The notes below the pieces were generated by a model that had not been told where the DNA came from, ran no database searches, and saw only the letters and a list, made by a program, of their open reading frames with translations. Below are positions 1-64,000 of a stretch of DNA of 64,000 nt, one piece after another. The translations under genes were made by a program, and so were the position numbers. Position 1 is the stretch's first letter. Every line of letters begins with the position of its first letter. Source of the stretch: Solobacterium sp. (GTDB taxonomy: Bacteria > Bacillota_I > Bacilli_A > Erysipelotrichales > Erysipelotrichaceae); the NCBI GenBank assembly GCA_022486705.1, contig JAKVKC010000001.1, positions 62,001 to 126,000 on the forward strand, written 5' to 3'.

Positions 1-513
1 TGGCTGTGTCAGATTGAGGAAGACAACGGCCACGATCGTGATCAGGATCAGGAATGTTTCCGGCAGATTCTGAAAAGCGATCACAAATGAATACTGAATG
101 GTATCCATGATCTTATGCGTAAATTTGGATTGGATTGCAAAGACCCACGATAAAGAGATCAGATAGAAGATACCGATGGCAATCACGATTGCCCACATGA
201 TCTTCAGTTCGCTTTGATCCATGCGATTGTAGAAGACAAGTCCCAATGCCAGCAGGGCAGCAAATACAATGTACAGAATGCCCAGACCGGAGCCTTGCTT
301 AAAGTTCTCTTTCCAGCTCTTAAAATAATTTGCCGTGACACTTCCTTCATCATCCAGAAGTTTCATGCATGCATAATTCAGAGCAGTAATGGAAACACCG
401 ATGGTAAAGACCGGCAGACTTGTAATAATGAATAAAATATCCAGCCACCATAGATAGCCTACTTTGGCAATAAAGTGCATTACTGGATTGTCGACACTGA
501 ATAGACCTTTCAT
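1..513 (-). CDS. DUF624 (YesL-like) membrane protein, partial
   Basis: Translation of the minus strand from an ATG at 513 runs open to the left edge, giving the first 171 residues of a hydrophobic protein beginning MKGLFSVDNPVMHF. Several membrane segments are visible (about residues 22-45, 75-93, 103-120 and 145-168). N-terminal pattern and size match the DUF624/YesL family, which typically sits beside sugar ABC importers and has no firmly known role. It is the fourth gene after the sugar-binding protein and two permeases, separated from the second permease by 54 bp with a GGGAAC-type ribosome site. The C-terminus lies outside the window. The start choice is firm; the function is known only by association with carbohydrate uptake. 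Confidence 0.8.
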   Translation of the reverse strand, partial: MKGLFSVDNPVMHFIAKVGYLWWLDILFIITSLPVFTIGVSITALNYACMKLLDDEGSVTANYFKSWKENFKQGSGLGILYIVFAALLALGLVFYNRMDQSELKIMWAIVIAIGIFYLISLSWVFAIQSKFTHKIMDTIQYSFVIAFQNLPETFLILITIVAVVFLNLTQP

Positions 514-567
514 AACTGTTCCCTTTCTTATAAAAATGATGAAACAGGTGATGCAAAGGCTGATTGC

Positions 568-1461
568 TCAGCCCTTGACACCGCCTGCTGTAATACCGTC
601 TACGAATTGATTCTGTGCCAAGAAGAAGACTGTGATATTCGGCAGAATAGAAATCAAAGAGATTGCCAATACACGGTTCCAGTTGAATCCTGCATCGCTG
701 TCCATCGACAGCTTAACAAAGATGGTTGCAGGATACAGAGCAGGCTTGTTGACATAGAGCAGTGGTCCTAAGAAGTTATTGGATGACCACATGAACTTGA
801 ATAATGCGCAGGATACAATTGCTGGCATCAGCATCGGTACGATGATCTTGATCAGGATCTGCATGGCATTGCAGCCATCGATCTTCGCAGCTTCATCCAG
901 ATCGCGAGGAATATTTCTCAGGAACTGAACAAGCATGAAGACGAAGTACGATTCGGTTGCAAACAGTGCCGGTACGACCAATGGAAGATAGAGATCAGAA
1001 CCAACCCATCCCCACTTCTGGAACATCATGTACTGCGGTACGTTCAGAACGACCTGCGGAAGGAAGAGCATAGCAAGCATGAGTGTAAACATGAGGTTTC
1101 TGCCCTTGAAGTTGAATCTTGAGAACCCATACGCTGTCAATGTGCAGGAGATCAATGTGAAGATGACTTCTGGAATAACGAATTTATACGTATTCAGCAT
1201 AGCTGTCCAGATATTGATCTTGCCGCCGTAGTTTGCCATCGCATCCGCATATCCCTGGAGAGTAGGATTTGCTGGAATTGGGTTCAGAGATGTAAAGATC
1301 TCGCTGTTGCTCTTAAAGGTTGCACCGACCATCCAAATCAGTGGATAGATCATCACAATGCCAACGAGAATCAAAACAGTATAGCGAATAATTTCGGACC
1401 GGATACGTCTGTTGCGGATCTTCTTCTGAGAATCTGAGATTGTTTTTATCTTTTCTGTCAT
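568..1461 (-). CDS. Carbohydrate ABC transporter permease (MalG/YesQ type)
   Basis: A 297-residue inner-membrane permease of the binding-protein-dependent sugar transporter family (CUT1). Six membrane spans can be drawn, starting about residue 26. The cytoplasmic EAA loop that contacts the ATPase is seen as DEAAKIDGCNAMQILIKI near residues 190-207. The C-terminus ends with GITAGGVKG, typical of MalG-type subunits. It lies 6 bp downstream of the partner permease. No ATPase gene is seen in the window, so an ATPase outside it, possibly a shared MsmK/MsmX-type subunit, is presumed. Given the nearby pectin methylesterase and UxaC, the likely cargo is a pectin-derived oligosaccharide; that is inference. 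Confidence 0.93.
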   Translation of the reverse strand: MTEKIKTISDSQKKIRNRRIRSEIIRYTVLILVGIVMIYPLIWMVGATFKSNSEIFTSLNPIPANPTLQGYADAMANYGGKINIWTAMLNTYKFVIPEVIFTLISCTLTAYGFSRFNFKGRNLMFTLMLAMLFLPQVVLNVPQYMMFQKWGWVGSDLYLPLVVPALFATESYFVFMLVQFLRNIPRDLDEAAKIDGCNAMQILIKIIVPMLMPAIVSCALFKFMWSSNNFLGPLLYVNKPALYPATIFVKLSMDSDAGFNWNRVLAISLISILPNITVFFLAQNQFVDGITAGGVKG

Positions 1462-1467
1462 ATCCGA

Positions 1468-2358
1468 TTACCTGCCTTCATCCTGGTAGTATACCCAATG
1501 CTTCTGGCTCCAGAATGCAATCAATGTGAAGATCATCAGGATGACGAACAGTACCCATGCCTGAGCGGATGCTTTGCCCATGTCATAGACCTTGAAGGCG
1601 TTGTTGTAGATCAGCAATGACATCAATGTTGTTGAGTTCAGAGGTCCTCCCTGTGTAATAATGAACGGTCCGTTGAATTCCTGGAATGCCTGTACAAGCT
1701 GTGTAACCAGGTTGTAGAAGATGACCGGTGTGATCAGCGGGATCGTAATGGAGAAGAATTGTTTCCACTTTCCGGCACCATCAATAGAAGCTGCTTCATA
1801 AAGGTCATTCGGTACGCCCTTCAAAGCGGCTAAGAAGATGACCATGGCGGAACCGAACTGCCATACACGCAATAAGCATATGATGAACAGAGCCCAGCCA
1901 GGATCGGAAAGGAAGCTTGGTGATGTTGCACCGAACAGTGCAAACAGCGTATGGATGACACCGTCATCCTTAAACAGTGCTTTCCACAGAACAGCGATAG
2001 CTACAGATCCGCCTAAGATAGACGGAATATAGTAAGCAGTTCTGAAGAAGTTCACACCCTTGATTTTAAAGTTCAGAATATATGCAATGAACAGAGCGAA
2101 GACAAGCTTCAGCGGCACTGTCATGAATGCATATTTAAATGTAATGATCAAAGCGGTTCTTTCTGTTTCATTGGCAAATACATTGACATAGTTCTTCAGT
2201 GTAAATGTCGTCATGCCCTTGAACAGATTGTAATCTGTAAAAGAGTAGAACAGTGATGAGCAGAAAGGATAGAGCTTGAATACAAGGAAGCCGATCAGCC
2301 AAGGAATACAGAAGAAGAAGCCGATATTGTCCTTGCATAATTTTTTGAATTTAGTCAT
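1468..2358 (-). CDS. Carbohydrate ABC transporter permease (MalF/YesP type)
   Basis: A 296-residue permease partner of the downstream MalG-type protein. It has about six membrane segments, the first at residues 13-33. The EAA loop appears as YEAASIDGAGKWKQFFSI at about residues 195-212. I place the start at the ATG at 2358 (MTKFKKLCKD) because an AGGAA ribosome site lies 7 nt upstream; the longer reading from a GTG at 2373 would put that site inside the gene. It is separated from the sugar-binding protein gene by 91 bp containing a strong hairpin, which probably lowers permease expression relative to the binding protein. Substrate is inferred from context as a pectin or uronate oligosaccharide. 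Confidence 0.92.
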   Translation of the reverse strand: MTKFKKLCKDNIGFFFCIPWLIGFLVFKLYPFCSSLFYSFTDYNLFKGMTTFTLKNYVNVFANETERTALIITFKYAFMTVPLKLVFALFIAYILNFKIKGVNFFRTAYYIPSILGGSVAIAVLWKALFKDDGVIHTLFALFGATSPSFLSDPGWALFIICLLRVWQFGSAMVIFLAALKGVPNDLYEAASIDGAGKWKQFFSITIPLITPVIFYNLVTQLVQAFQEFNGPFIITQGGPLNSTTLMSLLIYNNAFKVYDMGKASAQAWVLFVILMIFTLIAFWSQKHWVYYQDEGR

Positions 2359-2383
2359 GCAATTGTTCCTCACAATCTTTAGA

Positions 2384-2419
2384 AAGAGCTTGTAATGATC
2401 TTATCTATTACAAGCTCTT
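2384..2419 (-). promoter_or_regulatory. Intercistronic stem-loop after sugar-binding protein gene
   Basis: A perfect 13-bp inverted repeat (arms 2384-2396 and 2407-2419, 10-nt loop) lies between the binding-protein stop and the first permease. It is not followed by a T-run on the minus strand, so it looks like an mRNA-stabilising or partly terminating hairpin rather than a full terminator. This arrangement commonly lets a binding protein be made in excess over its membrane subunits. Confidence 0.75.
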
Positions 2420-2449
2420 GAGTAAGCTTATTATGCTGCGATGTTTTAA

Positions 2450-3793
2450 TTAGTTCTTGCAGACATCCATGAATGCCTGATACAGAGCCTTAGCACCTTC
2501 GTCCGTAGACTGTTTGCCATAAGATACTGCATCAAAGATCGTGATGTATGCGGCTGATGTTCCCTTGAGCTTTGCATTGTCGAAGATTGGGCTGAAGGAC
2601 ATTGGATCTGCATCAAGTACAGCCTGATGAGCTGCTGCTACAGTCTTGTCGATCTTGCCGGCACTGTTCAATGTTTCATAAGCTGCCTTGGATGCTGGAA
2701 TACCGCGCTCAGAACCGAGGATAGATACGCCCTCAGAATCATTGACGAGGTAGTTCAGAAGCATAGCTGCTTCATGAGGATGCTCAGATGTCTTTGTGAT
2801 AGCGAACAGCATGGAGACCTTAGAAGATACACCTGTTGCCTTATCGCCGAGACCCTTCAATTCAGAGCCAACGACCAGTTCCTGGCCTTCAGCAAGGTTC
2901 TTGATATATTTAGCCGGAGCAGAATCCCATTCAAATACACCAGCATAATGTCCATCAATGAACTTAGGGTTTTCATTTGTTGTAACGTTGCCATCGCCTG
3001 CCAATGTAGCAAGTGAAGGAATAACATGATTGTCTTCAAGCTTCTGGATGAAATCCATGCCATCCTTCAGCTGATCCTGTGTAACTGTCAGCTTGCCGGA
3101 TTCATCAATGATCGGTTCGCCTGTCTGAGCCTGCAGATAGAAGCTCATGAATAATGCACGGTCATATTCGCCAAGTGTCAGCGGATAATAGTCATCGCCA
3201 AGCTTCTCCTTGAAGGTATTGCCTGCAGCAAGAAGTTCATCAATTGTTGTAGGTGTCTTGATACCAGCCTTATCAAAGGTTGTCTTGTTCCAATAGAATG
3301 TACGTCCTGTAACAGCAACTGGGACACCAGCAAGCTGGTTCTTTGTGTCGTTGCATGTCTTCAGCAGTGCAGAATCATACTGTGTCAGATCAATGACATT
3401 GCTCTCTGTATTCAGATCTAAGAAAGTGCTGCCATCTGCATCATAATCGGTGATCCATGAATAGTTGATCTGTGTCAGATCAGAACCTGTGCCTGACTGA
3501 TACTCCAGCGCTCTGGCTGTTTCCCAATCTGTCCAAGCACCAAAGTTGACTTCAACATTGATACCAGGATACTTCTTCATAAATGCATCTACAGCTGCCT
3601 GTGTTGCAGTGTGGCGAGTATCGCCTCCCCACCAGTCAAAACGGATCGTGCAATTGTCATATTCAGTTGCGCTTTTTGAATCAACAGATGCTGCTGCGGC
3701 TGTTGTTGATGCTGCTGCGCCGGAACTGCATCCAGCCAGCATTGATGCAGCTAAGACAGAAGTCATAACTGAACCAAATAAACCCTTTTTCAT
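2450..3793 (-). CDS. Extracellular sugar-binding lipoprotein of ABC importer
   Basis: A 447-residue family 1 solute-binding protein. The N-terminus is a lipoprotein signal with lipobox LAGC and lipidated Cys22, followed by an Ala/Ser linker. The mature part starts with a beta strand (TIRFDWWGGDTRH), typical of CUT1 oligosaccharide-binding proteins. The ATG at 3793 has a strong AGGAGGG site 6-7 nt upstream. It is first in the operon and probably the most highly expressed, given the hairpin behind it. A cre-like palindrome lies 70-83 bp upstream, suggesting catabolite control. The AraC regulator is divergent. The probable ligand is a pectin-derived oligogalacturonide or rhamnogalacturonide, inferred only from neighbours (pectin methylesterase, uronate isomerase). 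Confidence 0.93.
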   Translation of the reverse strand: MKKGLFGSVMTSVLAASMLAGCSSGAAASTTAAAASVDSKSATEYDNCTIRFDWWGGDTRHTATQAAVDAFMKKYPGINVEVNFGAWTDWETARALEYQSGTGSDLTQINYSWITDYDADGSTFLDLNTESNVIDLTQYDSALLKTCNDTKNQLAGVPVAVTGRTFYWNKTTFDKAGIKTPTTIDELLAAGNTFKEKLGDDYYPLTLGEYDRALFMSFYLQAQTGEPIIDESGKLTVTQDQLKDGMDFIQKLEDNHVIPSLATLAGDGNVTTNENPKFIDGHYAGVFEWDSAPAKYIKNLAEGQELVVGSELKGLGDKATGVSSKVSMLFAITKTSEHPHEAAMLLNYLVNDSEGVSILGSERGIPASKAAYETLNSAGKIDKTVAAAHQAVLDADPMSFSPIFDNAKLKGTSAAYITIFDAVSYGKQSTDEGAKALYQAFMDVCKN

Positions 3794-3861
3794 TATTTTT
3801 CCCTCCTAAATGAAATGAGTTGTACTTGAAGTGCTTCTAAGAATAATCCTGTCATTACCCT

Positions 3862-3876
3862 TGCAAAGCGCTTTCA
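3862..3876. promoter_or_regulatory. cre-like / LacI-type operator
   Basis: The 15-mer at 3862-3876 contains the palindrome AAAGCGCTTT (3865-3874) with flanking TG and CA. It resembles the CcpA cre consensus TGWAANCGNTNWCA, except for one extra base in one arm. It lies in the 270-bp gap between the divergent binding-protein and AraC genes, upstream of the binding-protein start. CcpA binding is inference; a LacI-family regulator could also use it. Confidence 0.55.
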
Positions 3877-3955
3877 TTACAATAACAAAGTAAACCGTTT
3901 TAGTTGTGAATACTACCTGTTTTTCATCTTATTTTAACCTAAAATACTGATATTT

Positions 3956-3964
3956 TGTTATAAT
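3956..3964 (+). promoter_or_regulatory. Candidate extended -10 promoter of the AraC gene
   Basis: The sequence TGTTATAAT gives a perfect TATAAT with an upstream TG (extended -10). It sits about 100 bp before the AraC-type regulator and points toward it. No good -35 is visible, which is usual for extended -10 promoters. Confidence 0.45.
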
Positions 3965-4063
3965 GTATTCAGAAAGAATCATTTTCTGCATAACAGCGCG
4001 GTTTTTTAGAAATCAGCGAAATCCGCCTGATTTTCCGCCATAGATCAAAGGAGAAGAACAAGT

Positions 4064-4918
4064 ATGCGTGTATCCGATCAGAACATCGACCGTCCCTACG
4101 TAAGCAGTCAGGCACGTTCCGCAAATTATAAGATGGTGGACAATCACTACCATTACTATTATGAACTATATTATCTGAAAAAGGGAACCTGTCGTTTTTT
4201 TACGCATGAAGATCAATATACCCTGCATGCCGGAGATTTCATTATTCTGCCCCCGCGCGAGGTCCATTTCAACCGCTATCTCTCTGCCTGCCTCCGCATC
4301 AATGTTTATTTTCGCTTAGAGGATCTTCTGGAGGACAATAAGCTTTTCCTGCCGCATGCCCTGACCAAATATACGCCCAGCAAAGTCACGCATATTCCAA
4401 GCGGATCACAGGCCATTATTGAAACTACATTTAATAAGATGCTGGCAGAAGAGAAGATCAATGATGAAGAAACATATATCATGATGCCCCTGCTGCTGAA
4501 ATCTCTCTTTATAGATTTTGATCGTTTCGGCACCGAGAGCTCTGCTGAAGATGCCGAGAATCATGATGAGATCGTTGAAGCTGTCCATTACATCACAGCC
4601 CATTACAATCTTTCTCTGACTTTGGATGGTCTGGCTGACCGGGCCAATCTGTCCCCGACCTACTTTTCCAAAAAATTCCATCAGACGACCGGCATGGGCA
4701 TGAAAGAGTACCTGACATATGTCCGCCTGAATCAGGCATCGAAAGAACTGCTGTCGACCAATCATACGATCACCCAGATCGCTATGAACTCCGGTTTCTC
4801 CAATTCCAATTACTTTAAGGATGCTTTTAAAAAAATGTACAATGTCTCTCCGCGTCAGTACCGTGCTTCCCGTGTCACTGACTATAAGCTGGAGCAGGCA
4901 TTGAAAGAAGGAAAATAA
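4064..4918 (+). CDS. AraC-family transcriptional regulator
   Basis: A 284-residue regulator. Residues about 10-95 form a cupin-like sensor half rich in His/Tyr (HYHYYYELYYLKKG, then HAGDFIILPPREVHF). Residues about 180-275 carry two helix-turn-helix motifs of the HTH_18 domain, with the typical signature FSNSNYFKDAFKKMYNVSP. An AAAGGAG site precedes the ATG. It is divergent from the sugar ABC operon and convergent with the pectin methylesterase gene, so it is the likely local activator responding to a pectin-derived sugar or uronate. The ligand cannot be read from sequence. A bidirectional terminator follows directly. Confidence 0.92.
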   Translation: MRVSDQNIDRPYVSSQARSANYKMVDNHYHYYYELYYLKKGTCRFFTHEDQYTLHAGDFIILPPREVHFNRYLSACLRINVYFRLEDLLEDNKLFLPHALTKYTPSKVTHIPSGSQAIIETTFNKMLAEEKINDEETYIMMPLLLKSLFIDFDRFGTESSAEDAENHDEIVEAVHYITAHYNLSLTLDGLADRANLSPTYFSKKFHQTTGMGMKEYLTYVRLNQASKELLSTNHTITQIAMNSGFSNSNYFKDAFKKMYNVSPRQYRASRVTDYKLEQALKEGK

Positions 4919-4920
4919 AA

Positions 4921-4940
4921 GTCGGCATTGCCGGCTTTTT
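4921..4940. terminator. Bidirectional rho-independent terminator
   Basis: A GC-rich stem (GTCGGCA/TGCCGGC) ends in TTTTT on the plus strand and is preceded by AAAATAAAA, which gives a U-rich tail on the minus strand. It separates the convergent AraC and pectin methylesterase genes. Confidence 0.85.
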
Positions 4941-5702
4941 CTATCGAATTACTTTTACCCAATCCGGGCGCATGGCATCATTGGCACCGACACCCTTGGA
5001 ACGGATCTCGGTGAACTCTGTTGTCGGTTCTGCCTTTGCTTTGTTCCAGCCGCTCCAGCCAGCCGGGGCAATATGTCTGCCAAGTTCACAGTCTTCAATG
5101 GTCACTTTGGCATCATCCCGCCAAGGACGCGCAATATAGCAGGAACCATCCGGTACATTCTCTGTGCATGTAAAGGAACAGTGCCTTGCGGTAAATCCTT
5201 TCTTGGCTCCCTTGGGCGTATTCGGGGCAAAAACGTATCCCGCTTCATTGGAACGGAATTCGCAATGATCAAAATATGCTTCACCGCCGCCGAAGATGAA
5301 GTCGACACCGCCTTCGATCAGACAGTTTTCAAAATAATAGGTATGCATCGCTCTTGGTTCAAACTGCTTCGGACCGATAAAGCCATCCTTTTCTCTTTCT
5401 TTCTCTGGGAGCGGTGCTAAGAACAATGTATCCTGATGTCCCCGGATCGTGCAGCCCGTGACATGGATGTCATCGCCATCCAGATATAAGGCAATTGCCT
5501 GGCCCACTTCTTTGCCAATCCCTGCGTTATTTTCAAAGGTGCAGTTCTCAAATGACAGATGGCTGCCGTCAGCCAATACCGTATAGGTACGGAAAGTATG
5601 ATACGGCCTGCCGTCCTCATGCATGATGCGGGCAGAAAGATCACCCTGATATACTTTCGAAACAATGTGCTGATCTGACGCTGAGATGTGATATTGGCCC
5701 AT
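4941..5702 (-). CDS. Short cytoplasmic-type pectin methylesterase (CE8)
   Basis: A 253-residue right-handed beta-helix esterase of the pectinesterase family, which removes methyl groups from homogalacturonan. All active-site signatures are visible: GQAIAL (conserved Gln), RGHQDTLF (acid/base Asp), VDFIFGGGEAYFDHC (nucleophile Asp) and ARPWR (Arg). The protein is shorter than the usual 300-plus residues. It starts inside the helix without the N-terminal strand and has no signal peptide. The ATG at 5702 has an AAGGAG site, so the short start appears real. An intracellular enzyme would act on imported methylated oligogalacturonides, consistent with the ABC importer and UxaC alongside. Intracellular location is inference. 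Confidence 0.88.
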   Translation of the reverse strand: MGQYHISASDQHIVSKVYQGDLSARIMHEDGRPYHTFRTYTVLADGSHLSFENCTFENNAGIGKEVGQAIALYLDGDDIHVTGCTIRGHQDTLFLAPLPEKEREKDGFIGPKQFEPRAMHTYYFENCLIEGGVDFIFGGGEAYFDHCEFRSNEAGYVFAPNTPKGAKKGFTARHCSFTCTENVPDGSCYIARPWRDDAKVTIEDCELGRHIAPAGWSGWNKAKAEPTTEFTEIRSKGVGANDAMRPDWVKVIR

Positions 5703-5725
5703 AAAAGATTCTCCTTCTTATTATT

Positions 5726-5753
5726 ATAGTATACCGTATCCGGCATTAGTAAA
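5726..5753 (-). promoter_or_regulatory. Promoter of pectin methylesterase gene
   Basis: On the minus strand TTTACT (5748-5753) and TACTAT (5726-5731) are 16 bp apart, with an overlapping TATAAT at 5723-5728. They lie just upstream of the methylesterase ribosome site. Confidence 0.5.
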
Positions 5754-5835
5754 CTGATTAACTTAAAATGATAGGATTTTGGCTTGAATTTTTGTCAGTT
5801 TTTGAAATTTAAAAACGAATAATCTGTTGATATCG

Positions 5836-5865
5836 TTGACATCTATCTCTGTGAAGTGCTAGGAT
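5836..5865 (+). promoter_or_regulatory. Candidate promoter of uxaC
   Basis: TTGACA (5836-5841) and TAGGAT (5860-5865) are separated by 18 bp, about 80 bp upstream of the uxaC start. The -35 is perfect; the -10 is a moderate match. Confidence 0.5.
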
Positions 5866-5943
5866 TTCCCTAGATGAAGAACGTAACAGATTTTTCTTTC
5901 TTCACGAATGGAAAACCTGTTTACTAAAAAGAGAGGCGTTTAA

Positions 5944-7395
5944 ATGAAAGAGTATATGGGAAAGGATTTCCTGCTGCAGAGCGAAACAGCCAAGCATCTG
6001 TATCATGATTACGCGGAGAATCTTCCGATCGTAGATTATCATTGTCACATTCCGCCAAAGGAGATCTATGAAGATCGACGCTTTGACAATCTGGCTCAGG
6101 TATGGCTGGGCGGCCATCAGAAATTAGCAGATGGAAGCGACTATTACTTCGGCGACCACTATAAATGGAGACTGATGCGTGCCAATGGTGTTTCCGAAGA
6201 ATATATCACCGGCGACAGACCGGATCGTGAAAGATTCCAGAAGTTCGCTGAAACATTGGAAAAGTCCATCGGCAACCCAATGAATCATTGGTGCCAGCTG
6301 GAGCTGAAGAAATACTTCGGTATTGAAAAGCCATTGACATCCAAGACGGCAGAAGAGATCTGGACCATTGCCAACGATAAGCTGAAGCATGATCCCAACT
6401 GTTCTGTCAGAGGTCTGGTAGCACAGTCCAATGTTGCCTTTGTAGGAACAACGGATGATCCGATCGATTCTTTGGAATGGCATCAGAAGATCAAGAAAGA
6501 TGCTTCCATTAAAACAATTGTCGCTCCTTCGTTCCGTCCTGATAAAGCATTGAATGTACATCTTGCTGGCTTCAGTGATTACATGAAGAAGCTGGCAGAA
6601 GTATCCGGTGTGGCAATCGATGACGCTGACAGTGCATTGAAAGCCCTGGAGAATCGTCTTGAATTCTTTGTCAGCTTAGGCTGCCGTGCAAGCGACCATG
6701 GCATTGAGGCAATTCCTCATACAGATGCAGACAATGCCAAAGCATCGATTGCTTTCAAAAAAGCAATGAACAATGAAGCTGTATCAAATGAAGAACGCGA
6801 TGACTGGCAGTCCTATCTTCTGATGGGACTTGGCAGAATGTACAGCACACATAATGTTGTCATGCAGATCCATTACAATGCGATCCGCAATACAAATGAA
6901 AAATACTTCAAGAAGTACGGACCGGATACCGGCTTTGATGCAATGGATGCACATGACTGTGTCCATGGACTGCAGGGCTTGATGTCTGGGCTCACCAATG
7001 AAGGAAAATGTCCTAAGATGATCCTGTATTCACTGAATCCAACAGATATGGATATGTTAGCGACCTTAGCTGGATGCTTCCAGGCAGACAGTGATGTTCC
7101 TACCAGAGTCCAGCTGGGCGCAGCTTGGTGGTTCGTTGATACAAAGGATGGCATGGAAAAACATCTGCACACATTGGCAAGACTTGGTGTCTTAGGGAAC
7201 TTTGTCGGTATGCTGACAGATTCCCGCAGCTTCCTGTCTTATACACGGCATGAATACTTCCGCAGAATTGTCTGCAATACGATTGCCGAATGGGTAGAGA
7301 ATGGTGAATTCGAGAATGATGATGAACTGCTGAAGAACATCGTCGAAGGCATCTGCTTCTACAACGCACAAAAATATTTCTCCCTGGCGAAGTAA
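5944..7395 (+). CDS. uxaC: Uronate isomerase (glucuronate/galacturonate isomerase)
   Basis: A 483-residue UxaC, the first enzyme of hexuronate catabolism, converting D-glucuronate to fructuronate and D-galacturonate to tagaturonate in the cytoplasm. Family features include the N-terminal metal-binding VDYHCHIPPKEI, the internal MQIHYNAIRNTN and the C-terminal DSRSFLSYTRHEYFRR. Length is as expected for the amidohydrolase-like family. A GAGAGG site precedes the ATG. It is divergent from the methylesterase and followed by a terminator, so it is monocistronic. Together with the importer and esterase it forms a short pectin route: uptake, demethylation, isomerisation. Oxidoreductase, dehydratase and KDG steps are not in the window. 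Confidence 0.97.
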   Translation: MKEYMGKDFLLQSETAKHLYHDYAENLPIVDYHCHIPPKEIYEDRRFDNLAQVWLGGHQKLADGSDYYFGDHYKWRLMRANGVSEEYITGDRPDRERFQKFAETLEKSIGNPMNHWCQLELKKYFGIEKPLTSKTAEEIWTIANDKLKHDPNCSVRGLVAQSNVAFVGTTDDPIDSLEWHQKIKKDASIKTIVAPSFRPDKALNVHLAGFSDYMKKLAEVSGVAIDDADSALKALENRLEFFVSLGCRASDHGIEAIPHTDADNAKASIAFKKAMNNEAVSNEERDDWQSYLLMGLGRMYSTHNVVMQIHYNAIRNTNEKYFKKYGPDTGFDAMDAHDCVHGLQGLMSGLTNEGKCPKMILYSLNPTDMDMLATLAGCFQADSDVPTRVQLGAAWWFVDTKDGMEKHLHTLARLGVLGNFVGMLTDSRSFLSYTRHEYFRRIVCNTIAEWVENGEFENDDELLKNIVEGICFYNAQKYFSLAK

Positions 7396-7422
7396 TTCAT
7401 CAGGATATACACTCCTTATTGC

Positions 7423-7465
7423 AAGGAAAGGCGAGATCAATTTCCCGCCTTTTCCTTTTCTTTTG
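7423..7465 (+). terminator. Terminator of uxaC
   Basis: Stem AAGGAAAGGCG with CGCCTTTTCCTT (one bulged base), followed by TTCTTTT, 28 bp after the uxaC stop. Confidence 0.75.
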
Positions 7466-7563
7466 TAAGATATTCAATATTCCGTCATAGGTTTTTCATT
7501 ATCTCTTTACTTCAGCTACAATTAAAGATATACTGACCAAGTACTTTAAAGGAGCTAAAAACT

Positions 7564-8403
7564 ATGAACTATCGTATTGTATGTGATTCTTCAGCAAATC
7601 TGTTCAGCTTCCAGAATGCCGATTTTAAGAACGTACCGCTGACGATCCTAGTGGAAGATCAGCCTTTCGTAGATGACGGTCTGGTCAACATCAAAGCGAT
7701 GGAAGAAGCAATGCGCAATTCAAAAGAAAAGACAGGTTCTTCCTGTCCGAATATCTATCAATGGCAGAGTGCCTTTGAAGGAGCTGACTGCATCTTTGTC
7801 ATCACCATTACTTCTGCTCTGTCTGGGGCATACAACGCAGCCGTGCAGGCAGCCGATCAATACATGCAGGAACATCCGGAAGTAAAGATCTGTGTCGTTG
7901 ATTCTTTATCCACCGGCCCGGAAATGCTGCTGATTGCTGAAAAGCTGTCTGAATTGTTCAAAGAACAGAAAGACTTCGATACCATCAAGAGCGAGATCAC
8001 GCAGTATCAGCACCATACGCATCTGCTATATTCGCTGCAGTCCATGCGCAATCTGGCCAAGAACGGCCGGATCAACCCTGCGATCGCCAAAGTGCTTGGC
8101 TTATTAGGCATCCGCATCATCGGCAGAGCCAGTGCAGAAGGAACCGTTGAACTTGTAGATAAATGCCGCGGTGCTAAAAAAGCAAATCGCATCGTTATGG
8201 ATGAACTTGAGAAGAACGGCTATAACGGCAGAAAAGTACGGATCGCACATAATGACAATCTGGAAGATGCCGGTGCCCTGAAATTGGAGATCTTGGCGAA
8301 ATATCCCTTTGCGGATGTAGCCATCAGCGACTGCGGTGCACTCTGTTCCTATTATGCCGAAGAACATGGCTTTCTGATCGGCTACGAAGATTCTCTGCAG
8401 TAA
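7564..8403 (+). CDS. DegV family fatty-acid-binding protein
   Basis: A 279-residue DegV-family protein. N-terminal YRIVCDSSANLF is the usual first strand (normally VTDS-). The central TITSALSGAYNAA is the conserved fatty-acid headgroup loop. The C-terminal domain has DCGALCSYYAEEHGFLIGY. DegV/FakB proteins bind a fatty acid and present it to the kinase FakA for phospholipid synthesis; whether this copy does so is not shown. AAAGGAG precedes the ATG. It is monocistronic, with a terminator directly behind it and convergent with the MerR gene. Confidence 0.9.
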   Translation: MNYRIVCDSSANLFSFQNADFKNVPLTILVEDQPFVDDGLVNIKAMEEAMRNSKEKTGSSCPNIYQWQSAFEGADCIFVITITSALSGAYNAAVQAADQYMQEHPEVKICVVDSLSTGPEMLLIAEKLSELFKEQKDFDTIKSEITQYQHHTHLLYSLQSMRNLAKNGRINPAIAKVLGLLGIRIIGRASAEGTVELVDKCRGAKKANRIVMDELEKNGYNGRKVRIAHNDNLEDAGALKLEILAKYPFADVAISDCGALCSYYAEEHGFLIGYEDSLQ

Positions 8404-8412
8404 ATTCACAAG

Positions 8413-8433
8413 GCGGCCCAAGCCGCTTTTTTT
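8413..8433 (+). terminator. Terminator of degV-like gene
   Basis: GCGGC-CCAA-GCCGC stem followed by seven T, 9 bp after the stop codon. The T-run reaches the stop of the convergent MerR gene. Confidence 0.85.
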
Positions 8434-9256
8434 ATGCGGCAGAGACATCTGAAATCTGATTTTTTTCAATACATGCACGAATGCGAAAGTCAAAGATCAC
8501 GCCCTTTTCATCATGACGTATGCGAGCAAGATATCCGGTCGTATCGCTCAGAAAAGTATGATGATTCTTTTTAGCATAGGCCATCATCGGCGCCAGCTGC
8601 AGTATATTGATCTTTGCACAGTTCCGCAAGGATACCATCTGAGAGATGCAGATACCATTCGGTACGATCACGGCATGTTCAGGAACGCTCAGATGCTTGC
8701 GCTCGATCATAAAACGATAGAGCCCAATGCCTGCCTCCATGCGGATCTCACGGTCCTCAATCTTTCCATTCAGCACTTCTCTATCGATCCTGAGGCAGGA
8801 TGTCGTCGTCAGATAGATCGAACGCGCATCCAGCTGCTGCAGAGCATTCATGATCACATCTTCCCCATAGTAGTCCAGCTTGTCATCGATCGACTGCATG
8901 ACCTGCACACTCTCTTCTCCTGTTTCAATACTTTCCACCACATGTCTCTTTTCAAAACGGATAAAGCGCTGCCGTTCCTTCAGCACTTCCATCTGCTGCC
9001 TGATCGTTTTCTCTTCATCCTCCAGCATCTGTACAAGATCATACGGCTGAGCTGAATTCTCATAATTGGAAATGTCCGTGAGGGACATGCCATACTCTCT
9101 CATTTTGCGCAGATAGACAAGACTGGAAAAGTCTGCGATGGAATAGTCATAGTATCCATTTCCCTGCTGCTCTGGATGCAGGAATCCCATTTTACGGTAC
9201 ATGCGGATCGTCTCTGCATTGATCTGCGTCATTTTTGCCAATTCATTGATCTTCAT
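8432..9256 (-). CDS. MerR-family transcriptional regulator with GyrI-like effector domain
   Basis: A 274-residue regulator of the BmrR/TipA-like branch. Residues 1-70 carry the winged helix (MKINELAKMTQINAETIRMY), residues about 80-120 a long coiled coil (EDEEKTIRQQMEVLKERQRF), and the remaining 150 residues an effector-binding domain. I choose the ATG at 9256 because AGAGG lies 7 nt upstream; the open frame extends further upstream but would run through the shared promoter. It is divergent from the flavoprotein lipoprotein, whose promoter has the MerR-type 19-bp spacer and dyad, so it probably activates that gene. The inducer is unknown, perhaps the reductase substrate. Confidence 0.9.
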   Translation of the reverse strand: MKINELAKMTQINAETIRMYRKMGFLHPEQQGNGYYDYSIADFSSLVYLRKMREYGMSLTDISNYENSAQPYDLVQMLEDEEKTIRQQMEVLKERQRFIRFEKRHVVESIETGEESVQVMQSIDDKLDYYGEDVIMNALQQLDARSIYLTTTSCLRIDREVLNGKIEDREIRMEAGIGLYRFMIERKHLSVPEHAVIVPNGICISQMVSLRNCAKINILQLAPMMAYAKKNHHTFLSDTTGYLARIRHDEKGVIFDFRIRACIEKNQISDVSAA

Positions 9257-9267
9257 TCTCATCCCTC

Positions 9268-9298
9268 TTGACTCTGTATCAGCTACAGGGTTTATACC
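9268..9298 (+). promoter_or_regulatory. MerR-type promoter of the flavoprotein reductase gene
   Basis: TTGACT (9268-9273) and TATACC (9293-9298) are separated by 19 bp instead of 17. The spacer contains the dyad CTGTA-TCAGC-TACAG (9274-9288). Overlong spacer plus central dyad is the hallmark of promoters activated by MerR proteins through DNA untwisting. It points to the reductase gene and lies directly in front of the divergent merR start. Confidence 0.75.
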
Positions 9299-9351
9299 AT
9301 AAATATGGTTGTTTGTGAAGTTTTCAACAAATAATCGTCGGAGGGAAAGAA

Positions 9352-11952
9352 ATGAACAAGAAATGGGCAAACAGAACCGCTGTGATCGGGCTTTTTTCAG
9401 CAACCATGATCTTAGGCGGTCTGCCAGGATGCACCAAGAGCACTGGTTTTAAAGCAGGCACGTACAAAGGTACGGCCGCAGGCAGAAATGGAGATGTCAC
9501 AGTTGAAGTAGTACTCTCTTCTTCTGCCATTGAAAAAGTCACGGTTACAGATCAGAAGGAAACAAAAGAAATTGCCGGCAAAGCACTGGACAGCATTCCG
9601 GCTGCGATCGTCAAGGCACAGACACCGAAAGTAGATACGGTCTCTGGGGCAACTGTCACATCCAATGCAATCATTGAAGCAGCTTCTTCTGCTTTAAAAT
9701 CTGCAGGCGTGGATGTCGATCAGCTGGTATCTTCCAGCAAGCATGAAAATGCGCCTGTCACATATACCGCAGGCACCTACACAGGTACCGGCTCCGGCTA
9801 CAATGGTCCGATCAATCTGTCTGTCACCTTCTCCAAAGACGGCATCACAGATATTGACTATTCTGATAACAAAGAAACAAATCACATCGGCACCCCTGCC
9901 CTGCCGTATTTAGCAGAGGACGCAAAACAAGCGAATGGCTCTGGCATTGATTCTGTATCCGGTGCCACCTACACTTCCAAGGGCTTCAAAGATGCCTTGA
10001 CAAATGCCGCTGAGCAGGCGAAAGCATCAGATCTGGACAGCTTCCAGTCCAATACATACGTGCATGAAGCACAGACTGCTGTGGACGAAACATATGACGT
10101 CGTCGTCATCGGTGCGGGCGGTGCCGGTATGGCATCTGCCGTACAGTCTGCCCAGAATGGAAACTCGGTCGCTGTTATTGAAGAGAACGCCGAGATCGGC
10201 GGAAACACTGTCGCATCCGGCGGACAGTTCCAGTCTGTACAGAAGTATCTTGTATGGGATGAAGCCAATCCTGATGCAGAAACCGGAGAATACAAAGGCG
10301 TCACTTACAATAAAGTCAAAGAAGCTGCCGGCAACATTTCAGTATTGAAGACGATCCTGGATTGGAATGAAAATGCTTTTGATCAGGACTACTTCAGCGA
10401 TAAAGAGTTTACTGCCGGAAATATTGCCGAGCTTTCCAAAGCAGGCGTACACAGTGAATATCTGCCGACCCTGCAAGCATTGAAGAAAGAGATCAAAGCT
10501 TATATAGACTGGGCACAGCCAAAGCTGGATGCCGGTGAAGCAGAAACAGAACTGCCACTGTTCTCAACGGTCAATCTGCATATCTTCCAGACATACTACG
10601 GCGGTCTCCGACAGAATGCGGAAAAGACCGAATGGGTCTATGGAAATTACGATCTGGTCTCGCAGTTCATTAACGGCGGACAGGATCTGAAGGGATGGCT
10701 GGAAGATCAAGGTGCACTGTTTGCCGAAGATGTTCAGCCTACGATCGTCGGCGCACTGTGGAATCGTGAGAATGACTTCATGGGCAGCGACTTGGATGGC
10801 GATGGCAAGGCAGATGCGGATGGCCGAAGCACATCTGGCAAGACAGTGTGGGGGACCTATTTTGCGACTACCCTGAATACTCTGACCAAAACAGTATCCA
10901 ATGCTGCAAATAATAAGATCATGCTGAGGACAAAAGCAGATTCTCTGATCACTGAGAACGGCAAAGTCACCGGCGTCAAAGCAACTTCCTATGACGGCAC
11001 CGAAGTGACCCTGCATGCAAAGAAGGGCGTGGTCATGGCAACCGGCGGATATGCCGCAAACATTGACCGCGTTATGTCCACCAATGACTATTGGGCTGAT
11101 GGCGATATTACTTCTTCTACGCAGACGACCAACCGTTCTTCCTTGGTCGGTGACGGCATCGATATGTCGCAAGCCGTCGGAGCAGGTACGACCGGACTTG
11201 GCTATACCCAGCTGATGCCCATTTCCTGGGTCGACAACGGCAATCTCGCCTTCGGCGGCGGCAACTATGCCATCTATATCAATCCGACCACAGGCAAGCG
11301 CTATGTCAATGAGACGGGCGAACGCGATGTACTGTCGCTCGGTGAATTCGCCAATGGCATTTCCTTTGATGGTTCCAATGGTACGGTCATCGAGATTGCC
11401 AATTCCAATCAGAGCATCCCTGGCCCATACCCTTATGGAACAGCCAAAGATTCTGATCTGACGCTGTGGGAAAGCGATGTTGAGAACAGACAGTATACAA
11501 GGACCGTTGATCAGCTGGGAGACCTATTCAAAAAACTTGGTTTCCAATGCACTGAAGATGAAATCCGCTCCACCATTGAAGAATATGACAAAGCATTGAT
11601 GGCTGGTACATCGGCTGATCTGGATCCCGCCAAAACAGGCTGGACATCCCTGATTGGAAATGCCTCCAAAGATGCCAGCGGCAACTATGATCCATCCACA
11701 TATACCTTGGATGGCGTCAAGCTGAAGATCCGTCTGCTGGCGCCTTCGACCCACCATACGATGGGCGGCATCACCATAGATCAGGAACGTCATGTCCTGG
11801 ATACAGATGGAAAGATCATTTCCGGTCTGTACGCAGCCGGTGAAGTTACCGGCGGTATCCATGGCGGCAACCGCTTGGGCGGCAACGCTATCGTTGAGAT
11901 CTTTGTCTCCGGCCGTACAGCTGCCGACGCAATCTCAAAAGACAATCAATAA
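9352..11952 (+). CDS. Extracellular FMN-binding fumarate-reductase-type flavoprotein (lipoprotein)
   Basis: An 866-residue cell-surface flavoprotein. A lipoprotein signal ends LPGC with Cys27. Two FMN_bind domains follow (about 33-120 and 138-225), each with the flavinylation motif DxxSGAT (D95-T101 and D200-T206) recognised by ApbE-type transferases. A fumarate-reductase/succinate-dehydrogenase flavoprotein domain starts about residue 248 with the FAD-binding VVVIGAGGAGMA. The C-terminal STHHTMGGI and GGIHGGNRLGGNA are typical of fumarate and urocanate reductases. Such proteins accept electrons at the membrane face and reduce an unsaturated acid outside the cell as anaerobic respiration. Substrate cannot be assigned. 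Two FMN domains instead of one are notable. GGAGGG precedes the ATG. Confidence 0.92.
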   Translation: MNKKWANRTAVIGLFSATMILGGLPGCTKSTGFKAGTYKGTAAGRNGDVTVEVVLSSSAIEKVTVTDQKETKEIAGKALDSIPAAIVKAQTPKVDTVSGATVTSNAIIEAASSALKSAGVDVDQLVSSSKHENAPVTYTAGTYTGTGSGYNGPINLSVTFSKDGITDIDYSDNKETNHIGTPALPYLAEDAKQANGSGIDSVSGATYTSKGFKDALTNAAEQAKASDLDSFQSNTYVHEAQTAVDETYDVVVIGAGGAGMASAVQSAQNGNSVAVIEENAEIGGNTVASGGQFQSVQKYLVWDEANPDAETGEYKGVTYNKVKEAAGNISVLKTILDWNENAFDQDYFSDKEFTAGNIAELSKAGVHSEYLPTLQALKKEIKAYIDWAQPKLDAGEAETELPLFSTVNLHIFQTYYGGLRQNAEKTEWVYGNYDLVSQFINGGQDLKGWLEDQGALFAEDVQPTIVGALWNRENDFMGSDLDGDGKADADGRSTSGKTVWGTYFATTLNTLTKTVSNAANNKIMLRTKADSLITENGKVTGVKATSYDGTEVTLHAKKGVVMATGGYAANIDRVMSTNDYWADGDITSSTQTTNRSSLVGDGIDMSQAVGAGTTGLGYTQLMPISWVDNGNLAFGGGNYAIYINPTTGKRYVNETGERDVLSLGEFANGISFDGSNGTVIEIANSNQSIPGPYPYGTAKDSDLTLWESDVENRQYTRTVDQLGDLFKKLGFQCTEDEIRSTIEEYDKALMAGTSADLDPAKTGWTSLIGNASKDASGNYDPSTYTLDGVKLKIRLLAPSTHHTMGGITIDQERHVLDTDGKIISGLYAAGEVTGGIHGGNRLGGNAIVEIFVSGRTAADAISKDNQ

Positions 11953-11977
11953 TTCCTTGATGAATCTCCTCCTTAAG

Positions 11978-12024
11978 AAAAGGGACTGCAATATGCCATC
12001 TGCGGCATCTGCGGTCCTTTTTCA
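11978..12024. terminator. Bidirectional terminator
   Basis: Stem AAAAGGGACTGCA with TGCGGTCCTTTTT enclosing an inner ATGCC/GGCAT hairpin. T-runs on both strands serve the reductase gene and the convergent SPFH/RHH operon. Confidence 0.8.
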
Positions 12025-12032
12025 TGCATGCA

Positions 12033-12233
12033 TTATTTGATATGGAGCTCCGGTTCTTCATCAATGTGATCCGAAACATACTTTCCATTCTTCTTCCGCT
12101 GCTTTACACATTCACTGAGCAGATATTCGATCTGTCCATTCACCGAACGAAAATCATCTTCTGCCCAAGCATTGATACTGTCATACAGTTTTTTTGACAG
12201 CCGAAGCGGTACCTGTTTCTTCTCCTCTGCCAT
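12033..12233 (-). CDS. Arc-like ribbon-helix-helix DNA-binding protein
   Basis: A 66-residue protein. Residues 8-50 (VPLRLSKKLYDSINAWAEDD followed by a second helix) fit the Arc/MetJ ribbon-helix-helix fold: one basic beta strand and two helices, dimerising to bind the major groove. It lies 6 bp after the SPFH gene with no clear ribosome site of its own, so it is probably made by coupled reinitiation. Tandem TGATATCA boxes over the operon promoter make it a candidate autorepressor. Its pairing with an SPFH protein is seen in other Firmicutes; the role of the pair is unknown. Confidence 0.8.
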   Translation of the reverse strand: MAEEKKQVPLRLSKKLYDSINAWAEDDFRSVNGQIEYLLSECVKQRKKNGKYVSDHIDEEPELHIK

Positions 12234-12239
12234 AGCAGC

Positions 12240-13244
12240 TTAGTATAGACTTCCTGAGTTCACGATAGGCTGTGCATCTCTGTTGCCGCAGAGAACGACC
12301 AGAAGATTCGATACCATGGCAGCTTTTCTCTCATCATCCAATTCAACAACCTTATTATCGCTCAGACGATGCAATGCCATTTCGACCATACCGACAGCGC
12401 CGTCAACGATCATCTTTCTTGCATCAATGATAGCAGATGCCTGCTGTCTCTGCAGCATGACCGCTGCAATCTCCGGTGCATAGGCAAGATATGTGATCTT
12501 TGCTTCAATGATCTCCAATCCTGCATTCTCGACCTTGCTCTGGATCTCTTTGCGGATCCTTTCAACAACAATCTCGCTGGAACCGCGCAGGCTTCCATCA
12601 TCTGCCTGTCCATCACCTGTCGTATCTACATTCGGAGCAATATCATATGGATAGATGCGCACAATATTGCGAACTGCACTGTCGCACTGCAATGAAAGAT
12701 ATTCTTTATAGTTATCCACATTGAAGACTGCCTTGACCGTATCCTTTACCCGCCACATGACAGCGACTCCGATCTCGACCGGATTGCCTAAGCAGTCATT
12801 GATCTTCTGACGGCTGTTATTCAATGTCATGATCTTCAGTGAGATCTTTTTCGAGACCATCTCCACGCCGGCGGATTCCCCCGCCGAGCGGATCACCAGT
12901 GACTTCTGCTGTCCGCCATCAACATCGCCGCTCTGACCAAGATGGGTCTTGGCAGCCGGGTTGATCGCGCTGCAGAAGGGATTGACGAAATAAAATCCAT
13001 CATCTTTCAAGGTGCCGACATACTTGCCAAACAGCGTCAGGACAAGTGCTTCCTGCGGCTTCAGGATACGCAGACCGCAGTATGGGATCCACCCAATGCA
13101 CATCCAGACAATACCGATCACCAGCAAAGGCACACTGTAAAATGCACCATAGATCATCACTGCGACCGACAGCAGATACAGTGCAGTCGTACCGATCAGC
13201 ACCAGCATGCCATTCTTTGCCTTCGTCAGAACTTTCTCTTCCAT
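12240..13244 (-). CDS. SPFH/Band 7 domain membrane protein
   Basis: A 334-residue protein with two close N-terminal membrane segments (about 12-32 and 37-56). An SPFH (stomatin/prohibitin) domain covers about 60-260, beginning LKPQEALVLTLFGKY, and a helical tail contains AEIAAVMLQRQQASAI-like sequence (here APEIAAVMLQRQQASAI). SPFH proteins build oligomeric membrane microdomains. Start at the ATG at 13244 is set by GGAGGAAG 4-5 nt upstream; an upstream in-frame ATG would lie inside the promoter/operator. First gene of a two-gene operon with the Arc-like protein. It contains a hydrophilic insertion (NVDTTGDGQADDG) resembling a calcium-binding loop. Function unknown. Confidence 0.88.
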   Translation of the reverse strand: MEEKVLTKAKNGMLVLIGTTALYLLSVAVMIYGAFYSVPLLVIGIVWMCIGWIPYCGLRILKPQEALVLTLFGKYVGTLKDDGFYFVNPFCSAINPAAKTHLGQSGDVDGGQQKSLVIRSAGESAGVEMVSKKISLKIMTLNNSRQKINDCLGNPVEIGVAVMWRVKDTVKAVFNVDNYKEYLSLQCDSAVRNIVRIYPYDIAPNVDTTGDGQADDGSLRGSSEIVVERIRKEIQSKVENAGLEIIEAKITYLAYAPEIAAVMLQRQQASAIIDARKMIVDGAVGMVEMALHRLSDNKVVELDDERKAAMVSNLLVVLCGNRDAQPIVNSGSLY

Positions 13245-13265
13245 AACTCTTCCTCCATATTTTTT

Positions 13266-13284
13266 TGATATCAAAATGATATCA
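13266..13284. promoter_or_regulatory. Tandem TGATATCA operator boxes
   Basis: Two identical palindromic octamers TGATATCA (13266-13273 and 13277-13284) are spaced 11 bp centre to centre, one helical turn. They overlap the -10 element of the SPFH/RHH operon. Ribbon-helix-helix repressors bind adjacent boxes on one DNA face with about this spacing, so autoregulation by the Arc-like protein is likely but inferred. Confidence 0.6.
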
Positions 13285-13303
13285 TTTCTTTTTTCTATGT
13301 CAA
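13276..13303 (-). promoter_or_regulatory. Promoter of SPFH/RHH operon
   Basis: On the minus strand TTGACA (13298-13303) and TATCAT (13276-13281) are 16 bp apart, directly upstream of the SPFH ribosome site. The -10 is embedded in the tandem operator. Confidence 0.75.
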
Positions 13304-13306
13304 CTT

Positions 13307-13343
13307 AAAAAGGACCCATGAGCATCTGCTCATCGATCCCTTC
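13307..13343 (-). terminator. Terminator of katA-perR
   Basis: On the minus strand AAGGGATCG-ATGAGCA-GA-TGCTCAT-GGGTCCTT forms a long stem followed by TTT. It ends the perR transcript just before the SPFH promoter. Confidence 0.75.
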
Positions 13344-13347
13344 TGAT

Positions 13348-13749
13348 TTATTGCTTTTTCTGTTTCTTCAGTTTCTTCTGACACGCAGGACAGATGCCCG
13401 AGAAGAGAAAGGTGTGCTGAATGTCAGCATATCCGCTCAGCTTCCCGACCTTCTGATCCACTCTGCTGTGGATCGGTCCTACATCGAGGATCTTCCCGCA
13501 CATACGGCAGATCATATGATCATGATCTTCCAGATTTCGTTCATACATATCGCTGGAATTCGGCATCTTGATCCGACGGATCTGCTGATCATCAGCTAGG
13601 AACTGCAGATTCCGGTATACTGTACCGCGGCTGATATGAGGATCTTTCGCATGGATCTGCAGATAGATCTCATCTGCGGTAAAATGTCCCATCCGCTTCT
13701 GCATGTTCTCTAATACGATCTGTCTCTGCTTTGTATTGCGTCTCTGCAT
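13348..13749 (-). CDS. perR: Fur-family peroxide regulator (PerR-like)
   Basis: A 133-residue Fur-superfamily regulator. Winged helix covers residues 1-75 (TADEIYLQIHAKDPHISRGTV). The dimerisation domain has the regulatory metal site around EDHDHMICRMCGK. Two CxxC pairs (CRMC and CPAC) form the structural zinc site. Position directly behind catalase, 50 bp apart on the same strand, makes PerR the best assignment within the family. PerR represses peroxide-defence genes until its iron-catalysed His oxidation. A TATAAT at 13773-13778 may give it an additional promoter of its own. The PerR name is inferred from context and residues. Confidence 0.85.
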   Translation of the reverse strand: MQRRNTKQRQIVLENMQKRMGHFTADEIYLQIHAKDPHISRGTVYRNLQFLADDQQIRRIKMPNSSDMYERNLEDHDHMICRMCGKILDVGPIHSRVDQKVGKLSGYADIQHTFLFSGICPACQKKLKKQKKQ

Positions 13750-13799
13750 TGTTCACCTCAAGTGTCCCGTGTATTATACTTCAGATTCTCCAGAATGCA

Positions 13800-15317
13800 T
13801 CACATGCATTGCTTCGGCATGGTAGCAGCGATCAGACCGGCATTATCCAGTTTTGCCAAACGCCTGACTTCATTCATATCCAGCATCAGGGCCTTGGCCA
13901 TTCTGGTGCCATACTCTTCATCAGCCTTTAAGCAGTGCACCGCATGACGATATTTAATATTGTCCGTGACACCATTCATATTGCGGGCTGTATTGTCGAT
14001 CAGGATCTGTCTCTTTTCTTCGCTCATCAGGCGATACAGATCGCCGCCGTCACGGAAGCAGTCATCGGTAGGATCATCCTTCGGGTCAAAGCGCCACATC
14101 GCACCATCCAGATCCAGCGGAGGTTCCGCCACTTCCGGCGAAGGCATCCAGTACTGATAGCTGTTCGGCGTATATGCTGGCATGGCACCATAGTTGCCAT
14201 CGACTCTCATATATCCATCACGGTGATATTCGTTGACTTCGCACTTTGCCTTATTGACAGGGATCTCATTGTAATTGACACCAAGACGATATCTCTGGGC
14301 ATCGCCATACGCAAACAGTCTTCCCTGCAGGAAGCGATCCGGAGAGAAGCCGATGCCTGGCACAACATGAGCTGGCGTAAAGGCAGCCTGTTCCACCTCT
14401 GCAAAGTAATTTTCCGGCCAGCGGTTCAGTTCCAATACACCGACCTCATGAAGCGGGAATTCCTTATGCCGCCAGATCTTAGTAATATCAAACGGATTCT
14501 CATAATGATTCTTTGCCTGCTCTTCACTCATGATCTGTACATACATTGTCCACTTTGGATAATCTTTGCGGGCAATTGCATCATAGAGGTCATGTCCATG
14601 ATATTCACGATCCATGCCATTGATCTTCATCGCTTCTTCATCACTGAGGCATTTGATCCCCTGCTGCGTAATGAAATGGAACTTGCACCAGACACGTTCA
14701 TTCTTTTCATTGTAGAAACTGTATGCATGCTCGCCATAGAAATGCATGTTGCGGAAACTTGCTGGGATCCCGCGGTCGCTCATCGTGATCGTCCGCTGAT
14801 GGAAGCTTTCCGGCAGCATTGTCCAGAAATCCCAGTTATTCTGCGCCGAACGCATGCCTGTGTGCGGATCTCTCTTCACGGCTCTGTTCAGGCCGGTAAA
14901 GTTATGCACATCACGGATAAAAAAGGTCGGTGTATTATTGCCTACTAAGTCCCAGTTGCCCTCTTCGGTATAGAACTTTACCGCAACCCCACGGATATCT
15001 CTTTCACAGTCAGCTGCTCCTCTTTCACCAGCAACGGTCGAAAAGCGCAGGAAGATATCTGTTTTCTTGTCCTTCTGCAGTACTTTTGCTTTGGTCCACT
15101 GTGAAATATCATGCGTGCATGTGAAGGTGCCGTAAGCACCCCAGCCTTTCGCGTGCATTCTTCTTTCTGGAATCACTTCACGGTTGAAATGTGCCATCTT
15201 TTCCAAGAGCCACACATCCTGCATCATGACTGGTCCTCTCGGACCCGCTGTAATCGAGTTCTCATTATCCGGAATCGGTGCGCCTACTTCATTGGTCAGC
15301 TTTCTTCCATCATTCAT
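13800..15317 (-). CDS. katA: Heme catalase (clade 3, KatA type)
   Basis: A 505-residue monofunctional catalase decomposing hydrogen peroxide in the cytoplasm. The distal His lies in [14 protein letters not shown] (about residue 55), the essential Asn in [11 protein letters not shown], and the heme-ligand Tyr in [14 protein letters not shown], close to the family signature. Length is typical for small-subunit catalases. AAAGGAGAA precedes the ATG. It is followed by perR, consistent with peroxide control, although I could not find a convincing PerR box upstream. Catalase is not expected in strictly anaerobic Erysipelotrichia, so this suggests tolerance to oxygen exposure. Confidence 0.96.
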
Positions 15318-15610
15318 TGTAACTTCTCCTTTGTCCTTTTATTAGGACTCTATATCATTAAGCTATCATAGGGAAAATTAAAAGCAAGCAGGATGCCCGC
15401 ATTACTCTTTATCTTGGTTCTTCCATTGTTTGTATTGCTTATGTTCATGAAAGCGCAGTTTCATAGTGCATTTATTTCAGATTAACTGCATTCTCTTATG
15501 AAAATCATAAAATTAACAACCTTTGAAATTTCTTCAGCAGCACCTTGACACGGCCTGGATCCGCAGGTATATTGATGATGTCAAAGGGTAATAAAGCACG
15601 TCGGTCAAAA

Positions 15611-15640
15611 GAAAAGGAACAGTTGGAGCTGTTCCTTTTC
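15611..15640. terminator. Perfect 12-bp bidirectional terminator hairpin
   Basis: GAAAAGGAACAG-TTGGAG-CTGTTCCTTTTC is a perfect stem with A-rich and T-rich flanks on both sides. It can terminate in either direction, yet no intact gene adjoins it. Confidence 0.8.
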
Positions 15641-15643
15641 TTG

Positions 15644-15867
15644 TTACTTGGCTGATCGGTTGCTGTCTCCATCCAGCCATTTGCAAATGCAATAAGCAAT
15701 CACACTTCCACGCCAGTCACCTCCCTTCCAGAGGTCTGCTTCACCGACATATCTATATACCAAGTTTTGCACTGATTTTCCAAGCAAAAAAAACTTCATC
15801 CGTAAGTATGGGCAGAGATCTCTGAGCATCTCAGCATGATCATATCAAGCAAGTTATCAATGTTCAT
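15644..15867 (-). pseudogene. Frameshifted small protein gene (unknown family)
   Basis: From the ATG at 15867 the frame reads MNIDNLLDMIMLRCSEISAH and stops after 23 codons. One base out of register the reading continues KFFLLGKSVQNLVYRYVGEA and ends at 15644, a few bases before a strong terminator. A single missing base next to a run of eight T would join both parts into a protein of about 74 residues. The intact downstream part alone could be read as 61 residues from an internal ATG at 15829 without a clear ribosome site. I do not recognise the family. Reading this as a pseudogene is inference from the frame change and the adjacent terminator. Confidence 0.35.
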
Positions 15868-15956
15868 GAAACCATAAGCTATTGGGATGGTGCAATGTTT
15901 TGCAATCATGAGATTATTCAATTTATTGTTTCATTCTTCGGTATGACTTCAAAATG

Positions 15957-16000
15957 CCTGATCCTCAGTCTGTGTTGGATCAGGTCTTCTGATCCTTTTT
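15957..16000 (+). terminator. Terminator with competing upstream hairpin (attenuator-like)
   Basis: GGATCAG-GTCTT-CTGATCC-TTTTT (15977-16000) is a good terminator on the plus strand. An upstream CCTGATCC (15957-15964) can pair instead with GGATCAGG (15977-15984), giving mutually exclusive stems as in an attenuator. No plus-strand gene follows closely. Confidence 0.5.
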
Positions 16001-16052
16001 AATTGAGCATTTCCTTTCCTTCTTCATCTAATAATTCGTTTTATAAAAGCAT

Positions 16053-16087
16053 AAAAAAACTTAACGAAGCAATTTTGCTAAGTTAAG
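16053..16087 (-). terminator. Terminator of tRNA-Lys
   Basis: On the minus strand CTTAAC and AGCAA pair with TTGCT and GTTAAG (a 2x2 internal mismatch), followed by seven T, 15 nt after the CCA end. Confidence 0.8.
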
Positions 16088-16101
16088 CTTTTAAAGTTAA
16101 A

Positions 16102-16177
16102 TGGTGGTTCCTGTCGGGCTCGAACCGACGACCCACTGATTAAGAGTCAGTTGCTCTACCAACTGAGCTAAGGAACC
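16102..16177 (-). tRNA. tRNA-Lys (CTT anticodon)
   Basis: A 76-nt cloverleaf on the minus strand. Acceptor GGTTCCT pairs with AGGAACC, the D-arm contains AGCTCAGTTGGTAGAGC, and the anticodon stem ACTGA/TCAGT encloses the loop CTCTTAA, giving anticodon CTT. The T-arm is GGTTCGAGCCC-like and CCA is encoded. It reads AAG codons. It stands alone with its own promoter and terminator. Confidence 0.96.
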
Positions 16178-16196
16178 AACTTTTTGATGCCCGTTT

Positions 16197-16225
16197 ATTA
16201 TATGATAACCACTCAGTGAATGCAA
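16197..16225 (-). promoter_or_regulatory. Promoter of tRNA-Lys
   Basis: On the minus strand TTGCAT (16220-16225) and a perfect TATAAT (16197-16202) are 17 bp apart, 20 bp before the tRNA 5' end. Confidence 0.75.
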
Positions 16226-16325
16226 TAAAAAGTGAAAAAAAATTTGTTGCTCAAATCAATGCCTCTTTTGATGCAGTGCTATCTGCAGCATTTTCTTTCA
16301 ATACTTTCTTTTGATGAATGATACA

Positions 16326-16357
16326 GCGGAACATCATTAAGAGGGATGACATTCCGC
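16326..16357. other. 12-bp hairpin downstream of small ORF
   Basis: GCGGAACATCAT (16326-16337) pairs with ATGACATTCCGC (16346-16357) over 12 bp with two G-U/U-G positions. It lies 48 bp past the stop of the small minus-strand ORF and lacks a T-run. It may be an mRNA 3' end structure; purpose unknown. Confidence 0.45.
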
Positions 16358-16404
16358 CGCAAAGAAGTTCATTCACCATGAATCAGAAGACAGTGCACGC
16401 GGAT

Positions 16405-16536
16405 CTATTGCCTTGGCCGAAGAAAGACAAAGCTTTTTGACAGTACCCGGAGCAGTTCTTCCGGTGTAAGTGCATCGGCATCAACTGTTCTTACCTCAAT
16501 TGACTTTGCTGGCTTGAACTTAAATGGATTTTTCAT
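16405..16536 (-). CDS. Small ORF, 43 residues, unknown
   Basis: From the ATG at 16536, preceded by the strong ribosome site GGAAGGAGGGTGT, the minus strand encodes 43 residues beginning MKNPFKFKPAKSIEVRTVDA and ending in TPEELLRVLSKSF-FLRPRQ-type sequence. It is basic at both ends with a short predicted helix (TPEELLRVLSKSF). A promoter-like TGTACA-17-TACTAT lies upstream. No family is recognised. The strong ribosome site and nearby promoter are the only arguments that it is expressed. It is divergent from the aldo/keto reductase. Confidence 0.45.
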   Translation of the reverse strand: MKNPFKFKPAKSIEVRTVDADALTPEELLRVLSKSFVFLRPRQ

Positions 16537-16707
16537 ACACCCTCCTTCCGGTCTTATCTGACCGCAAACAAACTATAGTAAAAAAACATCAAACTGCTGT
16601 ACACAGATATGTACTCCGAAGAAATATTATTCTATGCCATACAATATTCATTCATTGTTCATTAAGCAGGAACCAGTTTGGGCTATAATAAGAACGGAGG
16701 TTTTCCA

Positions 16708-17559
16708 ATGTCATCTTTAACCAAAGCAACAGCTGAACTTCATAACGGCATCACGATTCCAACCATTGGATATCGGATCGATAAAGATCATCCGGAAGAT
16801 GTATACAAATGTGTCCGTACCGCATTGGATTCTGGTTTTCGCAACTTTGATCTGCCAGTAGACGGTGAATCTGAAAAGCAGGCAGGAAAAGCTTTCAAAG
16901 ATTCCGGTATTGAAAGATATGAATTATTCCTATGTCTGAAATTAGCCAATGAAGATCATGGCTTTGATGCTGCTACAAGGGCAATAGATCATTCGCTGAA
17001 AAGAGTCGGTACTGATTTTGCGGATCTGTATCTGATCGATTGGCCGAACCCAAAAAAATTCAGAGCTCAGTATGAAACCATCGAGCCTGATACATGGCGG
17101 GCATTGGAGGCAATGTATAAAAATGGCACAGCGCATTCCATTGGGCTGGCCAATTATGAATCCAGACATATTGAATTCAATCTGGAGCACTCCGAGATCT
17201 CACCGATGGTCAACCAGGCACGGATCTATCCTGGTTTCCCCTTTGAAGATAATCTGAGCTGTGCCAATGAGCATAAGATCCAAACAGAAGCGTTCCTGCC
17301 GCCTGATTTTGCATCGATCATTCAGTCAAAGGAACTGAAGATCTTTGCCGAAAAATATCATGCGACCGCGTGGCAGATCGCCATCCGCTATCAATTGGAG
17401 AAGGGATGCGTTGCTTTATGCCAATGCAAAGATCCGCAAGAGCTGAAACAGATGAATCATGTCTTTGACTTCTCCATTGCCAAAGAAGATATGCTGTTTC
17501 TGGACAGTATGAAGAACTACGGTCCAGAGAACATCGATCCAGATACCTGTGACTTCTGA
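16708..17559 (+). CDS. Aldo/keto-reductase-fold protein with altered catalytic residues
   Basis: A 283-residue TIM-barrel protein of the aldo/keto reductase family. The overall pattern is clear: NGITIPTIGY, GFRNFDLPVDGESE, KRVGTDFADLYLIDWP, NGTAHSIGLANYE. Of the usual catalytic tetrad the Asp (GFRNFD) and Lys (LFLCLKLAN) remain, but the Tyr position of DTAxxYxNE is Gly and the His of LIHWP is Asp. The C-terminal NADPH-phosphate loop (normally IPKS) reads ALCQCKDP. The protein may therefore lack reductase activity or use another chemistry. Start at the ATG at 16708 is set by ACGGAGG 6 nt upstream; the longer TTG-initiated reading runs through a TATAAT. Confidence 0.85.
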   Translation: MSSLTKATAELHNGITIPTIGYRIDKDHPEDVYKCVRTALDSGFRNFDLPVDGESEKQAGKAFKDSGIERYELFLCLKLANEDHGFDAATRAIDHSLKRVGTDFADLYLIDWPNPKKFRAQYETIEPDTWRALEAMYKNGTAHSIGLANYESRHIEFNLEHSEISPMVNQARIYPGFPFEDNLSCANEHKIQTEAFLPPDFASIIQSKELKIFAEKYHATAWQIAIRYQLEKGCVALCQCKDPQELKQMNHVFDFSIAKEDMLFLDSMKNYGPENIDPDTCDF

Positions 17560-17583
17560 GAAGGACAATGTCCTTCTTTTTTT
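17560..17583 (+). terminator. Terminator of aldo/keto-reductase-like gene
   Basis: GAAGGA-CAATG-TCCTTC stem followed by seven T, immediately after the stop codon. Confidence 0.8.
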
Positions 17584-17584
17584 A

Positions 17585-17771
17585 TATAAAAGACTGTCCG
17601 CAGACAGTCTTCCTTAGCAATATTACCGAAGGATGATATGTTCCCTCTTACGTTAGAGGTGGGCATCCTTAGCTCTTCAAAGGATTCTCAGCCGTACTGA
17701 GCGTTCACACAGAAGCCGCCAGTCAGGATTCCCTTATATCAAGATGTTGGAAAAATATTTGTTCCTTCGGC
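17585..17771 (-). ncRNA. ssrS: Structured RNA, candidate 6S RNA
   Basis: Between two convergent genes lies about 187 nt with its own signals: TATATT (17778-17783) as -10 and a terminator stem AAGACTGTC/GACAGTCTT followed by TTT and an AT-rich tail. The minus-strand RNA folds as a long rod: GCCGAAGGA with TCCTTCGGT, TGATAT with ATATCA, and GGGAATCCT with AGGATGCCC, with an apical CTCAG/CTGAG hairpin. The 3' arm contains the side hairpin CCTCT-AACGTA-AGAGG within GCCCACCTCT...GAACA, which resembles the 3' central-bubble region of 6S RNAs. Size, rod shape and isolation fit 6S RNA, which sequesters housekeeping RNA polymerase. The identity is tentative; existence of a structured RNA is more certain. 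Confidence 0.55.
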
Positions 17772-17831
17772 ACCTTTAATATACCATAGCTTTTCCGAAA
17801 GAACAGTCTTGACACTCTCGCCGCTCTGTCC

Positions 17832-18578
17832 TTATTCCAGATTGAGATGGCGGTCAAGAATATACCAGGTGATCAAGCCATATACAGCAATCCACAGCAG
17901 ATCATAAAGATATACCAGCCAAATATCCACAGAAATATCTATCATCGAGAAGCTGACTGTCACATATATCTCTAAAATAGTGAAGCCGATAAAGGACAGT
18001 ACAGCTCCTAATATTTTATGATCTGTCCAGAAATGGCCAATCGAGATTGCTGCATAGATCCGGACAATGCTGGATACAGATCCCAAAGCTATCAGCATCA
18101 GGATCTCCGCAGACTGCAGAAGAAAATCTCCGTCAAAATGAAAGTTTGCCATCATTTCAGAAATACCTTCAACGACCATCTGCAGATCCTGCCATGAAAG
18201 AGATAGGAAGCCCATGACCAGGCCGCTCAGCAGGACCATACCGATACCGATGATCATCCAGATCAAAGCTGTCAGGACCTTTGCACAGATTTGAGAAGCA
18301 GTGCTGACAGGCAATGTAAACATCAGATATCCCTCATTTCCAAGCAGATTGTGATAGAAGCGTTCTACTAAGAGATAGATCGTCAGTACAATCGCTGCTA
18401 CGATCAGAATGCCATACAGCAGCATCGCAATACCAAAGACAAAAGACATACTTTTCACGGTATCCTGATAGCGTGAAGTCATACCGATCACAGCAGCCAT
18501 CACGATCATGACCGCATACAGCGGCACAAAGAATCTCTGGCCTGCTTTCATTTCATATTTAATCAGCTTTCCTAGCAT
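17832..18578 (-). CDS. ABC transporter permease (six-span)
   Basis: A 248-residue hydrophobic protein with about six membrane segments (20-40, 55-80, 98-125, 130-150, 175-195, 225-243). It overlaps the upstream ATPase gene by 7 bp and ends a GntR-ATPase-permease operon. The arrangement matches YtrABC-type exporters, in which a GntR repressor controls a small ABC system responding to cell-envelope stress or peptide antibiotics. Cargo is unknown; the permease itself carries no diagnostic motif. Its 3' end faces the candidate 6S RNA promoter. Confidence 0.8.
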   Translation of the reverse strand: MLGKLIKYEMKAGQRFFVPLYAVMIVMAAVIGMTSRYQDTVKSMSFVFGIAMLLYGILIVAAIVLTIYLLVERFYHNLLGNEGYLMFTLPVSTASQICAKVLTALIWMIIGIGMVLLSGLVMGFLSLSWQDLQMVVEGISEMMANFHFDGDFLLQSAEILMLIALGSVSSIVRIYAAISIGHFWTDHKILGAVLSFIGFTILEIYVTVSFSMIDISVDIWLVYLYDLLWIAVYGLITWYILDRHLNLE

Positions 18579-19267
18579 GCAAACACCTCCCGGAAATATT
18601 CATCTACGCTCTTGCCTGTTTCCTGACGGATCGTATCGATCGGTGCATGCAGCAGGACTTTTCCCTGTTTCAGGAATACTGCTTCATCCAATACCGCTTC
18701 TACATCCGCAATCAGATGCGTCGAGATCAGCACTAAGGAATCCGGTGAATAGTTTGCTAAGATCGTACGCAGAATATAATCACGCGCTGCTGGGTCGACC
18801 CCAGCAATCGGTTCATCCAAAAGATAGATCTTTGCCCGTCTGCTCATAGTCAGGATCAGCTGCACTTTATCTTTGGTCCCTTTGGACATCTTCTTCATTG
18901 CTTTATCTTCCGGAATCTCCAGCGACTGCAGCAGTTTCTTTGCCTTATCACTGTCAAAGTCCTCAAAGAAATCCTCATACATATCCAGCAGTTCATTGAT
19001 CTTCATCCATTCCGGCAGATAGGTACGGTCCGGCAGATAGGAGATCATTGCCTTTGTTTCTGCACTGGGCTTTTCACCAGCGATCAGCAGTTCTCCTGAT
19101 GTTGGCTGCAGCAGACGGTTGGCAATCTTGATCAAGGTTGTTTTCCCGCTGCCATTCGGTCCCAAAAGTCCTACGATCTTGCCGGATTCCAAAGCAAGGT
19201 CCATTTCATCCAAAGCAGTTACACTGCCATATTTTTTTGTCAGTTTCTTGCATTCCAATATATTCAT
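18572..19267 (-). CDS. ABC transporter ATP-binding protein
   Basis: A 231-residue nucleotide-binding subunit. Walker A is LLGPNGSGKTTL (about 33-44), the signature loop reads KMSKGTKDKVQL in place of LSGGQ, and Walker B is IYLLDEPIAGVD with the H-loop in LISTHLI. Size and signature variant fit the YtrB-like group of small exporters. It is separated by 3 bp from the GntR gene and overlaps the permease by 7 bp. Confidence 0.93.
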   Translation of the reverse strand: MNILECKKLTKKYGSVTALDEMDLALESGKIVGLLGPNGSGKTTLIKIANRLLQPTSGELLIAGEKPSAETKAMISYLPDRTYLPEWMKINELLDMYEDFFEDFDSDKAKKLLQSLEIPEDKAMKKMSKGTKDKVQLILTMSRRAKIYLLDEPIAGVDPAARDYILRTILANYSPDSLVLISTHLIADVEAVLDEAVFLKQGKVLLHAPIDTIRQETGKSVDEYFREVFAC

Positions 19268-19270
19268 AGC

Positions 19271-19678
19271 TCATTCCCTTTCTGTATCTGCATCTTCCGG
19301 ATCAAACGGTGCTTCTTCCTGTTCTGCTCTCTCCGCGGCGAGATCTGCGATCTCTCTGCCGCTCATGCCCAATTTTTTCAGGCGCCTGACCATAGCATCT
19401 ACTGCTTCTTCTGCCAAAGACGCTTTCAGATGATCCAGCACTTTCTGATCTTCACTGACATTGCGGCCATTCGTTCTTTCCGTATGCAGCAATCCATCTC
19501 TTTCCAATTCAGCGAAAGCGCGCTGCACCGTATTTGGATTTACCCCTGCCTCCATGGCCAGTTCTCTGACCGAAGGCATGCGGCTGCCGGGAGGATACGT
19601 GCCATTGGCAATCATTTCCTTTAATGACGTAATCATCTGCAGATAGATCGGCAGACCATTCTCAAATACCCATCTCAT
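19271..19678 (-). CDS. GntR-family repressor (YtrA subfamily)
   Basis: A 135-residue GntR regulator. Residues 1-70 form the winged helix (SLKEMIANGTYPPGSRMPSV, then GVNPNTVQRAFAELERDGLL). The remaining short helical tail, without a large effector domain, is typical of the YtrA subfamily. It heads an operon with an ABC ATPase and permease. A perfect 10-bp inverted repeat overlapping the operon promoter just upstream is the likely autoregulatory operator. AAAGGAGCG precedes the ATG. Confidence 0.92.
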   Translation of the reverse strand: MRWVFENGLPIYLQMITSLKEMIANGTYPPGSRMPSVRELAMEAGVNPNTVQRAFAELERDGLLHTERTNGRNVSEDQKVLDHLKASLAEEAVDAMVRRLKKLGMSGREIADLAAERAEQEEAPFDPEDADTERE

Positions 19679-19689
19679 AGCGCTCCTTT

Positions 19690-19735
19690 CACTGTATTAG
19701 TTGATTAATACAGTGATACTATACGCATCTGACAA
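19690..19735 (-). promoter_or_regulatory. GntR operon promoter and 26-bp operator
   Basis: On the minus strand TTGTCA (19730-19735) and TGTATT (19707-19712) are 17 bp apart. A perfect palindrome CACTGTATTA-N6-TAATACAGTG (19690-19715) covers the -10 and transcription start, fitting repression by the encoded GntR protein. Confidence 0.7.
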
Positions 19736-19750
19736 GCTTCCGTCAAGCAG

Positions 19751-19778
19751 AAAAAAAAGATCCTCAGGTTCAAGGATC
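19751..19778 (-). terminator. Terminator of MATE-hydrolase-phosphoesterase-DUF4230 operon
   Basis: On the minus strand GATCCT-N8-AGGATC is followed by eight T, immediately after the DUF4230 stop. Confidence 0.8.
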
Positions 19779-20333
19779 CTATGCAATGATGACTTCTCTG
19801 CCATCGCTCATCGGTTCGATCAGCTTTGACAGTACTTTTTCGGCCTGATTTCTTGCCTGATTCTTTAAGCTGTCAAGATTCGCATGTTCTTCAGCATCTT
19901 TGCGGGCCGCCGCAATGGCTGTACCGATATCTTCTTTATGCGACCAATTGAACAAAGCAAGACGTTCATCATAGAAACGCAGTGTGGCTGTATCCACTTC
20001 GATGCTCTGTACCTGTGTCTGCGGCAGATGGATCGTTACCGTGCGCGGCGTCACTTCCACTTTTGCCTGAGACAGATCAATGCCGGCACGGATATCAGCC
20101 TGATAGATCATTGAGAAGGCCTTCTTCGTGATCAGAGGAATGGATCCTTCGCTGAACTTGACCAGGTCCACATAGACCAGTGTGCATGTTGTAAGATCGC
20201 TGCATTCGGCAATTCTGGACGCGATGACTGTGCTGTTCACGCGGCTGTTTTTCTTTCGGCTGAGCAGCAGCCATGCCAGCAGTGCTCCTGCCGCAAAAGA
20301 TGCCAATGCTGTAAAGAGATAGCCCATATTCAA
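19779..20333 (-). CDS. DUF4230 domain membrane-anchored protein
   Basis: A 184-residue protein with one N-terminal membrane segment (about residues 4-24), a short basic stop-transfer (RKK), and a DUF4230 domain over about 40-165 (ITKKAFSMIYQADIRAGIDL is characteristic). The domain recurs in Gram-positive and other bacteria and has no established function. It is the last gene of the operon beginning with the MATE exporter, 22 bp after the phosphoesterase, with a terminator directly behind it. Confidence 0.82.
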   Translation of the reverse strand: MNMGYLFTALASFAAGALLAWLLLSRKKNSRVNSTVIASRIAECSDLTTCTLVYVDLVKFSEGSIPLITKKAFSMIYQADIRAGIDLSQAKVEVTPRTVTIHLPQTQVQSIEVDTATLRFYDERLALFNWSHKEDIGTAIAAARKDAEEHANLDSLKNQARNQAEKVLSKLIEPMSDGREVIIA

Positions 20334-20355
20334 TCCCTCCCTGTATGAAGAATGC

Positions 20356-21345
20356 TTATTGATGTTCCTTTTTCCAAGCCTGATTCATTTTATTTCTGCG
20401 CTTCCGATCCACTTCGATCCATTCATCCAAAGTCAGCGGCATATAGTCGCTGAACATGCAGAAGCAGTTGATCATCTGGCATGGGATCGGGGTTGGTTCT
20501 TTATCATATTTTGACTGCACTTTCGTCTTCTTTGTTTCCGCAATGAAGTGATTGATCAGCTTTTCATCATGTGTGTCATGAACATGCCCATACATCATAT
20601 ACACATATGGCACACCGTCTTTTCTGCGATACTGTCCGTTATAGCAGAAGATCGGATAGTGCGACAGCACGACCGTTCTTCCTGCATCATGGATCTCCGC
20701 ATACTGCTTGACCCATTGAAATCTGCTTTGATCAAAGATCGGGTCATTCAGAAAAGCATCATGATTGCCAACAATGAAATACAGTTTTCCATTCAGCTGC
20801 TTCACAATGGCATTTGTTGCGATTCCTTTGGCAATGGACAGATCGCCAAGAATATAGACTTCATCTTTCTTGGTCACTTTCTCATTCCACTTCTGGATCA
20901 TGTATGCATTCATTGCTTCATGATCTTTAAACCCGCGGCAGTCCATCTGCTTATTCAGCGAATTGTGATAGAAATGCATATCCGAGATATAAAGCTTTCG
21001 GGCTGCTTTGGCAGAAGAGGCATGCAGCTTATGCAGCAGTTCCTTCTTTTCCAATTCCGAGAACCATTTGATGTCTGCATGTTTAGGATCCTGCACATCC
21101 GTGCCGATCATCTTCGTTAGGATATCCAGCTTTTTCTGACAGTACAGTTCCGGCAGCATCATGCACCAGCGCAGTGTCTTCTTATCCGCATCATTGATCA
21201 GCAGATCTTCCTGATCTTTCAGTTCTTCCTGTATTTTATCAATTCTTTCCTGATTCCGGATCTCAGTACCAAGCTGCCGTGCAATGCGGCAGACATGCCG
21301 CAGATCCAGGCACTCCTGTTTAGTGAACTTATTATCTGCTGCCAT
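20356..21345 (-). CDS. Calcineurin-like metallophosphoesterase
   Basis: A 329-residue protein whose second half is a metallophosphoesterase. The dimetal motifs are visible in order: ISDMHFYH (D-x-H), ILGDLS (GD), IVGNHDAF (GNHD), VLSHYPI and YGHVH. The N-terminal 100 residues are helical and unassigned (HVCRIARQLGTEIR). The short form of such enzymes cleaves phosphodiester or phosphomonoester bonds; the substrate is not evident. The start at 21345 has GAAGGGA 6 nt upstream and overlaps the hydrolase gene by 14 bp; a longer open frame upstream lies inside that gene. Confidence 0.88.
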   Translation of the reverse strand: MAADNKFTKQECLDLRHVCRIARQLGTEIRNQERIDKIQEELKDQEDLLINDADKKTLRWCMMLPELYCQKKLDILTKMIGTDVQDPKHADIKWFSELEKKELLHKLHASSAKAARKLYISDMHFYHNSLNKQMDCRGFKDHEAMNAYMIQKWNEKVTKKDEVYILGDLSIAKGIATNAIVKQLNGKLYFIVGNHDAFLNDPIFDQSRFQWVKQYAEIHDAGRTVVLSHYPIFCYNGQYRRKDGVPYVYMMYGHVHDTHDEKLINHFIAETKKTKVQSKYDKEPTPIPCQMINCFCMFSDYMPLTLDEWIEVDRKRRNKMNQAWKKEHQ

Positions 21346-22288
21346 CCGCATTCCCTTCACATGCAGCGAAGAATTTTTCTGCCGCTGCTTCATAGGATTT
21401 TGGATCTTTGATATGCGCTGCTGCATGCGATGCATCCTTGATCCATACTAATTCTTTCTTTGAAGTGCATGCATCATAATTCTGCTGGCTGTTCTTCGGC
21501 AGGACAAAATCATCCCCGGTGCCATGGATCAGAAGAACTGGCAGCTGTGAATGCTTCAATGCTTTTCCTGCATTTGCTTTATACAGTGAGAAGTGTCCTT
21601 TGACACGGCACCAGAAAGCAACGAACCATACTAAAGGATAGCCCGGAATATGGAACCAGCGCCAAGCAAGAGAAGAAAAGATATCTTCCATAGATGTGTA
21701 GCCGCAGTCGCCGATGATCCCTTTGACTGAAGACGGAAGCGTATGATCACTGCAGATCAGTACCGTTGAAGCACCTAACGAAATACCATACAGATAGATC
21801 GGCAGATGATGTGCTGTCATTTTATCAAGCCATGAAGCCCATAGAATGACATCTTCTGATTCCATTGCACCAAAGGTATAGTACTGGCCTTCGCTTTGTC
21901 CGCAGCATCTTTGATCGATCAGCAGTACACTGCAGTCCTGAAAGAGCCATGGTGCAGCACTGGCAAAGTCATCGCTCCATGTGCCATGGTATCCATGCGC
22001 GCATATCACCGCCCGCTTTGCTTTTGGATTCTTATGATAATGTGCATGCAGCTTCAATCCATCGCCTGCTAAGATATCTACTTCATCAAATGATTGAGCT
22101 TTCAGCCAGGCAGTTTCTTTGCTGTGCTGCGGTTCATACTGCGACCAGCCGGAATTATCCGACTCACTTGATTCAAATACATTGCTGTTCTTATCTAACG
22201 AAAGCTTAAAGAATTTGTATCCCATAATAAAGAATACAATCACAGCAATGGCAGCAATTCCTATTAAGATCCATAACCAAATTGGCAT
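21332..22288 (-). CDS. Membrane-anchored alpha/beta hydrolase
   Basis: A 318-residue serine hydrolase with an N-terminal membrane anchor (residues 4-24). The oxyanion region is CAHGYHGTWSD, the nucleophile elbow YGISLGAS (GxSxG), the acid in HGTGDDFV, and the catalytic His in KDASHAAAH. It resembles YqkD-type hydrolases of Firmicutes. The natural ester or amide substrate is unknown. AGAGGTG precedes the ATG. It sits 19 bp behind the MATE gene and overlaps the phosphoesterase. Confidence 0.88.
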   Translation of the reverse strand: MPIWLWILIGIAAIAVIVFFIMGYKFFKLSLDKNSNVFESSESDNSGWSQYEPQHSKETAWLKAQSFDEVDILAGDGLKLHAHYHKNPKAKRAVICAHGYHGTWSDDFASAAPWLFQDCSVLLIDQRCCGQSEGQYYTFGAMESEDVILWASWLDKMTAHHLPIYLYGISLGASTVLICSDHTLPSSVKGIIGDCGYTSMEDIFSSLAWRWFHIPGYPLVWFVAFWCRVKGHFSLYKANAGKALKHSQLPVLLIHGTGDDFVLPKNSQQNYDACTSKKELVWIKDASHAAAHIKDPKSYEAAAEKFFAACEGNADGSR

Positions 22289-22307
22289 AAAATCACCTCT
22301 GAATTTA

Positions 22308-23669
22308 TTATACTACTGCCTGTGCCAGATATTGTTTTTCTTTCCGACGGGCCGCAAAGATCATATACAGAACGCACATAGCGACCTGCAGCAGAGAGGA
22401 TGCCGGCGTAGCCAGACCAATCCTGAATAAAGATACCGGTGTCACTTTCGACATCAGATAGGATACCGGAACACGGACGCAGAAGGCACCGATGATGCTT
22501 TGGATCATCACGAACTTGGTATCGCCGCAGCCATTGAAATAACCATTCATGCAGAAGAAGATCGAAGTCAGAAAACAGTCGATCGAATAGGCTCTTAAAT
22601 AATCCCAGCCGGCTGATACGACAGCAGCATCTTTAGAGAAGATCCCGCACAGCACATCGCCATGAAAGAACGAAGCCCATGCCATTGCGGTACCGATGAC
22701 CAAGGAAACAAGAATGCCATAGCGCAGTGCTTTGTGCGCACGGTCCAGTTTTTTTGCGCCATAATTCTGTGCAACAAAAGCAGCCATGGATTGACCGAAG
22801 GCACTTGGCACCAGCATGATAAAGGCACAGACCTTTTCTGCCACACCGACACCGGCGCTTGCCGTAACGCCTAAGGAATTGACAATTGCCATAATGATCA
22901 GAAAACTGATGCCGACCAAAGCATCGGCCAAAGCCAAAGGAAAACCAAAGTGAATGATCCGGCCGATAATATGCTTATCAAAGCGGACTGCACTGCGGTC
23001 CATTTCAAAAGGAAGCTGGATGCGCAGAATGATCACAAAGGATATAGCTACTGCAATAGCCTGTGAAGCAACGGTCGCAATGGCAGCACCGGCTGCGCCC
23101 ATATGCAGTACTGAAACAAAGAAGAGATCGCCGAAGATATTGATCACTGCCGCAATGGCCACTGCAATCAAAGGGATCTTAGAATTGCCCAGCCCGCGGA
23201 ATAAAGAGCCAAGAAGATTGTAGGCGACCACAAAGACCATGCCCCAGGAACAGATAGAGACATAGCTGCATGTTGCATCATATGCTTCTGCCGGTGCCTG
23301 CATGATGTCTGCCATGCCATGAATATTCAGCAGCATGAGCATACTGATGGCCACTGCTGTGATGGCAAAGAAGACGATCGAAGCGCCCACGCTTCTGCCT
23401 GCTTCTTTGGTCTTTCCTTCCCCGATCTGCTGACCAAGAAGGATCGTTGTCCCCATGGCAAGACCGGCAATGATATTGGTCAAGGTGCTCAGAATCTGTG
23501 AACCGGTCGCAACTGCACTGACATCTGCACTGCTGGCAAACTGACCGACCACCAGCAGATCCACGGCACCATAGAAAGACTGCAGCACCAGTGCCAAGAT
23601 CACCGGCCCGGCAAATTTCATCAATGGTCCTAAGATCTTTCCTTCCGTAAAGCTGACAGTGTTTGACAT
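22308..23669 (-). CDS. MATE-family multidrug/Na+ efflux protein
   Basis: A 453-residue membrane protein with about twelve spans in two homologous halves. The N-terminus (TEGKILGPLMKFAGPVILAL) and the LLVVGQFASSADVSAVATG segment following it are typical of Firmicute MATE transporters, which export cationic compounds in exchange for Na+ or H+. First gene of an operon continuing into the hydrolase, phosphoesterase and DUF4230 genes. AAAAGGGG lies before the ATG. Confidence 0.92.
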   Translation of the reverse strand: MSNTVSFTEGKILGPLMKFAGPVILALVLQSFYGAVDLLVVGQFASSADVSAVATGSQILSTLTNIIAGLAMGTTILLGQQIGEGKTKEAGRSVGASIVFFAITAVAISMLMLLNIHGMADIMQAPAEAYDATCSYVSICSWGMVFVVAYNLLGSLFRGLGNSKIPLIAVAIAAVINIFGDLFFVSVLHMGAAGAAIATVASQAIAVAISFVIILRIQLPFEMDRSAVRFDKHIIGRIIHFGFPLALADALVGISFLIIMAIVNSLGVTASAGVGVAEKVCAFIMLVPSAFGQSMAAFVAQNYGAKKLDRAHKALRYGILVSLVIGTAMAWASFFHGDVLCGIFSKDAAVVSAGWDYLRAYSIDCFLTSIFFCMNGYFNGCGDTKFVMIQSIIGAFCVRVPVSYLMSKVTPVSLFRIGLATPASSLLQVAMCVLYMIFAARRKEKQYLAQAVV

Positions 23670-23753
23670 GGCGCGTCCCCTTTTCTTATCTTATCTGCAA
23701 GTCAGTAAAGTATATACGATGCTTTCGTATTTTTCATTTCTTTCCCAAAGCTG

Positions 23754-23781
23754 AAAAAAGGATGTCCATCGGAACACCCTT
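23754..23781 (-). terminator. Terminator of gdhA
   Basis: On the minus strand AAGGGTGT-TCCGATGG-ACATCCTT is followed by T-rich sequence, 10 bp after the stop. Confidence 0.8.
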
Positions 23782-23791
23782 CTCGTTATTC

Positions 23792-25138
23792 TCAGAACAG
23801 TCCCTGTGACAGCATCGCATCTGCCACTTTCAGGAAACCGGCAATATTCGCGCCCTTCACCAGATCATAGCCTAGGCCATATTCTTCCGCACAGGCTGCG
23901 CTGTTATCATGAATGGACTTCATGATATCCTTCAGCTTCTGATCAACTTCTTCACTTGTCCAAGAAAGTCTCTCAGAGTTCTGGCACATCTCCAGAGCGG
24001 ATACGGCAACGCCGCCGGCATTGACTGCCTTGGCTGGTCCGACGATGACGCCATTGGACTGCAGATACGCAATTGCTTCATTTGTTGCTGGCATGTTAGC
24101 ACCTTCAAAATAATACTTTGTGCCATTGGCAACGATCTTTTTCGCTTCTTCCATGGTGATCTCATTCTGCGTTGCACATGGAATTGCGACATCCGCTTTG
24201 ACGCCCCAAGGTTTTTCACCCTCATGGAATTCACAGCCGAACTTATCCGCATACATCTTGACATCCGCATTGCGGCTGGCACGCATCTCCAATAAGTAGT
24301 TCAGCTTTTCTTCCGTCGTGATGCCGGCTGGATCATAGACATATCCATTATGTCCAGAGATAGTGACTGCTTTGCCGCCCATCTGAGCGATCTTCTTCGC
24401 AGCGCCCCAGGCAACATTGCCATAGCCTGACAATACAAAGGTCTTGCCCTTGACGGTATCCTTTTCATGCTTCAGAACTTCATCCGCATAATACATAACG
24501 CCATAGCCTGTCGCTTCCGGACGGATCAAAGATCCGCCATAGGACAGCGGCTTGCCTGTTAAGACACCATTGTCCCAAGAATCTCTGACTCTTCTGTATT
24601 GGCCGAACATATAGCCGATCTCTCTGCCGCCGACCCCGATATCGCCAGCCGGCACATCCGTAGAAGGGCCGATATGGCGCTGCAGTTCGGTCATAAATGC
24701 CTGACAGAAGCGCATGACTTCGGCATCGCTCTTGCCATGAGGATCAAAATCAGATCCGCCCTTGCCGCCGCCGATCGGCAGGGTCGTCAATGAATTCTTA
24801 AATGTCTGTTCAAAGCCCAGGAACTTCAGGATCGACAGATTGACGGACTTGTGGAAACGCAGGCCGCCTTTATAAGGGCCTAAAGCACCATTGAACTGAA
24901 TACGATATCCGCGGTTGACCTGCGGCTTGCCCTGATCATCTGTCCAAGCAACCCGGAACATGACCTGACGTTCTGGTTCTACCAATCTTTCCAGCAGCGC
25001 AGCCTGTTCATATTCAGGATGCTTCTCAACTACATTCTCCAAGCTGGTCAGTACTTCAGTAACGGTCTGCAGGAATTCCGGCTGATCCGGATTCTTTTTC
25101 TTTGTATCTTCAATGACTCTTGCAACATATGCATTCAT
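23792..25138 (-). CDS. gdhA: NADP-type glutamate dehydrogenase
   Basis: A 448-residue hexameric-type glutamate dehydrogenase interconverting 2-oxoglutarate plus ammonia and glutamate. Key features: substrate-binding PYKGGLRFHKSVN (catalytic-site Lys), LPIGGGKGGSDFDPHGKSD with the essential Lys/Asp, the nucleotide fold VLSGYGNVAWG, and VGPAKAVNAGGVAVSALEM. Length and sequence match GdhA of the anabolic, NADP-linked class; cofactor choice is family-based inference. The ATG at 25138 has AGAGGAG upstream. It is transcribed alone, with a possible cre site and a small leader ORF in the 344-bp upstream gap. Confidence 0.95.
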   Translation of the reverse strand: MNAYVARVIEDTKKKNPDQPEFLQTVTEVLTSLENVVEKHPEYEQAALLERLVEPERQVMFRVAWTDDQGKPQVNRGYRIQFNGALGPYKGGLRFHKSVNLSILKFLGFEQTFKNSLTTLPIGGGKGGSDFDPHGKSDAEVMRFCQAFMTELQRHIGPSTDVPAGDIGVGGREIGYMFGQYRRVRDSWDNGVLTGKPLSYGGSLIRPEATGYGVMYYADEVLKHEKDTVKGKTFVLSGYGNVAWGAAKKIAQMGGKAVTISGHNGYVYDPAGITTEEKLNYLLEMRASRNADVKMYADKFGCEFHEGEKPWGVKADVAIPCATQNEITMEEAKKIVANGTKYYFEGANMPATNEAIAYLQSNGVIVGPAKAVNAGGVAVSALEMCQNSERLSWTSEEVDQKLKDIMKSIHDNSAACAEEYGLGYDLVKGANIAGFLKVADAMLSQGLF

Positions 25139-25191
25139 ATATTTTTTTTCTCCTCTGTTTTTTATTATTTTTTGATTGATTGAAATATCGT

Positions 25192-25329
25192 TCAGATGAA
25201 GAACTGATTGACGATATCCCCGGGATAGCACCGGCGGACGCTGGCCCGCTTGACCCGGCCGAAAGAATACATGCAATAGTGGATCATAGAAGAATCACTC
25301 TGTGTGCGGTTCCATCTGCTGTGCATCAT
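25192..25329 (-). CDS. Small ORF, 45 residues, upstream of gdhA
   Basis: From the ATG at 25329, preceded by AAAAGGAGATGG, the minus strand encodes 45 residues beginning MMHSRWNRTQSDSSMIHYCM and ending GDIVNQFFI. It is basic (many Arg) and its middle is markedly GC-rich (around 25230-25270), unlike the flanks. A TTTGAA-16-TACTAT promoter lies just upstream, so the ORF is at the 5' end of the gdhA transcript, 53 bp before the gdhA ATG. It could be a leader peptide or a small protein. No run of regulatory codons is evident and I recognise no family. Confidence 0.4.
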   Translation of the reverse strand: MMHSRWNRTQSDSSMIHYCMYSFGRVKRASVRRCYPGDIVNQFFI

Positions 25330-25347
25330 GCGCCATCTCCTTTTCCT

Positions 25348-25375
25348 ATAGTATTTTATACTGAACGCCTTCAAA
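25348..25375 (-). promoter_or_regulatory. Candidate promoter of small ORF and gdhA
   Basis: On the minus strand TTTGAA (25370-25375) and TACTAT (25348-25353) are 16 bp apart, followed closely by the small ORF ribosome site. Confidence 0.5.
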
Positions 25376-25395
25376 TGAAAAGATTTTCTGCCAAA

Positions 25396-25409
25396 TGTAA
25401 ACATTTACA
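25396..25409. promoter_or_regulatory. cre-like site upstream of gdhA promoter
   Basis: TGTAAACATTTACA matches the CcpA consensus TGWAANCGNTNWCA at 13 of 14 positions and extends to a 16-bp near-palindrome (25395-25410). It lies about 20 bp upstream of the -35 element, a position compatible with activation. Confidence 0.5.
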
Positions 25410-25431
25410 TATCAGTGCAATGCCTTTGCAC

Positions 25432-25468
25432 AAAAAAGCTCCGGTGCCTGTTTTCAGCATAGGAGCTC
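25432..25468 (-). terminator. Terminator of PfkB/SseB/M29/M18 operon
   Basis: On the minus strand AGCTCC pairs with GGAGCT around an inner GCTG-AAAA-CAG hairpin, followed by six T, 15 bp after the M18 stop. Confidence 0.75.
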
Positions 25469-25482
25469 AATTCCTTTTCTGA

Positions 25483-26775
25483 TTATTTCAGACGGTATGT
25501 GCCCTGTCCCTCTTCCTGCAGAGAACAGGAGAAGAACTTTTTCATAGCCGTGATGAGATACTGTGTATCCTTTGTACCGCATGTCTCATAGCAGCTGTGC
25601 ATCGCGAGCTGAGCCAGGCCGATATCGACGGTATTCAGAGATACATGCGTATTAGAGATATTGCCCAAGGTCGATCCGCCGCGGGAATCGCTGCGGTTGG
25701 TGAAGACCTGAAGCGGTACTTTGCATGTTTCGCAGAGCGAACGGAAGACGGCAGCACTGACACCGTCCGTTGTATATTTCTGATTTGCATTGAACTTCAG
25801 CACAATGCCCTGATTCATATGCGGGCGATTGACAGGATCCGCTTTTTCCGGATGATTCGGATGGATCGCATGAGCATTGTCGGCGCTGACCATAAAGCTG
25901 TTGGCTGCGGCCGAAGCAAATTCTCTTTGGAAAGAAGCAGCGATGCGATGCATCGTATCTTCCAGGAAGGTGCTGTCGGCGCCCTGCTTAGTGGAAGAGC
26001 CTACCTCTTCATTGTCAAAGATCACCAGCATTGGGATCGAAGCACTCTTGGATGCCTGCAGGAAGCCCTGCAGATTGCCGAAGCCGCACTGCAGATCATC
26101 CAGATGCGGTGCACAGACATACTCCTTGTCTGCCCCTAAGATCGTTCCCTTTTCACGGATATATAAGAACAGATCATGACCGATGATATCTTTTTCATGA
26201 ACGCCAGCTGCTTTGGCAACGATCTTCATGAAGGATCCTTTGCAGGATTCATCTCCAAGGATCGGCAGCATATCTGTCTGTCCATTCCATGTATGATCGC
26301 TGTTGGCCTGACGGTCCATATGGATCGCAAGACTTGGAATGATGCAGAGATCCCGGTCGACATTGACGATCTTTGTTGCAAAGCAGTCACCGTCTTTGAC
26401 GATCACACGTCCAGCTACGCTCAGCGGGCGATCCAGCCACGGTCCCATTAACATGCCGCCATAGCCTTCGACATTCAGCTTTACATAGCCATTGCATACG
26501 ATCTCCGGATTCTCTTTGATCTTAAATGCCGGTGAATCACTGTGCGATGCACCGATCATGAAGCCCTGAAAGTTCTTCTTCACCGTACGGAAAGCAATGA
26601 CGCTGGATTCATTCCGGACCACAAAATACTTGGCGTTCTCCTTCAGCTTCCATGTGCTTCCTTCCGTGATCTCTTCATAGTCATTTTCCTTCAATACATT
26701 TCTCGCATACGCAATCGTATGGAAGGCTGTCGGAGCCTGATCCAAAAAGTTCAATAGTTCTTCATTGCAGTTCAT
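25483..26775 (-). CDS. M18-family metalloaminopeptidase
   Basis: A 430-residue cytoplasmic aminopeptidase of the aspartyl-aminopeptidase family. Metal ligands and catalytic residues are visible in GASHSDSPAFKIK (His/Asp), PHLDDLQCGF (Asp), IFDNEEVGS (Glu/Glu) and the C-terminal AMHSCYETCGTKD (His). Length is exactly that of the family. The ATG at 26775 has AAGGAG close upstream; a longer open frame lies in the preceding gene. It is last in a four-gene operon, 13 bp behind the M29 peptidase. The operon is suited to breakdown of small peptides. Confidence 0.93.
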   Translation of the reverse strand: MNCNEELLNFLDQAPTAFHTIAYARNVLKENDYEEITEGSTWKLKENAKYFVVRNESSVIAFRTVKKNFQGFMIGASHSDSPAFKIKENPEIVCNGYVKLNVEGYGGMLMGPWLDRPLSVAGRVIVKDGDCFATKIVNVDRDLCIIPSLAIHMDRQANSDHTWNGQTDMLPILGDESCKGSFMKIVAKAAGVHEKDIIGHDLFLYIREKGTILGADKEYVCAPHLDDLQCGFGNLQGFLQASKSASIPMLVIFDNEEVGSSTKQGADSTFLEDTMHRIAASFQREFASAAANSFMVSADNAHAIHPNHPEKADPVNRPHMNQGIVLKFNANQKYTTDGVSAAVFRSLCETCKVPLQVFTNRSDSRGGSTLGNISNTHVSLNTVDIGLAQLAMHSCYETCGTKDTQYLITAMKKFFSCSLQEEGQGTYRLK

Positions 26776-26788
26776 TTTTCTCTTCTCC

Positions 26789-28024
26789 TTAGAATACAAA
26801 ATTTCCATGCCGGAATACCGGTACTGCACTGCCATCATCTCTGATGCCATCCGCTTTCAATTCTTTCGTGCCGAACATAAAGTCCACATGCTGAGCAGAA
26901 TCATTGGCTCCATGCGCATACAGTTCTTCTTCGCTCATTGACGTGCCATTCTTCAGATTCTCAGGATAGCATGCGCCAAGGGCCAGATGGCATGCCGCAT
27001 TTTCATCATACAGTGTATTGAAGAACAGAATACCGGACTGACTGATCGGGCTGTCATAAGGCACCAGGGCAACTTCGCCTAAATGCCTGCTTCCTTCATC
27101 GCAGTTCAGCATCTTTGTGAGCGTTTCTTTCTCTGCATCTGCGCCATAATCTGTGACACAGCCATGCTGGAACTCAAACCAGAAATGATCGATGACCTTG
27201 CCGCCATAGGACAATGGCTTAGAGGCATAGACTCTTCCATCGACACCGTTTCTGTGCGGCATGCAGAAGATCTCTTCGGTCGGGATATTCGGATCAAAAT
27301 AAACGCCTGCCGGTGTTGTATCGCCGCCGCCCATCCAAATATGATCCTGCACCAATTCTACCGTCAGATCCGTGCCCAGCTCACTTGTAAAGTGCAGTGC
27401 TTTGAAGTGATACGATGTCATCTTCTTGGCATGTTCAATCAGCTCAGCATCATGTTTCTGCCAATTCTCTATTGGATCGCTTTTTTCATCGACACGCGAT
27501 GTCATAAAGATCGCATCGCCTAACTTTTCATATGCTTCTTCGATCGGCAGCTGCGGAAATACCGTATGTGCCCACGCTTTGGAAGGAAGGCCGATCACAC
27601 ACCACTGTCCTTCATTGTTCATCATATATTTCTGCAGATCCTTCATCTTCTTGGCATACGCCGTCTGATAGATATTGATCTTTTCCGGATCCGCATCCTT
27701 CATGCCATCCGGCGCATCTGACAGAACAGATAGGAAACATGCTTTATCATGATTGTGACGGGCTGCTCGATCATATGCATCCTGCGGGATATTCTGCAGG
27801 GTCTTCTGATCCTGGTACTGATACTTCAGCTTTGTGATTTCCTGATTGTTCCATTCAACATCCGCATAGGACGCTCCTGCTTCATACGCTTCTTTCACGC
27901 ACATCTGCACAAAGGCAGCGTCTCTTGTGGAAGCACGCATCACAAAGGGCTGTCCTTTCTGTACATTGACTCCTCTTCTGACCGCAAGACGGGCCATTTT
28001 TTTCATCATCTCTTCTGTGATCAT
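26789..28024 (-). CDS. M29-family aminopeptidase (AmpS/PepS type)
   Basis: A 411-residue aminopeptidase. N-terminal KMARLAVRRGVNVQKGQPFV, the central FCMPHRNGVDGRVYASKPL and the metal ligands in LGEVALVP...SGILFFNTLYDENAACHLALG are typical of the M29 (thermophilic aminopeptidase/PepS) family. The C-terminus HVDFMFGTKELKADGI completes the active site. It overlaps the upstream SseB-like gene by 4 bp (ATGA), indicating translational coupling, and is followed by another aminopeptidase. Confidence 0.93.
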   Translation of the reverse strand: MITEEMMKKMARLAVRRGVNVQKGQPFVMRASTRDAAFVQMCVKEAYEAGASYADVEWNNQEITKLKYQYQDQKTLQNIPQDAYDRAARHNHDKACFLSVLSDAPDGMKDADPEKINIYQTAYAKKMKDLQKYMMNNEGQWCVIGLPSKAWAHTVFPQLPIEEAYEKLGDAIFMTSRVDEKSDPIENWQKHDAELIEHAKKMTSYHFKALHFTSELGTDLTVELVQDHIWMGGGDTTPAGVYFDPNIPTEEIFCMPHRNGVDGRVYASKPLSYGGKVIDHFWFEFQHGCVTDYGADAEKETLTKMLNCDEGSRHLGEVALVPYDSPISQSGILFFNTLYDENAACHLALGACYPENLKNGTSMSEEELYAHGANDSAQHVDFMFGTKELKADGIRDDGSAVPVFRHGNFVF

Positions 28025-29277
28025 TGTTCTTTTTTCTCCTCTTTATGCAAAACGAACTCATTCTGATAGCTGCTGGACGAAACAATGGTGCGGAGCAATT
28101 CCTGCGAAAGCGCAAACGGCTTCGGCCCAAAGGGATTGATCACCAATCCGGTAAAACGATCTTTCAGCAGGGGAATGAGCTGTGGAAAATTCAATGCGAT
28201 CGTCACGCTGTTTCCTGCCATGATCATATCTTTCCAGCGATGCAGCGCATCCCAATCCGTGAAGATCGGCAGGATCTGTTCTTTTCCTCCGACCGGTGTA
28301 ACGGAAGGAAAACCGACATCCGTGCGATCCGGCAGGATATCCATGATATCCCCGCCCTTCAATTCAGACTGAGCGGTACCGGCCACCAGATACTGACTGT
28401 GGCAGATGCCATAGAATAGCAGATCATAGTAGCCTGCTTCACGATTGAAACGAACATACTCCATCATGATGCCCAACAGATATGGATTCTCTGCCGTATT
28501 CACACCAGAAGCGAGCTGTGTTTGCGCAGGATGGATACTGCTCAGTACCGTAAAGGCAGGCAATTCCTGCTTGGCCAGATCCTTCAGCGTGATGACAGCC
28601 ATCATATCCTTGGCCTGCGTTACTTTCTGCTCACCTGCGTGGATCTCAGCAATGCGGCAGATCTGTTCTTTCTGATGCGGATACAGAACATATACCTGAT
28701 CGCCGCAATGAGCTTCCCCATGGACCATGCCTTCAACATCTGTCCGATCTGTTCCAGCCGCCGTTTTCTTTTCCAGCAGAATGGTATATCTCCGATCTTT
28801 CTGCAGGACATTCTCCTTCATCAGATCATGGATCCTGGCACCGGCATCTTTATTCTTCCGATAGTTTGCCGCATAGATCCACACGGCTGCTAATACTGCC
28901 ATGCCGATCACATAGATCCAGCCCCAATGCGTACTGAAGGAATGCATGTCGTTCATCAGGAAGATGAACAGAACAAGCATCCATCCTAAGACGGTCACCA
29001 GACCAGCAAAGACCAAAGTCCGGCTCCAGCGTCCGAAATGTCTTCTTTTTCCCATATAGCCCGAGATCCGATCATACTGACGGTTCAGAAAGTTTACCAT
29101 CAGGATCAGCACTGCTTCATTGATCAGAATGCCAAAGACCATTCTTGGCATCCATTCTGTGCCAGCATGATAGAATACAGCATCAAACCATCCCTGAGTC
29201 GCCAGAAGTGCGAGAAATTCAAAAGCTGCAATGCAAACGATCAATTCCGAAACCACTAAAAACTTTTTCAATTCCAA
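28021..29277 (-). CDS. Membrane protein with C-terminal SseB-like domain
   Basis: A 418-residue protein. The N-terminal part has four membrane segments (about 8-28, 44-62, 88-110 and 117-135), and a hydrophilic middle region follows. Residues about 225-410 resemble the SseB N-terminal domain family (LPIFTDWDALHRWKD, then GLVINPFGPKPFALSQELL). SseB-type domains are found alone or fused in many bacteria with poorly known function. The membrane-anchored form is less common. It overlaps the M29 gene by 4 bp and follows the PfkB kinase by 15 bp. Confidence 0.75.
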   Translation of the reverse strand: MELKKFLVVSELIVCIAAFEFLALLATQGWFDAVFYHAGTEWMPRMVFGILINEAVLILMVNFLNRQYDRISGYMGKRRHFGRWSRTLVFAGLVTVLGWMLVLFIFLMNDMHSFSTHWGWIYVIGMAVLAAVWIYAANYRKNKDAGARIHDLMKENVLQKDRRYTILLEKKTAAGTDRTDVEGMVHGEAHCGDQVYVLYPHQKEQICRIAEIHAGEQKVTQAKDMMAVITLKDLAKQELPAFTVLSSIHPAQTQLASGVNTAENPYLLGIMMEYVRFNREAGYYDLLFYGICHSQYLVAGTAQSELKGGDIMDILPDRTDVGFPSVTPVGGKEQILPIFTDWDALHRWKDMIMAGNSVTIALNFPQLIPLLKDRFTGLVINPFGPKPFALSQELLRTIVSSSSYQNEFVLHKEEKKEQ

Positions 29278-29292
29278 TCTCCTTCGATCCTA

Positions 29293-30180
29293 TCAGTCTA
29301 CCACTTTCTCCGGCAGATCTCTTTCTTCAATGCATGCGCCGCTATGTTCGCAGACGGCACTGCTGACAACATTTGCTTTTCGAACTGCTGCGATCAAAGG
29401 CTCGCCTATGCTCAGGCAGGCCAGGATCGTTCCAATATGAGCATCTCCTGCCCCTGTGCCATCTTTGATACAGCATGGTTCCGCTGGCAGCCAAGTACTT
29501 TCTTCCTCTTTCACCAGAACATCTTTCGGCCCATCTGTGATCACGATGGATGCCCGGTGGAATGCATGCAGTGTTTCAGCCGCCTCTTCTTTATCTGTGC
29601 ATCCGCTCATAGCTAAAGCTTCGCGGCCGTTCAGGTGGATCAGATCTGCTCTTGCCAATATCCGGCGCATTTTATCTTCCGCGATCATTTTCAATCTTGG
29701 TCCTGGCGCAAAGCATACTTTCGCTCTGCTTCTTTCCAGAAAGTCCAAGATGCATGTTCCAGTCTTATTTTCCAATTCCAGACCGCACACATAGAGCCAC
29801 GTATCTTCATCTGTTTCTATCTGATCCAGCCACTCTTTCCGAAAGTGATATTCCGCTCCCTGCAGTGAAACAAAGGAACGATTCCCCGCATGATCCGCAA
29901 AGCAATAGCAGCAGCCATTGGCTTCCTCCGCATTCTGCCATACCGGAAGTCCTTCTTTCTTCATCTCACGGCGCACAAAATCTCCATACAGTCCTGTACC
30001 TGCCGGCGAAGCAAGCAGAAAAGGCACATGGAGCAGGCCAGCCGCATGCGCCGCATTATGTGCACATCCGCCCAGATGCATTTCCTGCCGTATTCCATTG
30101 ACATCTTCTTCTAGGGATGGAAGGTGATCCACCTCGATCGTAATATCTGCACATGACGAACCAATAAAGACTAATTTCAT
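29293..30180 (-). CDS. PfkB-family carbohydrate kinase
   Basis: A 295-residue ribokinase-fold sugar or nucleoside kinase. The N-terminal MKLVFIGSSCADITIEVDHL, the substrate-site GGCAHNAAHAAGLL and the C-terminal anion-hole motif DGTGAGDAHIGTIL (catalytic Asp in GAGD) are all present. The exact substrate is not readable; ribose, fructose, nucleosides and aminosugars are all used in this family. Start at 30180 follows AGGAAG; the longer GTG/ATG reading has poor spacing. First of four genes, with a promoter that shares an operator with the divergent XRE gene. Confidence 0.88.
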   Translation of the reverse strand: MKLVFIGSSCADITIEVDHLPSLEEDVNGIRQEMHLGGCAHNAAHAAGLLHVPFLLASPAGTGLYGDFVRREMKKEGLPVWQNAEEANGCCYCFADHAGNRSFVSLQGAEYHFRKEWLDQIETDEDTWLYVCGLELENKTGTCILDFLERSRAKVCFAPGPRLKMIAEDKMRRILARADLIHLNGREALAMSGCTDKEEAAETLHAFHRASIVITDGPKDVLVKEEESTWLPAEPCCIKDGTGAGDAHIGTILACLSIGEPLIAAVRKANVVSSAVCEHSGACIEERDLPEKVVD

Positions 30181-30223
30181 TCTGCTTCCTGCCTTTCTCA
30201 TCCTTCAAATACATCCCCTTCTC

Positions 30224-30256
30224 TTGGCATTATATCGGCCAACCGATATATTTCAA
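30224..30256. promoter_or_regulatory. Overlapping divergent promoters with shared operator
   Basis: Plus strand: TTGGCA (30224-30229), 17 bp, TATATT (30247-30252) toward the XRE gene. Minus strand: TTGAAA (30251-30256), 16 bp, TATAAT (30229-30234) toward the PfkB operon. The perfect palindrome TATATCGG-CCAA-CCGATATA (30231-30250) fills the spacer of both. A repressor bound there would block both promoters. Confidence 0.75.
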
Positions 30257-30271
30257 ATAGAAGAGAGGCTG

Positions 30272-30847
30272 ATGGATATGATGATAGATGATTTGATGAA
30301 AAAGAAAAAGATGACAAAATATCGTTTGGCAAAAGATACTGGTCTTCCCTATACAACCGTCAATGATATCTGCAGCGGCAAAGCACATTTAGAGAAATGT
30401 TCTGCCGAGACCATTTATAAACTTTCAAAAGTACTGAATATATCCATGGAAGCACTGATCGAGCCATCTTTAGTAAAAAGAGGAAGTTTTGAATTGTTCA
30501 AAAGCAATGTATGCCATCAGCTGAAAGAAGCCGGCGATATAAATTACATCATTGATGCATTGGAAAAAGATGATATTTCTTTCTATTTCAAAAAGAAATG
30601 GTATCGTGAAAGCTTCTATCTTTTAGCGATGCTTGACTATATCAGCAGAATAAATCACATTCCGCTGTGCAGCAAATATGATTCCATGCGCAGATGCCGC
30701 CTGCAGGAAACCGTTTATCCCGCAGACATCCGACTGATCGCCTCCATTGAAAATAAGCCTAAGAACCTGACCGACGCCAAAAAGAATTCCATTCCCGAAT
30801 TTCTCCATTTTAACATCGTGGAAAGTGAGGTGCGCAATGCTGCATGA
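30272..30847 (+). CDS. XRE-family HTH regulator (antitoxin-like)
   Basis: A 191-residue protein. Residues about 3-60 are an XRE helix-turn-helix (KYRLAKDTGLPYTTVNDICS); the rest is an unassigned helical domain. AGAGAGG lies before ATGGATATGATG, so translation starts at 30272 or two codons later. A longer open frame from 30224 would include the promoter. It overlaps the next gene by 11 bp, and the two look like an antitoxin/toxin-type pair with a nucleotidyltransferase. The palindrome in its own promoter suggests autorepression and, because of the shared site, control of the PfkB operon. Confidence 0.82.
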   Translation: MDMMIDDLMKKKKMTKYRLAKDTGLPYTTVNDICSGKAHLEKCSAETIYKLSKVLNISMEALIEPSLVKRGSFELFKSNVCHQLKEAGDINYIIDALEKDDISFYFKKKWYRESFYLLAMLDYISRINHIPLCSKYDSMRRCRLQETVYPADIRLIASIENKPKNLTDAKKNSIPEFLHFNIVESEVRNAA

Positions 30848-31547
30848 TCAATATACTGCGTTCACAAAAGAGAATCTGGATCAATACCTAAAAGAGCTTG
30901 GCAAAGTTTTTCGCCGGCTCAATGGCACTTCCACACCAGCAGAGATCGTTTTGATCGGCGGTGCCTCTATCATTGAGAATTATCAATTCCGCGATGCCAC
31001 AGCAGATGTTGATGCATTGATCCATGCCTCCTCCGCAATGAAAGAAGCAGTCACTTCTGTCGGCAGAACGTTCGGGCTGCCAGACAGATGGCTGAACTCC
31101 GATTTCACCAGAACGAGTTCCTATTCACCCAAGCTGAATGAAATAGCTGTATATTATCGTACTTTCTCAAATATTCTTACGGTAAGGACCGTTACGGCAG
31201 AATACTTAGCAGCGATGAAACTAAGATCCGACCGTACATACAAGCATGATTCATCCGATATTCTTGGCATCCTGTTTGAGCAGGAAAAGATCAGAAAACC
31301 TTTATCAAAAGACAAAATACAGAAAGCCTTTATTTTTCTGTATGGAGATCTAGATCAAATGCCTCAGACTTCAAAAAGCTTTTTAGATAGTATATTTCTA
31401 ACAGCCAATTATGAAGCCAGATATCACGAGCAGGAAGAAATCGAAAAAAATTCAAAAGAGGAACTAGAAGATTTTGAACATTCTTATCCAAATGCATTGA
31501 ATGAAAAAAACGTGAATGAGATCCTGGCATCTCTTAAGAAAAAATAA
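30837..31547 (+). CDS. Nucleotidyltransferase-fold protein (DUF6036/AbiEii-like)
   Basis: A 236-residue protein with the minimal nucleotidyltransferase signature: IVLIGGASIIENY (G-G-x-S) followed by ATADVDALI (D-x-D). The C-terminal half is helical and lysine-rich. The pattern matches the DUF6036/AbiEii-type proteins that act as toxins or abortive-infection enzymes next to small HTH proteins. The ATG at 30837 follows GAGG and overlaps the XRE gene by 11 bp. It ends in a terminator. Toxicity is inference from the pairing. Confidence 0.72.
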   Translation: MLHDQYTAFTKENLDQYLKELGKVFRRLNGTSTPAEIVLIGGASIIENYQFRDATADVDALIHASSAMKEAVTSVGRTFGLPDRWLNSDFTRTSSYSPKLNEIAVYYRTFSNILTVRTVTAEYLAAMKLRSDRTYKHDSSDILGILFEQEKIRKPLSKDKIQKAFIFLYGDLDQMPQTSKSFLDSIFLTANYEARYHEQEEIEKNSKEELEDFEHSYPNALNEKNVNEILASLKKK

Positions 31548-31573
31548 CATGGTCAAATGCGGCCATGTTTTTT
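31546..31573. terminator. Bidirectional terminator
   Basis: AACATGG-N10-CCATGTT with TTTTTT on the plus strand and an A-rich 5' flank (T-rich on minus). It lies between the convergent nucleotidyltransferase and kdpE genes. Confidence 0.8.
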
Positions 31574-32285
31574 ACTCTTCGCCATTGTCATCGCCTGTCT
31601 TCAGCATGCGATAGCCAATGCCAGGTCTTGTCTGGATCAATTGCATCTTCATCGGTGTTTCGATCTTTTTTCTTAAGGTCGCAATATACACTCGGATCGC
31701 TGGAGAATCTGCAGGTATCGCATTGCCCCAGATCTCTTTCAGGATCAGGTTGTGCGTGATCACTTTCCCAGCATTTTTTGCCAGCAGACAGAGAAGCTTA
31801 TATTCAATCGGTGTCAGGTGGATCTCATTGCCATCGACATAGACACAGCCTGCCGCATAATCGATCTTCAGCGAACCGCTCTGATAGACAGTTGGATCCT
31901 GATCCGGTGCCTGAATATACTGCAGGCGCCGCAGAGCTGCTCTGAGCCGTGCCAGCAGTTCATCTACACTGAAAGGCTTTGTTAGATAATCATCTGCTCC
32001 TTCATCCAGTGCCTGGATCTTATCTCTGTCATCAGAACGTGCACTGACAACAATGATCGGCATTGCCGACCATGTTCTTGTCTTGCGGATCACATCTATG
32101 CCGTCAATATCCGGCAGGCCTAGATCCAGGATCATCAGATCCGGACGATAGGACAAAGATAAAGAGATCGCTTCTGTACCCGACTGTGCTTCCACATGCT
32201 TATAGTCATGTGTATCCAATGTCAGGGCAATCAGGTTCCTGACTGCTTTATCATCTTCTACGACAAGCACCATATTTTTATTCAT
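31572..32285 (-). CDS. kdpE: OmpR-family response regulator (KdpE-like)
   Basis: A 237-residue response regulator. The receiver domain has acidic residues in VVEDDKAV, phosphoacceptor Asp in LMILDLGLPDIDG, and Thr/Lys in VVSARS and YLTKPFSVDEL. The C-terminal winged helix (about 135-230) has ITHNLILKEIWG and RVYIATLRKKIE, as in KdpE. It overlaps the kdpD gene by 8 bp. It is the last gene of an operon of Trk-type potassium uptake genes; no kdpFABC genes are present here. Confidence 0.9.
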   Translation of the reverse strand: MNKNMVLVVEDDKAVRNLIALTLDTHDYKHVEAQSGTEAISLSLSYRPDLMILDLGLPDIDGIDVIRKTRTWSAMPIIVVSARSDDRDKIQALDEGADDYLTKPFSVDELLARLRAALRRLQYIQAPDQDPTVYQSGSLKIDYAAGCVYVDGNEIHLTPIEYKLLCLLAKNAGKVITHNLILKEIWGNAIPADSPAIRVYIATLRKKIETPMKMQLIQTRPGIGYRMLKTGDDNGEE

Positions 32286-34218
32286 CGATCTGCACCTCTT
32301 TCATTAATGGCAGTGCAATGGTAAAGACACAGCCATGCGGTTCATTGTCCCGTTCACTGATCTTACCATGATGAGCTTCAGCAATGGTACGGCATAAGCT
32401 CAGGCCAAGACCAAGACCGCGCCGGGAATCTCCTCTTAAAGAACCTGCCGTATAGAACATCGTAAACAGATTCTTTTTCATTTCTTCATTGATGCCCGGT
32501 CCCGTATCTGCCACCTGGATCCATACTTCATCCCCATGTTTTTCCTGGGTGATCGTGATCACTGTGCCCTGCGGCGTATACTTTACAGCATTGTCGATCA
32601 GATTGGACAGTACCTGGATCATTAAAGAAGCTTCCACTTCGACCATCATCAATTCGTCCTGCGGGACAATTTTCAAAGAATGTCCATTCAGCAGATGCGA
32701 CATATGATCGGCCGCTTCTTCAATCAGATCCTGCACTGCTTCCGGCTGCAGATTCAATGACAGATTATTGTTGTCCATACGAGTCGTCAGCAGGATATTT
32801 TCAACCACATTGATCAGCCATTCCGCATCATCATTGATATTCTGATACAGCAGATGTCTCTGTGCTTCATCCAATTTTTCTTCTTCCTGCAGCAGCACTT
32901 CCGAATTGCCGGAGATACTGGTCAATGGTGTTCTTAGATCATGTGAGATCGCTCTTAATAAAGTCGATCTTGTTTTTTCTCTCTGTGTTTCGATCTCTAA
33001 GCGATTCTGATTCTCCCGCAGCTGTTCCCGTTCGATGGCCGTACCGCATTCGCTCAGCAGAGCAGTCAGCAGATCCTGATCCATATCTTCTGCTTTTGTC
33101 TGTTTTCCTGCATGAATGCCGACGACCCCAAGAATGCCTTTGCTGCCATAGACAGGCAGATAGCGATACATCGCATTGGGACTGATGGAAGTCCCGGCGC
33201 CGGCTTCACTGGCATTGAAATAGGTCCAGCGGGCGATTGGTATTTCATTCTGCAGGACATCTTCATCGATCTTCTGATCTTCAGATGCGATCTTCTTAAC
33301 AATTGGTCTGTCCAATCTGCCATTGACCACCGGATACAGCAGAACGCTCTTTCCCGTAAAGCGGGAGATCAAAGAAGCAGAATCCAATAGGATCTCGCTC
33401 TGTGTCTGCGAATGCTGCAGATTCCGGCTGGCCGCCAGCAGGACATCGGTACGATAGGCTTTCTGGGCAATGACCTTTTCCTCTTTCTTGCTGCGGATCG
33501 TCAAAGAACTGGTCAGGATCGCTGAAATGCCCATGACCGCAAAGGTCAATGGATAGCCTGTTTCATAAGCAAAAAATGTATATCTTGGTTCTGTAAAGAA
33601 ATAGTTGAAGATCAGGACACTGGCCAAGGATGCAAAGATACTGTATGAATAGCCATCGGTCAGATAGGAGATCAGCAGAACAGACAGGATATAAACCGTA
33701 ACGATATTTGTTTCCGTTACACCGATGCTGTACAGCATCATGCTCAGCAGCGTTGTGATTCCCAGCATACCGACCGTGATCAGACATGAATTCAGATTCA
33801 GCTTCTGATGTTTCTTAGAAGCACTGTAGGCGGATGCGTATTCCTGGGATACAAGATAGACATCTAAATATGGGGCAAGCTTCAGCAGTCTCTGGATGAT
33901 CCGATCTTTTCTTTCAAAGATGCTCTTCTTCTTTTCTGAGATGCCGATCACGATCCGTTCAGCGCCGCATACTCTGGCATATTCCGCGATCTGCGAAGCA
34001 ATATCTGTACCGGCAATGGACATGAACCTGACGCCCAGCTTTTCAGCAAGTTCTCTTTCTTTCTGTTTATTATCTGCCGAAGAAAATAAAGTCAGATAGA
34101 GAATTGAAAAATTCTCATGAAACGCTTCGGCTAGTTTTTTCGCTGCTTCCGCAATCTCCATGCCATCCATTTCCGATGTCATGCATGCAAGGATCCTGCT
34201 GTCTTTTATTTCGCTCAT
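32278..34218 (-). CDS. kdpD: KdpD-like sensor kinase lacking the N-terminal KdpD domain
   Basis: A 646-residue membrane histidine kinase. It begins with a universal-stress-protein domain (about 5-125), followed by four membrane spans of the DUF4118 type (about 145-250), a GAF-like domain (about 275-400), the dimerisation helix with AISHDLRTPLTS, and an ATPase domain with DTGPGINEEM and GLGLGLSLC. Full KdpD proteins are about 880 residues and begin with a 200-residue KdpD ATP-binding domain, which is absent. USP domains of KdpD can bind cyclic di-AMP in some Firmicutes; not shown here. It is 17 bp after the OB-fold-like gene and overlaps kdpE. Confidence 0.9.
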   Translation of the reverse strand: MSEIKDSRILACMTSEMDGMEIAEAAKKLAEAFHENFSILYLTLFSSADNKQKERELAEKLGVRFMSIAGTDIASQIAEYARVCGAERIVIGISEKKKSIFERKDRIIQRLLKLAPYLDVYLVSQEYASAYSASKKHQKLNLNSCLITVGMLGITTLLSMMLYSIGVTETNIVTVYILSVLLISYLTDGYSYSIFASLASVLIFNYFFTEPRYTFFAYETGYPLTFAVMGISAILTSSLTIRSKKEEKVIAQKAYRTDVLLAASRNLQHSQTQSEILLDSASLISRFTGKSVLLYPVVNGRLDRPIVKKIASEDQKIDEDVLQNEIPIARWTYFNASEAGAGTSISPNAMYRYLPVYGSKGILGVVGIHAGKQTKAEDMDQDLLTALLSECGTAIEREQLRENQNRLEIETQREKTRSTLLRAISHDLRTPLTSISGNSEVLLQEEEKLDEAQRHLLYQNINDDAEWLINVVENILLTTRMDNNNLSLNLQPEAVQDLIEEAADHMSHLLNGHSLKIVPQDELMMVEVEASLMIQVLSNLIDNAVKYTPQGTVITITQEKHGDEVWIQVADTGPGINEEMKKNLFTMFYTAGSLRGDSRRGLGLGLSLCRTIAEAHHGKISERDNEPHGCVFTIALPLMKEVQIDE

Positions 34219-34235
34219 GCTTTCCCCTGGCTCTC

Positions 34236-34739
34236 TTATGATGCATTGTTAATCATACGCGCTTTTCGATAAGTAAAGCACACAAATACAGATGCACCGA
34301 TAAAGACCATCACTGCAAAGATCATCCCGTTGATATCCATCGCGAGATCCTTCTGATATCCTGCGGAAAGCACTTTGACAGAAGTGGCATGAATATCCAG
34401 ATCGCCGCCATGTTCGCTGCAGGCCCGGTGGAAAACACCAACGATCTCCACCGTGTCTCCCACAGCACCATAGCCTCCCAGATGCTGGATCTGCTGTGCC
34501 TGTTCTTCGCTCAGTGCTATACCGATCGCATTGTCGCCGTCATTGACATTGACCCATGTCACATCGTCTCTTTTCATGATCGTACCGATAGCTTCACCAG
34601 AGTATATGACAGTCTGTCCATCCAGTTCTTTTGCCCGATTGATCAGATCATTGCTGCTGACCGCTTCTGTTTCCGCATGGACCGTACAGATGAAGCAGCT
34701 GAACAGAACAGCCATCAGGATCACTATTCTTTTTATCAT
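34236..34739 (-). CDS. Secreted/membrane OB-fold-like protein
   Basis: A 167-residue protein. It has a signal peptide (MIKRIVILMAVLFSCFICTV, cleavage likely after HA at about residue 22), an extracellular domain of about 100 residues with an OB-fold-like strand pattern (DGQTVIYSGEAIGTIM, TWVNVNDGDNAIGIAL, VGDTVEIVGVFHRAC), and a C-terminal membrane anchor (about 134-155). It overlaps the TrkH stop by 4 bp (ATGA), so it is coupled to potassium uptake. I know no defined function. An extracellular accessory or sensor part of the Trk/KdpDE system is a reasonable guess. Confidence 0.65.
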   Translation of the reverse strand: MIKRIVILMAVLFSCFICTVHAETEAVSSNDLINRAKELDGQTVIYSGEAIGTIMKRDDVTWVNVNDGDNAIGIALSEEQAQQIQHLGGYGAVGDTVEIVGVFHRACSEHGGDLDIHATSVKVLSAGYQKDLAMDINGMIFAVMVFIGASVFVCFTYRKARMINNAS

Positions 34740-36244
34740 GCTCTTTTCAGCCTCCTGAATGCATATGCAATCAATGTAAAGACAGACATAAACTCCAGTC
34801 TTCCCAGCCACATGATCACTAGATACGTGATCTTAAGGAAAGCCGGCATGCTTGGCGCGGTAATGCCGATCGACAGACCAACATTGCCGGTAACAGATGC
34901 ACTTTCAAAAGCAGCCATCATGGCAGGATATCCCGCATACATCCCAGCCAGCATACCGATTGCAAAAGTCAGAATATACAGAAGGATGATCAGCGCTGCA
35001 CTTTTCACCATGGAATCGCTCAGGATCATATCACGGATATGATGGATCCGCGCTGTCCGGATCCGTGAGTCCGGCACAAGCATACGTGATATCTCTGCTT
35101 TGACAGCCTTGAATACGATCCCGATACGCAATGCTTTGAAGCCGCCTGCTGTTGAACATGCACTGCCGCCAAAAAGCATCGCTGTGATGATGGCAAATAA
35201 AGCAATATCTCCCCATTCATAGAAGAACTGTTTGGCATAAACACTCATGAAGCCTGTCGTTGTATGTCCCGATGCCAATAGGTAGAATCCCTTGCGGAAC
35301 ATTGCCATAAAGTTAGGATAAACATTATTCTGCATCAATCCTGTAATGCATATGATGGTGAGCACAGACAATGTGATGGTAAATGTCACCGTCTCGATAT
35401 TTTTGCGGATCTCACTGCGATGGCCGCGCATCACAGCATAATGCAGAGCAAAGTTGAAAGACCCGATCAGAAAGAAGATCATGGAGCCTACTTCAACGCC
35501 AAGATCATGATAGTACAGCATATTCTGGCTCATCGGGGCAAATCCGCCGGTAGACCAAGCAGACATAAAGATCCACATGCCATGCAGAATACCCTCGCCT
35601 GCCGGCAGACCTGCATGAATGATCAGTGCCGACATGACGATCGTACCGATCACCAGATACAGCATGCTGATGCGCCAGATGCTCCGCGAAGTTGTTACTG
35701 CATTCGGCGACAGCTTTTCATCTTTGCCTTCACCAACATACATCATGTATACATTGGCATAATTCCGGCTCAGAAAAGTCAAAGCCAGAACCACCATGCC
35801 CTGGCCGCCTAAAAATGTCAGCAGATGCCGCCACATATTAATGCCATTGGAAACATGATCCAGATCCTGGATCAGAAAGACACCGGTCGTAGTCAGACCG
35901 CTCATAACATCAAAGCAGCTGTCCAAATAGGAACCATAGCTGCCTGATAAATACAAAGGCAGTGCACATAGCAGCATCCCGATCAGCCAAGACAGAGAAG
36001 CGATGATCGTTCCTTCGCCAAAGTTGATCTTCACCTGCCGATATTGAAAACCTATTTGAATAAAGATACATCCCACTGCCATCGCAATGCCGGATGACAG
36101 CAGAAAGATCGATACGATCTGCGCCTCACGGCAGAAGGCCGCTGTCACCGCTGGAATGATCATCAGAACGCCCAGCACTAAAACAATCAGTCCGATATAA
36201 TAGCAGATCGGATAGAACCTGCTCACTTGTTTTTCATTTGTCAT
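34736..36244 (-). CDS. trkH: TrkH-family potassium uptake channel subunit
   Basis: A 502-residue membrane protein of the Trk/Ktr/HKT superfamily. The four pore loops are recognisable: MSGLTTTGVFLI, MSAWSTGGFAPM, LASGHTTTGFMSV and ASVTGNVGLSI, each with the filter Gly. It carries potassium inward under gating by cytoplasmic RCK proteins, here encoded immediately upstream. Start at 36244 follows GAGG with good spacing. A 32-residue membrane peptide gene ends 7 bp upstream, and the OB-fold-like gene overlaps its stop. Confidence 0.94.
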   Translation of the reverse strand: MTNEKQVSRFYPICYYIGLIVLVLGVLMIIPAVTAAFCREAQIVSIFLLSSGIAMAVGCIFIQIGFQYRQVKINFGEGTIIASLSWLIGMLLCALPLYLSGSYGSYLDSCFDVMSGLTTTGVFLIQDLDHVSNGINMWRHLLTFLGGQGMVVLALTFLSRNYANVYMMYVGEGKDEKLSPNAVTTSRSIWRISMLYLVIGTIVMSALIIHAGLPAGEGILHGMWIFMSAWSTGGFAPMSQNMLYYHDLGVEVGSMIFFLIGSFNFALHYAVMRGHRSEIRKNIETVTFTITLSVLTIICITGLMQNNVYPNFMAMFRKGFYLLASGHTTTGFMSVYAKQFFYEWGDIALFAIITAMLFGGSACSTAGGFKALRIGIVFKAVKAEISRMLVPDSRIRTARIHHIRDMILSDSMVKSAALIILLYILTFAIGMLAGMYAGYPAMMAAFESASVTGNVGLSIGITAPSMPAFLKITYLVIMWLGRLEFMSVFTLIAYAFRRLKRA

Positions 36245-36251
36245 ATGTGCC

Positions 36252-36350
36252 TCAAGCCAGCAGTGACAGAACAAGTCCGATGCAGGTCAGTGCACTGACA
36301 AAAAGAACTTCCGTGCCGATCCCGCGCGCTGTCTCATTGATCTTTTTCAT
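36252..36350 (-). CDS. 32-residue membrane peptide in Trk operon
   Basis: From an ATG at 36350 the minus strand encodes 32 residues: MKKINETARGIGTEVLFVSA, then one hydrophobic helix (LTCIGLVLSLLA) to the stop. The ribosome site GGAGG lies within the end of trkA, and the genes overlap by 4 bp (ATGA). The trkH ATG follows 7 bp after the stop. A single-span peptide with a short basic N-terminus coupled on both sides resembles the position and form of KdpF in the Kdp pump. A stabilising or regulatory subunit of TrkH is plausible but unproven. Confidence 0.65.
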   Translation of the reverse strand: MKKINETARGIGTEVLFVSALTCIGLVLSLLA

Positions 36351-37030
36351 TCTGCACCTCCTGAGAAGGAACCATCTGTTCTGATCTTATCCAGTTCCTC
36401 TTTCTTGCCCCATAGGATCACTTCATCATTCTTCATCAGAATGGTCTCACCATTCGGTACGATTACGCTGCCATCTCTTAAGATTGCAATGATAATGACC
36501 CCGCTCTTCAGACTGATCTCCCGCAGTGTATGTCCTTCAAAACCAGCCCCTTGGGCCACCGTATATCTGCTCAGTTTCAGATCTGATGTATGATCTTCCA
36601 CAAAGCGCTTCATTTCCGTCCAATCCAATTCTTCATTGATCGTATTGGCAATGGCATCGGTTGAACTGATTACAGAATCTACACCAAGCTTCTTGAACGC
36701 AATAATATTCTTCGGATTCTTCACCCGTGCAACAGTCCGTTTCACACCAAAGTAATCCTTTGCGATCTGACACGCTGTCAGATTGTTCTGATCATGTCCC
36801 GTCACTGTGATCACCACATCTGTTTCACCAATGCCGGCATCCTTCAGCAGCTGGGCATCCGTACCATCGCCCCATGTCACCGCAACATTATGCGTGCCCA
36901 AATCATTTTCAATGCCATCACACCGCTCTTTATCCTCTTCCACCAGCATGATGTGATTCTTTTTATTTTCCATCAATCCCTTTGTCAGATAATAGCCGAC
37001 GTTCCCGCCGCCGATAATCATAATTCTCAT
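36347..37030 (-). CDS. trkA: Trk/Ktr potassium uptake regulatory protein (RCK_N + RCK_C)
   Basis: A 227-residue cytoplasmic gating subunit. The Rossmann RCK_N domain (1-130) has the nucleotide motif IMIIGGGNVGYYL and a ribose-binding acidic residue in MLVEED. The RCK_C domain (about 145-220) has HTLREISLKSGVIIIAI and NDEVILWGKKEEL. It controls the TrkH channel by binding NAD(H) or ATP. It overlaps the preceding RCK gene by 4 bp and the following small peptide gene by 4 bp. Confidence 0.92.
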   Translation of the reverse strand: MRIMIIGGGNVGYYLTKGLMENKKNHIMLVEEDKERCDGIENDLGTHNVAVTWGDGTDAQLLKDAGIGETDVVITVTGHDQNNLTACQIAKDYFGVKRTVARVKNPKNIIAFKKLGVDSVISSTDAIANTINEELDWTEMKRFVEDHTSDLKLSRYTVAQGAGFEGHTLREISLKSGVIIIAILRDGSVIVPNGETILMKNDEVILWGKKEELDKIRTDGSFSGGAE

Positions 37031-37434
37031 AGTTCGCTCCACTTCGCCGCTTCATACATCGCATCCACGCATAAAGTAACCGGACAGATCACCTGCATGC
37101 ATAAAGACTTCATCACTTCCTGCTTGATCGGATCATCGATCCGCACGATCGTTCTCTGCACGTGATAGATCTTCGATGCCACTTCCGCGATCATTACATT
37201 TGTATTGTCATCATCCGTCACCGCATAGACGCCATCTGCTTTTTCAATTCCTGCTTCCTTCAGCACATCTTCATCAATTGGGATCCCCGCTACCGTCAGA
37301 TAATTGCTGCCAGAGCCCAGCTTATCAAAGCAGTCCTGATTGCGGTCCACGATAGCAATGTCATGCCCATCCTTAGACAGCTTCTCTGCCAAAGCAATGC
37401 CTACCGCATTGCAGCCTGCAACGATCAGATACAT
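37027..37434 (-). CDS. Stand-alone RCK_N (TrkA-N) domain protein
   Basis: A 135-residue protein made only of the NAD-binding RCK_N fold: YLIVAGCNAVGIALAEKL, an acidic end of strand 2 in AIVDRN, and YAVTDDDNTNVMIAEVA. The usual GxGxxG reads AGCNAVG, so the first glycine pair is altered. It lacks an RCK_C domain, while the following gene has both. A second half-size subunit may form mixed RCK rings. It overlaps the TPR gene by 10 bp and the next RCK gene by 4 bp. Confidence 0.85.
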   Translation of the reverse strand: MYLIVAGCNAVGIALAEKLSKDGHDIAIVDRNQDCFDKLGSGSNYLTVAGIPIDEDVLKEAGIEKADGVYAVTDDDNTNVMIAEVASKIYHVQRTIVRIDDPIKQEVMKSLCMQVICPVTLCVDAMYEAAKWSEL

Positions 37435-37769
37435 AATGCATGTTCCTTCCGCTGCACTGTTTTTGTTTCCTTGATTGGTTCTTCACCATAGTCATAATCC
37501 CGATCTATCGCAAACGCCCCAAATGTCGATAGGTTCTTCTCTGCCGGTTCATAGCTTGGATCCAAGGCATACGCTGCTCTGAAGTGCTTCATTGCATCGC
37601 TGTGCTTTCCTTCTTTCTCCAGTAAAATCCCCATCAGATTATGCGGTCTTGCCGCATGAGGCTCCTTTAACATCAATGTACTGATCAATGCTTCCCCTTC
37701 ATGAAAGCGATGATCATTTATCATCTCTTTGATCTCTTCTGTTTCATAGCTGCTGCTGTCATTTACCAT
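37425..37769 (-). CDS. Small TPR-type protein, first gene of Trk operon
   Basis: A 114-residue soluble protein. Residues about 15-85 form two or three tetratricopeptide helices (AARPHNLMGILLEKEGKHSD, then HFRAAYALDPSYEPAEKNL). The tail is charged. Start at 37769 follows GAAGGTG; the longer open frame is less likely. It leads the potassium operon and overlaps the first RCK gene by 10 bp. A role in assembly or signalling is possible but not supported by specific motifs. Confidence 0.75.
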   Translation of the reverse strand: MVNDSSSYETEEIKEMINDHRFHEGEALISTLMLKEPHAARPHNLMGILLEKEGKHSDAMKHFRAAYALDPSYEPAEKNLSTFGAFAIDRDYDYGEEPIKETKTVQRKEHALCI

Positions 37770-37872
37770 ACAAACACACCTTCTTTTTCTACCTAAGATT
37801 CTATTGTTTTCCATATCAAGATAGTGTTCAGAAAGCACCTGTATTTGTTAGTATTCTGTTAAGATTGCATAT

Positions 37873-37904
37873 AAAAAGGGTACTGTTCATAAAGAACAAT
37901 ACCC
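37873..37904 (-). terminator. Terminator of PilMNO/giant pilin operon
   Basis: On the minus strand GGGTATTGTTC-TTTAT-GAACAGTACCC is an 11-bp stem with one mismatch, followed by TTTTT, 18 bp past the stop of the giant gene. Confidence 0.9.
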
Positions 37905-37921
37905 AGTTTCATATCATTTGA

Positions 37922-40900
37922 TCAGTTCGATACCGGTGTGCCATTCAGCGTTCCATTAGCAGTACCGCTGTTGGATTCACAGAGCTTCGAAGAATTGCTG
38001 ATGAATGCATTCACATCTCTTATCGTTCCAGAATTCTTACATGCAAAGTATTGCTTTATGCATACTGTTGGATATTCTTTTGTTCCTATTGCAATACTTG
38101 ATATAATTGATTGCCCTTGATTGCTATATATAAAGCCATATCCAGCAGAATTGTAATTGGTTATCGTTAATTTTCGTGCTAGGCCACGATTTCCTTCGCT
38201 GTAACCAATCCAAGCATATTGATTTGTTTCCGCGACAGTTTGAGAATCATATTGATAATAAATATCATGAATGGAAATATTATTGATTGTCCGTTCTGAT
38301 GATATAACTCCATAATTATCAATCATACCATCTTCATTTGAACCAATGATTCCAACATAAACTGGATGTTCAGCGGTTGAAGCAGGCACTGTAATATTCT
38401 GGATGACTATATTATTCATGCCAAAGTTATCAAATGAATTATTGTATCCACCATTCTTTCCAATAACACCATATGCCATTTCTTCTTGTCTATTTAGTAA
38501 AGTAACAGCATTAGATGAATTGATTGAAGAAATATTCACATAATTCAGATCACTGTCGGTAATTCTTCCGTTGTTACAACCAATTGCTCCCCAATATCTT
38601 GTATTCAGATATAGATTTTCCATAGTAAATCCTGTGGTATTATCTTTTGTTTTATCTTTTGATATTAACAGTTGATCTACAGAACCATTCCCATCTATAT
38701 TTCCAATCAAGCCACAGGTTCCGCCACTGATTATATGGGAGTCGGCTTTGCCATTTTCTGTGTCATTATAGATATAAGTATCTTGTACAGTTATATTATG
38801 TATTGTTCCAGATACACTTCCAATGATTGCTGTATTGTCAGCATCTGAAGTGATATTATAGAGCTTAACATTATATATCTGCATATTATCAACTCTTTTT
38901 TGCCAAACAACGCTTGAAAGCAATCCAACATTTGAAGTATCAGTACCATTTGGATTAGTCTTTATAATCGAGTCATGAATAGCAACATTATCAAATATCA
39001 ATCCATTTGCACTGCTTGTGAATTTTCCAAGCAAGCTGAAATTGTTAGTATATGCTTTTATTTCGTTGATATCACAGTTTTTAAATTGAACATTTTTCAA
39101 AGTTACACTGGTGTTATCTGACCCAATTATGCCGATCGCATTGAGATAATCAGATTCACTTCCAAATGTTATATTTGACATTGTTACATTTTCAAAAATA
39201 ATGTTTTCTAAATTTCCTTCCATGTCACTTATAAATGCACCGTAATTCTGATTATTCGTAGTAGCTTTTTGTATATCGTGCAATGATGTTTTGCCATCAA
39301 TTGATATACTGACGCGCAGATTTTTTATATTTGCGCCTGCGATCGTGTGTTTAATGAATGTGTTTTTCAAACCAGATAACAAAGGATATGTATGACTACC
39401 ATCTGCATTAATAAAATCTGTTCCTTGATACGACAGCCCATTATAAATACTGCTTATTGTTCCTACTGAATATTTCGACATATCGATATCAATAGCTTGT
39501 GTGATTGTACCATAAGAACTCAAAACATCTGTTGAGTTCCCAGTATCTTCATTAGTATGATCCATAATCACTTTTAACTGTTCTGCTGTACGAACAACAT
39601 ACGGTGCAACCGAATCGCTAGATTTGCGAATGCTATCTGCGAATCTTGGTTCGATATGATATGTATACGATGTTGAATTATACGTTTGTTTATTTAATGT
39701 GTACTGTGGCATCTTAACAGTTAAGGATAGATTCTTTTGTTTCCATAAAGCTCCTGTCCAAACACTGCTCCAATCAATAGATGAATCATCAAAATTAATG
39801 CGATATATATACTGATCAGCAATGCCAAGTTTTTGTGACATTTCTGCCGTAACGTCAGAAACAACCGGATGAGAAACAGAAGGCGTAGTCATCAGATCTT
39901 GCAGTGATGAGTCAGCCCAGTTCATCAGTACAAGACGAATCTTACTAGTATCATGAATCGTATCTTTTACTGTCTTGTTTATTGTAAATAAATATCCGGA
40001 TTCTGCAACAGAGAAACCAGTAGCAACTGTAAAGTTGCTATTTCCTGTTTCCACCTCACTAGAAGTAATGTTCCCATTAGTATCCGATGTCATTTTCACT
40101 GAATAACCGTGTGTCTGGTAAGAACCATCCGCATATCTTTCATAGTAAATCAAACCAGAATCAGCAGATTTTTTTGGCTGATAATAACTATCATATGTAA
40201 CTGCTGTAGTTTGGCTTCTCGTATTAATTGGAATCGATTTTGTTGGATTTAAATTAGCATCAAGACTATATGATGCAACAGATATAGGATAATCGCTGAA
40301 ATGCAAATTATAGAAATACGGTAAGAATCTGAAGGATGCTTCATATGTTGTATTAAAGTAATTTGAATCGCTTAATTTTTCAAACCTATTCTGCAGAGCT
40401 TCCTTTTCAGAATTGCTTGATGACTCAATAATTACATAATTGCTTCCTACATCTGCATCAATATCAATCTGACATGCAAAACCATCTTTTATTTGAGTTT
40501 TACAATCATCCGGCGTGAAAGTATAGGAATCAACTTTTGTTAAATTGTTTGAATTGTAGTCAATCAGATTATACTGAAATGTAGAGTAATCCGGATTAAA
40601 TTGATTTGTATCATACAAATCAAAATGAATATTTGCAATGATAAGATTACGATCTGCCTCAGATGCATTGCCATCAATATGAATATTCTTTGTTAATGTT
40701 ATTACTGCTTTTGGCTCTTCAGGAAAATCACCATAATGCAGATTTAATTCTGAAGTACTTGATTTCGTTGCCGGATATGGATACGTTGAGTCTACAACAG
40801 AAGAATTATATGGATTTGCTTGACTGTTACCAGTACTTTCCCTTGCCGCCTTTTGTATCAGTTCGTCATAATCATATTCAATAATTTTACGACCATTTAC

Positions 40901-43159
40901 TACTCCACCTTTGCCAATCGGCTGAATATCATTAAAATTAGACACTTTGTTAAGTATTCCAACACTATCTATCCATGAAATCTTATAATTCGTTTTTCCT
41001 ATAAATGATCCTGCAGTAACATTGTCTGCCATGCCAACACTTCCAGTTGAATAGACGTAAGACAAGCTAAGATTATATTTACTTTCATCAACTCCCAAAA
41101 ATCCACCGGCATATCCTTTGTTTATTCCATATACAGAAGCAGTTGAATATGAGTCTGTAACATCAACTTCTGTTTCCCTATTTTTGATAATACCAATAAA
41201 TCCCCCTGCAGTTCCGCCAGAAATATTGGAAGCCTCTGCAGAAGAAACATCATAATGATATTTATCCTTAACTTTACCGCCTACATAGGATTGCTCAATG
41301 GTCGACGTTCCAGCAGTAATGCTGCCAATCAAACCGCCAGCCGCGCCAGTATCTCCTTGGACCTTTACGGATGCTGAACAATTGGTAATTGTTGCTGTAC
41401 TGGCAATTTCACCAACAAGACCGCCAGCAGAGGAAGAAGATGATACTTTCCGCAATTCATATTCTTCTGCGCTTGTATGATCCTGCGTACTTGCACAATA
41501 AGAATGTATATTTGTCAGAGTTATCTGCTTATTTGCATTGCCTAAGAATGTGCCCGCATCTCCTTTACCTGTAGAAGATACATTGAAATTCACTAAATCA
41601 ATATCTTCAGCAGTAAACGCTTTTATTTTGGTTCCAACATTGCCAAATAATCCGCTGTTTTTTTCTTTAGCAGTGCTGATATCAAAATTGCTTAATGTAA
41701 ATCCATTTCCATCAAAATTCGTAAGTGTATCATTTTCAAGTGCTAAAAATTTCTGATCCGAAAGATCATATTCCTTATCGCCGCCGCCATTGTTTGTTGT
41801 AACAATGTTCTTACCATTCGGGGTCAATGCATTTGCTGCATATGCTGCCCAATCAATATCATTCTTTAATGAAGCTGAAGTCAGAGTAAAACCATTTTTG
41901 CTTGCATATCCAGACACTCTCTGTGAAAGGTTCGCTAGATGTCTTCCTGTACTGACAACTGCTTCATAAGTGCCACTTGTCTTATCTACTGTATTCACTG
42001 ATGCAAATAAAGAGTTGCCGATCTTTGCAGAGCTGACAAGAGCCACAGATGCATCTGAAGGATTCATTATGGATGCCATAACAGAAATATCCGAACCTGG
42101 TGTAATCTCTTTGAAAAGATCATTGAAATGCGTATTACGATTCGTAATGTCATCAAAGCATAGATGATATGTTATGCCTGTGGCAGAGGTATCTACTTTG
42201 ATAATGGCATTGTTCATTGCATCATCATAGACTCCTGAAGAGCCGCTTGATACAGTATACTTTCCCAATTTACTGTCATATGCAATGCTGAACACTGCTT
42301 CAGGAGGATCAGACAGTGTCGTAGACAGCTGCTTTACCGTAATCTTTACAGTTGTCTGGTTGCTCGTTGTCCAGTTGGGATCCTGGATGACTACTTCAAG
42401 CGTATTCTTATTAATTGCTAAATTTGAATCTTTATCATCTGCATCCACACCATCGTTATAAATATGAACGATAGGAGACTGCAGCTGCTTTGTCTGGTTC
42501 TTAAAGGCCACTGCTCCGCCATAATAGCCAACAGCGTATTTCTTCTTAGCATCTGCACTGAGCGTATATGCTTCTCTGGCTTCCTCATTGTCTTCATTAT
42601 CGATGAGGCCTGTTAGATCTGCCTGTGTGATAGTACCTTTATCCGTATAGAAAACACCGTATACAGATTCTGTATAGGCATCAAATACAATAATATAGCT
42701 TCCATCTGTACGTACAGTCTCATCAACAGAGCCAAAAGGCAGAAGCTGTCCTAAGACGCTCTTCTGACTGGTCAAGGCATCCTGATAGCTGCTGCTGTTG
42801 TAGATCACATAGTAATAGTCATGCTTTTCCGTACTGGAAATACTGTCATCTTTCAATGCCGTAGCACTGATGCTCTGCTGCCATTCATTGGATGTATTGA
42901 TCGATACTTTGCTGTCCTTATAGTATGCAGTCTGCCATACACCTGATGTTTTGGAAGCTGTTAGATGATTCTGAGCCGCAACAAAGATCTCTCTGGCAGT
43001 ATTGTCCATTTCCAGGCGCTTCAGCTTTCTCTGATACTTTGTGATCTCCACAAAGCCAAAGCTCACTAAAATGCCTGTGATCGCAATGACGATCAGCAGT
43101 TCTGCCAAGGTAAATCCCTTTTTTCCGCTTTGATGCAGTTTTCTCAGAGTCTCTCTCAT
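37922..43159 (-). CDS. Giant prepilin-like adhesin, 1745 residues
   Basis: The protein starts with a class III-type prepilin signal: GKKGFTLAELLIVIAITGIL, cleavage after Gly15, mature Phe1 and Glu5, then the long pilin helix to about residue 60. Instead of ending at 150-200 residues it continues for 1700 more. Residues about 550-820 carry GLUG-type beta-helix repeats (AGGLVGEIASTATITNCSAS; AGGLIGSITAGTSTIEQSYV; YAGGFLGVDESKYNLSLSYV). Residues about 1290-1745 form another Asn/Ile-rich beta-helix-like series. The start at 43159 has AAGGAAACT upstream. It follows pilMNO and a prepilin peptidase. It is probably a pilus-tip or surface adhesin. The DNA between about 38000 and 42400 is more AT-rich than its surroundings, suggesting domain exchange. 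Confidence 0.85.
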   Translation of the reverse strand: MRETLRKLHQSGKKGFTLAELLIVIAITGILVSFGFVEITKYQRKLKRLEMDNTAREIFVAAQNHLTASKTSGVWQTAYYKDSKVSINTSNEWQQSISATALKDDSISSTEKHDYYYVIYNSSSYQDALTSQKSVLGQLLPFGSVDETVRTDGSYIIVFDAYTESVYGVFYTDKGTITQADLTGLIDNEDNEEAREAYTLSADAKKKYAVGYYGGAVAFKNQTKQLQSPIVHIYNDGVDADDKDSNLAINKNTLEVVIQDPNWTTSNQTTVKITVKQLSTTLSDPPEAVFSIAYDSKLGKYTVSSGSSGVYDDAMNNAIIKVDTSATGITYHLCFDDITNRNTHFNDLFKEITPGSDISVMASIMNPSDASVALVSSAKIGNSLFASVNTVDKTSGTYEAVVSTGRHLANLSQRVSGYASKNGFTLTSASLKNDIDWAAYAANALTPNGKNIVTTNNGGGDKEYDLSDQKFLALENDTLTNFDGNGFTLSNFDISTAKEKNSGLFGNVGTKIKAFTAEDIDLVNFNVSSTGKGDAGTFLGNANKQITLTNIHSYCASTQDHTSAEEYELRKVSSSSSAGGLVGEIASTATITNCSASVKVQGDTGAAGGLIGSITAGTSTIEQSYVGGKVKDKYHYDVSSAEASNISGGTAGGFIGIIKNRETEVDVTDSYSTASVYGINKGYAGGFLGVDESKYNLSLSYVYSTGSVGMADNVTAGSFIGKTNYKISWIDSVGILNKVSNFNDIQPIGKGGVVNGRKIIEYDYDELIQKAARESTGNSQANPYNSSVVDSTYPYPATKSSTSELNLHYGDFPEEPKAVITLTKNIHIDGNASEADRNLIIANIHFDLYDTNQFNPDYSTFQYNLIDYNSNNLTKVDSYTFTPDDCKTQIKDGFACQIDIDADVGSNYVIIESSSNSEKEALQNRFEKLSDSNYFNTTYEASFRFLPYFYNLHFSDYPISVASYSLDANLNPTKSIPINTRSQTTAVTYDSYYQPKKSADSGLIYYERYADGSYQTHGYSVKMTSDTNGNITSSEVETGNSNFTVATGFSVAESGYLFTINKTVKDTIHDTSKIRLVLMNWADSSLQDLMTTPSVSHPVVSDVTAEMSQKLGIADQYIYRINFDDSSIDWSSVWTGALWKQKNLSLTVKMPQYTLNKQTYNSTSYTYHIEPRFADSIRKSSDSVAPYVVRTAEQLKVIMDHTNEDTGNSTDVLSSYGTITQAIDIDMSKYSVGTISSIYNGLSYQGTDFINADGSHTYPLLSGLKNTFIKHTIAGANIKNLRVSISIDGKTSLHDIQKATTNNQNYGAFISDMEGNLENIIFENVTMSNITFGSESDYLNAIGIIGSDNTSVTLKNVQFKNCDINEIKAYTNNFSLLGKFTSSANGLIFDNVAIHDSIIKTNPNGTDTSNVGLLSSVVWQKRVDNMQIYNVKLYNITSDADNTAIIGSVSGTIHNITVQDTYIYNDTENGKADSHIISGGTCGLIGNIDGNGSVDQLLISKDKTKDNTTGFTMENLYLNTRYWGAIGCNNGRITDSDLNYVNISSINSSNAVTLLNRQEEMAYGVIGKNGGYNNSFDNFGMNNIVIQNITVPASTAEHPVYVGIIGSNEDGMIDNYGVISSERTINNISIHDIYYQYDSQTVAETNQYAWIGYSEGNRGLARKLTITNYNSAGYGFIYSNQGQSIISSIAIGTKEYPTVCIKQYFACKNSGTIRDVNAFISNSSKLCESNSGTANGTLNGTPVSN

Positions 43160-43169
43160 AGTTTCCTTT

Positions 43170-43751
43170 TTAACTTTCTGAAGATGTTGTATCCACAAGT
43201 CCTTCGGTAGAAGAAGCACCGTTTGATGTTTCAAAGAAGGTCAGAGTCAAAGATACCGTTGTGGATGGATCAGATGTATTTGTTGAATTGGTGACCGTAA
43301 CACTGCTGATGATATTGCGATACTTCATATCGCTGATCGATTGGATCAGGGCACGGGCTGCATCATAGCTTCCTGTTTTAAAGGAAATCGATGCCTGTCT
43401 GCGTACTGTTGTATCGGTCAGTGTTGGAGCAGACCAGTTGATGGCAACGTTCTCTGCATTGCCATTCAGGATCGTTCCCAATGCATTGACTTCATTTGCC
43501 AGATTGTTATACACAGCAACTTCAGCCGTTGCTTTCGCTGCCGATGCATCTGCAATTGCCTGCTTCATCTGTGCTTCCTGACTTGCCTGCATCTGAGCCA
43601 AAGTCAATTCATCTTCCAGCTGAGCCGTATCATACTTAGCAGCACTCTCCGTAAATGCTTTATATACTGCTTCATAATAGAAGATGCCCAATGCCATGAC
43701 TGCCGCAATGCAGATCATGATCAGTTCTCTTGCTGTAAAGGAATGTTTCAT
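43170..43751 (-). CDS. pilO: PilO-like pilus assembly protein
   Basis: A 193-residue protein with one N-terminal membrane span (about 10-30), a coiled coil (about 40-85, rich in Ala/Gln/Glu) and a C-terminal alpha/beta domain typical of PilO. PilO pairs with PilN to form the alignment platform that links the inner-membrane motor to the growing pilus. Sequence identity is low in this family, so the call relies on size, topology and position after PilM and PilN. It overlaps pilN by one base and precedes the giant prepilin gene by 10 bp. Confidence 0.75.
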   Translation of the reverse strand: MKHSFTARELIMICIAAVMALGIFYYEAVYKAFTESAAKYDTAQLEDELTLAQMQASQEAQMKQAIADASAAKATAEVAVYNNLANEVNALGTILNGNAENVAINWSAPTLTDTTVRRQASISFKTGSYDAARALIQSISDMKYRNIISSVTVTNSTNTSDPSTTVSLTLTFFETSNGASSTEGLVDTTSSES

Positions 43752-44362
43752 CAGTTTGTACCTCCGACAGCATATGTAATCTCAAATGTTGCGATCACTG
43801 CATCTGTACTGGAAGAAGTTGCGTCACTGGTCGTTGTTACCGTGACATATTGGTTTCTCTTATCTGACTGCAGAGTAACGATCATGCTGGAGACAGCCGC
43901 CAGATTCGTTGTGCCTGTCTGTACAGTTACCTGTGAGCCCGTGATGGCAATGGACTGTATGGAAGCAGAAGGAATGATGTCTTCTTCGATCATCTTGAAG
44001 ATCTTCATGCGGTCTGTGCATACTTTCTCATCATCTGTTAAGAAGGAACCTACCGTTGTATCATACTTTGCCTTAACATCATTGTAATCCGCTGTCTGTT
44101 CATTCAATGCGGCGATCTGTTCCTGTACCTGATTGTACTGGGCCTGCGCTGTATTGACCTTAGCAATCTGCTTGATCACGCCGAAATATGTAAATGGGAC
44201 CAGCAGAAGCAGGAAGACACAGAATAAGACAACTGCTTTCTTATTATTCTTGGACTGTTCATCACTGATGAAGTTGATGCTTTTCTTTTCAGGCCACTTT
44301 GAAGTCTTCTTCTTAAAAGAGATCTCTTTATTCAATCCCGTTTTTTTCTTTTCCTCGCTCAT
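43751..44362 (-). CDS. pilN: PilN-like pilus assembly protein
   Basis: A 203-residue bitopic protein. The basic cytoplasmic N-terminus (about 40 residues) contains KKSINFISDEQSK, similar to the conserved INLLP-type segment that docks into PilM. A membrane span covers about 43-63, followed by a coiled coil (about 68-105) and a small alpha/beta domain. It lies 9 bp after pilM and overlaps pilO by one base. Assignment rests on order and topology. Confidence 0.75.
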   Translation of the reverse strand: MSEEKKKTGLNKEISFKKKTSKWPEKKSINFISDEQSKNNKKAVVLFCVFLLLLVPFTYFGVIKQIAKVNTAQAQYNQVQEQIAALNEQTADYNDVKAKYDTTVGSFLTDDEKVCTDRMKIFKMIEEDIIPSASIQSIAITGSQVTVQTGTTNLAAVSSMIVTLQSDKRNQYVTVTTTSDATSSSTDAVIATFEITYAVGGTN

Positions 44363-44371
44363 CCTGACCCC

Positions 44372-45361
44372 CTATTCTAAGCAGGCGCCCAATGCCGCCG
44401 CACCATTCAGCAGTGCATCCTGCTGAGATTCATCAAAACTGGAAAGCGGAATCAGGCTCAGAGCAACCGCATTGGCAACTTCCTGCACAAACGGCTGGAT
44501 CCATGCACCATAGCCATCATAGTAAAGATTATTCAATGTATTGCTTTGATTCTCATATGTGTAATAATTGATCGCTCTCATGACTTCAACTGCGATCTTT
44601 GTATAGACATCCTTGCATTCCTGGCTTGCCAATACATCATCATGATTGCTTTCCAGATAGGTCAATGCAATATGCGCATCGCAATGAAGCTTATCAGCAA
44701 TCGCAGATGCAACATCGGCCATACCGGAATCAATTGATCTTGTCGCTTCATATATGCCATTGTGGAAGATATCTACTTTTGTCTCATGATAGCCAAGATC
44801 CAATACAGCAGTATCATGAGTCAGATTATCTTCGCTCAGGCTCCGCATCAGTTCCTGCAGAGCAATGATCCGCGGGGCAGCCTTTACCAGCTTCAGTCCC
44901 GCATGAGCGAACAATGTCTGATAATGCTCCAGCATGTCTTTTGAGATAGCTGCGCCAAGCAGTTCCATTTCTTTCGGCTCCTGCGCATCGCCTTCCCCAT
45001 ACTTCATACCGATCATCGAATAATCAAAGGTATAATGCTCTTTGTCATCCTGGATCACATCCTTGAATTCATACGGCATATTGACCTTCAGCTGGCTCTC
45101 GCTCATCGCCGGCAGGACCATTCTTCTGACATAGCACGCTGCGTCAGGAATAACCACCGCCGCTTTCCTCGTTGAGAAGTGCCCTTCTTTGACCGCATTC
45201 TTCAGAACCTCTTCCAATGCATCCCAAGCAACGATCAGGCTGTCGCGAATACAGTCATCCGGTACAGGAGCACTGAAGAACGCAGATGCTCTGTCCTTGG
45301 ATACCTGCACAAGCTTGATCCTTTTTGTTGTGATCTCAACACCTAAGATATCATTTGACAT
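44372..45361 (-). CDS. pilM: PilM-like actin-fold ATPase
   Basis: A 329-residue cytoplasmic protein of the FtsA/PilM actin-like family. It begins ILGVEITTKRIKLVQVSKDR (phosphate-1 region) and has the second phosphate loop in AVLDLGYHETKVDIF and the C-terminal DALLNGAAALGACLE. PilM binds the PilN N-terminus and anchors the inner-membrane platform of the type IV pilus. It lies 31 bp after pilD. Confidence 0.88.
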   Translation of the reverse strand: MSNDILGVEITTKRIKLVQVSKDRASAFFSAPVPDDCIRDSLIVAWDALEEVLKNAVKEGHFSTRKAAVVIPDAACYVRRMVLPAMSESQLKVNMPYEFKDVIQDDKEHYTFDYSMIGMKYGEGDAQEPKEMELLGAAISKDMLEHYQTLFAHAGLKLVKAAPRIIALQELMRSLSEDNLTHDTAVLDLGYHETKVDIFHNGIYEATRSIDSGMADVASAIADKLHCDAHIALTYLESNHDDVLASQECKDVYTKIAVEVMRAINYYTYENQSNTLNNLYYDGYGAWIQPFVQEVANAVALSLIPLSSFDESQQDALLNGAAALGACLE

Positions 45362-45392
45362 AGCTACCTCTCTCTATAAATACAGAAATCGT

Positions 45393-46193
45393 CTATCTCA
45401 GCAATCCTGTATACCAAGCAACAATATATGGAATAATGGTAAATCCAAGATATACAGCAATGCTGATAGATGGACCAAATGGAATCTTATCTTTCTTTAA
45501 TACTAACACAAACACCAGACCGATAAAACATGCCAGCATCAGGGAGAAAAGCCCATTCAATGCACCTAAATACAGTCCTGCAACAAACAATAATTTGATA
45601 TCTCCGCCGCCCATGGATTCCTTTTTCAGTACCTTATCCATGATCAGCGAGATGACTAAGATCCCGCCGCCAAGGCATACCGCACCAATGGCACCGTTCT
45701 TGATCTGAGGCAGCGTATTCACGCCAAGCAATGCTTCCACGCCCATGCCCAGCAGCCACCATACAGCGCCGAAGATCAGATAGCCATCCGGGATCTCATA
45801 CTTTGCCAGATCCACCAGGGATAAGCCAAGCAATGCACATGTCATCCCCCATTCCAATGGGATCTGCCAAGTCAATGCCCACGCATGCCACATGATGCCC
45901 ATGAACGCACACGCCATCAGGATCTCGGTGATCAGATACTTCTTAGAAAGCTTTGCTCCGCAATAGCTGCACTTTCCATGATGGAACAGATAGCTGAAGA
46001 TCGGCACAAGATCACCGATGGATAATACATGTCCGCATGCATCGCAATGCGATCTTCCCTTCTTCCAATCCTCACCGCCAATGATCCGATCTGCCTGGCA
46101 GGTAATGAATGATCCAAATACCGCACCAAGGAAACCGCCGATCACAAACAGATAGACGATCATCCCAGTCGACAGAGCATCAAATGTGATCAT
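45393..46193 (-). CDS. pilD: Prepilin peptidase/N-methyltransferase
   Basis: A 266-residue aspartic membrane peptidase that cuts prepilin leaders before Phe and methylates the new N-terminus. The cytoplasmic loop after span 1 has two CxxC pairs (CDACGH and CSYCGAK) as in methylating PilD proteins. The two catalytic Asp are in the segment DLAKYEIPDGY and in MGGGDIKLLFVAG. Eight membrane spans can be drawn. ATG at 46193 has GGAGCG upstream and overlaps the preceding pilin-like gene by 4 bp. It serves all prepilins in the cluster, including the giant one. Confidence 0.93.
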   Translation of the reverse strand: MITFDALSTGMIVYLFVIGGFLGAVFGSFITCQADRIIGGEDWKKGRSHCDACGHVLSIGDLVPIFSYLFHHGKCSYCGAKLSKKYLITEILMACAFMGIMWHAWALTWQIPLEWGMTCALLGLSLVDLAKYEIPDGYLIFGAVWWLLGMGVEALLGVNTLPQIKNGAIGAVCLGGGILVISLIMDKVLKKESMGGGDIKLLFVAGLYLGALNGLFSLMLACFIGLVFVLVLKKDKIPFGPSISIAVYLGFTIIPYIVAWYTGLLR

Positions 46194-46648
46194 GATGCGC
46201 TCCTTCCTGGGACCCAGCATACGAATATTTCACCCTGATGAGCTGTGACCTGGATCACCATCGTATTCTTATCACCGTAATAGGATGCATCCGCAATATC
46301 CATCTCGGTATATTCGTTGTATCCATAGGGCTTTTCCGCCACGATATGCTTTGTTTCTTTGTCCAGATAGCCAAGCGTTGTACCATCTGTACCAACCTGA
46401 TGCGTACAGATACCGCCGGACTTGCTTGGGCAGTCCTGTACGACACATTCCAGACCATTATTGCTGTTGATCTTTGCTTCTGACTCTGCTGTATTTGCCA
46501 GCATGGAATCATTGCCATGCGCCGTATTCGCATGCATCCACTCAATTCCCTTATATCCAACAAACAGGCACATCACGGCAATGAAAATGATCAGCACCAA
46601 TTCCAGTACAGATATTTTTCCAATACTGTGATCCTGCCTTTCCATCAT
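46190..46648 (-). CDS. Pilin-like minor protein with atypical leader
   Basis: A 152-residue protein with one N-terminal hydrophobic helix (SIGKISVLELVLIIFIAVMC) preceded by a short polar stretch. The helix carries a Glu in VLELVLII at the place of the Glu5 of pilins, but the canonical Gly-Phe cleavage site is missing; the nearest Gly is followed by Lys. The outer domain has four Cys (CVVQDC, GGIC, FVCWVP), suggesting two disulphides. It is coupled to pilD by a 4-bp overlap and starts an operon with its own promoter. Probably a minor pilin or pilus-associated protein. Confidence 0.65.
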   Translation of the reverse strand: MMERQDHSIGKISVLELVLIIFIAVMCLFVGYKGIEWMHANTAHGNDSMLANTAESEAKINSNNGLECVVQDCPSKSGGICTHQVGTDGTTLGYLDKETKHIVAEKPYGYNEYTEMDIADASYYGDKNTMVIQVTAHQGEIFVCWVPGRSAS

Positions 46649-46665
46649 TGCACTTCGCCCCTTTA

Positions 46666-46705
46666 TCAGTGCTTTAATTATAATGGATTCAGTGCTTCAA
46701 TCCAA
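46666..46705 (-). promoter_or_regulatory. Promoter of pilD-pilMNO operon with direct repeats
   Basis: On the minus strand TTGGAT (46700-46705) and TATAAT (46677-46682) are 17 bp apart. Two nearly identical 13-mers TCAGTGCTTYAAT (46666-46678 and 46689-46701), 23 bp apart, flank the -10. They may be binding sites for a regulator. Confidence 0.6.
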
Positions 46706-46756
46706 TTGTCCAAGCCCCTCAAAACGCCCCTAAATTGAATAATATGTGGTAATAAA

Positions 46757-46801
46757 CACAAAAGTCTTTCTCTTCTGCATAACATGCATACAAGAAAGGC
46801 T
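46757..46801 (-). terminator. Terminator after HD-GYP gene
   Basis: On the minus strand CTTTCTT pairs with AAGAGAAAG around an inner TGCAT-GTT-ATGCA, followed by a T-rich stretch directly behind the stop. Confidence 0.6.
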
Positions 46802-47902
46802 TTATTTCGTATCTTCATTCTGTGCTTTCACTGATTTCAGTTCCGGCAGTTCCTGTTCCAGGCACTTCAGCATCAATGGTGAGAACGCACCGCACTCTCC
46901 ATTCATGATCATGTGGTATGCCTCATCGCAGGTATATGCTGCTTTGTAGACCCGTTTGCTTGTCAATGCATCAAAGACATCTGCTAAAGAGACGATCTGT
47001 GCAGAGATAGGGATCTCCTCGCCCTTCAGTCCCTCCGGATATCCTTTTCCATCATACTTCTCATGGTGGTATCGGCAGATCTCATAGCTGAGCTTATGGG
47101 ATTCCTCATCCTGTGCCCATTCCAATTCCTGAACGATCTCTGCCCCTTTCTCCGTATGGGTCTTCATGACATCAAACTCTTCACTTGTCAGTTTCCCTGG
47201 TTTCAGGAGCACACTGTCTGGGATCGTGATCTTCCCCATATCATGCAGTACAGAAGCTTCTGAGATCTTTTCCACATCCTTTTCGTTCAATCCATACTCC
47301 GGTGCATTCTTCATGACCCATTCCGCTAAGATCTTCGAAAAAAACTTCATCCGTTTCACATGCTGTCCTGATTCAAGACTTCTGAATTCCACAATACTGC
47401 TCATCACATCCACAATATTGCTGTTGGTCGCTTTCTGTATCTTCTCCTGTTTCTCCAGCTTCTTTACCTGTTTCTCCAGGATCCTTGTCTGGTTCTTCAC
47501 TGTCGCCTCAAGATGTTTCTTGCTGGCATACATCTCTACGGCCCGCTTCAGTCTTGCTTTAACGATTGTTCCATCAAACGGTTTATGGATAAAATCAAAA
47601 GCTCCATGTTCATATCCCTGTCTTTCGAAGGCAACGCTTGTATCCGCCGATACTAACAGGACCGGGATCTTTTCCAGCATCTGATTCTCCTGCATTTTAT
47701 CCAATACCTGGAAGCCATCCATATTCGGCATAATGACATCCAAAAGAACAGCAGAAATACTGTCGCCATGTTCCTTCAGTACCTGCATTGTTTCCAGCCC
47801 ATCCCGAGCTTCCAGCAGATCATAATCTGCATGCAGGATCTCCCGCAGGATCACACGATTCAGTTCAATATCATCTGTAATCAATACCGTTCCGCTCTTC
47901 AT
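46802..47902 (-). CDS. Response regulator with HD-GYP c-di-GMP phosphodiesterase domain
   Basis: A 366-residue protein. The receiver domain (1-120) has VLITDDIELN, phosphoacceptor Asp in AVLLDVIMPNMDG, and Lys in FIHKPFDG. A coiled coil (125-165) links to an HD-GYP domain (about 170-345) with LHDMGKITIPDSVL (HD), metal ligands in KTHTEKG and RYHHEKYDGKGYPEGLKG (His-His and GYP), and SLADVFDALTSKRVY. HD-GYP domains hydrolyse cyclic di-GMP. Located inside the pilus cluster next to an Hpt protein, it may tune c-di-GMP for the pilus motor PilB, which carries c-di-GMP motifs. Confidence 0.92.
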   Translation of the reverse strand: MKSGTVLITDDIELNRVILREILHADYDLLEARDGLETMQVLKEHGDSISAVLLDVIMPNMDGFQVLDKMQENQMLEKIPVLLVSADTSVAFERQGYEHGAFDFIHKPFDGTIVKARLKRAVEMYASKKHLEATVKNQTRILEKQVKKLEKQEKIQKATNSNIVDVMSSIVEFRSLESGQHVKRMKFFSKILAEWVMKNAPEYGLNEKDVEKISEASVLHDMGKITIPDSVLLKPGKLTSEEFDVMKTHTEKGAEIVQELEWAQDEESHKLSYEICRYHHEKYDGKGYPEGLKGEEIPISAQIVSLADVFDALTSKRVYKAAYTCDEAYHMIMNGECGAFSPLMLKCLEQELPELKSVKAQNEDTK

Positions 47903-47917
47903 ATTCCACCTATCATT

Positions 47918-48259
47918 TCATTGGATCGCAGCCATTGTCTCCGTATATACCTTTTCAACAGACGGAAAGAATTCCACCGCTGCCGCAATATCTGCGCCAT
48001 TCCTCAGCATATCCACAAACGGCACCAGTTCATCGTACAGTTTCTTCATGCTCAGATTTCCTACAACGCCCTTCAGTGTATGTGCTTCCACAAATGCTTT
48101 CTGATAATCCTTCTCTTTCATTGCTTTCTCAAGCGCTGCAAAAGAATCATCCTTTAGGAACATCTGCAGAAAGCTCTCATACATCTCTGCATTTCCCATC
48201 AGTCTTTCAACACCATCATCATAATCAATGCCTGCATCCATCAATTTATCTTTGTTCAT
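47918..48259 (-). CDS. Histidine phosphotransfer (Hpt) protein
   Basis: A 113-residue helical protein. The phosphorylatable His is in FVEAHTLKGVVGNLSM (about residue 59), the standard Hpt signature. Hpt proteins pass phosphate between a hybrid kinase and a response regulator. The adjacent REC-HD-GYP protein, 15 bp downstream, is the obvious partner; no hybrid kinase is present in the window. AAAGGAG precedes the ATG. Confidence 0.88.
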   Translation of the reverse strand: MNKDKLMDAGIDYDDGVERLMGNAEMYESFLQMFLKDDSFAALEKAMKEKDYQKAFVEAHTLKGVVGNLSMKKLYDELVPFVDMLRNGADIAAAVEFFPSVEKVYTETMAAIQ

Positions 48260-48270
48260 ATAGTTCTCCT

Positions 48271-49155
48271 TTATTGTTCCGTATCCGGATACGAATTGTA
48301 GAAAGCTACTATTTCTTTATAGTTTGTTTTGATATTATCCTGCAGTTTTTCGCTTTTCCCAATTTCTTCCCAGACCATATTGTTAGGAAGTGTCGAGCTG
48401 ATATTCAAAGCATTGTAGGAACTGCCATTCGCATCCGTATAGGACACTACTTCTACATAAGCTGCAGTATACGTTCCCTTTTTAGGATTGTATCGAATGA
48501 CCTTTACCTTATCCCCTGCTTTCAATCCCGAAATATCAACATCCGTTATGGTGATCGTATATGTACTCCCAGCTGACTCAAGCGTCACTTTCCATGATGC
48601 AATTGCAGTGTCTGGAAATGCCTTATATAGTTCTGCACTCAGTGCCTGTACATTCGCATTGGCAGTATCACCTGAATTCAGACTGTATGTGGAATTATTG
48701 AAGTACTTTACCGTTGAGCTAAAATCACTGCTCAGATTCTTCGAAACATAAAGTGCTGGATTCTGATTGTTCACCATCTCATCTTTCAAAGAAGTATTTG
48801 TCCATGTTGCAGTTACAGATCCATCCGCAATAGTGCATGTCAGCAGCTGTCCCACATGGGATACAGGATCACTGCCTGCTTCAGTTCCCTGCCCATATCC
48901 CGCAATGTCTGCCCGCGTCGTACTGAATTCCCCTGTTTCCGCATTGTAGTACTGACGGTTCTTGCTGAAGTCCTTATCAATGGCACATTCAGCTAGGTAA
49001 GATGTCTTAGCAGCCGCAATGTAATTCTTATCACTGCTTTCTTTATTATTCTCTACGATCCATGAGAAAACGGGTATGCTGACTGCAGTCAAGCAGCCAA
49101 CAATCGCAACCGTGACCAACAATTCGCCTAAGGTGAATCCCGCTCTTCTCTTCAT
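48271..49155 (-). CDS. Prepilin, 294 residues
   Basis: The N-terminus RRAGFTLGELLVTVAIVGCL is a canonical prepilin signal with cleavage Gly-Phe and Glu5. A long helix follows to about residue 55, then a 240-residue globular domain without recognised family, rich in Ser/Thr/Asn. The domain is larger than in common pilins. It is cotranscribed with Hpt and HD-GYP genes (11 bp to Hpt), an unusual arrangement that couples a pilin to signalling genes. It may be a minor or alternative pilin. Confidence 0.85.
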   Translation of the reverse strand: MKRRAGFTLGELLVTVAIVGCLTAVSIPVFSWIVENNKESSDKNYIAAAKTSYLAECAIDKDFSKNRQYYNAETGEFSTTRADIAGYGQGTEAGSDPVSHVGQLLTCTIADGSVTATWTNTSLKDEMVNNQNPALYVSKNLSSDFSSTVKYFNNSTYSLNSGDTANANVQALSAELYKAFPDTAIASWKVTLESAGSTYTITITDVDISGLKAGDKVKVIRYNPKKGTYTAAYVEVVSYTDANGSSYNALNISSTLPNNMVWEEIGKSEKLQDNIKTNYKEIVAFYNSYPDTEQ

Positions 49156-49183
49156 GATGTCTCTTATCCTTGTACACTCTCCT

Positions 49184-49211
49184 ATACATGCATTGACATA
49201 CTTGCATGTAT
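49184..49211. promoter_or_regulatory. Perfect 9-bp inverted repeat before prepilin/Hpt/HD-GYP operon
   Basis: ATACATGCA (49184-49192) and TGCATGTAT (49203-49211) flank a 10-bp centre, 29 bp before the prepilin start. It could be a dimer operator or a 5'-UTR hairpin. No clear promoter on the minus strand could be fixed around it. Confidence 0.5.
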
Positions 49212-49271
49212 CTCTACTGTAATTCTAGCAAGAAAAAAGAAAAAAAGGTATTTTCTAATGAGTAATATAGC

Positions 49272-49307
49272 AAAACAAAAGGGAGATTATGAGTATTCTC
49301 CCTTTGT
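49272..49307 (-). terminator. Terminator of glycosyltransferase gene
   Basis: On the minus strand CAAAGGGAGA pairs with TCTCCCTTTTG across a 10-nt loop, followed by TTTTG, directly after the stop. Confidence 0.8.
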
Positions 49308-49308
49308 T

Positions 49309-51243
49309 CTATTCTGCAGTGGATGTTTGCGACTGTTTTTCCTGGTATTTCTTCAATGCATCATCAATCTGCTGGTCAATACTGTCTGTCCCACCAATAA
49401 TTGAATATGTGAATTTAAACTGCGGTACATGTTGTGAATCATTCATAACATATACTTTCATATTGTTAAGTTCTTCATCCTGCAATTGGCCATCCGATTC
49501 TGGAATATCGATAAGTAAATCATCTCCAATAATGATAATATCGACATTTGACAAATTGTCATAGTATGCACTTTGTCCTGTTAGTTTTAATCCATCTGAA
49601 GCATCTGGCCACATTAGATTTTCATCTAAATGATTGGTCATATACTTTTGAAAATAGTCAGGATCTATCATGTAAGTATTAGCTTCACTGACATATGTTA
49701 AATCAATAGTATAATCCCGATGATTCAGCAGGAACAGAATGTTTTTATCTGAATGTGACTTTATATAATCAGATACTTGCAGCGCGTCATTCAATTCATC
49801 AACGGTAATTTGATTTCCTGTTGTAGAAGAATGCCAAGTGTCAGCTACTTGCACAGTATTAATAACATTAAGGCATAGCAATGTTGCTAAACATATCAGC
49901 AATCCTGTTTGATACTTTTTTGCGAGCACTATTGAAGTAATAATAAATAGAGTACACATTGCGCACACTATAATCATCTGATAATCAATATTCTGCGCTA
50001 AATACTGTAACATGGTTTGATCAAATATCTCCACTTTTGGAACTAATTTATTATCACCAAGAATGCATAAATACATGTATCCAACAGAAAGAACCACTGT
50101 TGGAATAATAATCCTTTTACGGTTTATGCTGGATGTATGTTCAATTGTATTAAGCATCATAATCACAATAGGCATAAACAAAAAGCATGTGTATCGCAAA
50201 TGAATTCTAGGTGTTGTTTCTGCCCAATTCTCACCAACAGTAATTTTGAAAGAAACAACAGCCGCAGTGATAATGAGCAGCAATAATAGAAAATCATTAA
50301 AATGACGTTCTCTTTCATCTAATTTTTTTCTTTGGATTATTGGTATGATAATTGGAAATATCCCATATGCCAAAATAACCATTAAAAGATAGTATACAAA
50401 ACCATAATATAAATAAAAATAATCAAAGCTTTGATTAATGTCACTCTCTGTAGCACGATAACCACCGCCGAATGTATTTGGGAATACAAGAAGTCTAAAT
50501 AATAGATATGTTGTCCCAAAACCAATCAGCATACATCCCACATGAATCAATACTTTTTTTGCTGCCGTTCCTGCAGTTTTCTTTATTATAGATTGTACAA
50601 AAAGTGACATGACAAAAATCAAATATGTAAGCGGGAATACCGCAGCAACTTCCTTGCATAAAAACAAAAAATAAAAATAGATGCCCAATAAAATACTGCA
50701 TACATAATATTTAATAAGCGAGATTTTACTTTCGTTCTGATTTAACAGTAGCTCTGTTTGATCAAGCATTACGCTCGAAAAATAAATGCCCCACAGCCCC
50801 ATTGGCAGATACAGATTTTCAGCCAACAATGTTGTTGCGAACATAAGATCCGAGCAAACGCAGTACAGAGCACATGATAGAATTATGTTTTTACAATTTT
50901 TTAAATATCTTTTTGCTAAAAAATAAACTGGGAAAATACCAGAAGAGATTACTATGCTATTGATAAATGTAATTGTGCTGATTCTCTTCACTATATCAGT
51001 TATGCAGAAAGCAGGCATAATTAATATACAATATAGAATCTTTTGAAAATCATATGGCAAATTGTTAACTGCGATTCCCTGCCCATTCCATAAGCTATTT
51101 GCGATAGAATAATACAGTGCATCATCTGGCAACACTAAAATCTGTTTCATATAATCAGAAATACAATAATGAATAACGGTGCAAGCTAAAAACATCATTA
51201 TCACAATTAAAAATAATTTTTTTCTTTTTCTTTCTGCTTTCAT
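49309..51243 (-). CDS. GT-C type membrane glycosyltransferase (candidate pilin glycosylation)
   Basis: A 644-residue protein with about eleven membrane segments in the first 450 residues and a C-terminal extracellular domain (about 480-630). The first outer loop carries VLPDDALYYSIANSLWNGQG with an acidic pair, as in ArnT/PMT-like GT-C transferases that use lipid-linked sugars. No SD-like site is seen before the ATG (a TATAAT lies only 8 bp upstream), and the gene is distinctly AT-rich, with AT-ending codons unlike its neighbours, suggesting recent acquisition. Its position between the major pilin and another prepilin suggests pilin glycosylation; a role in wall polymer decoration is an alternative. 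Confidence 0.7.
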   Translation of the reverse strand: MKAERKRKKLFLIVIMMFLACTVIHYCISDYMKQILVLPDDALYYSIANSLWNGQGIAVNNLPYDFQKILYCILIMPAFCITDIVKRISTITFINSIVISSGIFPVYFLAKRYLKNCKNIILSCALYCVCSDLMFATTLLAENLYLPMGLWGIYFSSVMLDQTELLLNQNESKISLIKYYVCSILLGIYFYFLFLCKEVAAVFPLTYLIFVMSLFVQSIIKKTAGTAAKKVLIHVGCMLIGFGTTYLLFRLLVFPNTFGGGYRATESDINQSFDYFYLYYGFVYYLLMVILAYGIFPIIIPIIQRKKLDERERHFNDFLLLLLIITAAVVSFKITVGENWAETTPRIHLRYTCFLFMPIVIMMLNTIEHTSSINRKRIIIPTVVLSVGYMYLCILGDNKLVPKVEIFDQTMLQYLAQNIDYQMIIVCAMCTLFIITSIVLAKKYQTGLLICLATLLCLNVINTVQVADTWHSSTTGNQITVDELNDALQVSDYIKSHSDKNILFLLNHRDYTIDLTYVSEANTYMIDPDYFQKYMTNHLDENLMWPDASDGLKLTGQSAYYDNLSNVDIIIIGDDLLIDIPESDGQLQDEELNNMKVYVMNDSQHVPQFKFTYSIIGGTDSIDQQIDDALKKYQEKQSQTSTAE

Positions 51244-51334
51244 TGTTTTTATTATATCAGTTTATTACTCGCAAAATTACAGTGATATAGAGTATGTATG
51301 TGCTTAACTCATTTTATCATTTTCTTAATATACT

Positions 51335-51365
51335 AAAAAGCAGAAGGGATTTACTCTTCTGCTTT
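51335..51365 (-). terminator. Terminator of major pilin gene
   Basis: AAAGCAGAAG and CTTCTGCTTT form a perfect 10-bp stem with TTTTTAG behind it on the minus strand, 17 bp after the stop. Confidence 0.9.
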
Positions 51366-51382
51366 AGTTAACAATTTGTTTC

Positions 51383-51754
51383 TTACTCAGCTGCTAATGT
51401 AACTGTGCTTCCGCTTACTGTAACAGAAATCTTTGTATACAGTGCATTACCCTGAGCAGTACTAATTTCTGAAATTGTCTTTTCTGTTTCTGCTGTTGAT
51501 ACAGCAGTGATTGTTCCTGCTTCAATATTGTAATCATAAATAATTTTATCTGTAGTTTTCTCTGCCGTTGATAAATATTCAGATACTGCAGCACCCTTTG
51601 CAGCTCTCAAGTTAGCTTCATTTGTAGCTTTTCTTGCTTTATCAAGCTGTGACGTGAAGATCGGGATAGAGATTGCTACGAGTACAGCGATGATTGCGAC
51701 GACGACCAATAGTTCGGCCAGTGTGAAGCCCTTCTTCTTGTTTAACTTTTTCAT
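51383..51754 (-). CDS. pilA: Major type IV prepilin (PilA-like)
   Basis: A 123-residue prepilin beginning KKLNKKKGFTLAELLVVVAI: basic leader, Gly-Phe cleavage at residues 9/10, Glu5, and a hydrophobic helix ending at about residue 33. The small outer domain (about 85 residues) is Ala/Thr/Ser-rich and has no Cys. Compact size, its own promoter and terminator and a strong GAGGAG site point to the abundant major subunit. The longer open frame upstream of 51754 is not used in this reading. Confidence 0.9.
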   Translation of the reverse strand: MKKLNKKKGFTLAELLVVVAIIAVLVAISIPIFTSQLDKARKATNEANLRAAKGAAVSEYLSTAEKTTDKIIYDYNIEAGTITAVSTAETEKTISEISTAQGNALYTKISVTVSGSTVTLAAE

Positions 51755-51806
51755 ATTCTTCTCCTCTAGTTTTATCAGTAATAAGTTAATTACTGTCTGT
51801 ACCCAT

Positions 51807-51835
51807 AATCTAGCATTCATGCTTTTTTCATGCAA
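51807..51835 (-). promoter_or_regulatory. Candidate promoter of major pilin
   Basis: On the minus strand TTGCAT (51830-51835) and TAGATT (51807-51812) are 17 bp apart in the 126-bp gap after pilC. A 7-bp hairpin CAGTAAT/ATTACTG follows in the leader, and an inverted repeat ATACTC/GAGTAT (51845-51862) lies upstream. Confidence 0.45.
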
Positions 51836-51880
51836 GCATTTAGAATACTCCGACGTGAGTATAATTGCGTAATGTACCTG

Positions 51881-53095
51881 CTACATGTAGTTGTACATCG
51901 TAAACATTGGAAGATAGATAGCCAATACAATAAAGCCTGCAATAATAGCGATGAAGACAAGCATGGTCGGTTCGAGACGGGCAATCATCTTTTGAGTTGC
52001 GTACTCTGTTTCCTGCGTATAATACGCACCGACTGTCTGCAGTGTCTTAACCAGTTCACCTGTACGTTCACCAACACCTGTCATCTCTTTTAAGACATCT
52101 GGGAAGAACTCAGAAGACTTGATGACATCACTGAGCGCAGCACCCGTTTCGATCTTTTCGCTCATACTGGATACTTCTTTTGCAATAGCATAGTTGTCGA
52201 TGCATTTCGAAGTGACCTTCAGTGCCTGAGCTACCGTAAGACCTGAACCAATCAGAGATGCCATAGAAGTTGAGAACTGCTGTGAAGCATTGAGCTTATT
52301 GATCTTGCCCATAGTAGGCATCTTCAATGTCAGCTTTGACCACTGCAGTTTTCCTTTTTCATTATGTGTCCAGAGCTTGAAAGCAATGAACAGTACGGCA
52401 GCGATGCCGGCAATCAGCATCCATCCTTTTTGAAACCAGTTGGTAATGGCAATCAGGACTACTGTGATCGTTGGAAGTTCCCCGCCGAAGTCATTGAACA
52501 TGCTGGTAAATGTCGGCATGACTTTGACCATGATGATGACTAGGACAACAGCAGCCACTGCCAATACGAACATTGGATAGGCCATTGCGCTCTTGGTCTT
52601 CTGGGCGACCAGATTGGATCTTTTATAGTACTCATATAAGTTATTGAAGGACTGGTCCAGTGTACCGGACATTTCTCCTGCCCGCACTGTCTCAATGAAT
52701 AAAGGCGGCAGCTGCGGATAGTTCTTTTCAAAAGCTGTAGCGAGAGAAGTTCCCTGGGCAACATCTTCAGCCGACAGGGACAGCATCTTCTTGAGCTTCT
52801 TGTCTTCTGTCTGGGCACTGACCATGTTCAGACATCCTTCAATACTGATGCCGGAGCCGATAATGACCGCAAACTGTGAGCACATGACTGAGAGTGCTTT
52901 GGCATCGACTTTCTTGCCGCCGATATCTGCACCCAAAATATCATAGATCCCGCCCTTTTTAACTGGCTCGATCTTTAAGACGATCGGACAGTCAGCCCGG
53001 ATCTTTTCTACTGCGGCAAATTCATCAATGGCATTGACGACCCCATTGACTTTATCTCCATCGGGAGAAAGTGCTGAGTATTTATATGTGATCAT
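51881..53095 (-). CDS. pilC: PilC inner-membrane platform protein
   Basis: A 404-residue GspF/PilC family protein with the two repeated T2SSF domains (about 70-190 and 275-395) and three membrane spans (about 170-195, 218-240 and 375-400). Signature elements include VRAGEMSGTLDQSFNNLYEYY and MTGVGERTGELVKTLQTVGAYY. It forms the rotating platform on which PilB and PilT act. It overlaps the pilT stop by 4 bp (ATGA). Confidence 0.94.
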   Translation of the reverse strand: MITYKYSALSPDGDKVNGVVNAIDEFAAVEKIRADCPIVLKIEPVKKGGIYDILGADIGGKKVDAKALSVMCSQFAVIIGSGISIEGCLNMVSAQTEDKKLKKMLSLSAEDVAQGTSLATAFEKNYPQLPPLFIETVRAGEMSGTLDQSFNNLYEYYKRSNLVAQKTKSAMAYPMFVLAVAAVVLVIIMVKVMPTFTSMFNDFGGELPTITVVLIAITNWFQKGWMLIAGIAAVLFIAFKLWTHNEKGKLQWSKLTLKMPTMGKINKLNASQQFSTSMASLIGSGLTVAQALKVTSKCIDNYAIAKEVSSMSEKIETGAALSDVIKSSEFFPDVLKEMTGVGERTGELVKTLQTVGAYYTQETEYATQKMIARLEPTMLVFIAIIAGFIVLAIYLPMFTMYNYM

Positions 53096-54195
53096 TGGCC
53101 ATTACCTACCTTTACATGCTGATAATTGATGGATGAGCTGAAGCTGGAGCCGACATTCTTTCTGACATATTCACTGTCGCTGGCTGCTTCTACAGCAGAA
53201 GCAGATGAAATAATGTTCGCTTTGACCATCTTCAATAAGCAGTTGTCCATCGTGACAGATCCTAAATTGATGGAAGAAAGCAGGGCACTCTGCATCTGTG
53301 TTGTCTTGCCTTCGCGGATCATATTCTGAATGGCCGGTGTCATGATCATAGCTTCGCATGCGGCTGCTCTTCCTTTTCCCTGCTTGCGTACAAGAAGCTG
53401 CTGGGAAAGAACAGCTTTCAATGTCATCGATAACTGCAGACGGATCTGCGGCTGTTTTTCAGCTGGAAAAGCACCGACAATACGGTCGACCGAATCAACG
53501 GCACTGTTGGTATGCAGAGTCGCAAAGACAAGATGTCCTGTTTCTGCAGCCGTCATTGCAATTTCGATTGTTTCGGCATCTCTCATTTCACCGATCAGGA
53601 TGATATCCGGATCTTCTCTTAAGATTGCCCGCAGTCCCTCGGCATAGGATCCCGTATCTGTACCGATCTCTCTTTGATTGACCAGGCATTGATCCGGTTT
53701 GTAGATATACTCAATAGGATCTTCCAAGGTAATGATATGTTCCTTGCGTGTGTGATTGATCTGATCCAGGATGGCTGCTAATGTTGTAGACTTTCCGGAA
53801 CCAGTCTCACCAGTGACCAGGATGATCCCCTTCTGCCAAGTGACAAACTCATTGACGATCGGCGGAAGGCCCAAGGTATTCAATGCTGGAATGTCATCCG
53901 AAAGAATACGCAGAGATGCAGAAATGGATCCCTGCTGGCGGAATAGGTTGATACGGATACGATGGCCGGAAATTGTTGAGGCTAGATCGATCTCACCTAC
54001 TTTTGCCAGTTCCTGATAGCGTTCTCCTGCCAGTGTTTTTGCATAGGCATGGCAGTCTGCATCGCTCAAAGGATCCTGCTTGGCATTCTGCAGCAGTCCA
54101 TCAATGCGGAATTTCGGCGGTACGCCTTTGACCAGATGAATATCTGAAGCACCGGCTTCGGCTGCTGTTTGGATCAATTCTTCTATTGTCTGCAT
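53092..54195 (-). CDS. pilT: PilT retraction ATPase
   Basis: A 367-residue hexameric ATPase. An N-terminal PAS-like domain covers 1-100 (AGASDIHLVKGVPPKFRIDG), with Walker A LVTGETGSGKSTTLAA, the Asp box HIITLEDPIEYIY, Walker B DPDIILIGEMRDAETI and the His box TGHLVFATLHTN. The retraction-specific AIRNLIRE-type C-terminal motif reads AIQNMIREGKTTQM. It depolymerises the pilus, so this system is probably retractile, allowing twitching or DNA uptake. AAGGGAGG precedes the ATG. Confidence 0.93.
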   Translation of the reverse strand: MQTIEELIQTAAEAGASDIHLVKGVPPKFRIDGLLQNAKQDPLSDADCHAYAKTLAGERYQELAKVGEIDLASTISGHRIRINLFRQQGSISASLRILSDDIPALNTLGLPPIVNEFVTWQKGIILVTGETGSGKSTTLAAILDQINHTRKEHIITLEDPIEYIYKPDQCLVNQREIGTDTGSYAEGLRAILREDPDIILIGEMRDAETIEIAMTAAETGHLVFATLHTNSAVDSVDRIVGAFPAEKQPQIRLQLSMTLKAVLSQQLLVRKQGKGRAAACEAMIMTPAIQNMIREGKTTQMQSALLSSINLGSVTMDNCLLKMVKANIISSASAVEAASDSEYVRKNVGSSFSSSINYQHVKVGNGQ

Positions 54196-54213
54196 GGGCA
54201 GGCCTCCCTTCTA

Positions 54214-55902
54214 TTATTCAATCGTGGCAACTTCGCGGACAGCTTCATCCAAAGTCGTGATGCCTTTAGCCACCAAGTCTCTCGCATTGGCGATCATCGG
54301 TACGAAGTCGCCGCTCTCATTGACTACTTTGCGCAGTTCCGTCGAGCTTAAGCCAGCAGTGATGGCATCTCTCAGTTTGCTGTTCATGGTCAGGATCTCA
54401 AAGACACCGGTACGTCCGCGGTATCCTGTGCCGAAGCACATATGGCATCCTTTGCCATGATAGAAATGATATTTGCTTGGATCCTTGATCCCGGCAATAT
54501 CCAGCATGTGAGCAGATGGTACGATCTCTTCTTTGCAGTTCGGGCAGATCCTGCGCAGCAGTCTCTGTGAAACGATACCGCGCACAGAACCGCCGATCAG
54601 ATATGGTTCCACGCCAAGATCTTTTAAACGATCAATTGCGCTGATCGCATCTTCGGTATGAATGGTGGATAAGACTAAATGTCCTGTCATAGCTGCCTGC
54701 ATCGCGATCTGAGCGGTTTCGCCATCGCGGATCTCGCCGACACAGATAATATCCGGGTCCTGCCGCAGACATGCACGCAGGGCACTGGCAAAGGTAAGGC
54801 CTACTTTCTCATTGATAGCGACCTGGGTCACACCATCAATCTGGAATTCGACTGGGTCTTCCAAGGAGATCATATTGACCGTATCGCTCTTGAGCTCTTG
54901 GATCATCGTATACAGAGTGGAAGTCTTGCCCGACCCTGTCGGTCCGACGATCAGGATCATACCGGCACTGTTCTCTAGGATCCGATCAAACTTTGCATTA
55001 TCTCTTTCGGTAATACCGATGCCCTGCCGCGTCAGTGTCTTCTGATCACGGGAAAGGATACGGATTACAACTTTCTCGCCGTATATTGTAGGAAGTGTAG
55101 AAAGACGGAGATCAACGTTTGTACCATCCGGTCTGCGTACAACGGCACGGCCATCCTGCGGTACTCTGCGCTCCGTAATATTCATATTGGACATGACTTT
55201 AAAACGTGAAATAACAGCAGCCTGCAGTTCCTTTGGAATGGTCAGCACCTGCGTCAGTCTGCCATCGACTCTGATCCGTACGACCATTTCATGTTCCCTT
55301 GGTTCGACATGAATATCAGATGCTTTCTCGGCAACGCCTCTTTCCAGGATACTGTTCACCAGTTTGACCGTTGGGGCTGCCGCACCATCATTGGCTGCCT
55401 GCGCATCTTCTGCCGCTTCCGCAACGGTGACGCCTCTTTCTTCCTGCATCTGTTCAATGGCCAAAGCAGCGCCTTCATTCTCATAGAGAACAGAAAGTGC
55501 TCTGCCTACTGCATCGGAATATGCGATCATCGGTGTCACTCTCTTTTTGGATACTTCTTTCGCTGCTTCAATGGCACGGAAGTTCAGCGGATCCTCCATA
55601 GCGATCCACAGACGATCTCCCTGTACCTTGACCGGTACGATCCGATACTGCTTGGCAATATTCTTTGGAATATACTTTGCCATACTGGGATCAATCTTTT
55701 CATTATTCAGATCTTCAAAATCAATGCCAAGCTGCATCTTTAAAGTATCGATCAGCTGCATCTCGGTAATGAACTTATTCTCGATCAATACGGTTCCCAA
55801 TCTTTTTCCGCTGGTCTTCTGAATGCTCAGTGCACGGTTCAGATCTTCTTCTGACAACACCCCTGCATCCTGCAGGATCTCACCTAATCGTCTGTACTGC
55901 AT
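54214..55902 (-). CDS. pilB: PilB extension ATPase with MshEN c-di-GMP-binding domain
   Basis: A 562-residue extension motor. The N-terminal MshEN domain has two 24-residue motifs with five residues between: RLGEILQDAGVLSEEDLNRA to Gln28 (5-28) and RLGTVLIENKFITEMQLIDT to Gln57 (34-57), matching the tandem cyclic di-GMP-binding signature of MshE. The ATPase has LIVGPTGSGKTSTLYT (Walker A), ISLEDPVEFQ, CVGEIRDGETAQ and GHLVLSTIHTED. A tetracysteine zinc site is present (CPNCKEE and CHMCFGTG). GGGAGG precedes the ATG. Cyclic di-GMP binding is predicted from motif only. Confidence 0.94.
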   Translation of the reverse strand: MQYRRLGEILQDAGVLSEEDLNRALSIQKTSGKRLGTVLIENKFITEMQLIDTLKMQLGIDFEDLNNEKIDPSMAKYIPKNIAKQYRIVPVKVQGDRLWIAMEDPLNFRAIEAAKEVSKKRVTPMIAYSDAVGRALSVLYENEGAALAIEQMQEERGVTVAEAAEDAQAANDGAAAPTVKLVNSILERGVAEKASDIHVEPREHEMVVRIRVDGRLTQVLTIPKELQAAVISRFKVMSNMNITERRVPQDGRAVVRRPDGTNVDLRLSTLPTIYGEKVVIRILSRDQKTLTRQGIGITERDNAKFDRILENSAGMILIVGPTGSGKTSTLYTMIQELKSDTVNMISLEDPVEFQIDGVTQVAINEKVGLTFASALRACLRQDPDIICVGEIRDGETAQIAMQAAMTGHLVLSTIHTEDAISAIDRLKDLGVEPYLIGGSVRGIVSQRLLRRICPNCKEEIVPSAHMLDIAGIKDPSKYHFYHGKGCHMCFGTGYRGRTGVFEILTMNSKLRDAITAGLSSTELRKVVNESGDFVPMIANARDLVAKGITTLDEAVREVATIE

Positions 55903-55918
55903 GATTGATTTCCTCCCT

Positions 55919-56452
55919 TTATTTCGTATTATTCGGCTTTACCGAGATCTGCTGTGTTTCCAAAGCTTTGCCTGACTTGATATCATATACAGAGATGGTA
56001 AAGCTGAAGACTCCTTTTGTTTTATCATACTGAAGATTTGTTTTTGGTTCTTTGCTGTATTCCAGATAGGTATACAGACCTTCTGTATTTGTTTTATCCG
56101 TTACCAGCGGCATGGATTTCAAGCCAGAGGTATCGCCGTCTTTTGGCTTTACGAGGATGCCTTGGGAAAGACTGTCTGTTTCATTGGCATAATAGATGGT
56201 ATATCCTCGTGCCGAAGTATAGAAGGAACCATCATCATTGATCTGCGAAGGATCTGCATTTCTCAGATCATTGGTGATCTCCATCACTGCCGTTGACAGC
56301 AGTGTCTGTGCATTGGCTTTCTTTGTGATATTTGTATAGGCTTTCTGATAGGCAATAAAGCCGCCGGAAATAGCTAAGAAAACAACGCCGATCAAAGTCA
56401 CTGTGATCAATGTCTCCGCTAGGGTAAAACCTGCACGCAGCCGCCGTTTCAT
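55919..56452 (-). CDS. Minor prepilin (PulJ/PilW-like)
   Basis: A 177-residue prepilin with leader MKRRLRAGFTLAETLITVTL: cleavage Gly-Phe, Glu5. The domain after the helix (KANAQTLLSTAVMEITNDLR) resembles minor pilins of the PulJ/PilW group, which start pilus assembly. It starts 1 bp after the previous gene and leads 16 bp into pilB. Start at 56452 is set by the leader and an AGGCAG site; the longer open frame reads into the previous gene. Confidence 0.85.
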   Translation of the reverse strand: MKRRLRAGFTLAETLITVTLIGVVFLAISGGFIAYQKAYTNITKKANAQTLLSTAVMEITNDLRNADPSQINDDGSFYTSARGYTIYYANETDSLSQGILVKPKDGDTSGLKSMPLVTDKTNTEGLYTYLEYSKEPKTNLQYDKTKGVFSFTISVYDIKSGKALETQQISVKPNNTK

Positions 56453-56453
56453 A

Positions 56454-56798
56454 TTAACTGCCTGCCTTTTCATAAGATACATACTGCTTTGCTGTATCGC
56501 CGCTGCCAACCGTCTCAGAAGAGATCGTTACGGCAATGCCGCTCTGATTGATAGTTGTCGTGCCGCTTCCGCTGACCGCAATGGTCCCTTTGGATGTTTC
56601 ACTGGATCCTTCTTCAAAGGCATTGCGTTCGGTATAGTATGTGCTTAAAGAATCATCTGTTTTCTGGATTGCATTATAAGAGATGCTGATAAGATTGGCT
56701 GCCATGACAAAAGCCATCGCCACCACTAAGGATGCGACCAGTACTTCACTGATCGATTCGCCGCTTTTGTTCTTCAGCTTCTGTTTGATCTTTCCCAT
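56454..56798 (-). CDS. Minor pilin-like protein with non-canonical leader
   Basis: A 114-residue protein beginning MGKIKQKLKNKSGESISEVL then a hydrophobic helix (VASLVVAMAFVMAANLISIS). The leader is basic and short as in prepilins, and Glu lies five residues after the Gly-Glu junction, but the usual Phe is Glu. The pattern recalls PulI/PilV-type minor pilins (GxSLxEVLVA). The outer domain is Ser/Thr-rich. It is the second gene of the pilB operon. Confidence 0.7.
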   Translation of the reverse strand: MGKIKQKLKNKSGESISEVLVASLVVAMAFVMAANLISISYNAIQKTDDSLSTYYTERNAFEEGSSETSKGTIAVSGSGTTTINQSGIAVTISSETVGSGDTAKQYVSYEKAGS

Positions 56799-56811
56799 CT
56801 CTGTCTCTTTT

Positions 56812-57384
56812 CTACTGTATCGTAATCACTGGATCATTCCAGGTGACACTGCTTCCCTTGCCTTGTGTCGTATTGCTGTCTGCCGTCGCTGCCGAGAAGT
56901 ACTGCGTTACTTTGCGGGCAGTGCCGTTCTTTGTATAGATGACCGTAACGTTATAACTGTCATCCATGGTGATAGCAGCTGTGACCGGTGCGGTGCTGAT
57001 GCTTGTATCGCCTAAGGTAAAGGTGATCGACTGCACTGCCGGAACTTTGCTATTGTTATATGTCGCGATGCACAGGGCATCATACAGCGTATCCATCGTT
57101 GAAGAAGCAGGCACTGTAATCTGACCGTCTTTTATTGTATGTTCAGAAGCTTTCCATATTTTTTTCTCAAAAGAAGGATTCATCAGACCGGCTGCGCTCT
57201 TTAAGAGATATACATCGCGGTCATTTTCCCAAGTTGATGTCAAAGTACCGCTGGATGACATCGCTGCCGCTAAGACAGTTGAATCGATCATTGCGCAGAA
57301 CAAAAACACAAGAAGTGCCAGCACTAAGGAAGCGCCCGATTTCGATTTCAGTTTTTCTTCTGTCTTTCTGCCTATGATATGCAT
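56812..57384 (-). CDS. PilX-like pilus protein, first gene of pilus operon
   Basis: A 190-residue protein with a basic leader and a membrane helix: LKSKSGASLVLALLVFLFCA. This matches the N-terminal pattern of PilX/PulK-type minor pilins (GxSLVxALLxF), which lack Glu5 and cap the pilus tip. The rest is a beta-rich domain without recognised family. A promoter with TATAAT is found 27 bp before the ATG. The ribosome site GGAAGGAC is 9-11 nt upstream. Confidence 0.7.
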   Translation of the reverse strand: MHIIGRKTEEKLKSKSGASLVLALLVFLFCAMIDSTVLAAAMSSSGTLTSTWENDRDVYLLKSAAGLMNPSFEKKIWKASEHTIKDGQITVPASSTMDTLYDALCIATYNNSKVPAVQSITFTLGDTSISTAPVTAAITMDDSYNVTVIYTKNGTARKVTQYFSAATADSNTTQGKGSSVTWNDPVITIQ

Positions 57385-57410
57385 GAAAATAATGTCCTTC
57401 CGACAAAATC

Positions 57411-57437
57411 ATTATACGATAAAACCATGCATTTCAA
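57411..57437 (-). promoter_or_regulatory. Promoter of pilX-pilB-pilT-pilC operon
   Basis: On the minus strand TTGAAA (57432-57437) and a perfect TATAAT (57411-57416) are 15 bp apart; the short spacer may mean a weak or activated promoter. Confidence 0.5.
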
Positions 57438-57535
57438 CATGATTCGCACCATATTACTCATAAGCAGGAAGAAGTGCATTTCGGTTCAGAGGATGCCCTG
57501 ACATACGAAATAAACTGCGCTTGTTCTGCATCATC

Positions 57536-57561
57536 AAAAAAGGAACAGCATCTGCCGTTCC
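57536..57561 (-). terminator. Terminator of phosphoglucomutase gene
   Basis: On the minus strand GGAACGGC-AGAT-GCTGTTCC is followed by six T. The opposite strand also ends in seven T, so it may work in both directions. Confidence 0.85.
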
Positions 57562-57568
57562 CATTTTT

Positions 57569-59266
57569 TTACTCTACTGCATTGATTTTTGCAAGCATGT
57601 CATCTTTGACTGCTTTATTTACGGCCAAAGCTTTTTCTCTGGAATCCTGATTGGAATAGAAGTAAAGCTTGATCTTCGGCTCGGTGCCGCTAGGACGTAC
57701 GGCAAACCATGTGCCATTGTCCAGGAAGAAGCGCAGGGCATTCTGAGCTGGGATATCTTCATAGCCATTCTGATAGTCAATGACTTTATCTACTTTGAAA
57801 CCAGCCACTTCCGTCGGCAGATTGTTCCGCAGCCAGACCATCATGCGCTTGATCCGCTCTGCCCCAGGAATGCCTTCCAATACGATATTCGGTTCATCTT
57901 CCGCAAAGTATCCATATTTTGCGTAGATCTCCTGCAGAACATTCCACAAGGTCTTGCCCTGTTTGCGATAGAAAGCAGCCGCTTCGGCAACCAGCATACC
58001 GGCTGAGATACCATCTTTATCACGGATATCCTCACATGCCGCATAGCCGACAGACTCTTCGTAGCCAAAGAGATATGTATAGCCATGTTCATGCAGGTAA
58101 GGGACCTTTCCGCAGATATTCTTGAAGCCCGTCAGCGTTTCAAACATTTCAACGCCATAGGCCTTGGCAATCACCGTCGACAATGTACTAGTCACAATAG
58201 ACTTTACCATCGCTCCCTTGGCTGGCAGGGTACCTGCGGTCTTATGGCCTTCCAATACATAATTTACCAATAAGTATCCGGTCTGATTCCCATTGAGCGG
58301 AATGTAATTGCCCTGATCATCTCTGATCTCGATCGCAAAACGATCTGAATCAGGATCCGTCGCCATCAGCAATTCTGCTCCAAACTGCCGGCCGTACTTT
58401 TCTGACAAGGCGAACGCTTTTGGATCTTCTGGGTTTGGATAGCCGACCGTCGTAAAGTCTGGATCTGGATTTTCCTGCTCCGGTACGATCTTCCAATTGC
58501 TGAAGCCGCGATCTTTTAACATCTCTCTGAAAGGGATAGAACCGCAGCCATTCAATGGTGTATAGACCAGCGGGATCGTCAGATCCAATTCACTGCCGGA
58601 ATGAATCGCCAGCTTTTCGATCCGATCCAGATACATGCGATCATAAGATGCACCAAGTACCGTGATCTTTCCTGCTTTGACTGCTTCCTCATAATCGCAC
58701 TTCTTCACACCATTCCACATATCAACGGCATTGATCTTTTCCGTCATGCCATCTGCTATTTCAGAAGATACTTGGCAGCCATCATCCCAATATGCTTTGT
58801 AGCCATTGTATTCCTTCGGATTATGCGACGCTGTGATATTGATGCCGGATACTGTTCCCAATTTCCGGATCAGATAAGCAAGCTCCGGTGTCGGTCTCAG
58901 ATCAGGGAAGGTATATACCTTGATGCCATTGGCCGCCAGAATGCCAGCCGTCAATTCTGAGAACTCCTTGGAGAAATGCCGCGGATCATGGGCAATGATC
59001 ACGCCCTTATCCATGGCTTTTTGGCCATGGGCACAGATATAGTCTGCAATGCCCTGGGTCGCTTTGCCTACAGTATAGAAATTCATCCGGTTCGTGCCGG
59101 CTCCCACTTTTCCTCTGAGCCCTGCGGTGCCGAAAGCCAGATCCTGATAGAAGCTTTCCTGCATCTCGCTGTCATTCTGCTTCATTTTCTCCAGTTCGCT
59201 CCGCAAAGGATCCTCAGCTGGCAGCTTCTCCAGCCATTCATTAAAACGTTTCTTATAATCACTCAT
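57569..59266 (-). CDS. pgcA: Phosphoglucomutase/phosphomannomutase
   Basis: A 565-residue alpha-phosphohexomutase of the PgcA group, converting glucose 6-phosphate and glucose 1-phosphate. The phosphoserine loop is GINITASHNPKEYNGYKAYW, the metal loop ATDPDSDRFAIE, the sugar loop FGYEESVGYAA and the phosphate-binding RPSGTEPKIKLYFY. AGGAGG lies before the ATG. It is monocistronic beside the pilus cluster. Its product feeds UDP-glucose and surface glycan synthesis, possibly including sugar for pilin glycosylation, though the link is only positional. Confidence 0.95.
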   Translation of the reverse strand: MSDYKKRFNEWLEKLPAEDPLRSELEKMKQNDSEMQESFYQDLAFGTAGLRGKVGAGTNRMNFYTVGKATQGIADYICAHGQKAMDKGVIIAHDPRHFSKEFSELTAGILAANGIKVYTFPDLRPTPELAYLIRKLGTVSGINITASHNPKEYNGYKAYWDDGCQVSSEIADGMTEKINAVDMWNGVKKCDYEEAVKAGKITVLGASYDRMYLDRIEKLAIHSGSELDLTIPLVYTPLNGCGSIPFREMLKDRGFSNWKIVPEQENPDPDFTTVGYPNPEDPKAFALSEKYGRQFGAELLMATDPDSDRFAIEIRDDQGNYIPLNGNQTGYLLVNYVLEGHKTAGTLPAKGAMVKSIVTSTLSTVIAKAYGVEMFETLTGFKNICGKVPYLHEHGYTYLFGYEESVGYAACEDIRDKDGISAGMLVAEAAAFYRKQGKTLWNVLQEIYAKYGYFAEDEPNIVLEGIPGAERIKRMMVWLRNNLPTEVAGFKVDKVIDYQNGYEDIPAQNALRFFLDNGTWFAVRPSGTEPKIKLYFYSNQDSREKALAVNKAVKDDMLAKINAVE

Positions 59267-59314
59267 GATCGTGACCTCCTAAAATCTCTGCTTTCATTAT
59301 ACCCGGGATCAATG

Positions 59315-59341
59315 AAAAAAGAACCAGATCACTCTAGTTCT
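59315..59341 (-). terminator. Terminator of TVP38-like gene
   Basis: On the minus strand AGAACTAG-AGTGAT-CTGGTTCT is followed by T-run; the stop codon TAG lies inside the first arm. Confidence 0.8.
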
Positions 59342-60035
59342 TCGTATTCAGAAGCTTATCTCTGTATTTGATGACCAAGAAGATCATGAGCGCCTGTACA
59401 GCAATGGCTGCGACCATCCATGCCCATTCTCCTCTGACTAAGAAATGCCCCGTCACGCAATTCAGCAGGATCTGGATCGAGCTTGACGCAAACACCGCCC
59501 CGACAAAGTCTTTCATTGTAATTCTGGATCTTGCGGCAATATATGGAATGATGCCATTCGGAATGCCTGGGATCATGCATGCAACAGCGATGACCAGGAC
59601 CGGATTGCCCTGATTGATCTTGCTCATGATCCAAGTCGATTTCTTTTCGGTATCCAAGGCAAACTCGATGCTCTTGCCAAAAATACGAGCGCATAGGAAC
59701 ACCAGTGCATTGCCAGCCGTAAAGCCAAGCCAGCAGATAATGAACGCACGCCACCAGCCATAGATCAGTGCACCTGTGATCTGAATGACCATGCCAGGCA
59801 TAAAGACACTGACGACCTGAAGGATCGAGCAGAAGAACAGAGCCGCATAGCCGCCCCATTGCGATCGGCTGTTCAGATACTCCGCCATCTTTTCCTGATC
59901 GCCCGTTTTCAGCAGATCATACAGCTGGGCAAAGAAATCACCGAAAAAAACGTAGATCAGATATGCCGTAAGGCAGATGACCCCGACCAGTACTGCAATG
60001 ACCAGTTTTTTGTTTCCCTTCAGTTTATCTGCCAT
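59334..60035 (-). CDS. TVP38/TMEM64 family membrane protein
   Basis: A 233-residue membrane protein of the SNARE-associated/DedA-like family. It has about six hydrophobic segments, with the conserved region FMPGMVIQITGALIYGWWRA and the re-entrant-loop motif GNALVFLCARIFGKSI, and later MIPGIPNGIIPYIAA. Such proteins are thought to act in lipid transport across the membrane. Start at 60035 follows CGAGGGAAA. It is convergent with nothing and lies behind phosphoglucomutase's promoter side. Confidence 0.88.
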   Translation of the reverse strand: MADKLKGNKKLVIAVLVGVICLTAYLIYVFFGDFFAQLYDLLKTGDQEKMAEYLNSRSQWGGYAALFFCSILQVVSVFMPGMVIQITGALIYGWWRAFIICWLGFTAGNALVFLCARIFGKSIEFALDTEKKSTWIMSKINQGNPVLVIAVACMIPGIPNGIIPYIAARSRITMKDFVGAVFASSSIQILLNCVTGHFLVRGEWAWMVAAIAVQALMIFLVIKYRDKLLNTKN

Positions 60036-60284
60036 ATCTTTCCCTCGAAATATGCAGTCATTAATATAGCACACTTTATTCCGTTTCTGCCATGGCAGAT
60101 CAATGTATCCGTTTACAATTCTGAAAGACAATCAAAATCGTTTATTTCAGGCAGTTCAGACAGAATATGAAGACATGAAAAGATGTAACAGTCTTCTGTA
60201 TCATCTCGATTTTCTTTCCCATCGCTTATTTGCCTGCATAATGTTCTATGATGGTTCAAGTACTCAAGCCAAGGAGACCATGAT

Positions 60285-60686
60285 ATGTCAGATAAAACAG
60301 TAATTGCAGATCTGGCAAAGCAATTTGCCCATTCACAGAAGATCCTGACTGCATTGGGAGATGAGAACAGACAGCACCTGATCCTTGAAATGATGCAGAT
60401 GGGAAAATGCGATGGTGTCAGAGTCGGTGAGATCACCGCAAGAACACATCTTTCCCGACCAGCTGTTTCTCATCATCTGCAGATCCTGAAAGATGCAGGC
60501 GTCATCAAAATGCGGCGGGAAGCAGCCAAGAATCACTATTACTTCGATGTTGATACAAAAAGCATCAATAGACTGATGGAAATGCTGAAAAGCATCAAGA
60601 CCATCATGCAGTCGCTTCCTGACCGAAGCGGCTCTGATGATCAGGATCCATATCCTGCTGTGCAGCCTAACGTCATTAACCTATAG
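60285..60686 (+). CDS. ArsR-family transcriptional regulator
   Basis: A 133-residue regulator. The winged helix covers about 18-90: ALGDENRQHLILEMMQM, then TARTHLSRPAVSHHLQIL. No Cys metal-binding motif (such as CVC) is present, so it is not a classic arsenic or zinc sensor. AAGGAG lies 8 nt before the ATG. It is followed 12 bp later by a nitroreductase, which it probably controls. The upstream region has CAAG-TACT-CAAG direct repeats (around 60256-60270) as a possible site. Confidence 0.9.
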   Translation: MSDKTVIADLAKQFAHSQKILTALGDENRQHLILEMMQMGKCDGVRVGEITARTHLSRPAVSHHLQILKDAGVIKMRREAAKNHYYFDVDTKSINRLMEMLKSIKTIMQSLPDRSGSDDQDPYPAVQPNVINL

Positions 60687-60698
60687 GAGGACATTTCA

Positions 60699-61370
60699 AT
60701 GACAATCACAGAAGCAATAGAAACAAGACATTCCGTCCGCCAGTTCACCGAACAGGCAATGGATGAAAAAACGATTGCTGAACTGCAGAAAACAATTGAT
60801 GAATGCAATAAAGAAGGCCATCTGCATCTGCAGCTGTGCCTCAATGAACCAGAAGCCTTTCAGGCATCCAAGCCCCATTATGGAAGCTTTGTCAATTGCC
60901 GCAACTATATTGCGGTCGTGGCTGGGCCAGATCAAAGAGAAAGCTGCGGTTATTATGGGCAGAAGATCGTACTTGCTTCTCAGATGCTGGGGCTGAATAC
61001 ATGCTGGGTCGTTCTGACTTATAAAAAAGGCAGAGCAGTATATCAATGCGATCCCGATGAAAAGCTGCAGGCAGTCATTGCCCTTGGCTATGGCATAACA
61101 CAGGGCACTGCACATAAATCAAAAGAGATTGATAAACTGTGCACGGCAAAAGGAGAAGCACCTGCCTGGTTCCAAGCAGGGATGAAAGCTGCCTCCCTTG
61201 CACCGACTGCGATGAACCAGCAGAAATTCATGATTTCACTGGATGGAAATACAGTTTCCGCAAAACCATTAATATCCCTGGTTGGCAATACGGACATTGA
61301 TCTTGGCATCGTCAAATGCAATTTTGAGATTGGGGCAGGAAAAGAGAACTTCCATTGGGCAGAGAGATGA
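60699..61370 (+). CDS. Nitroreductase family protein (TM1586-like)
   Basis: A 223-residue flavoprotein of the FMN nitroreductase fold. N-terminal TEAIETRHSVRQFTEQAMDE carries the Arg-Ser-x-Arg FMN-phosphate site. The middle GYYGQKIVLASQMLGLNTCW and the C-terminal second-half KAASLAPTAMNQQKFMIS match the duplicated TM1586-type nitroreductases. It reduces nitro compounds or quinones with NAD(P)H; the natural substrate is unknown. AGGAGG precedes the ATG. Cotranscribed with the ArsR regulator. Confidence 0.88.
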   Translation: MTITEAIETRHSVRQFTEQAMDEKTIAELQKTIDECNKEGHLHLQLCLNEPEAFQASKPHYGSFVNCRNYIAVVAGPDQRESCGYYGQKIVLASQMLGLNTCWVVLTYKKGRAVYQCDPDEKLQAVIALGYGITQGTAHKSKEIDKLCTAKGEAPAWFQAGMKAASLAPTAMNQQKFMISLDGNTVSAKPLISLVGNTDIDLGIVKCNFEIGAGKENFHWAER

Positions 61371-61387
61371 TCCCCTCTCTGCTTTTT
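61359..61387 (+). terminator. Terminator of nitroreductase gene
   Basis: GCAGAGAG-N8-CTCTCTGC-TTTTT; the first arm overlaps the last codons and stop. Confidence 0.85.
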
Positions 61388-61406
61388 ATATTCATGCATG
61401 GCACTT

Positions 61407-61428
61407 AAAAAGAGAGCTTTCGCTCTCT
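61407..61428 (-). terminator. Terminator of ABC/DUF975 operon
   Basis: On the minus strand AGAGAGC-GAAA-GCTCTCT followed by TTTTT; perfect stem with a stable GNRA loop. Confidence 0.92.
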
Positions 61429-61430
61429 CA

Positions 61431-62198
61431 TCAATTTGATCCATGTCCCTTTTTCTTCTTCTTTGGCTTTGGCTGTTCCGTACGTGCCTTAGCAATTTCT
61501 TTCTGAATGCTCAGATAGGCAAGCGATTGGGCCTGATAAAGATACGGTCCGGCATAGAATATACCGGCAAGATCGAAAGTCACGATCTGCAGCAGGAACC
61601 AGCCAATGAAGGAAAGATCGATCTTGAACAGTTCCATCTTATGGCCTTTGCTCAGATTGCTGGCATACTTCATCACATCAGAAGCACTCATCATCGGATG
61701 ATCCGCCAGGATATAAGGAACGAATAAGTATTCGTAATACTTCATAATGCCCGGGACGATCAATAAGAACGTCCAGAGAATGCAGATCAGATCCCGCCAC
61801 AGGATGGTCGCTGAAATGCGCAGCCATTGTTTGCGGTGAAAGCCGGAGAACAGAACACCCTGTTCTTTTCCTTTGCCTTCGCCATGGCGATAGAACCAAT
61901 TCCTGGCACCATACTGCATAGGATTGCCGATAAAGACCGAAAAGAAGAAGGTCAGGAAGACAGCCGCTGTCGCGCCATAGAAGAAGGAAGAACTTGTCAC
62001 AAAGGAAAGAAGTTCTGACCATTGCGGAAAGGCTGCTGTGCCATCTGCGGATTTATAGACCACACCGGTATTATTTGAGAACAGAAAAGAGTCCATGGAA
62101 CAGACAAGCAGGATGAAGCCGGCAAAGACTCCTGTCCAATAGTTCTTCTTGATCAGTTCTTTTGCCTGTGTCTTCAGTTCTTTTCTATTTAGTGTCAT
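61431..62198 (-). CDS. DUF975 family membrane protein
   Basis: A 255-residue protein with about six membrane segments. The N-terminus LNRKELKTQAKELIKKNYWT and the later YYEYLFVPYILADHPMMSASD are typical of the DUF975 family of Firmicutes, whose function is unknown. The C-terminus is basic (KPKKKKKGHG). It follows the ABC exporter half by 42 bp on the same strand and ends at a strong terminator. Confidence 0.88.
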   Translation of the reverse strand: MTLNRKELKTQAKELIKKNYWTGVFAGFILLVCSMDSFLFSNNTGVVYKSADGTAAFPQWSELLSFVTSSSFFYGATAAVFLTFFFSVFIGNPMQYGARNWFYRHGEGKGKEQGVLFSGFHRKQWLRISATILWRDLICILWTFLLIVPGIMKYYEYLFVPYILADHPMMSASDVMKYASNLSKGHKMELFKIDLSFIGWFLLQIVTFDLAGIFYAGPYLYQAQSLAYLSIQKEIAKARTEQPKPKKKKKGHGSN

Positions 62199-62240
62199 GC
62201 TTTATTCCTCATCTCTTCAAAAGATTATAGCAGATTCTGC

Positions 62241-64000
62241 TTATTCATCCCATTGTGCCTGGAAGAGAGAAGCATAGAAGCCCTTCTTCTTCAGCAATTG
62301 CTCATGAGTCCCTCTTTCCTGTACCGTACCATGGGAAAGGACCAGGATCTCATCGGCATTCTGTATTGTAGAAAGCCGGTGGGCAATGATAAAGGTCGTT
62401 TTGCCTTTGCATAATGCCAGCATTGCCTTCTGGATCTTCTGCTCGGTTGCGGAATCCACATTGCTGGTAGCTTCATCCAGGATCAGCATCTTTGCCTCGC
62501 TCAGCATTGCCCGGGCAATTGTCAGCAGCTGCTTCTGTCCTTTGGAAATATTCACGCCATCATCGCTCAGCACCGTATCATAACCATCTTTCAGGGAGAT
62601 CACAAAGTCATGGATATCTACGGCTTTGCATACATTGATGACTTCTTCTTTTGTCACATTGTCCCTGCCGTATGCCACATTCTCATAGATCGTGCCTTCA
62701 AACAGCCATGTATCCTGCAGCACCATAGAGAACTGCTTTCTCAAACTGTCTCTGGTGCAGTGTGCAATATCATGCCCATCCACCGATATCACACCGGAAT
62801 CAGGATCATAGAAACGCATCAGCATATTGATGATGGTCGTTTTGCCAGCCCCTGTCGGTCCGACAATAGCGATCATTTTTCCGCTTTCGGCCTGCAGATC
62901 CAGACCATGGATGATCTCATGTCCTGGCACATAGCTGAAGCGGACATGATCGAAGGAAACATTTCCTTGGCAATGATCCAATACTGCTGCATCTGGATCA
63001 TCTGCACTTTCGCTTGGCTCATCGATCAAGGCAAAGACTCTTCTGGCCGCCGAGATCGCGCTCTGCACATCGGCCATGATCTCCGCCATTTCTGAGATCG
63101 GACCGGAGAAGCGCTTAGAGTACAGAATGAAGGATGAGATATTGCCGATACTGATCTCGTGGGAAAGATAGAGCAGTCCGCCGATCCCGGAAATGATAGC
63201 TAAAGAAAGGTTGTTGACAAAGGTCACGGTCGGACCGACGATGGATCCCTGATAATCTGCTTCATAGTATGTCTCGACTGCATCCAGATTCTTTTCATCA
63301 AAACGGGAAACAATTGTTTCTTCCTGTCCATATGCCTTGATGGTCTTATGTCCGGAGAGCATTTCTTCCGCAAAGCCATTCAGTTCGCCCAGCTTCATGG
63401 AACGCTTATGGAACAGCGGACGTACGACGGTCGCTCTGTGCTTTGTAATATAGATCATGATCGGTGTCGTAAAGACAAAGACAATGCAGAGCTTCCAGCT
63501 GATCTGCAGCATCATGATCAAAGAGCCGACCACAGTGATCATACTGGTGACCACATCGATCAGATCAGAGGACAGCGAAGTATTGATCGTATCAATATCA
63601 TACGAGATACGAGAGATGATATCGCCGACCTGATGATGGTCAAAGAAAGCGACCGGCAGCGTTGTTAAATGATCAAAGACCTCACGCCGCATTTCCGCTG
63701 TGATCATGCTGGAGATCTTTACTAAGACTGCCTGGGTCAGATACATCAGGATGCTGTTCAGCAGTACGCATGCAAGCATATATCCGCACAGCAGGAATAC
63801 GTTGGTGAAATTCACATTGCCAGCAGTGCCGATCGCATCAATTGCCTGCCCAGCAAATTTCGGAATGAACAGGGCAAGTACATTGCCCATCAGAGCAAAG
63901 CCGATGGCTGCTACAAAACGCACTTTATGGCGCCACAGATAGCCCAGAATACGGATCATCGTATTTCTGCCAGAGGCTCTCTTTTCATCTTTCTCAGTCA
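62241..64000 (-). CDS. ABC exporter half-transporter (MsbA/LmrA type), start outside window
   Basis: A fused permease/ATPase. The membrane domain covers about 1-300 with six spans; the ATPase has Walker A IVGPTGAGKTTIINM, signature NISKGQKQLL, Walker B MLILDEATSNVD and H-loop IIAHRLST. The ATG at 63959 has no ribosome site, and the frame stays open to the window edge with a typical exporter N-terminus (TEKDEKRASGRNT). The last two bases of the minus strand read TG of a probable ATG overlapping an upstream stop, so the true start is just beyond the edge. Exporters of this kind usually form heterodimers encoded in tandem; the partner is probably outside. Cargo unknown. Confidence 0.9.
   Translation of the reverse strand, partial: TEKDEKRASGRNTMIRILGYLWRHKVRFVAAIGFALMGNVLALFIPKFAGQAIDAIGTAGNVNFTNVFLLCGYMLACVLLNSILMYLTQAVLVKISSMITAEMRREVFDHLTTLPVAFFDHHQVGDIISRISYDIDTINTSLSSDLIDVVTSMITVVGSLIMMLQISWKLCIVFVFTTPIMIYITKHRATVVRPLFHKRSMKLGELNGFAEEMLSGHKTIKAYGQEETIVSRFDEKNLDAVETYYEADYQGSIVGPTVTFVNNLSLAIISGIGGLLYLSHEISIGNISSFILYSKRFSGPISEMAEIMADVQSAISAARRVFALIDEPSESADDPDAAVLDHCQGNVSFDHVRFSYVPGHEIIHGLDLQAESGKMIAIVGPTGAGKTTIINMLMRFYDPDSGVISVDGHDIAHCTRDSLRKQFSMVLQDTWLFEGTIYENVAYGRDNVTKEEVINVCKAVDIHDFVISLKDGYDTVLSDDGVNISKGQKQLLTIARAMLSEAKMLILDEATSNVDSATEQKIQKAMLALCKGKTTFIIAHRLSTIQNADEILVLSHGTVQERGTHEQLLKKKGFYASLFQAQWDE

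Follow-up and report, generated by a model that had tools for sequence, protein, structure and literature searches.

A probable giant modular minor pilin with its own extension in the type IV pilus cluster of an Erysipelotrichaceae bacterium

The window, a stretch of 64,000 nucleotides from the genome of a Solobacterium sp., contains a complete type IV pilus cluster that is encoded on the reverse strand and that ends with a giant modular pilin gene (37922..43159). The cluster begins with genes for a PilX/GspK-like minor pilin (56812..57384), which has a leader-like GASLVLALL and, as is the case for GspK, no Glu5, and for a PilW/GspJ-like minor pilin (55919..56509), a homologue of which immediately precedes the modular pilin at 58 of 78 related loci. 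There follow pilB (54214..55902), pilT (53092..54195) and pilC (51881..53095), recognized from their translations and from a gene order that is conserved in relatives, a major-type, pilA-like pilin (51383..51835) and a 294-aa prepilin (48271..49155), both of which match PF07963, and genes for an HD-GYP response regulator and an Hpt protein (46802-48259), whose presence suggests c-di-GMP-type or phosphorelay control of the cluster. The prepilin peptidase gene pilD (45393..46220; PF06750 and PF01478) is followed by pilM (44372..45361; PF11104, E 4.7e-22), by a pilN-like gene (43751..44362) assigned through family searches and relatives, and by a pilO-like gene (43170..43751) assigned from its position, a weak T2SSM match and its conserved place beside the giant in relatives. 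Both a prepilin peptidase and an assembly machine are therefore encoded near the giant pilin. Two other genes of the cluster, on the same strand, encode a 152-aa protein of unknown family (46190-46648), which lies directly before pilD also in the distant relatives L095-L098, L113 and L133, and a 644-aa multi-spanning membrane protein (49309-51243), whose GC3 of 0.29 is the lowest among genes of the window, which had no NCBIfam match and which is possibly a pilin glycosyltransferase.

A preliminary description of this DNA had regarded the giant as a true pilus component, and the finding of a true pilin gene inside a complete type IV pilus cluster supports that view. The same description had the gene cotranscribed with pilD and pilMNO; the genes share a strand and nearly touch (the gap between pilO and the giant is 10 bp), and it is from this arrangement that we infer cotranscription itself. 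To its account of the cluster must be added the further pilin genes at 48271-49155, 51383-51835 and 55919-56509.

The giant pilin gene is a single open frame of 1,745 codons plus a stop that starts with the ATG at 43159, which is preceded by AAAAAGGAAAC, an AGGA-type ribosome-binding site. Its N-terminus, MRETLRKLHQSGKKG/FTLAELLIVIAITGILVSFGFVEI, is that of a textbook prepilin, with a charged leader, a Gly15/Phe16 junction, Phe1 and Glu5 in the mature protein and a hydrophobic stretch of about 20 residues; the match to the Pfam N_methyl family PF07963 (25.1 bits against a cut-off of 21.2) and a concurring match to TIGR02532 confirm the leader that had first been read from the sequence alone. 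Judging from the motif, PilD would cleave the protein after Gly15. Across all 1,745 residues, hydropathy analysis identified the pilin helix as the only strongly hydrophobic stretch, and we found neither an LPxTG-type or other sortase motif nor an HExxH zinc motif. A sortase-anchored adhesin, which would have an LPxTG-type C-terminus, and an M26 IgA1 protease, which would have HExxH, were on these grounds set aside as identities for the protein.

An assembly artefact that joins a pilin gene to an adhesin gene would be one way to account for so long a frame, and in relatives the distal part is frequently a separate gene. However, another genome from this genus (G019), which was assembled independently, contains an intact 1,750-aa orthologue at the same location that is 88% identical to the protein in the window, and the divergence between the two is of the coding type throughout (dN/dS 0.21 overall, 0.03-0.04 for residues 1-240, which include the pilin part, and 0.12-0.48 for the remaining segments). 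Because the orthologue is intact and full-length and dN/dS is low, frameshift and misassembly can be ruled out; many unrelated extended members of the family also speak against an artefact, and we regard a gene pieced together from two as hardly credible. Nor are the pilin part and the repeat part always separate genes, the other circumstance that had been named as fatal to the original reading: a beta-helix is covalently attached to the pilin in every family member that has an intact start.

To obtain a view of the domain architecture, we modelled residues 1-822 with AlphaFold2 from an alignment of 59 rows (mean pLDDT 79). The prepilin leader (residues 1-15) and the pilin alpha1 helix (residues 16-71, modelled as helical from 18 to 71) are encoded by 42947..43159, and this helix would be the sole membrane or filament anchor. 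The rest of the pilin globular region (residues 72-225; 42485..42946), which is under the strongest purifying selection and has host-like GC3, was modelled as a mixed region with middling confidence; the listed fold matches of the model were dominated by other domains and included no pilin. It is followed by an Ig-like beta-sandwich (residues 226-385; 42005..42484; VIA-align Z about 9 to Ig-fold chains) and by a GLUG-type right-handed beta-helix (residues 385-804; 40748..42004). The latter superimposes on 3n6z, a Bacteroides IgA1-protease-like protein with a GLUG helix, with a Z of 28.7 (3.4 A over 300 residues) and on IgA1 proteases with a Z of 24-27, a fold that Foldseek also supports, and a profile of the family matches 3n6z with an E of 1.3e-6; further fold matches include M26 proteases, pectate lyases and depolymerases. 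The GLUG-type beta-helix that had been proposed is thus upheld at the level of the fold, and less so by Pfam, where PF07581 recognizes one GLUG unit only, at 20.1 bits and below the gathering cut-off of 20.5. The core ends with HYGDF (residues 808-812; 40724..40738), an instance of the family motif HxGD[WFY]; H808, G810 and D811, together with Gly15 and Glu20 of the leader region, are invariant among the 59 diverse sequences of the core alignment.

Beyond the core lies a lineage-specific C-terminal extension (residues 826-1745; 37925..40684), in which we found no Pfam domain. Its sequence, which is repeat-rich and rich in Asn, Ser and Thr, and the nature of its relatives suggest that it would be the adhesive part. 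A second GLUG-like beta-helix stretch is found within it (residues about 1402-1496; 38672..38956; family GLUG profile E 1.2e-5, against 0.044 for the best of 200 shuffled controls). Structure prediction, which the preliminary description had called for, was informative for the core and not for the extension, where a model of 931 aa built from two aligned sequences reached a pLDDT of 33. The extension, of about 930 aa, is 86% identical in G019, has a weak 25% match in one other genome (G048) and has a match of high identity nowhere else. The adhesive part had been proposed to be exchangeable between strains; what we see is exchange between species only, in that the extensions of other species are unrelated, and the nearest relative keeps the same one. 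An AT-rich centre had also been described. Instead, GC3 is about 0.4-0.5 over the first ~330 residues and about 0.25 from there to the end of the protein, compared with a median of 0.51 for 43 genes of the window. This step is common to the G019 orthologue and is not general in the family, and it fits, rather than proves, the acquisition of a module.

We then considered the distribution of such proteins. Matches to the giant pilin came from 25 of the 273 genomes in the taxonomic family, and those that covered the core were confined to two genera, the others being to pilin N-termini. A wider scan of named genomes yielded 79 core loci in Erysipelotrichaceae, Lachnospiraceae, Oscillospiraceae, Anaerovoracaceae, Coriobacteriia and Granulicatella, mostly in metagenome-assembled genomes from rumen and gut and also in some isolates. 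At the 69 loci that were not cut by contig ends, the pilins had a median length of 825 aa and a maximum of 3,413 aa, and 21 exceeded 1,000 aa, so that prepilin homologues of the length that the preliminary description had suggested looking for do exist; one prepilin that is cut by the end of its contig exceeds 4,295 aa. Prepilins of more than 3,900 to 4,295 aa, each cut by the end of the sequence, are encoded at L098 (9785-22670), L104 (7686-20025) and L139 (6288-18129). The loci usually adjoin two minor pilins, and where a PilW-like gene is not the immediate upstream neighbour, pilO may be (9 of 78 loci). The majority of members are core-only, that is, they end 7-20 residues past HYGDW, or consist of tandem beta-helix copies that end likewise. 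Tandem pilins of this kind, at L161, L171, L119, L146 and L168, have one pilin start and two or three HYGDW-ended helices, with an Asn tail at the last one only. The giant pilin in the window belongs to the extended class, many members of which adjoin pilO.

Core-only pilins differ from extended ones in their neighbours. Another giant open reading frame was found within 3 kb at 27 of 36 core-only loci compared with 2 of 16 extended loci (Fisher p 4e-5), counts that are rough in that they include only loci with enough flank and ignore kinship, and in that L166 was counted as core-only and resembles a frameshifted extended gene and L135, one of the extended exceptions, has only a tRNA-synthetase-like neighbour. 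The complete separate giants are of 4,774-6,322 aa in five relatives from the family of the window genome and of 3,079 aa in L172; they have a Sec-type signal at their start and contain MBG, Flg_new and SpaA domains, and none of 49 distinct giant C-termini has a sortase motif. Their last domain is SpaA (PF17802, E 1e-9 to 1e-16), the top PDB matches of which are Gram-positive pilin and adhesin domains of the same fold. Five residues of this terminal domain are invariant in 18 aligned examples, among them a first-strand Lys and the Glu of YYxxE, which correspond in position to the lysine that forms the isopeptide and to the glutamate that catalyses it in CnaB/SpaA domains. The last strand that would bear the Asn is missing in 47 of the 49 distinct C-termini, and many of the penultimate SpaA domains, just before the terminal one, retain it (27 distinct strands, for example YTILNES and YGVMNI). 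The giant upstream of the pilin at L108 is an exception, in that it is unanchored and ends TVRLTNN, seemingly with its own last strand. As a control, we considered a 2,856-aa anchored giant adhesin of the window genome itself (L189 931-9501, contig C22), in which about 14 SpaA domains are combined with the sortase-type end VPVDTG; this protein finishes with a complete strand, LKIANTE, before VPVDTG.

The tails of the core-only pilins have the form HYGDWPxPExxxxN-[T/E/K...], with the Asn at position 14 in 48 of 53 and at position 13 in 3 of 53. The Asn tail is confined to true C-termini; internal copies of HYGDW and most of the extended proteins are without it. The window protein reads HYGDFPEEPKAVIT at this place, after which the sequence continues, and there is no free xPExxxxN tail. 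One core-only pilin, at L159 (8313-10649), has the tail WVRED in place of the Asn tail, in a genome that does have the terminal SpaA domain of the giants, and the Asp could stand in for the Asn by analogy with SpyTag.

These observations raise the possibility that the tail and the unfinished domain (hereafter, the catcher) form a natural SpyTag/SpyCatcher pair, in which the pilin tag HYGDWPxPExxxxN-[T/E/K] would complete the C-terminal SpaA/CnaB domain of a giant adhesin secreted by the Sec route, probably through a Lys-Asn isopeptide, and so load unanchored giants covalently onto the tips of type IV pili in Bacillota and Coriobacteriia of the gut and rumen; the pilin in the window would be a single-chain alternative. 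From sequence evidence, we hold this proposal to be evenly poised. The competing view, which we consider possible if somewhat doubtful, is that the tail is the last strand of the pilin's own cap, that the missing SpaA strand is loop variation and that the two do not interact. Searches with a catcher profile that had been trained on other loci gave matches at E<=1e-12 in 26 of 29 genomes with free-tail pilins, including genomes without a giant beside the pilin, and nearly all top matches finished 11-51 residues before the end of the protein; among 14 genomes with extended pilins, the window genome included, there were none at this threshold, and the profile search found no catcher in the window genome (G000). 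In the 273 genomes of the family, matches of at least 90 bits were found only in the five that have free-tail pilins, and since those five were in the training set of the profile it is the absence elsewhere that is informative. Because the state of the tail changes only about three times on the tree, giving two independent pairs, the co-occurrence counts do not constitute independent evidence, and to this extent they leave room for a lack of interaction.

More direct comparisons also favour the view that the two do not interact. When a matrix made from the giants' own last strands was applied to the pilins, the tail had a median rank of about 11 among 47 Asn sites and was not singled out, and appending tails to terminal SpaA domains with their native linkers did not lengthen the Pfam match, while appending them with trimmed linkers gave 0.4 to 2 bits more than shuffled tails in four of five cases and a loss in one, which is no clear gain in score. 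Against a lack of interaction stand the restriction of the tail to true C-termini and the near-fixed position of its Asn (51 of 53), the place of the Lys and Glu among the five invariant residues of the terminal domain, and the C-termini of the giants, nearly all of which lack the Asn strand and none of which has a sortase motif. In addition, at five loci (L102, L103, L104, L139 and L158) the Asn of the tail is kept and the frame runs on into a stretch related by homology to the separate giants, at roughly 28-45% identity across 140-2,200 aa, and these five in-frame fusions argue that the modular pilin works together with the giant. At L158 (2163-10868), the full 2,901-aa fusion ends in a terminal SpaA domain without its last strand, and the chain could close on its own tail as a lasso. 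The extension of the window protein has no such homology to separate giants, and we therefore group this pilin with the other extended ones. Because the direct tail test was negative and the profile-extension tests pointed clearly in neither direction, we put forward the coupling as a hypothesis from anatomy, and a covalent bond between tail and SpaA domain would go one step further.

For the protein in the window, the reading that we consider likely is that it serves a type IVa-like pilus as a giant modular minor pilin and carries its own adhesive extension, probably at the tip, where most relatives would instead take up a separate giant. The pilin helix would anchor it in the membrane to begin with and later in the pilus. 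Minor-pilin synteny and the analogy with GspIJK/PilVWX lead us to propose the tip as the most likely location, shared with the two minor pilins (PilX/GspK-like and PilW/GspJ-like). According to the model and to homology, the Ig-like stalk and the GLUG beta-helix would form a platform up to HYGDF, which in this protein would lead straight into an adhesive extension of 930 aa and present it at the end of a dynamic filament; in most relatives it would end in the short Asn tail and recruit a secreted giant by completing its C-terminal SpaA domain. The protein might instead be a membrane-tethered surface adhesin, whose pilin leader serves only for insertion and anchoring and which is never polymerised. 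The alpha1 helix is plausible as a membrane anchor, and a filament would be heavily laden by a protein of this size, which in relatives exceeds 4,000 aa. However, no part of the protein is as constrained as the pilin domain, Glu5 is kept throughout, and in Bacillota and Coriobacteriia alike the gene has kept its place among pilus and minor-pilin genes, none of which a plain anchor would need; we think a tether of this kind unlikely. Less probable still is that the beta-helix is an enzyme whose substrate, at the pilus tip, is a polysaccharide or a protein. Although the fold matches include proteases, pectate lyases and depolymerases, the protein has no HExxH and no match to an enzyme family in Pfam or NCBIfam, and the stretch of the IgA1 proteases that is matched is their GLUG beta-helix region, which we presume not to be the catalytic domain.

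How, then, does a giant modular minor pilin compare with known systems? It shares the fold of its beta-helix with the IgA1-protease GLUG proteins (3n6z, 6xja, 7uvk; Z 24-29), from which it differs in having no protease motif and in being fused to a pilin rather than sortase-anchored. We take IPR011493 to be the GLUG entry. Modular pilins are known in 264 architectures, among which the pair of N_methyl and IPR011493 is listed, and the most extreme multi-domain example is a protein of 860 residues in which one motif occurs 12 times (Raynaud 2021, PMC8179133). PilB and PilC of Streptococcus sanguinis likewise combine a prepilin N-terminus with a large non-pilus module and a role in adhesion in a monoderm host (PMC8179133; PMC9934059). 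A pilin that carries an adhesive module is thus of a kind already known (PMC8179133), which qualifies the initial impression of an unusual surface system; it is in size that the impression holds, since the window protein, at 1,745 aa, and its relatives, at more than 4,000, go far beyond 860 residues. It differs from modular pilins also in its beta-helix platform with a conserved end motif and in that the family adds a lineage-specific extension or a separate partner. In the CofB/CofJ and TcpB/TcpF systems of type IVb pili, a minor pilin at the tip displays a Sec-exported partner that is encoded separately at the same locus, and the N-terminal peptide of the partner hooks non-covalently into the pilin trimer (PMC9565799), whereas in relatives of the window protein the partner would accept the C-terminal strand of the pilin through its own C-terminal SpaA domain, possibly covalently. 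The engineered split CnaB pairs, SpyTag/SpyCatcher among them (PMC6539128, PMC5487036), share the combination of a Lys/Glu domain that lacks its last strand with an Asn/Asp peptide; unlike these, the pair in the relatives would be natural and in two proteins. In a 2025 survey (PMC12617251), phage capsids and a helical hairpin are the only natural cases mentioned in which intermolecular isopeptides form autocatalytically, and in the literature that we searched, which included few subscription journals, there was no study of a GLUG pilin and no natural tag/catcher or split SpaA pair on type IV pili. The window protein would accordingly be a new giant variant among modular pilins, and the tag/catcher pairing would be new if confirmed.

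Our findings suggest that common bacteria of the gut and rumen may bear, on their type IV pili, adhesins whose length ranges from 1,700 to beyond 6,000 residues and exceeds that of normal pilins by an order of magnitude. They also raise the mechanical question of how a pilus could assemble and retract with cargo of this size. Should the split-domain reading be true, nature docks adhesins on retractile pili by the same trick that is used in SpyTag/SpyCatcher.
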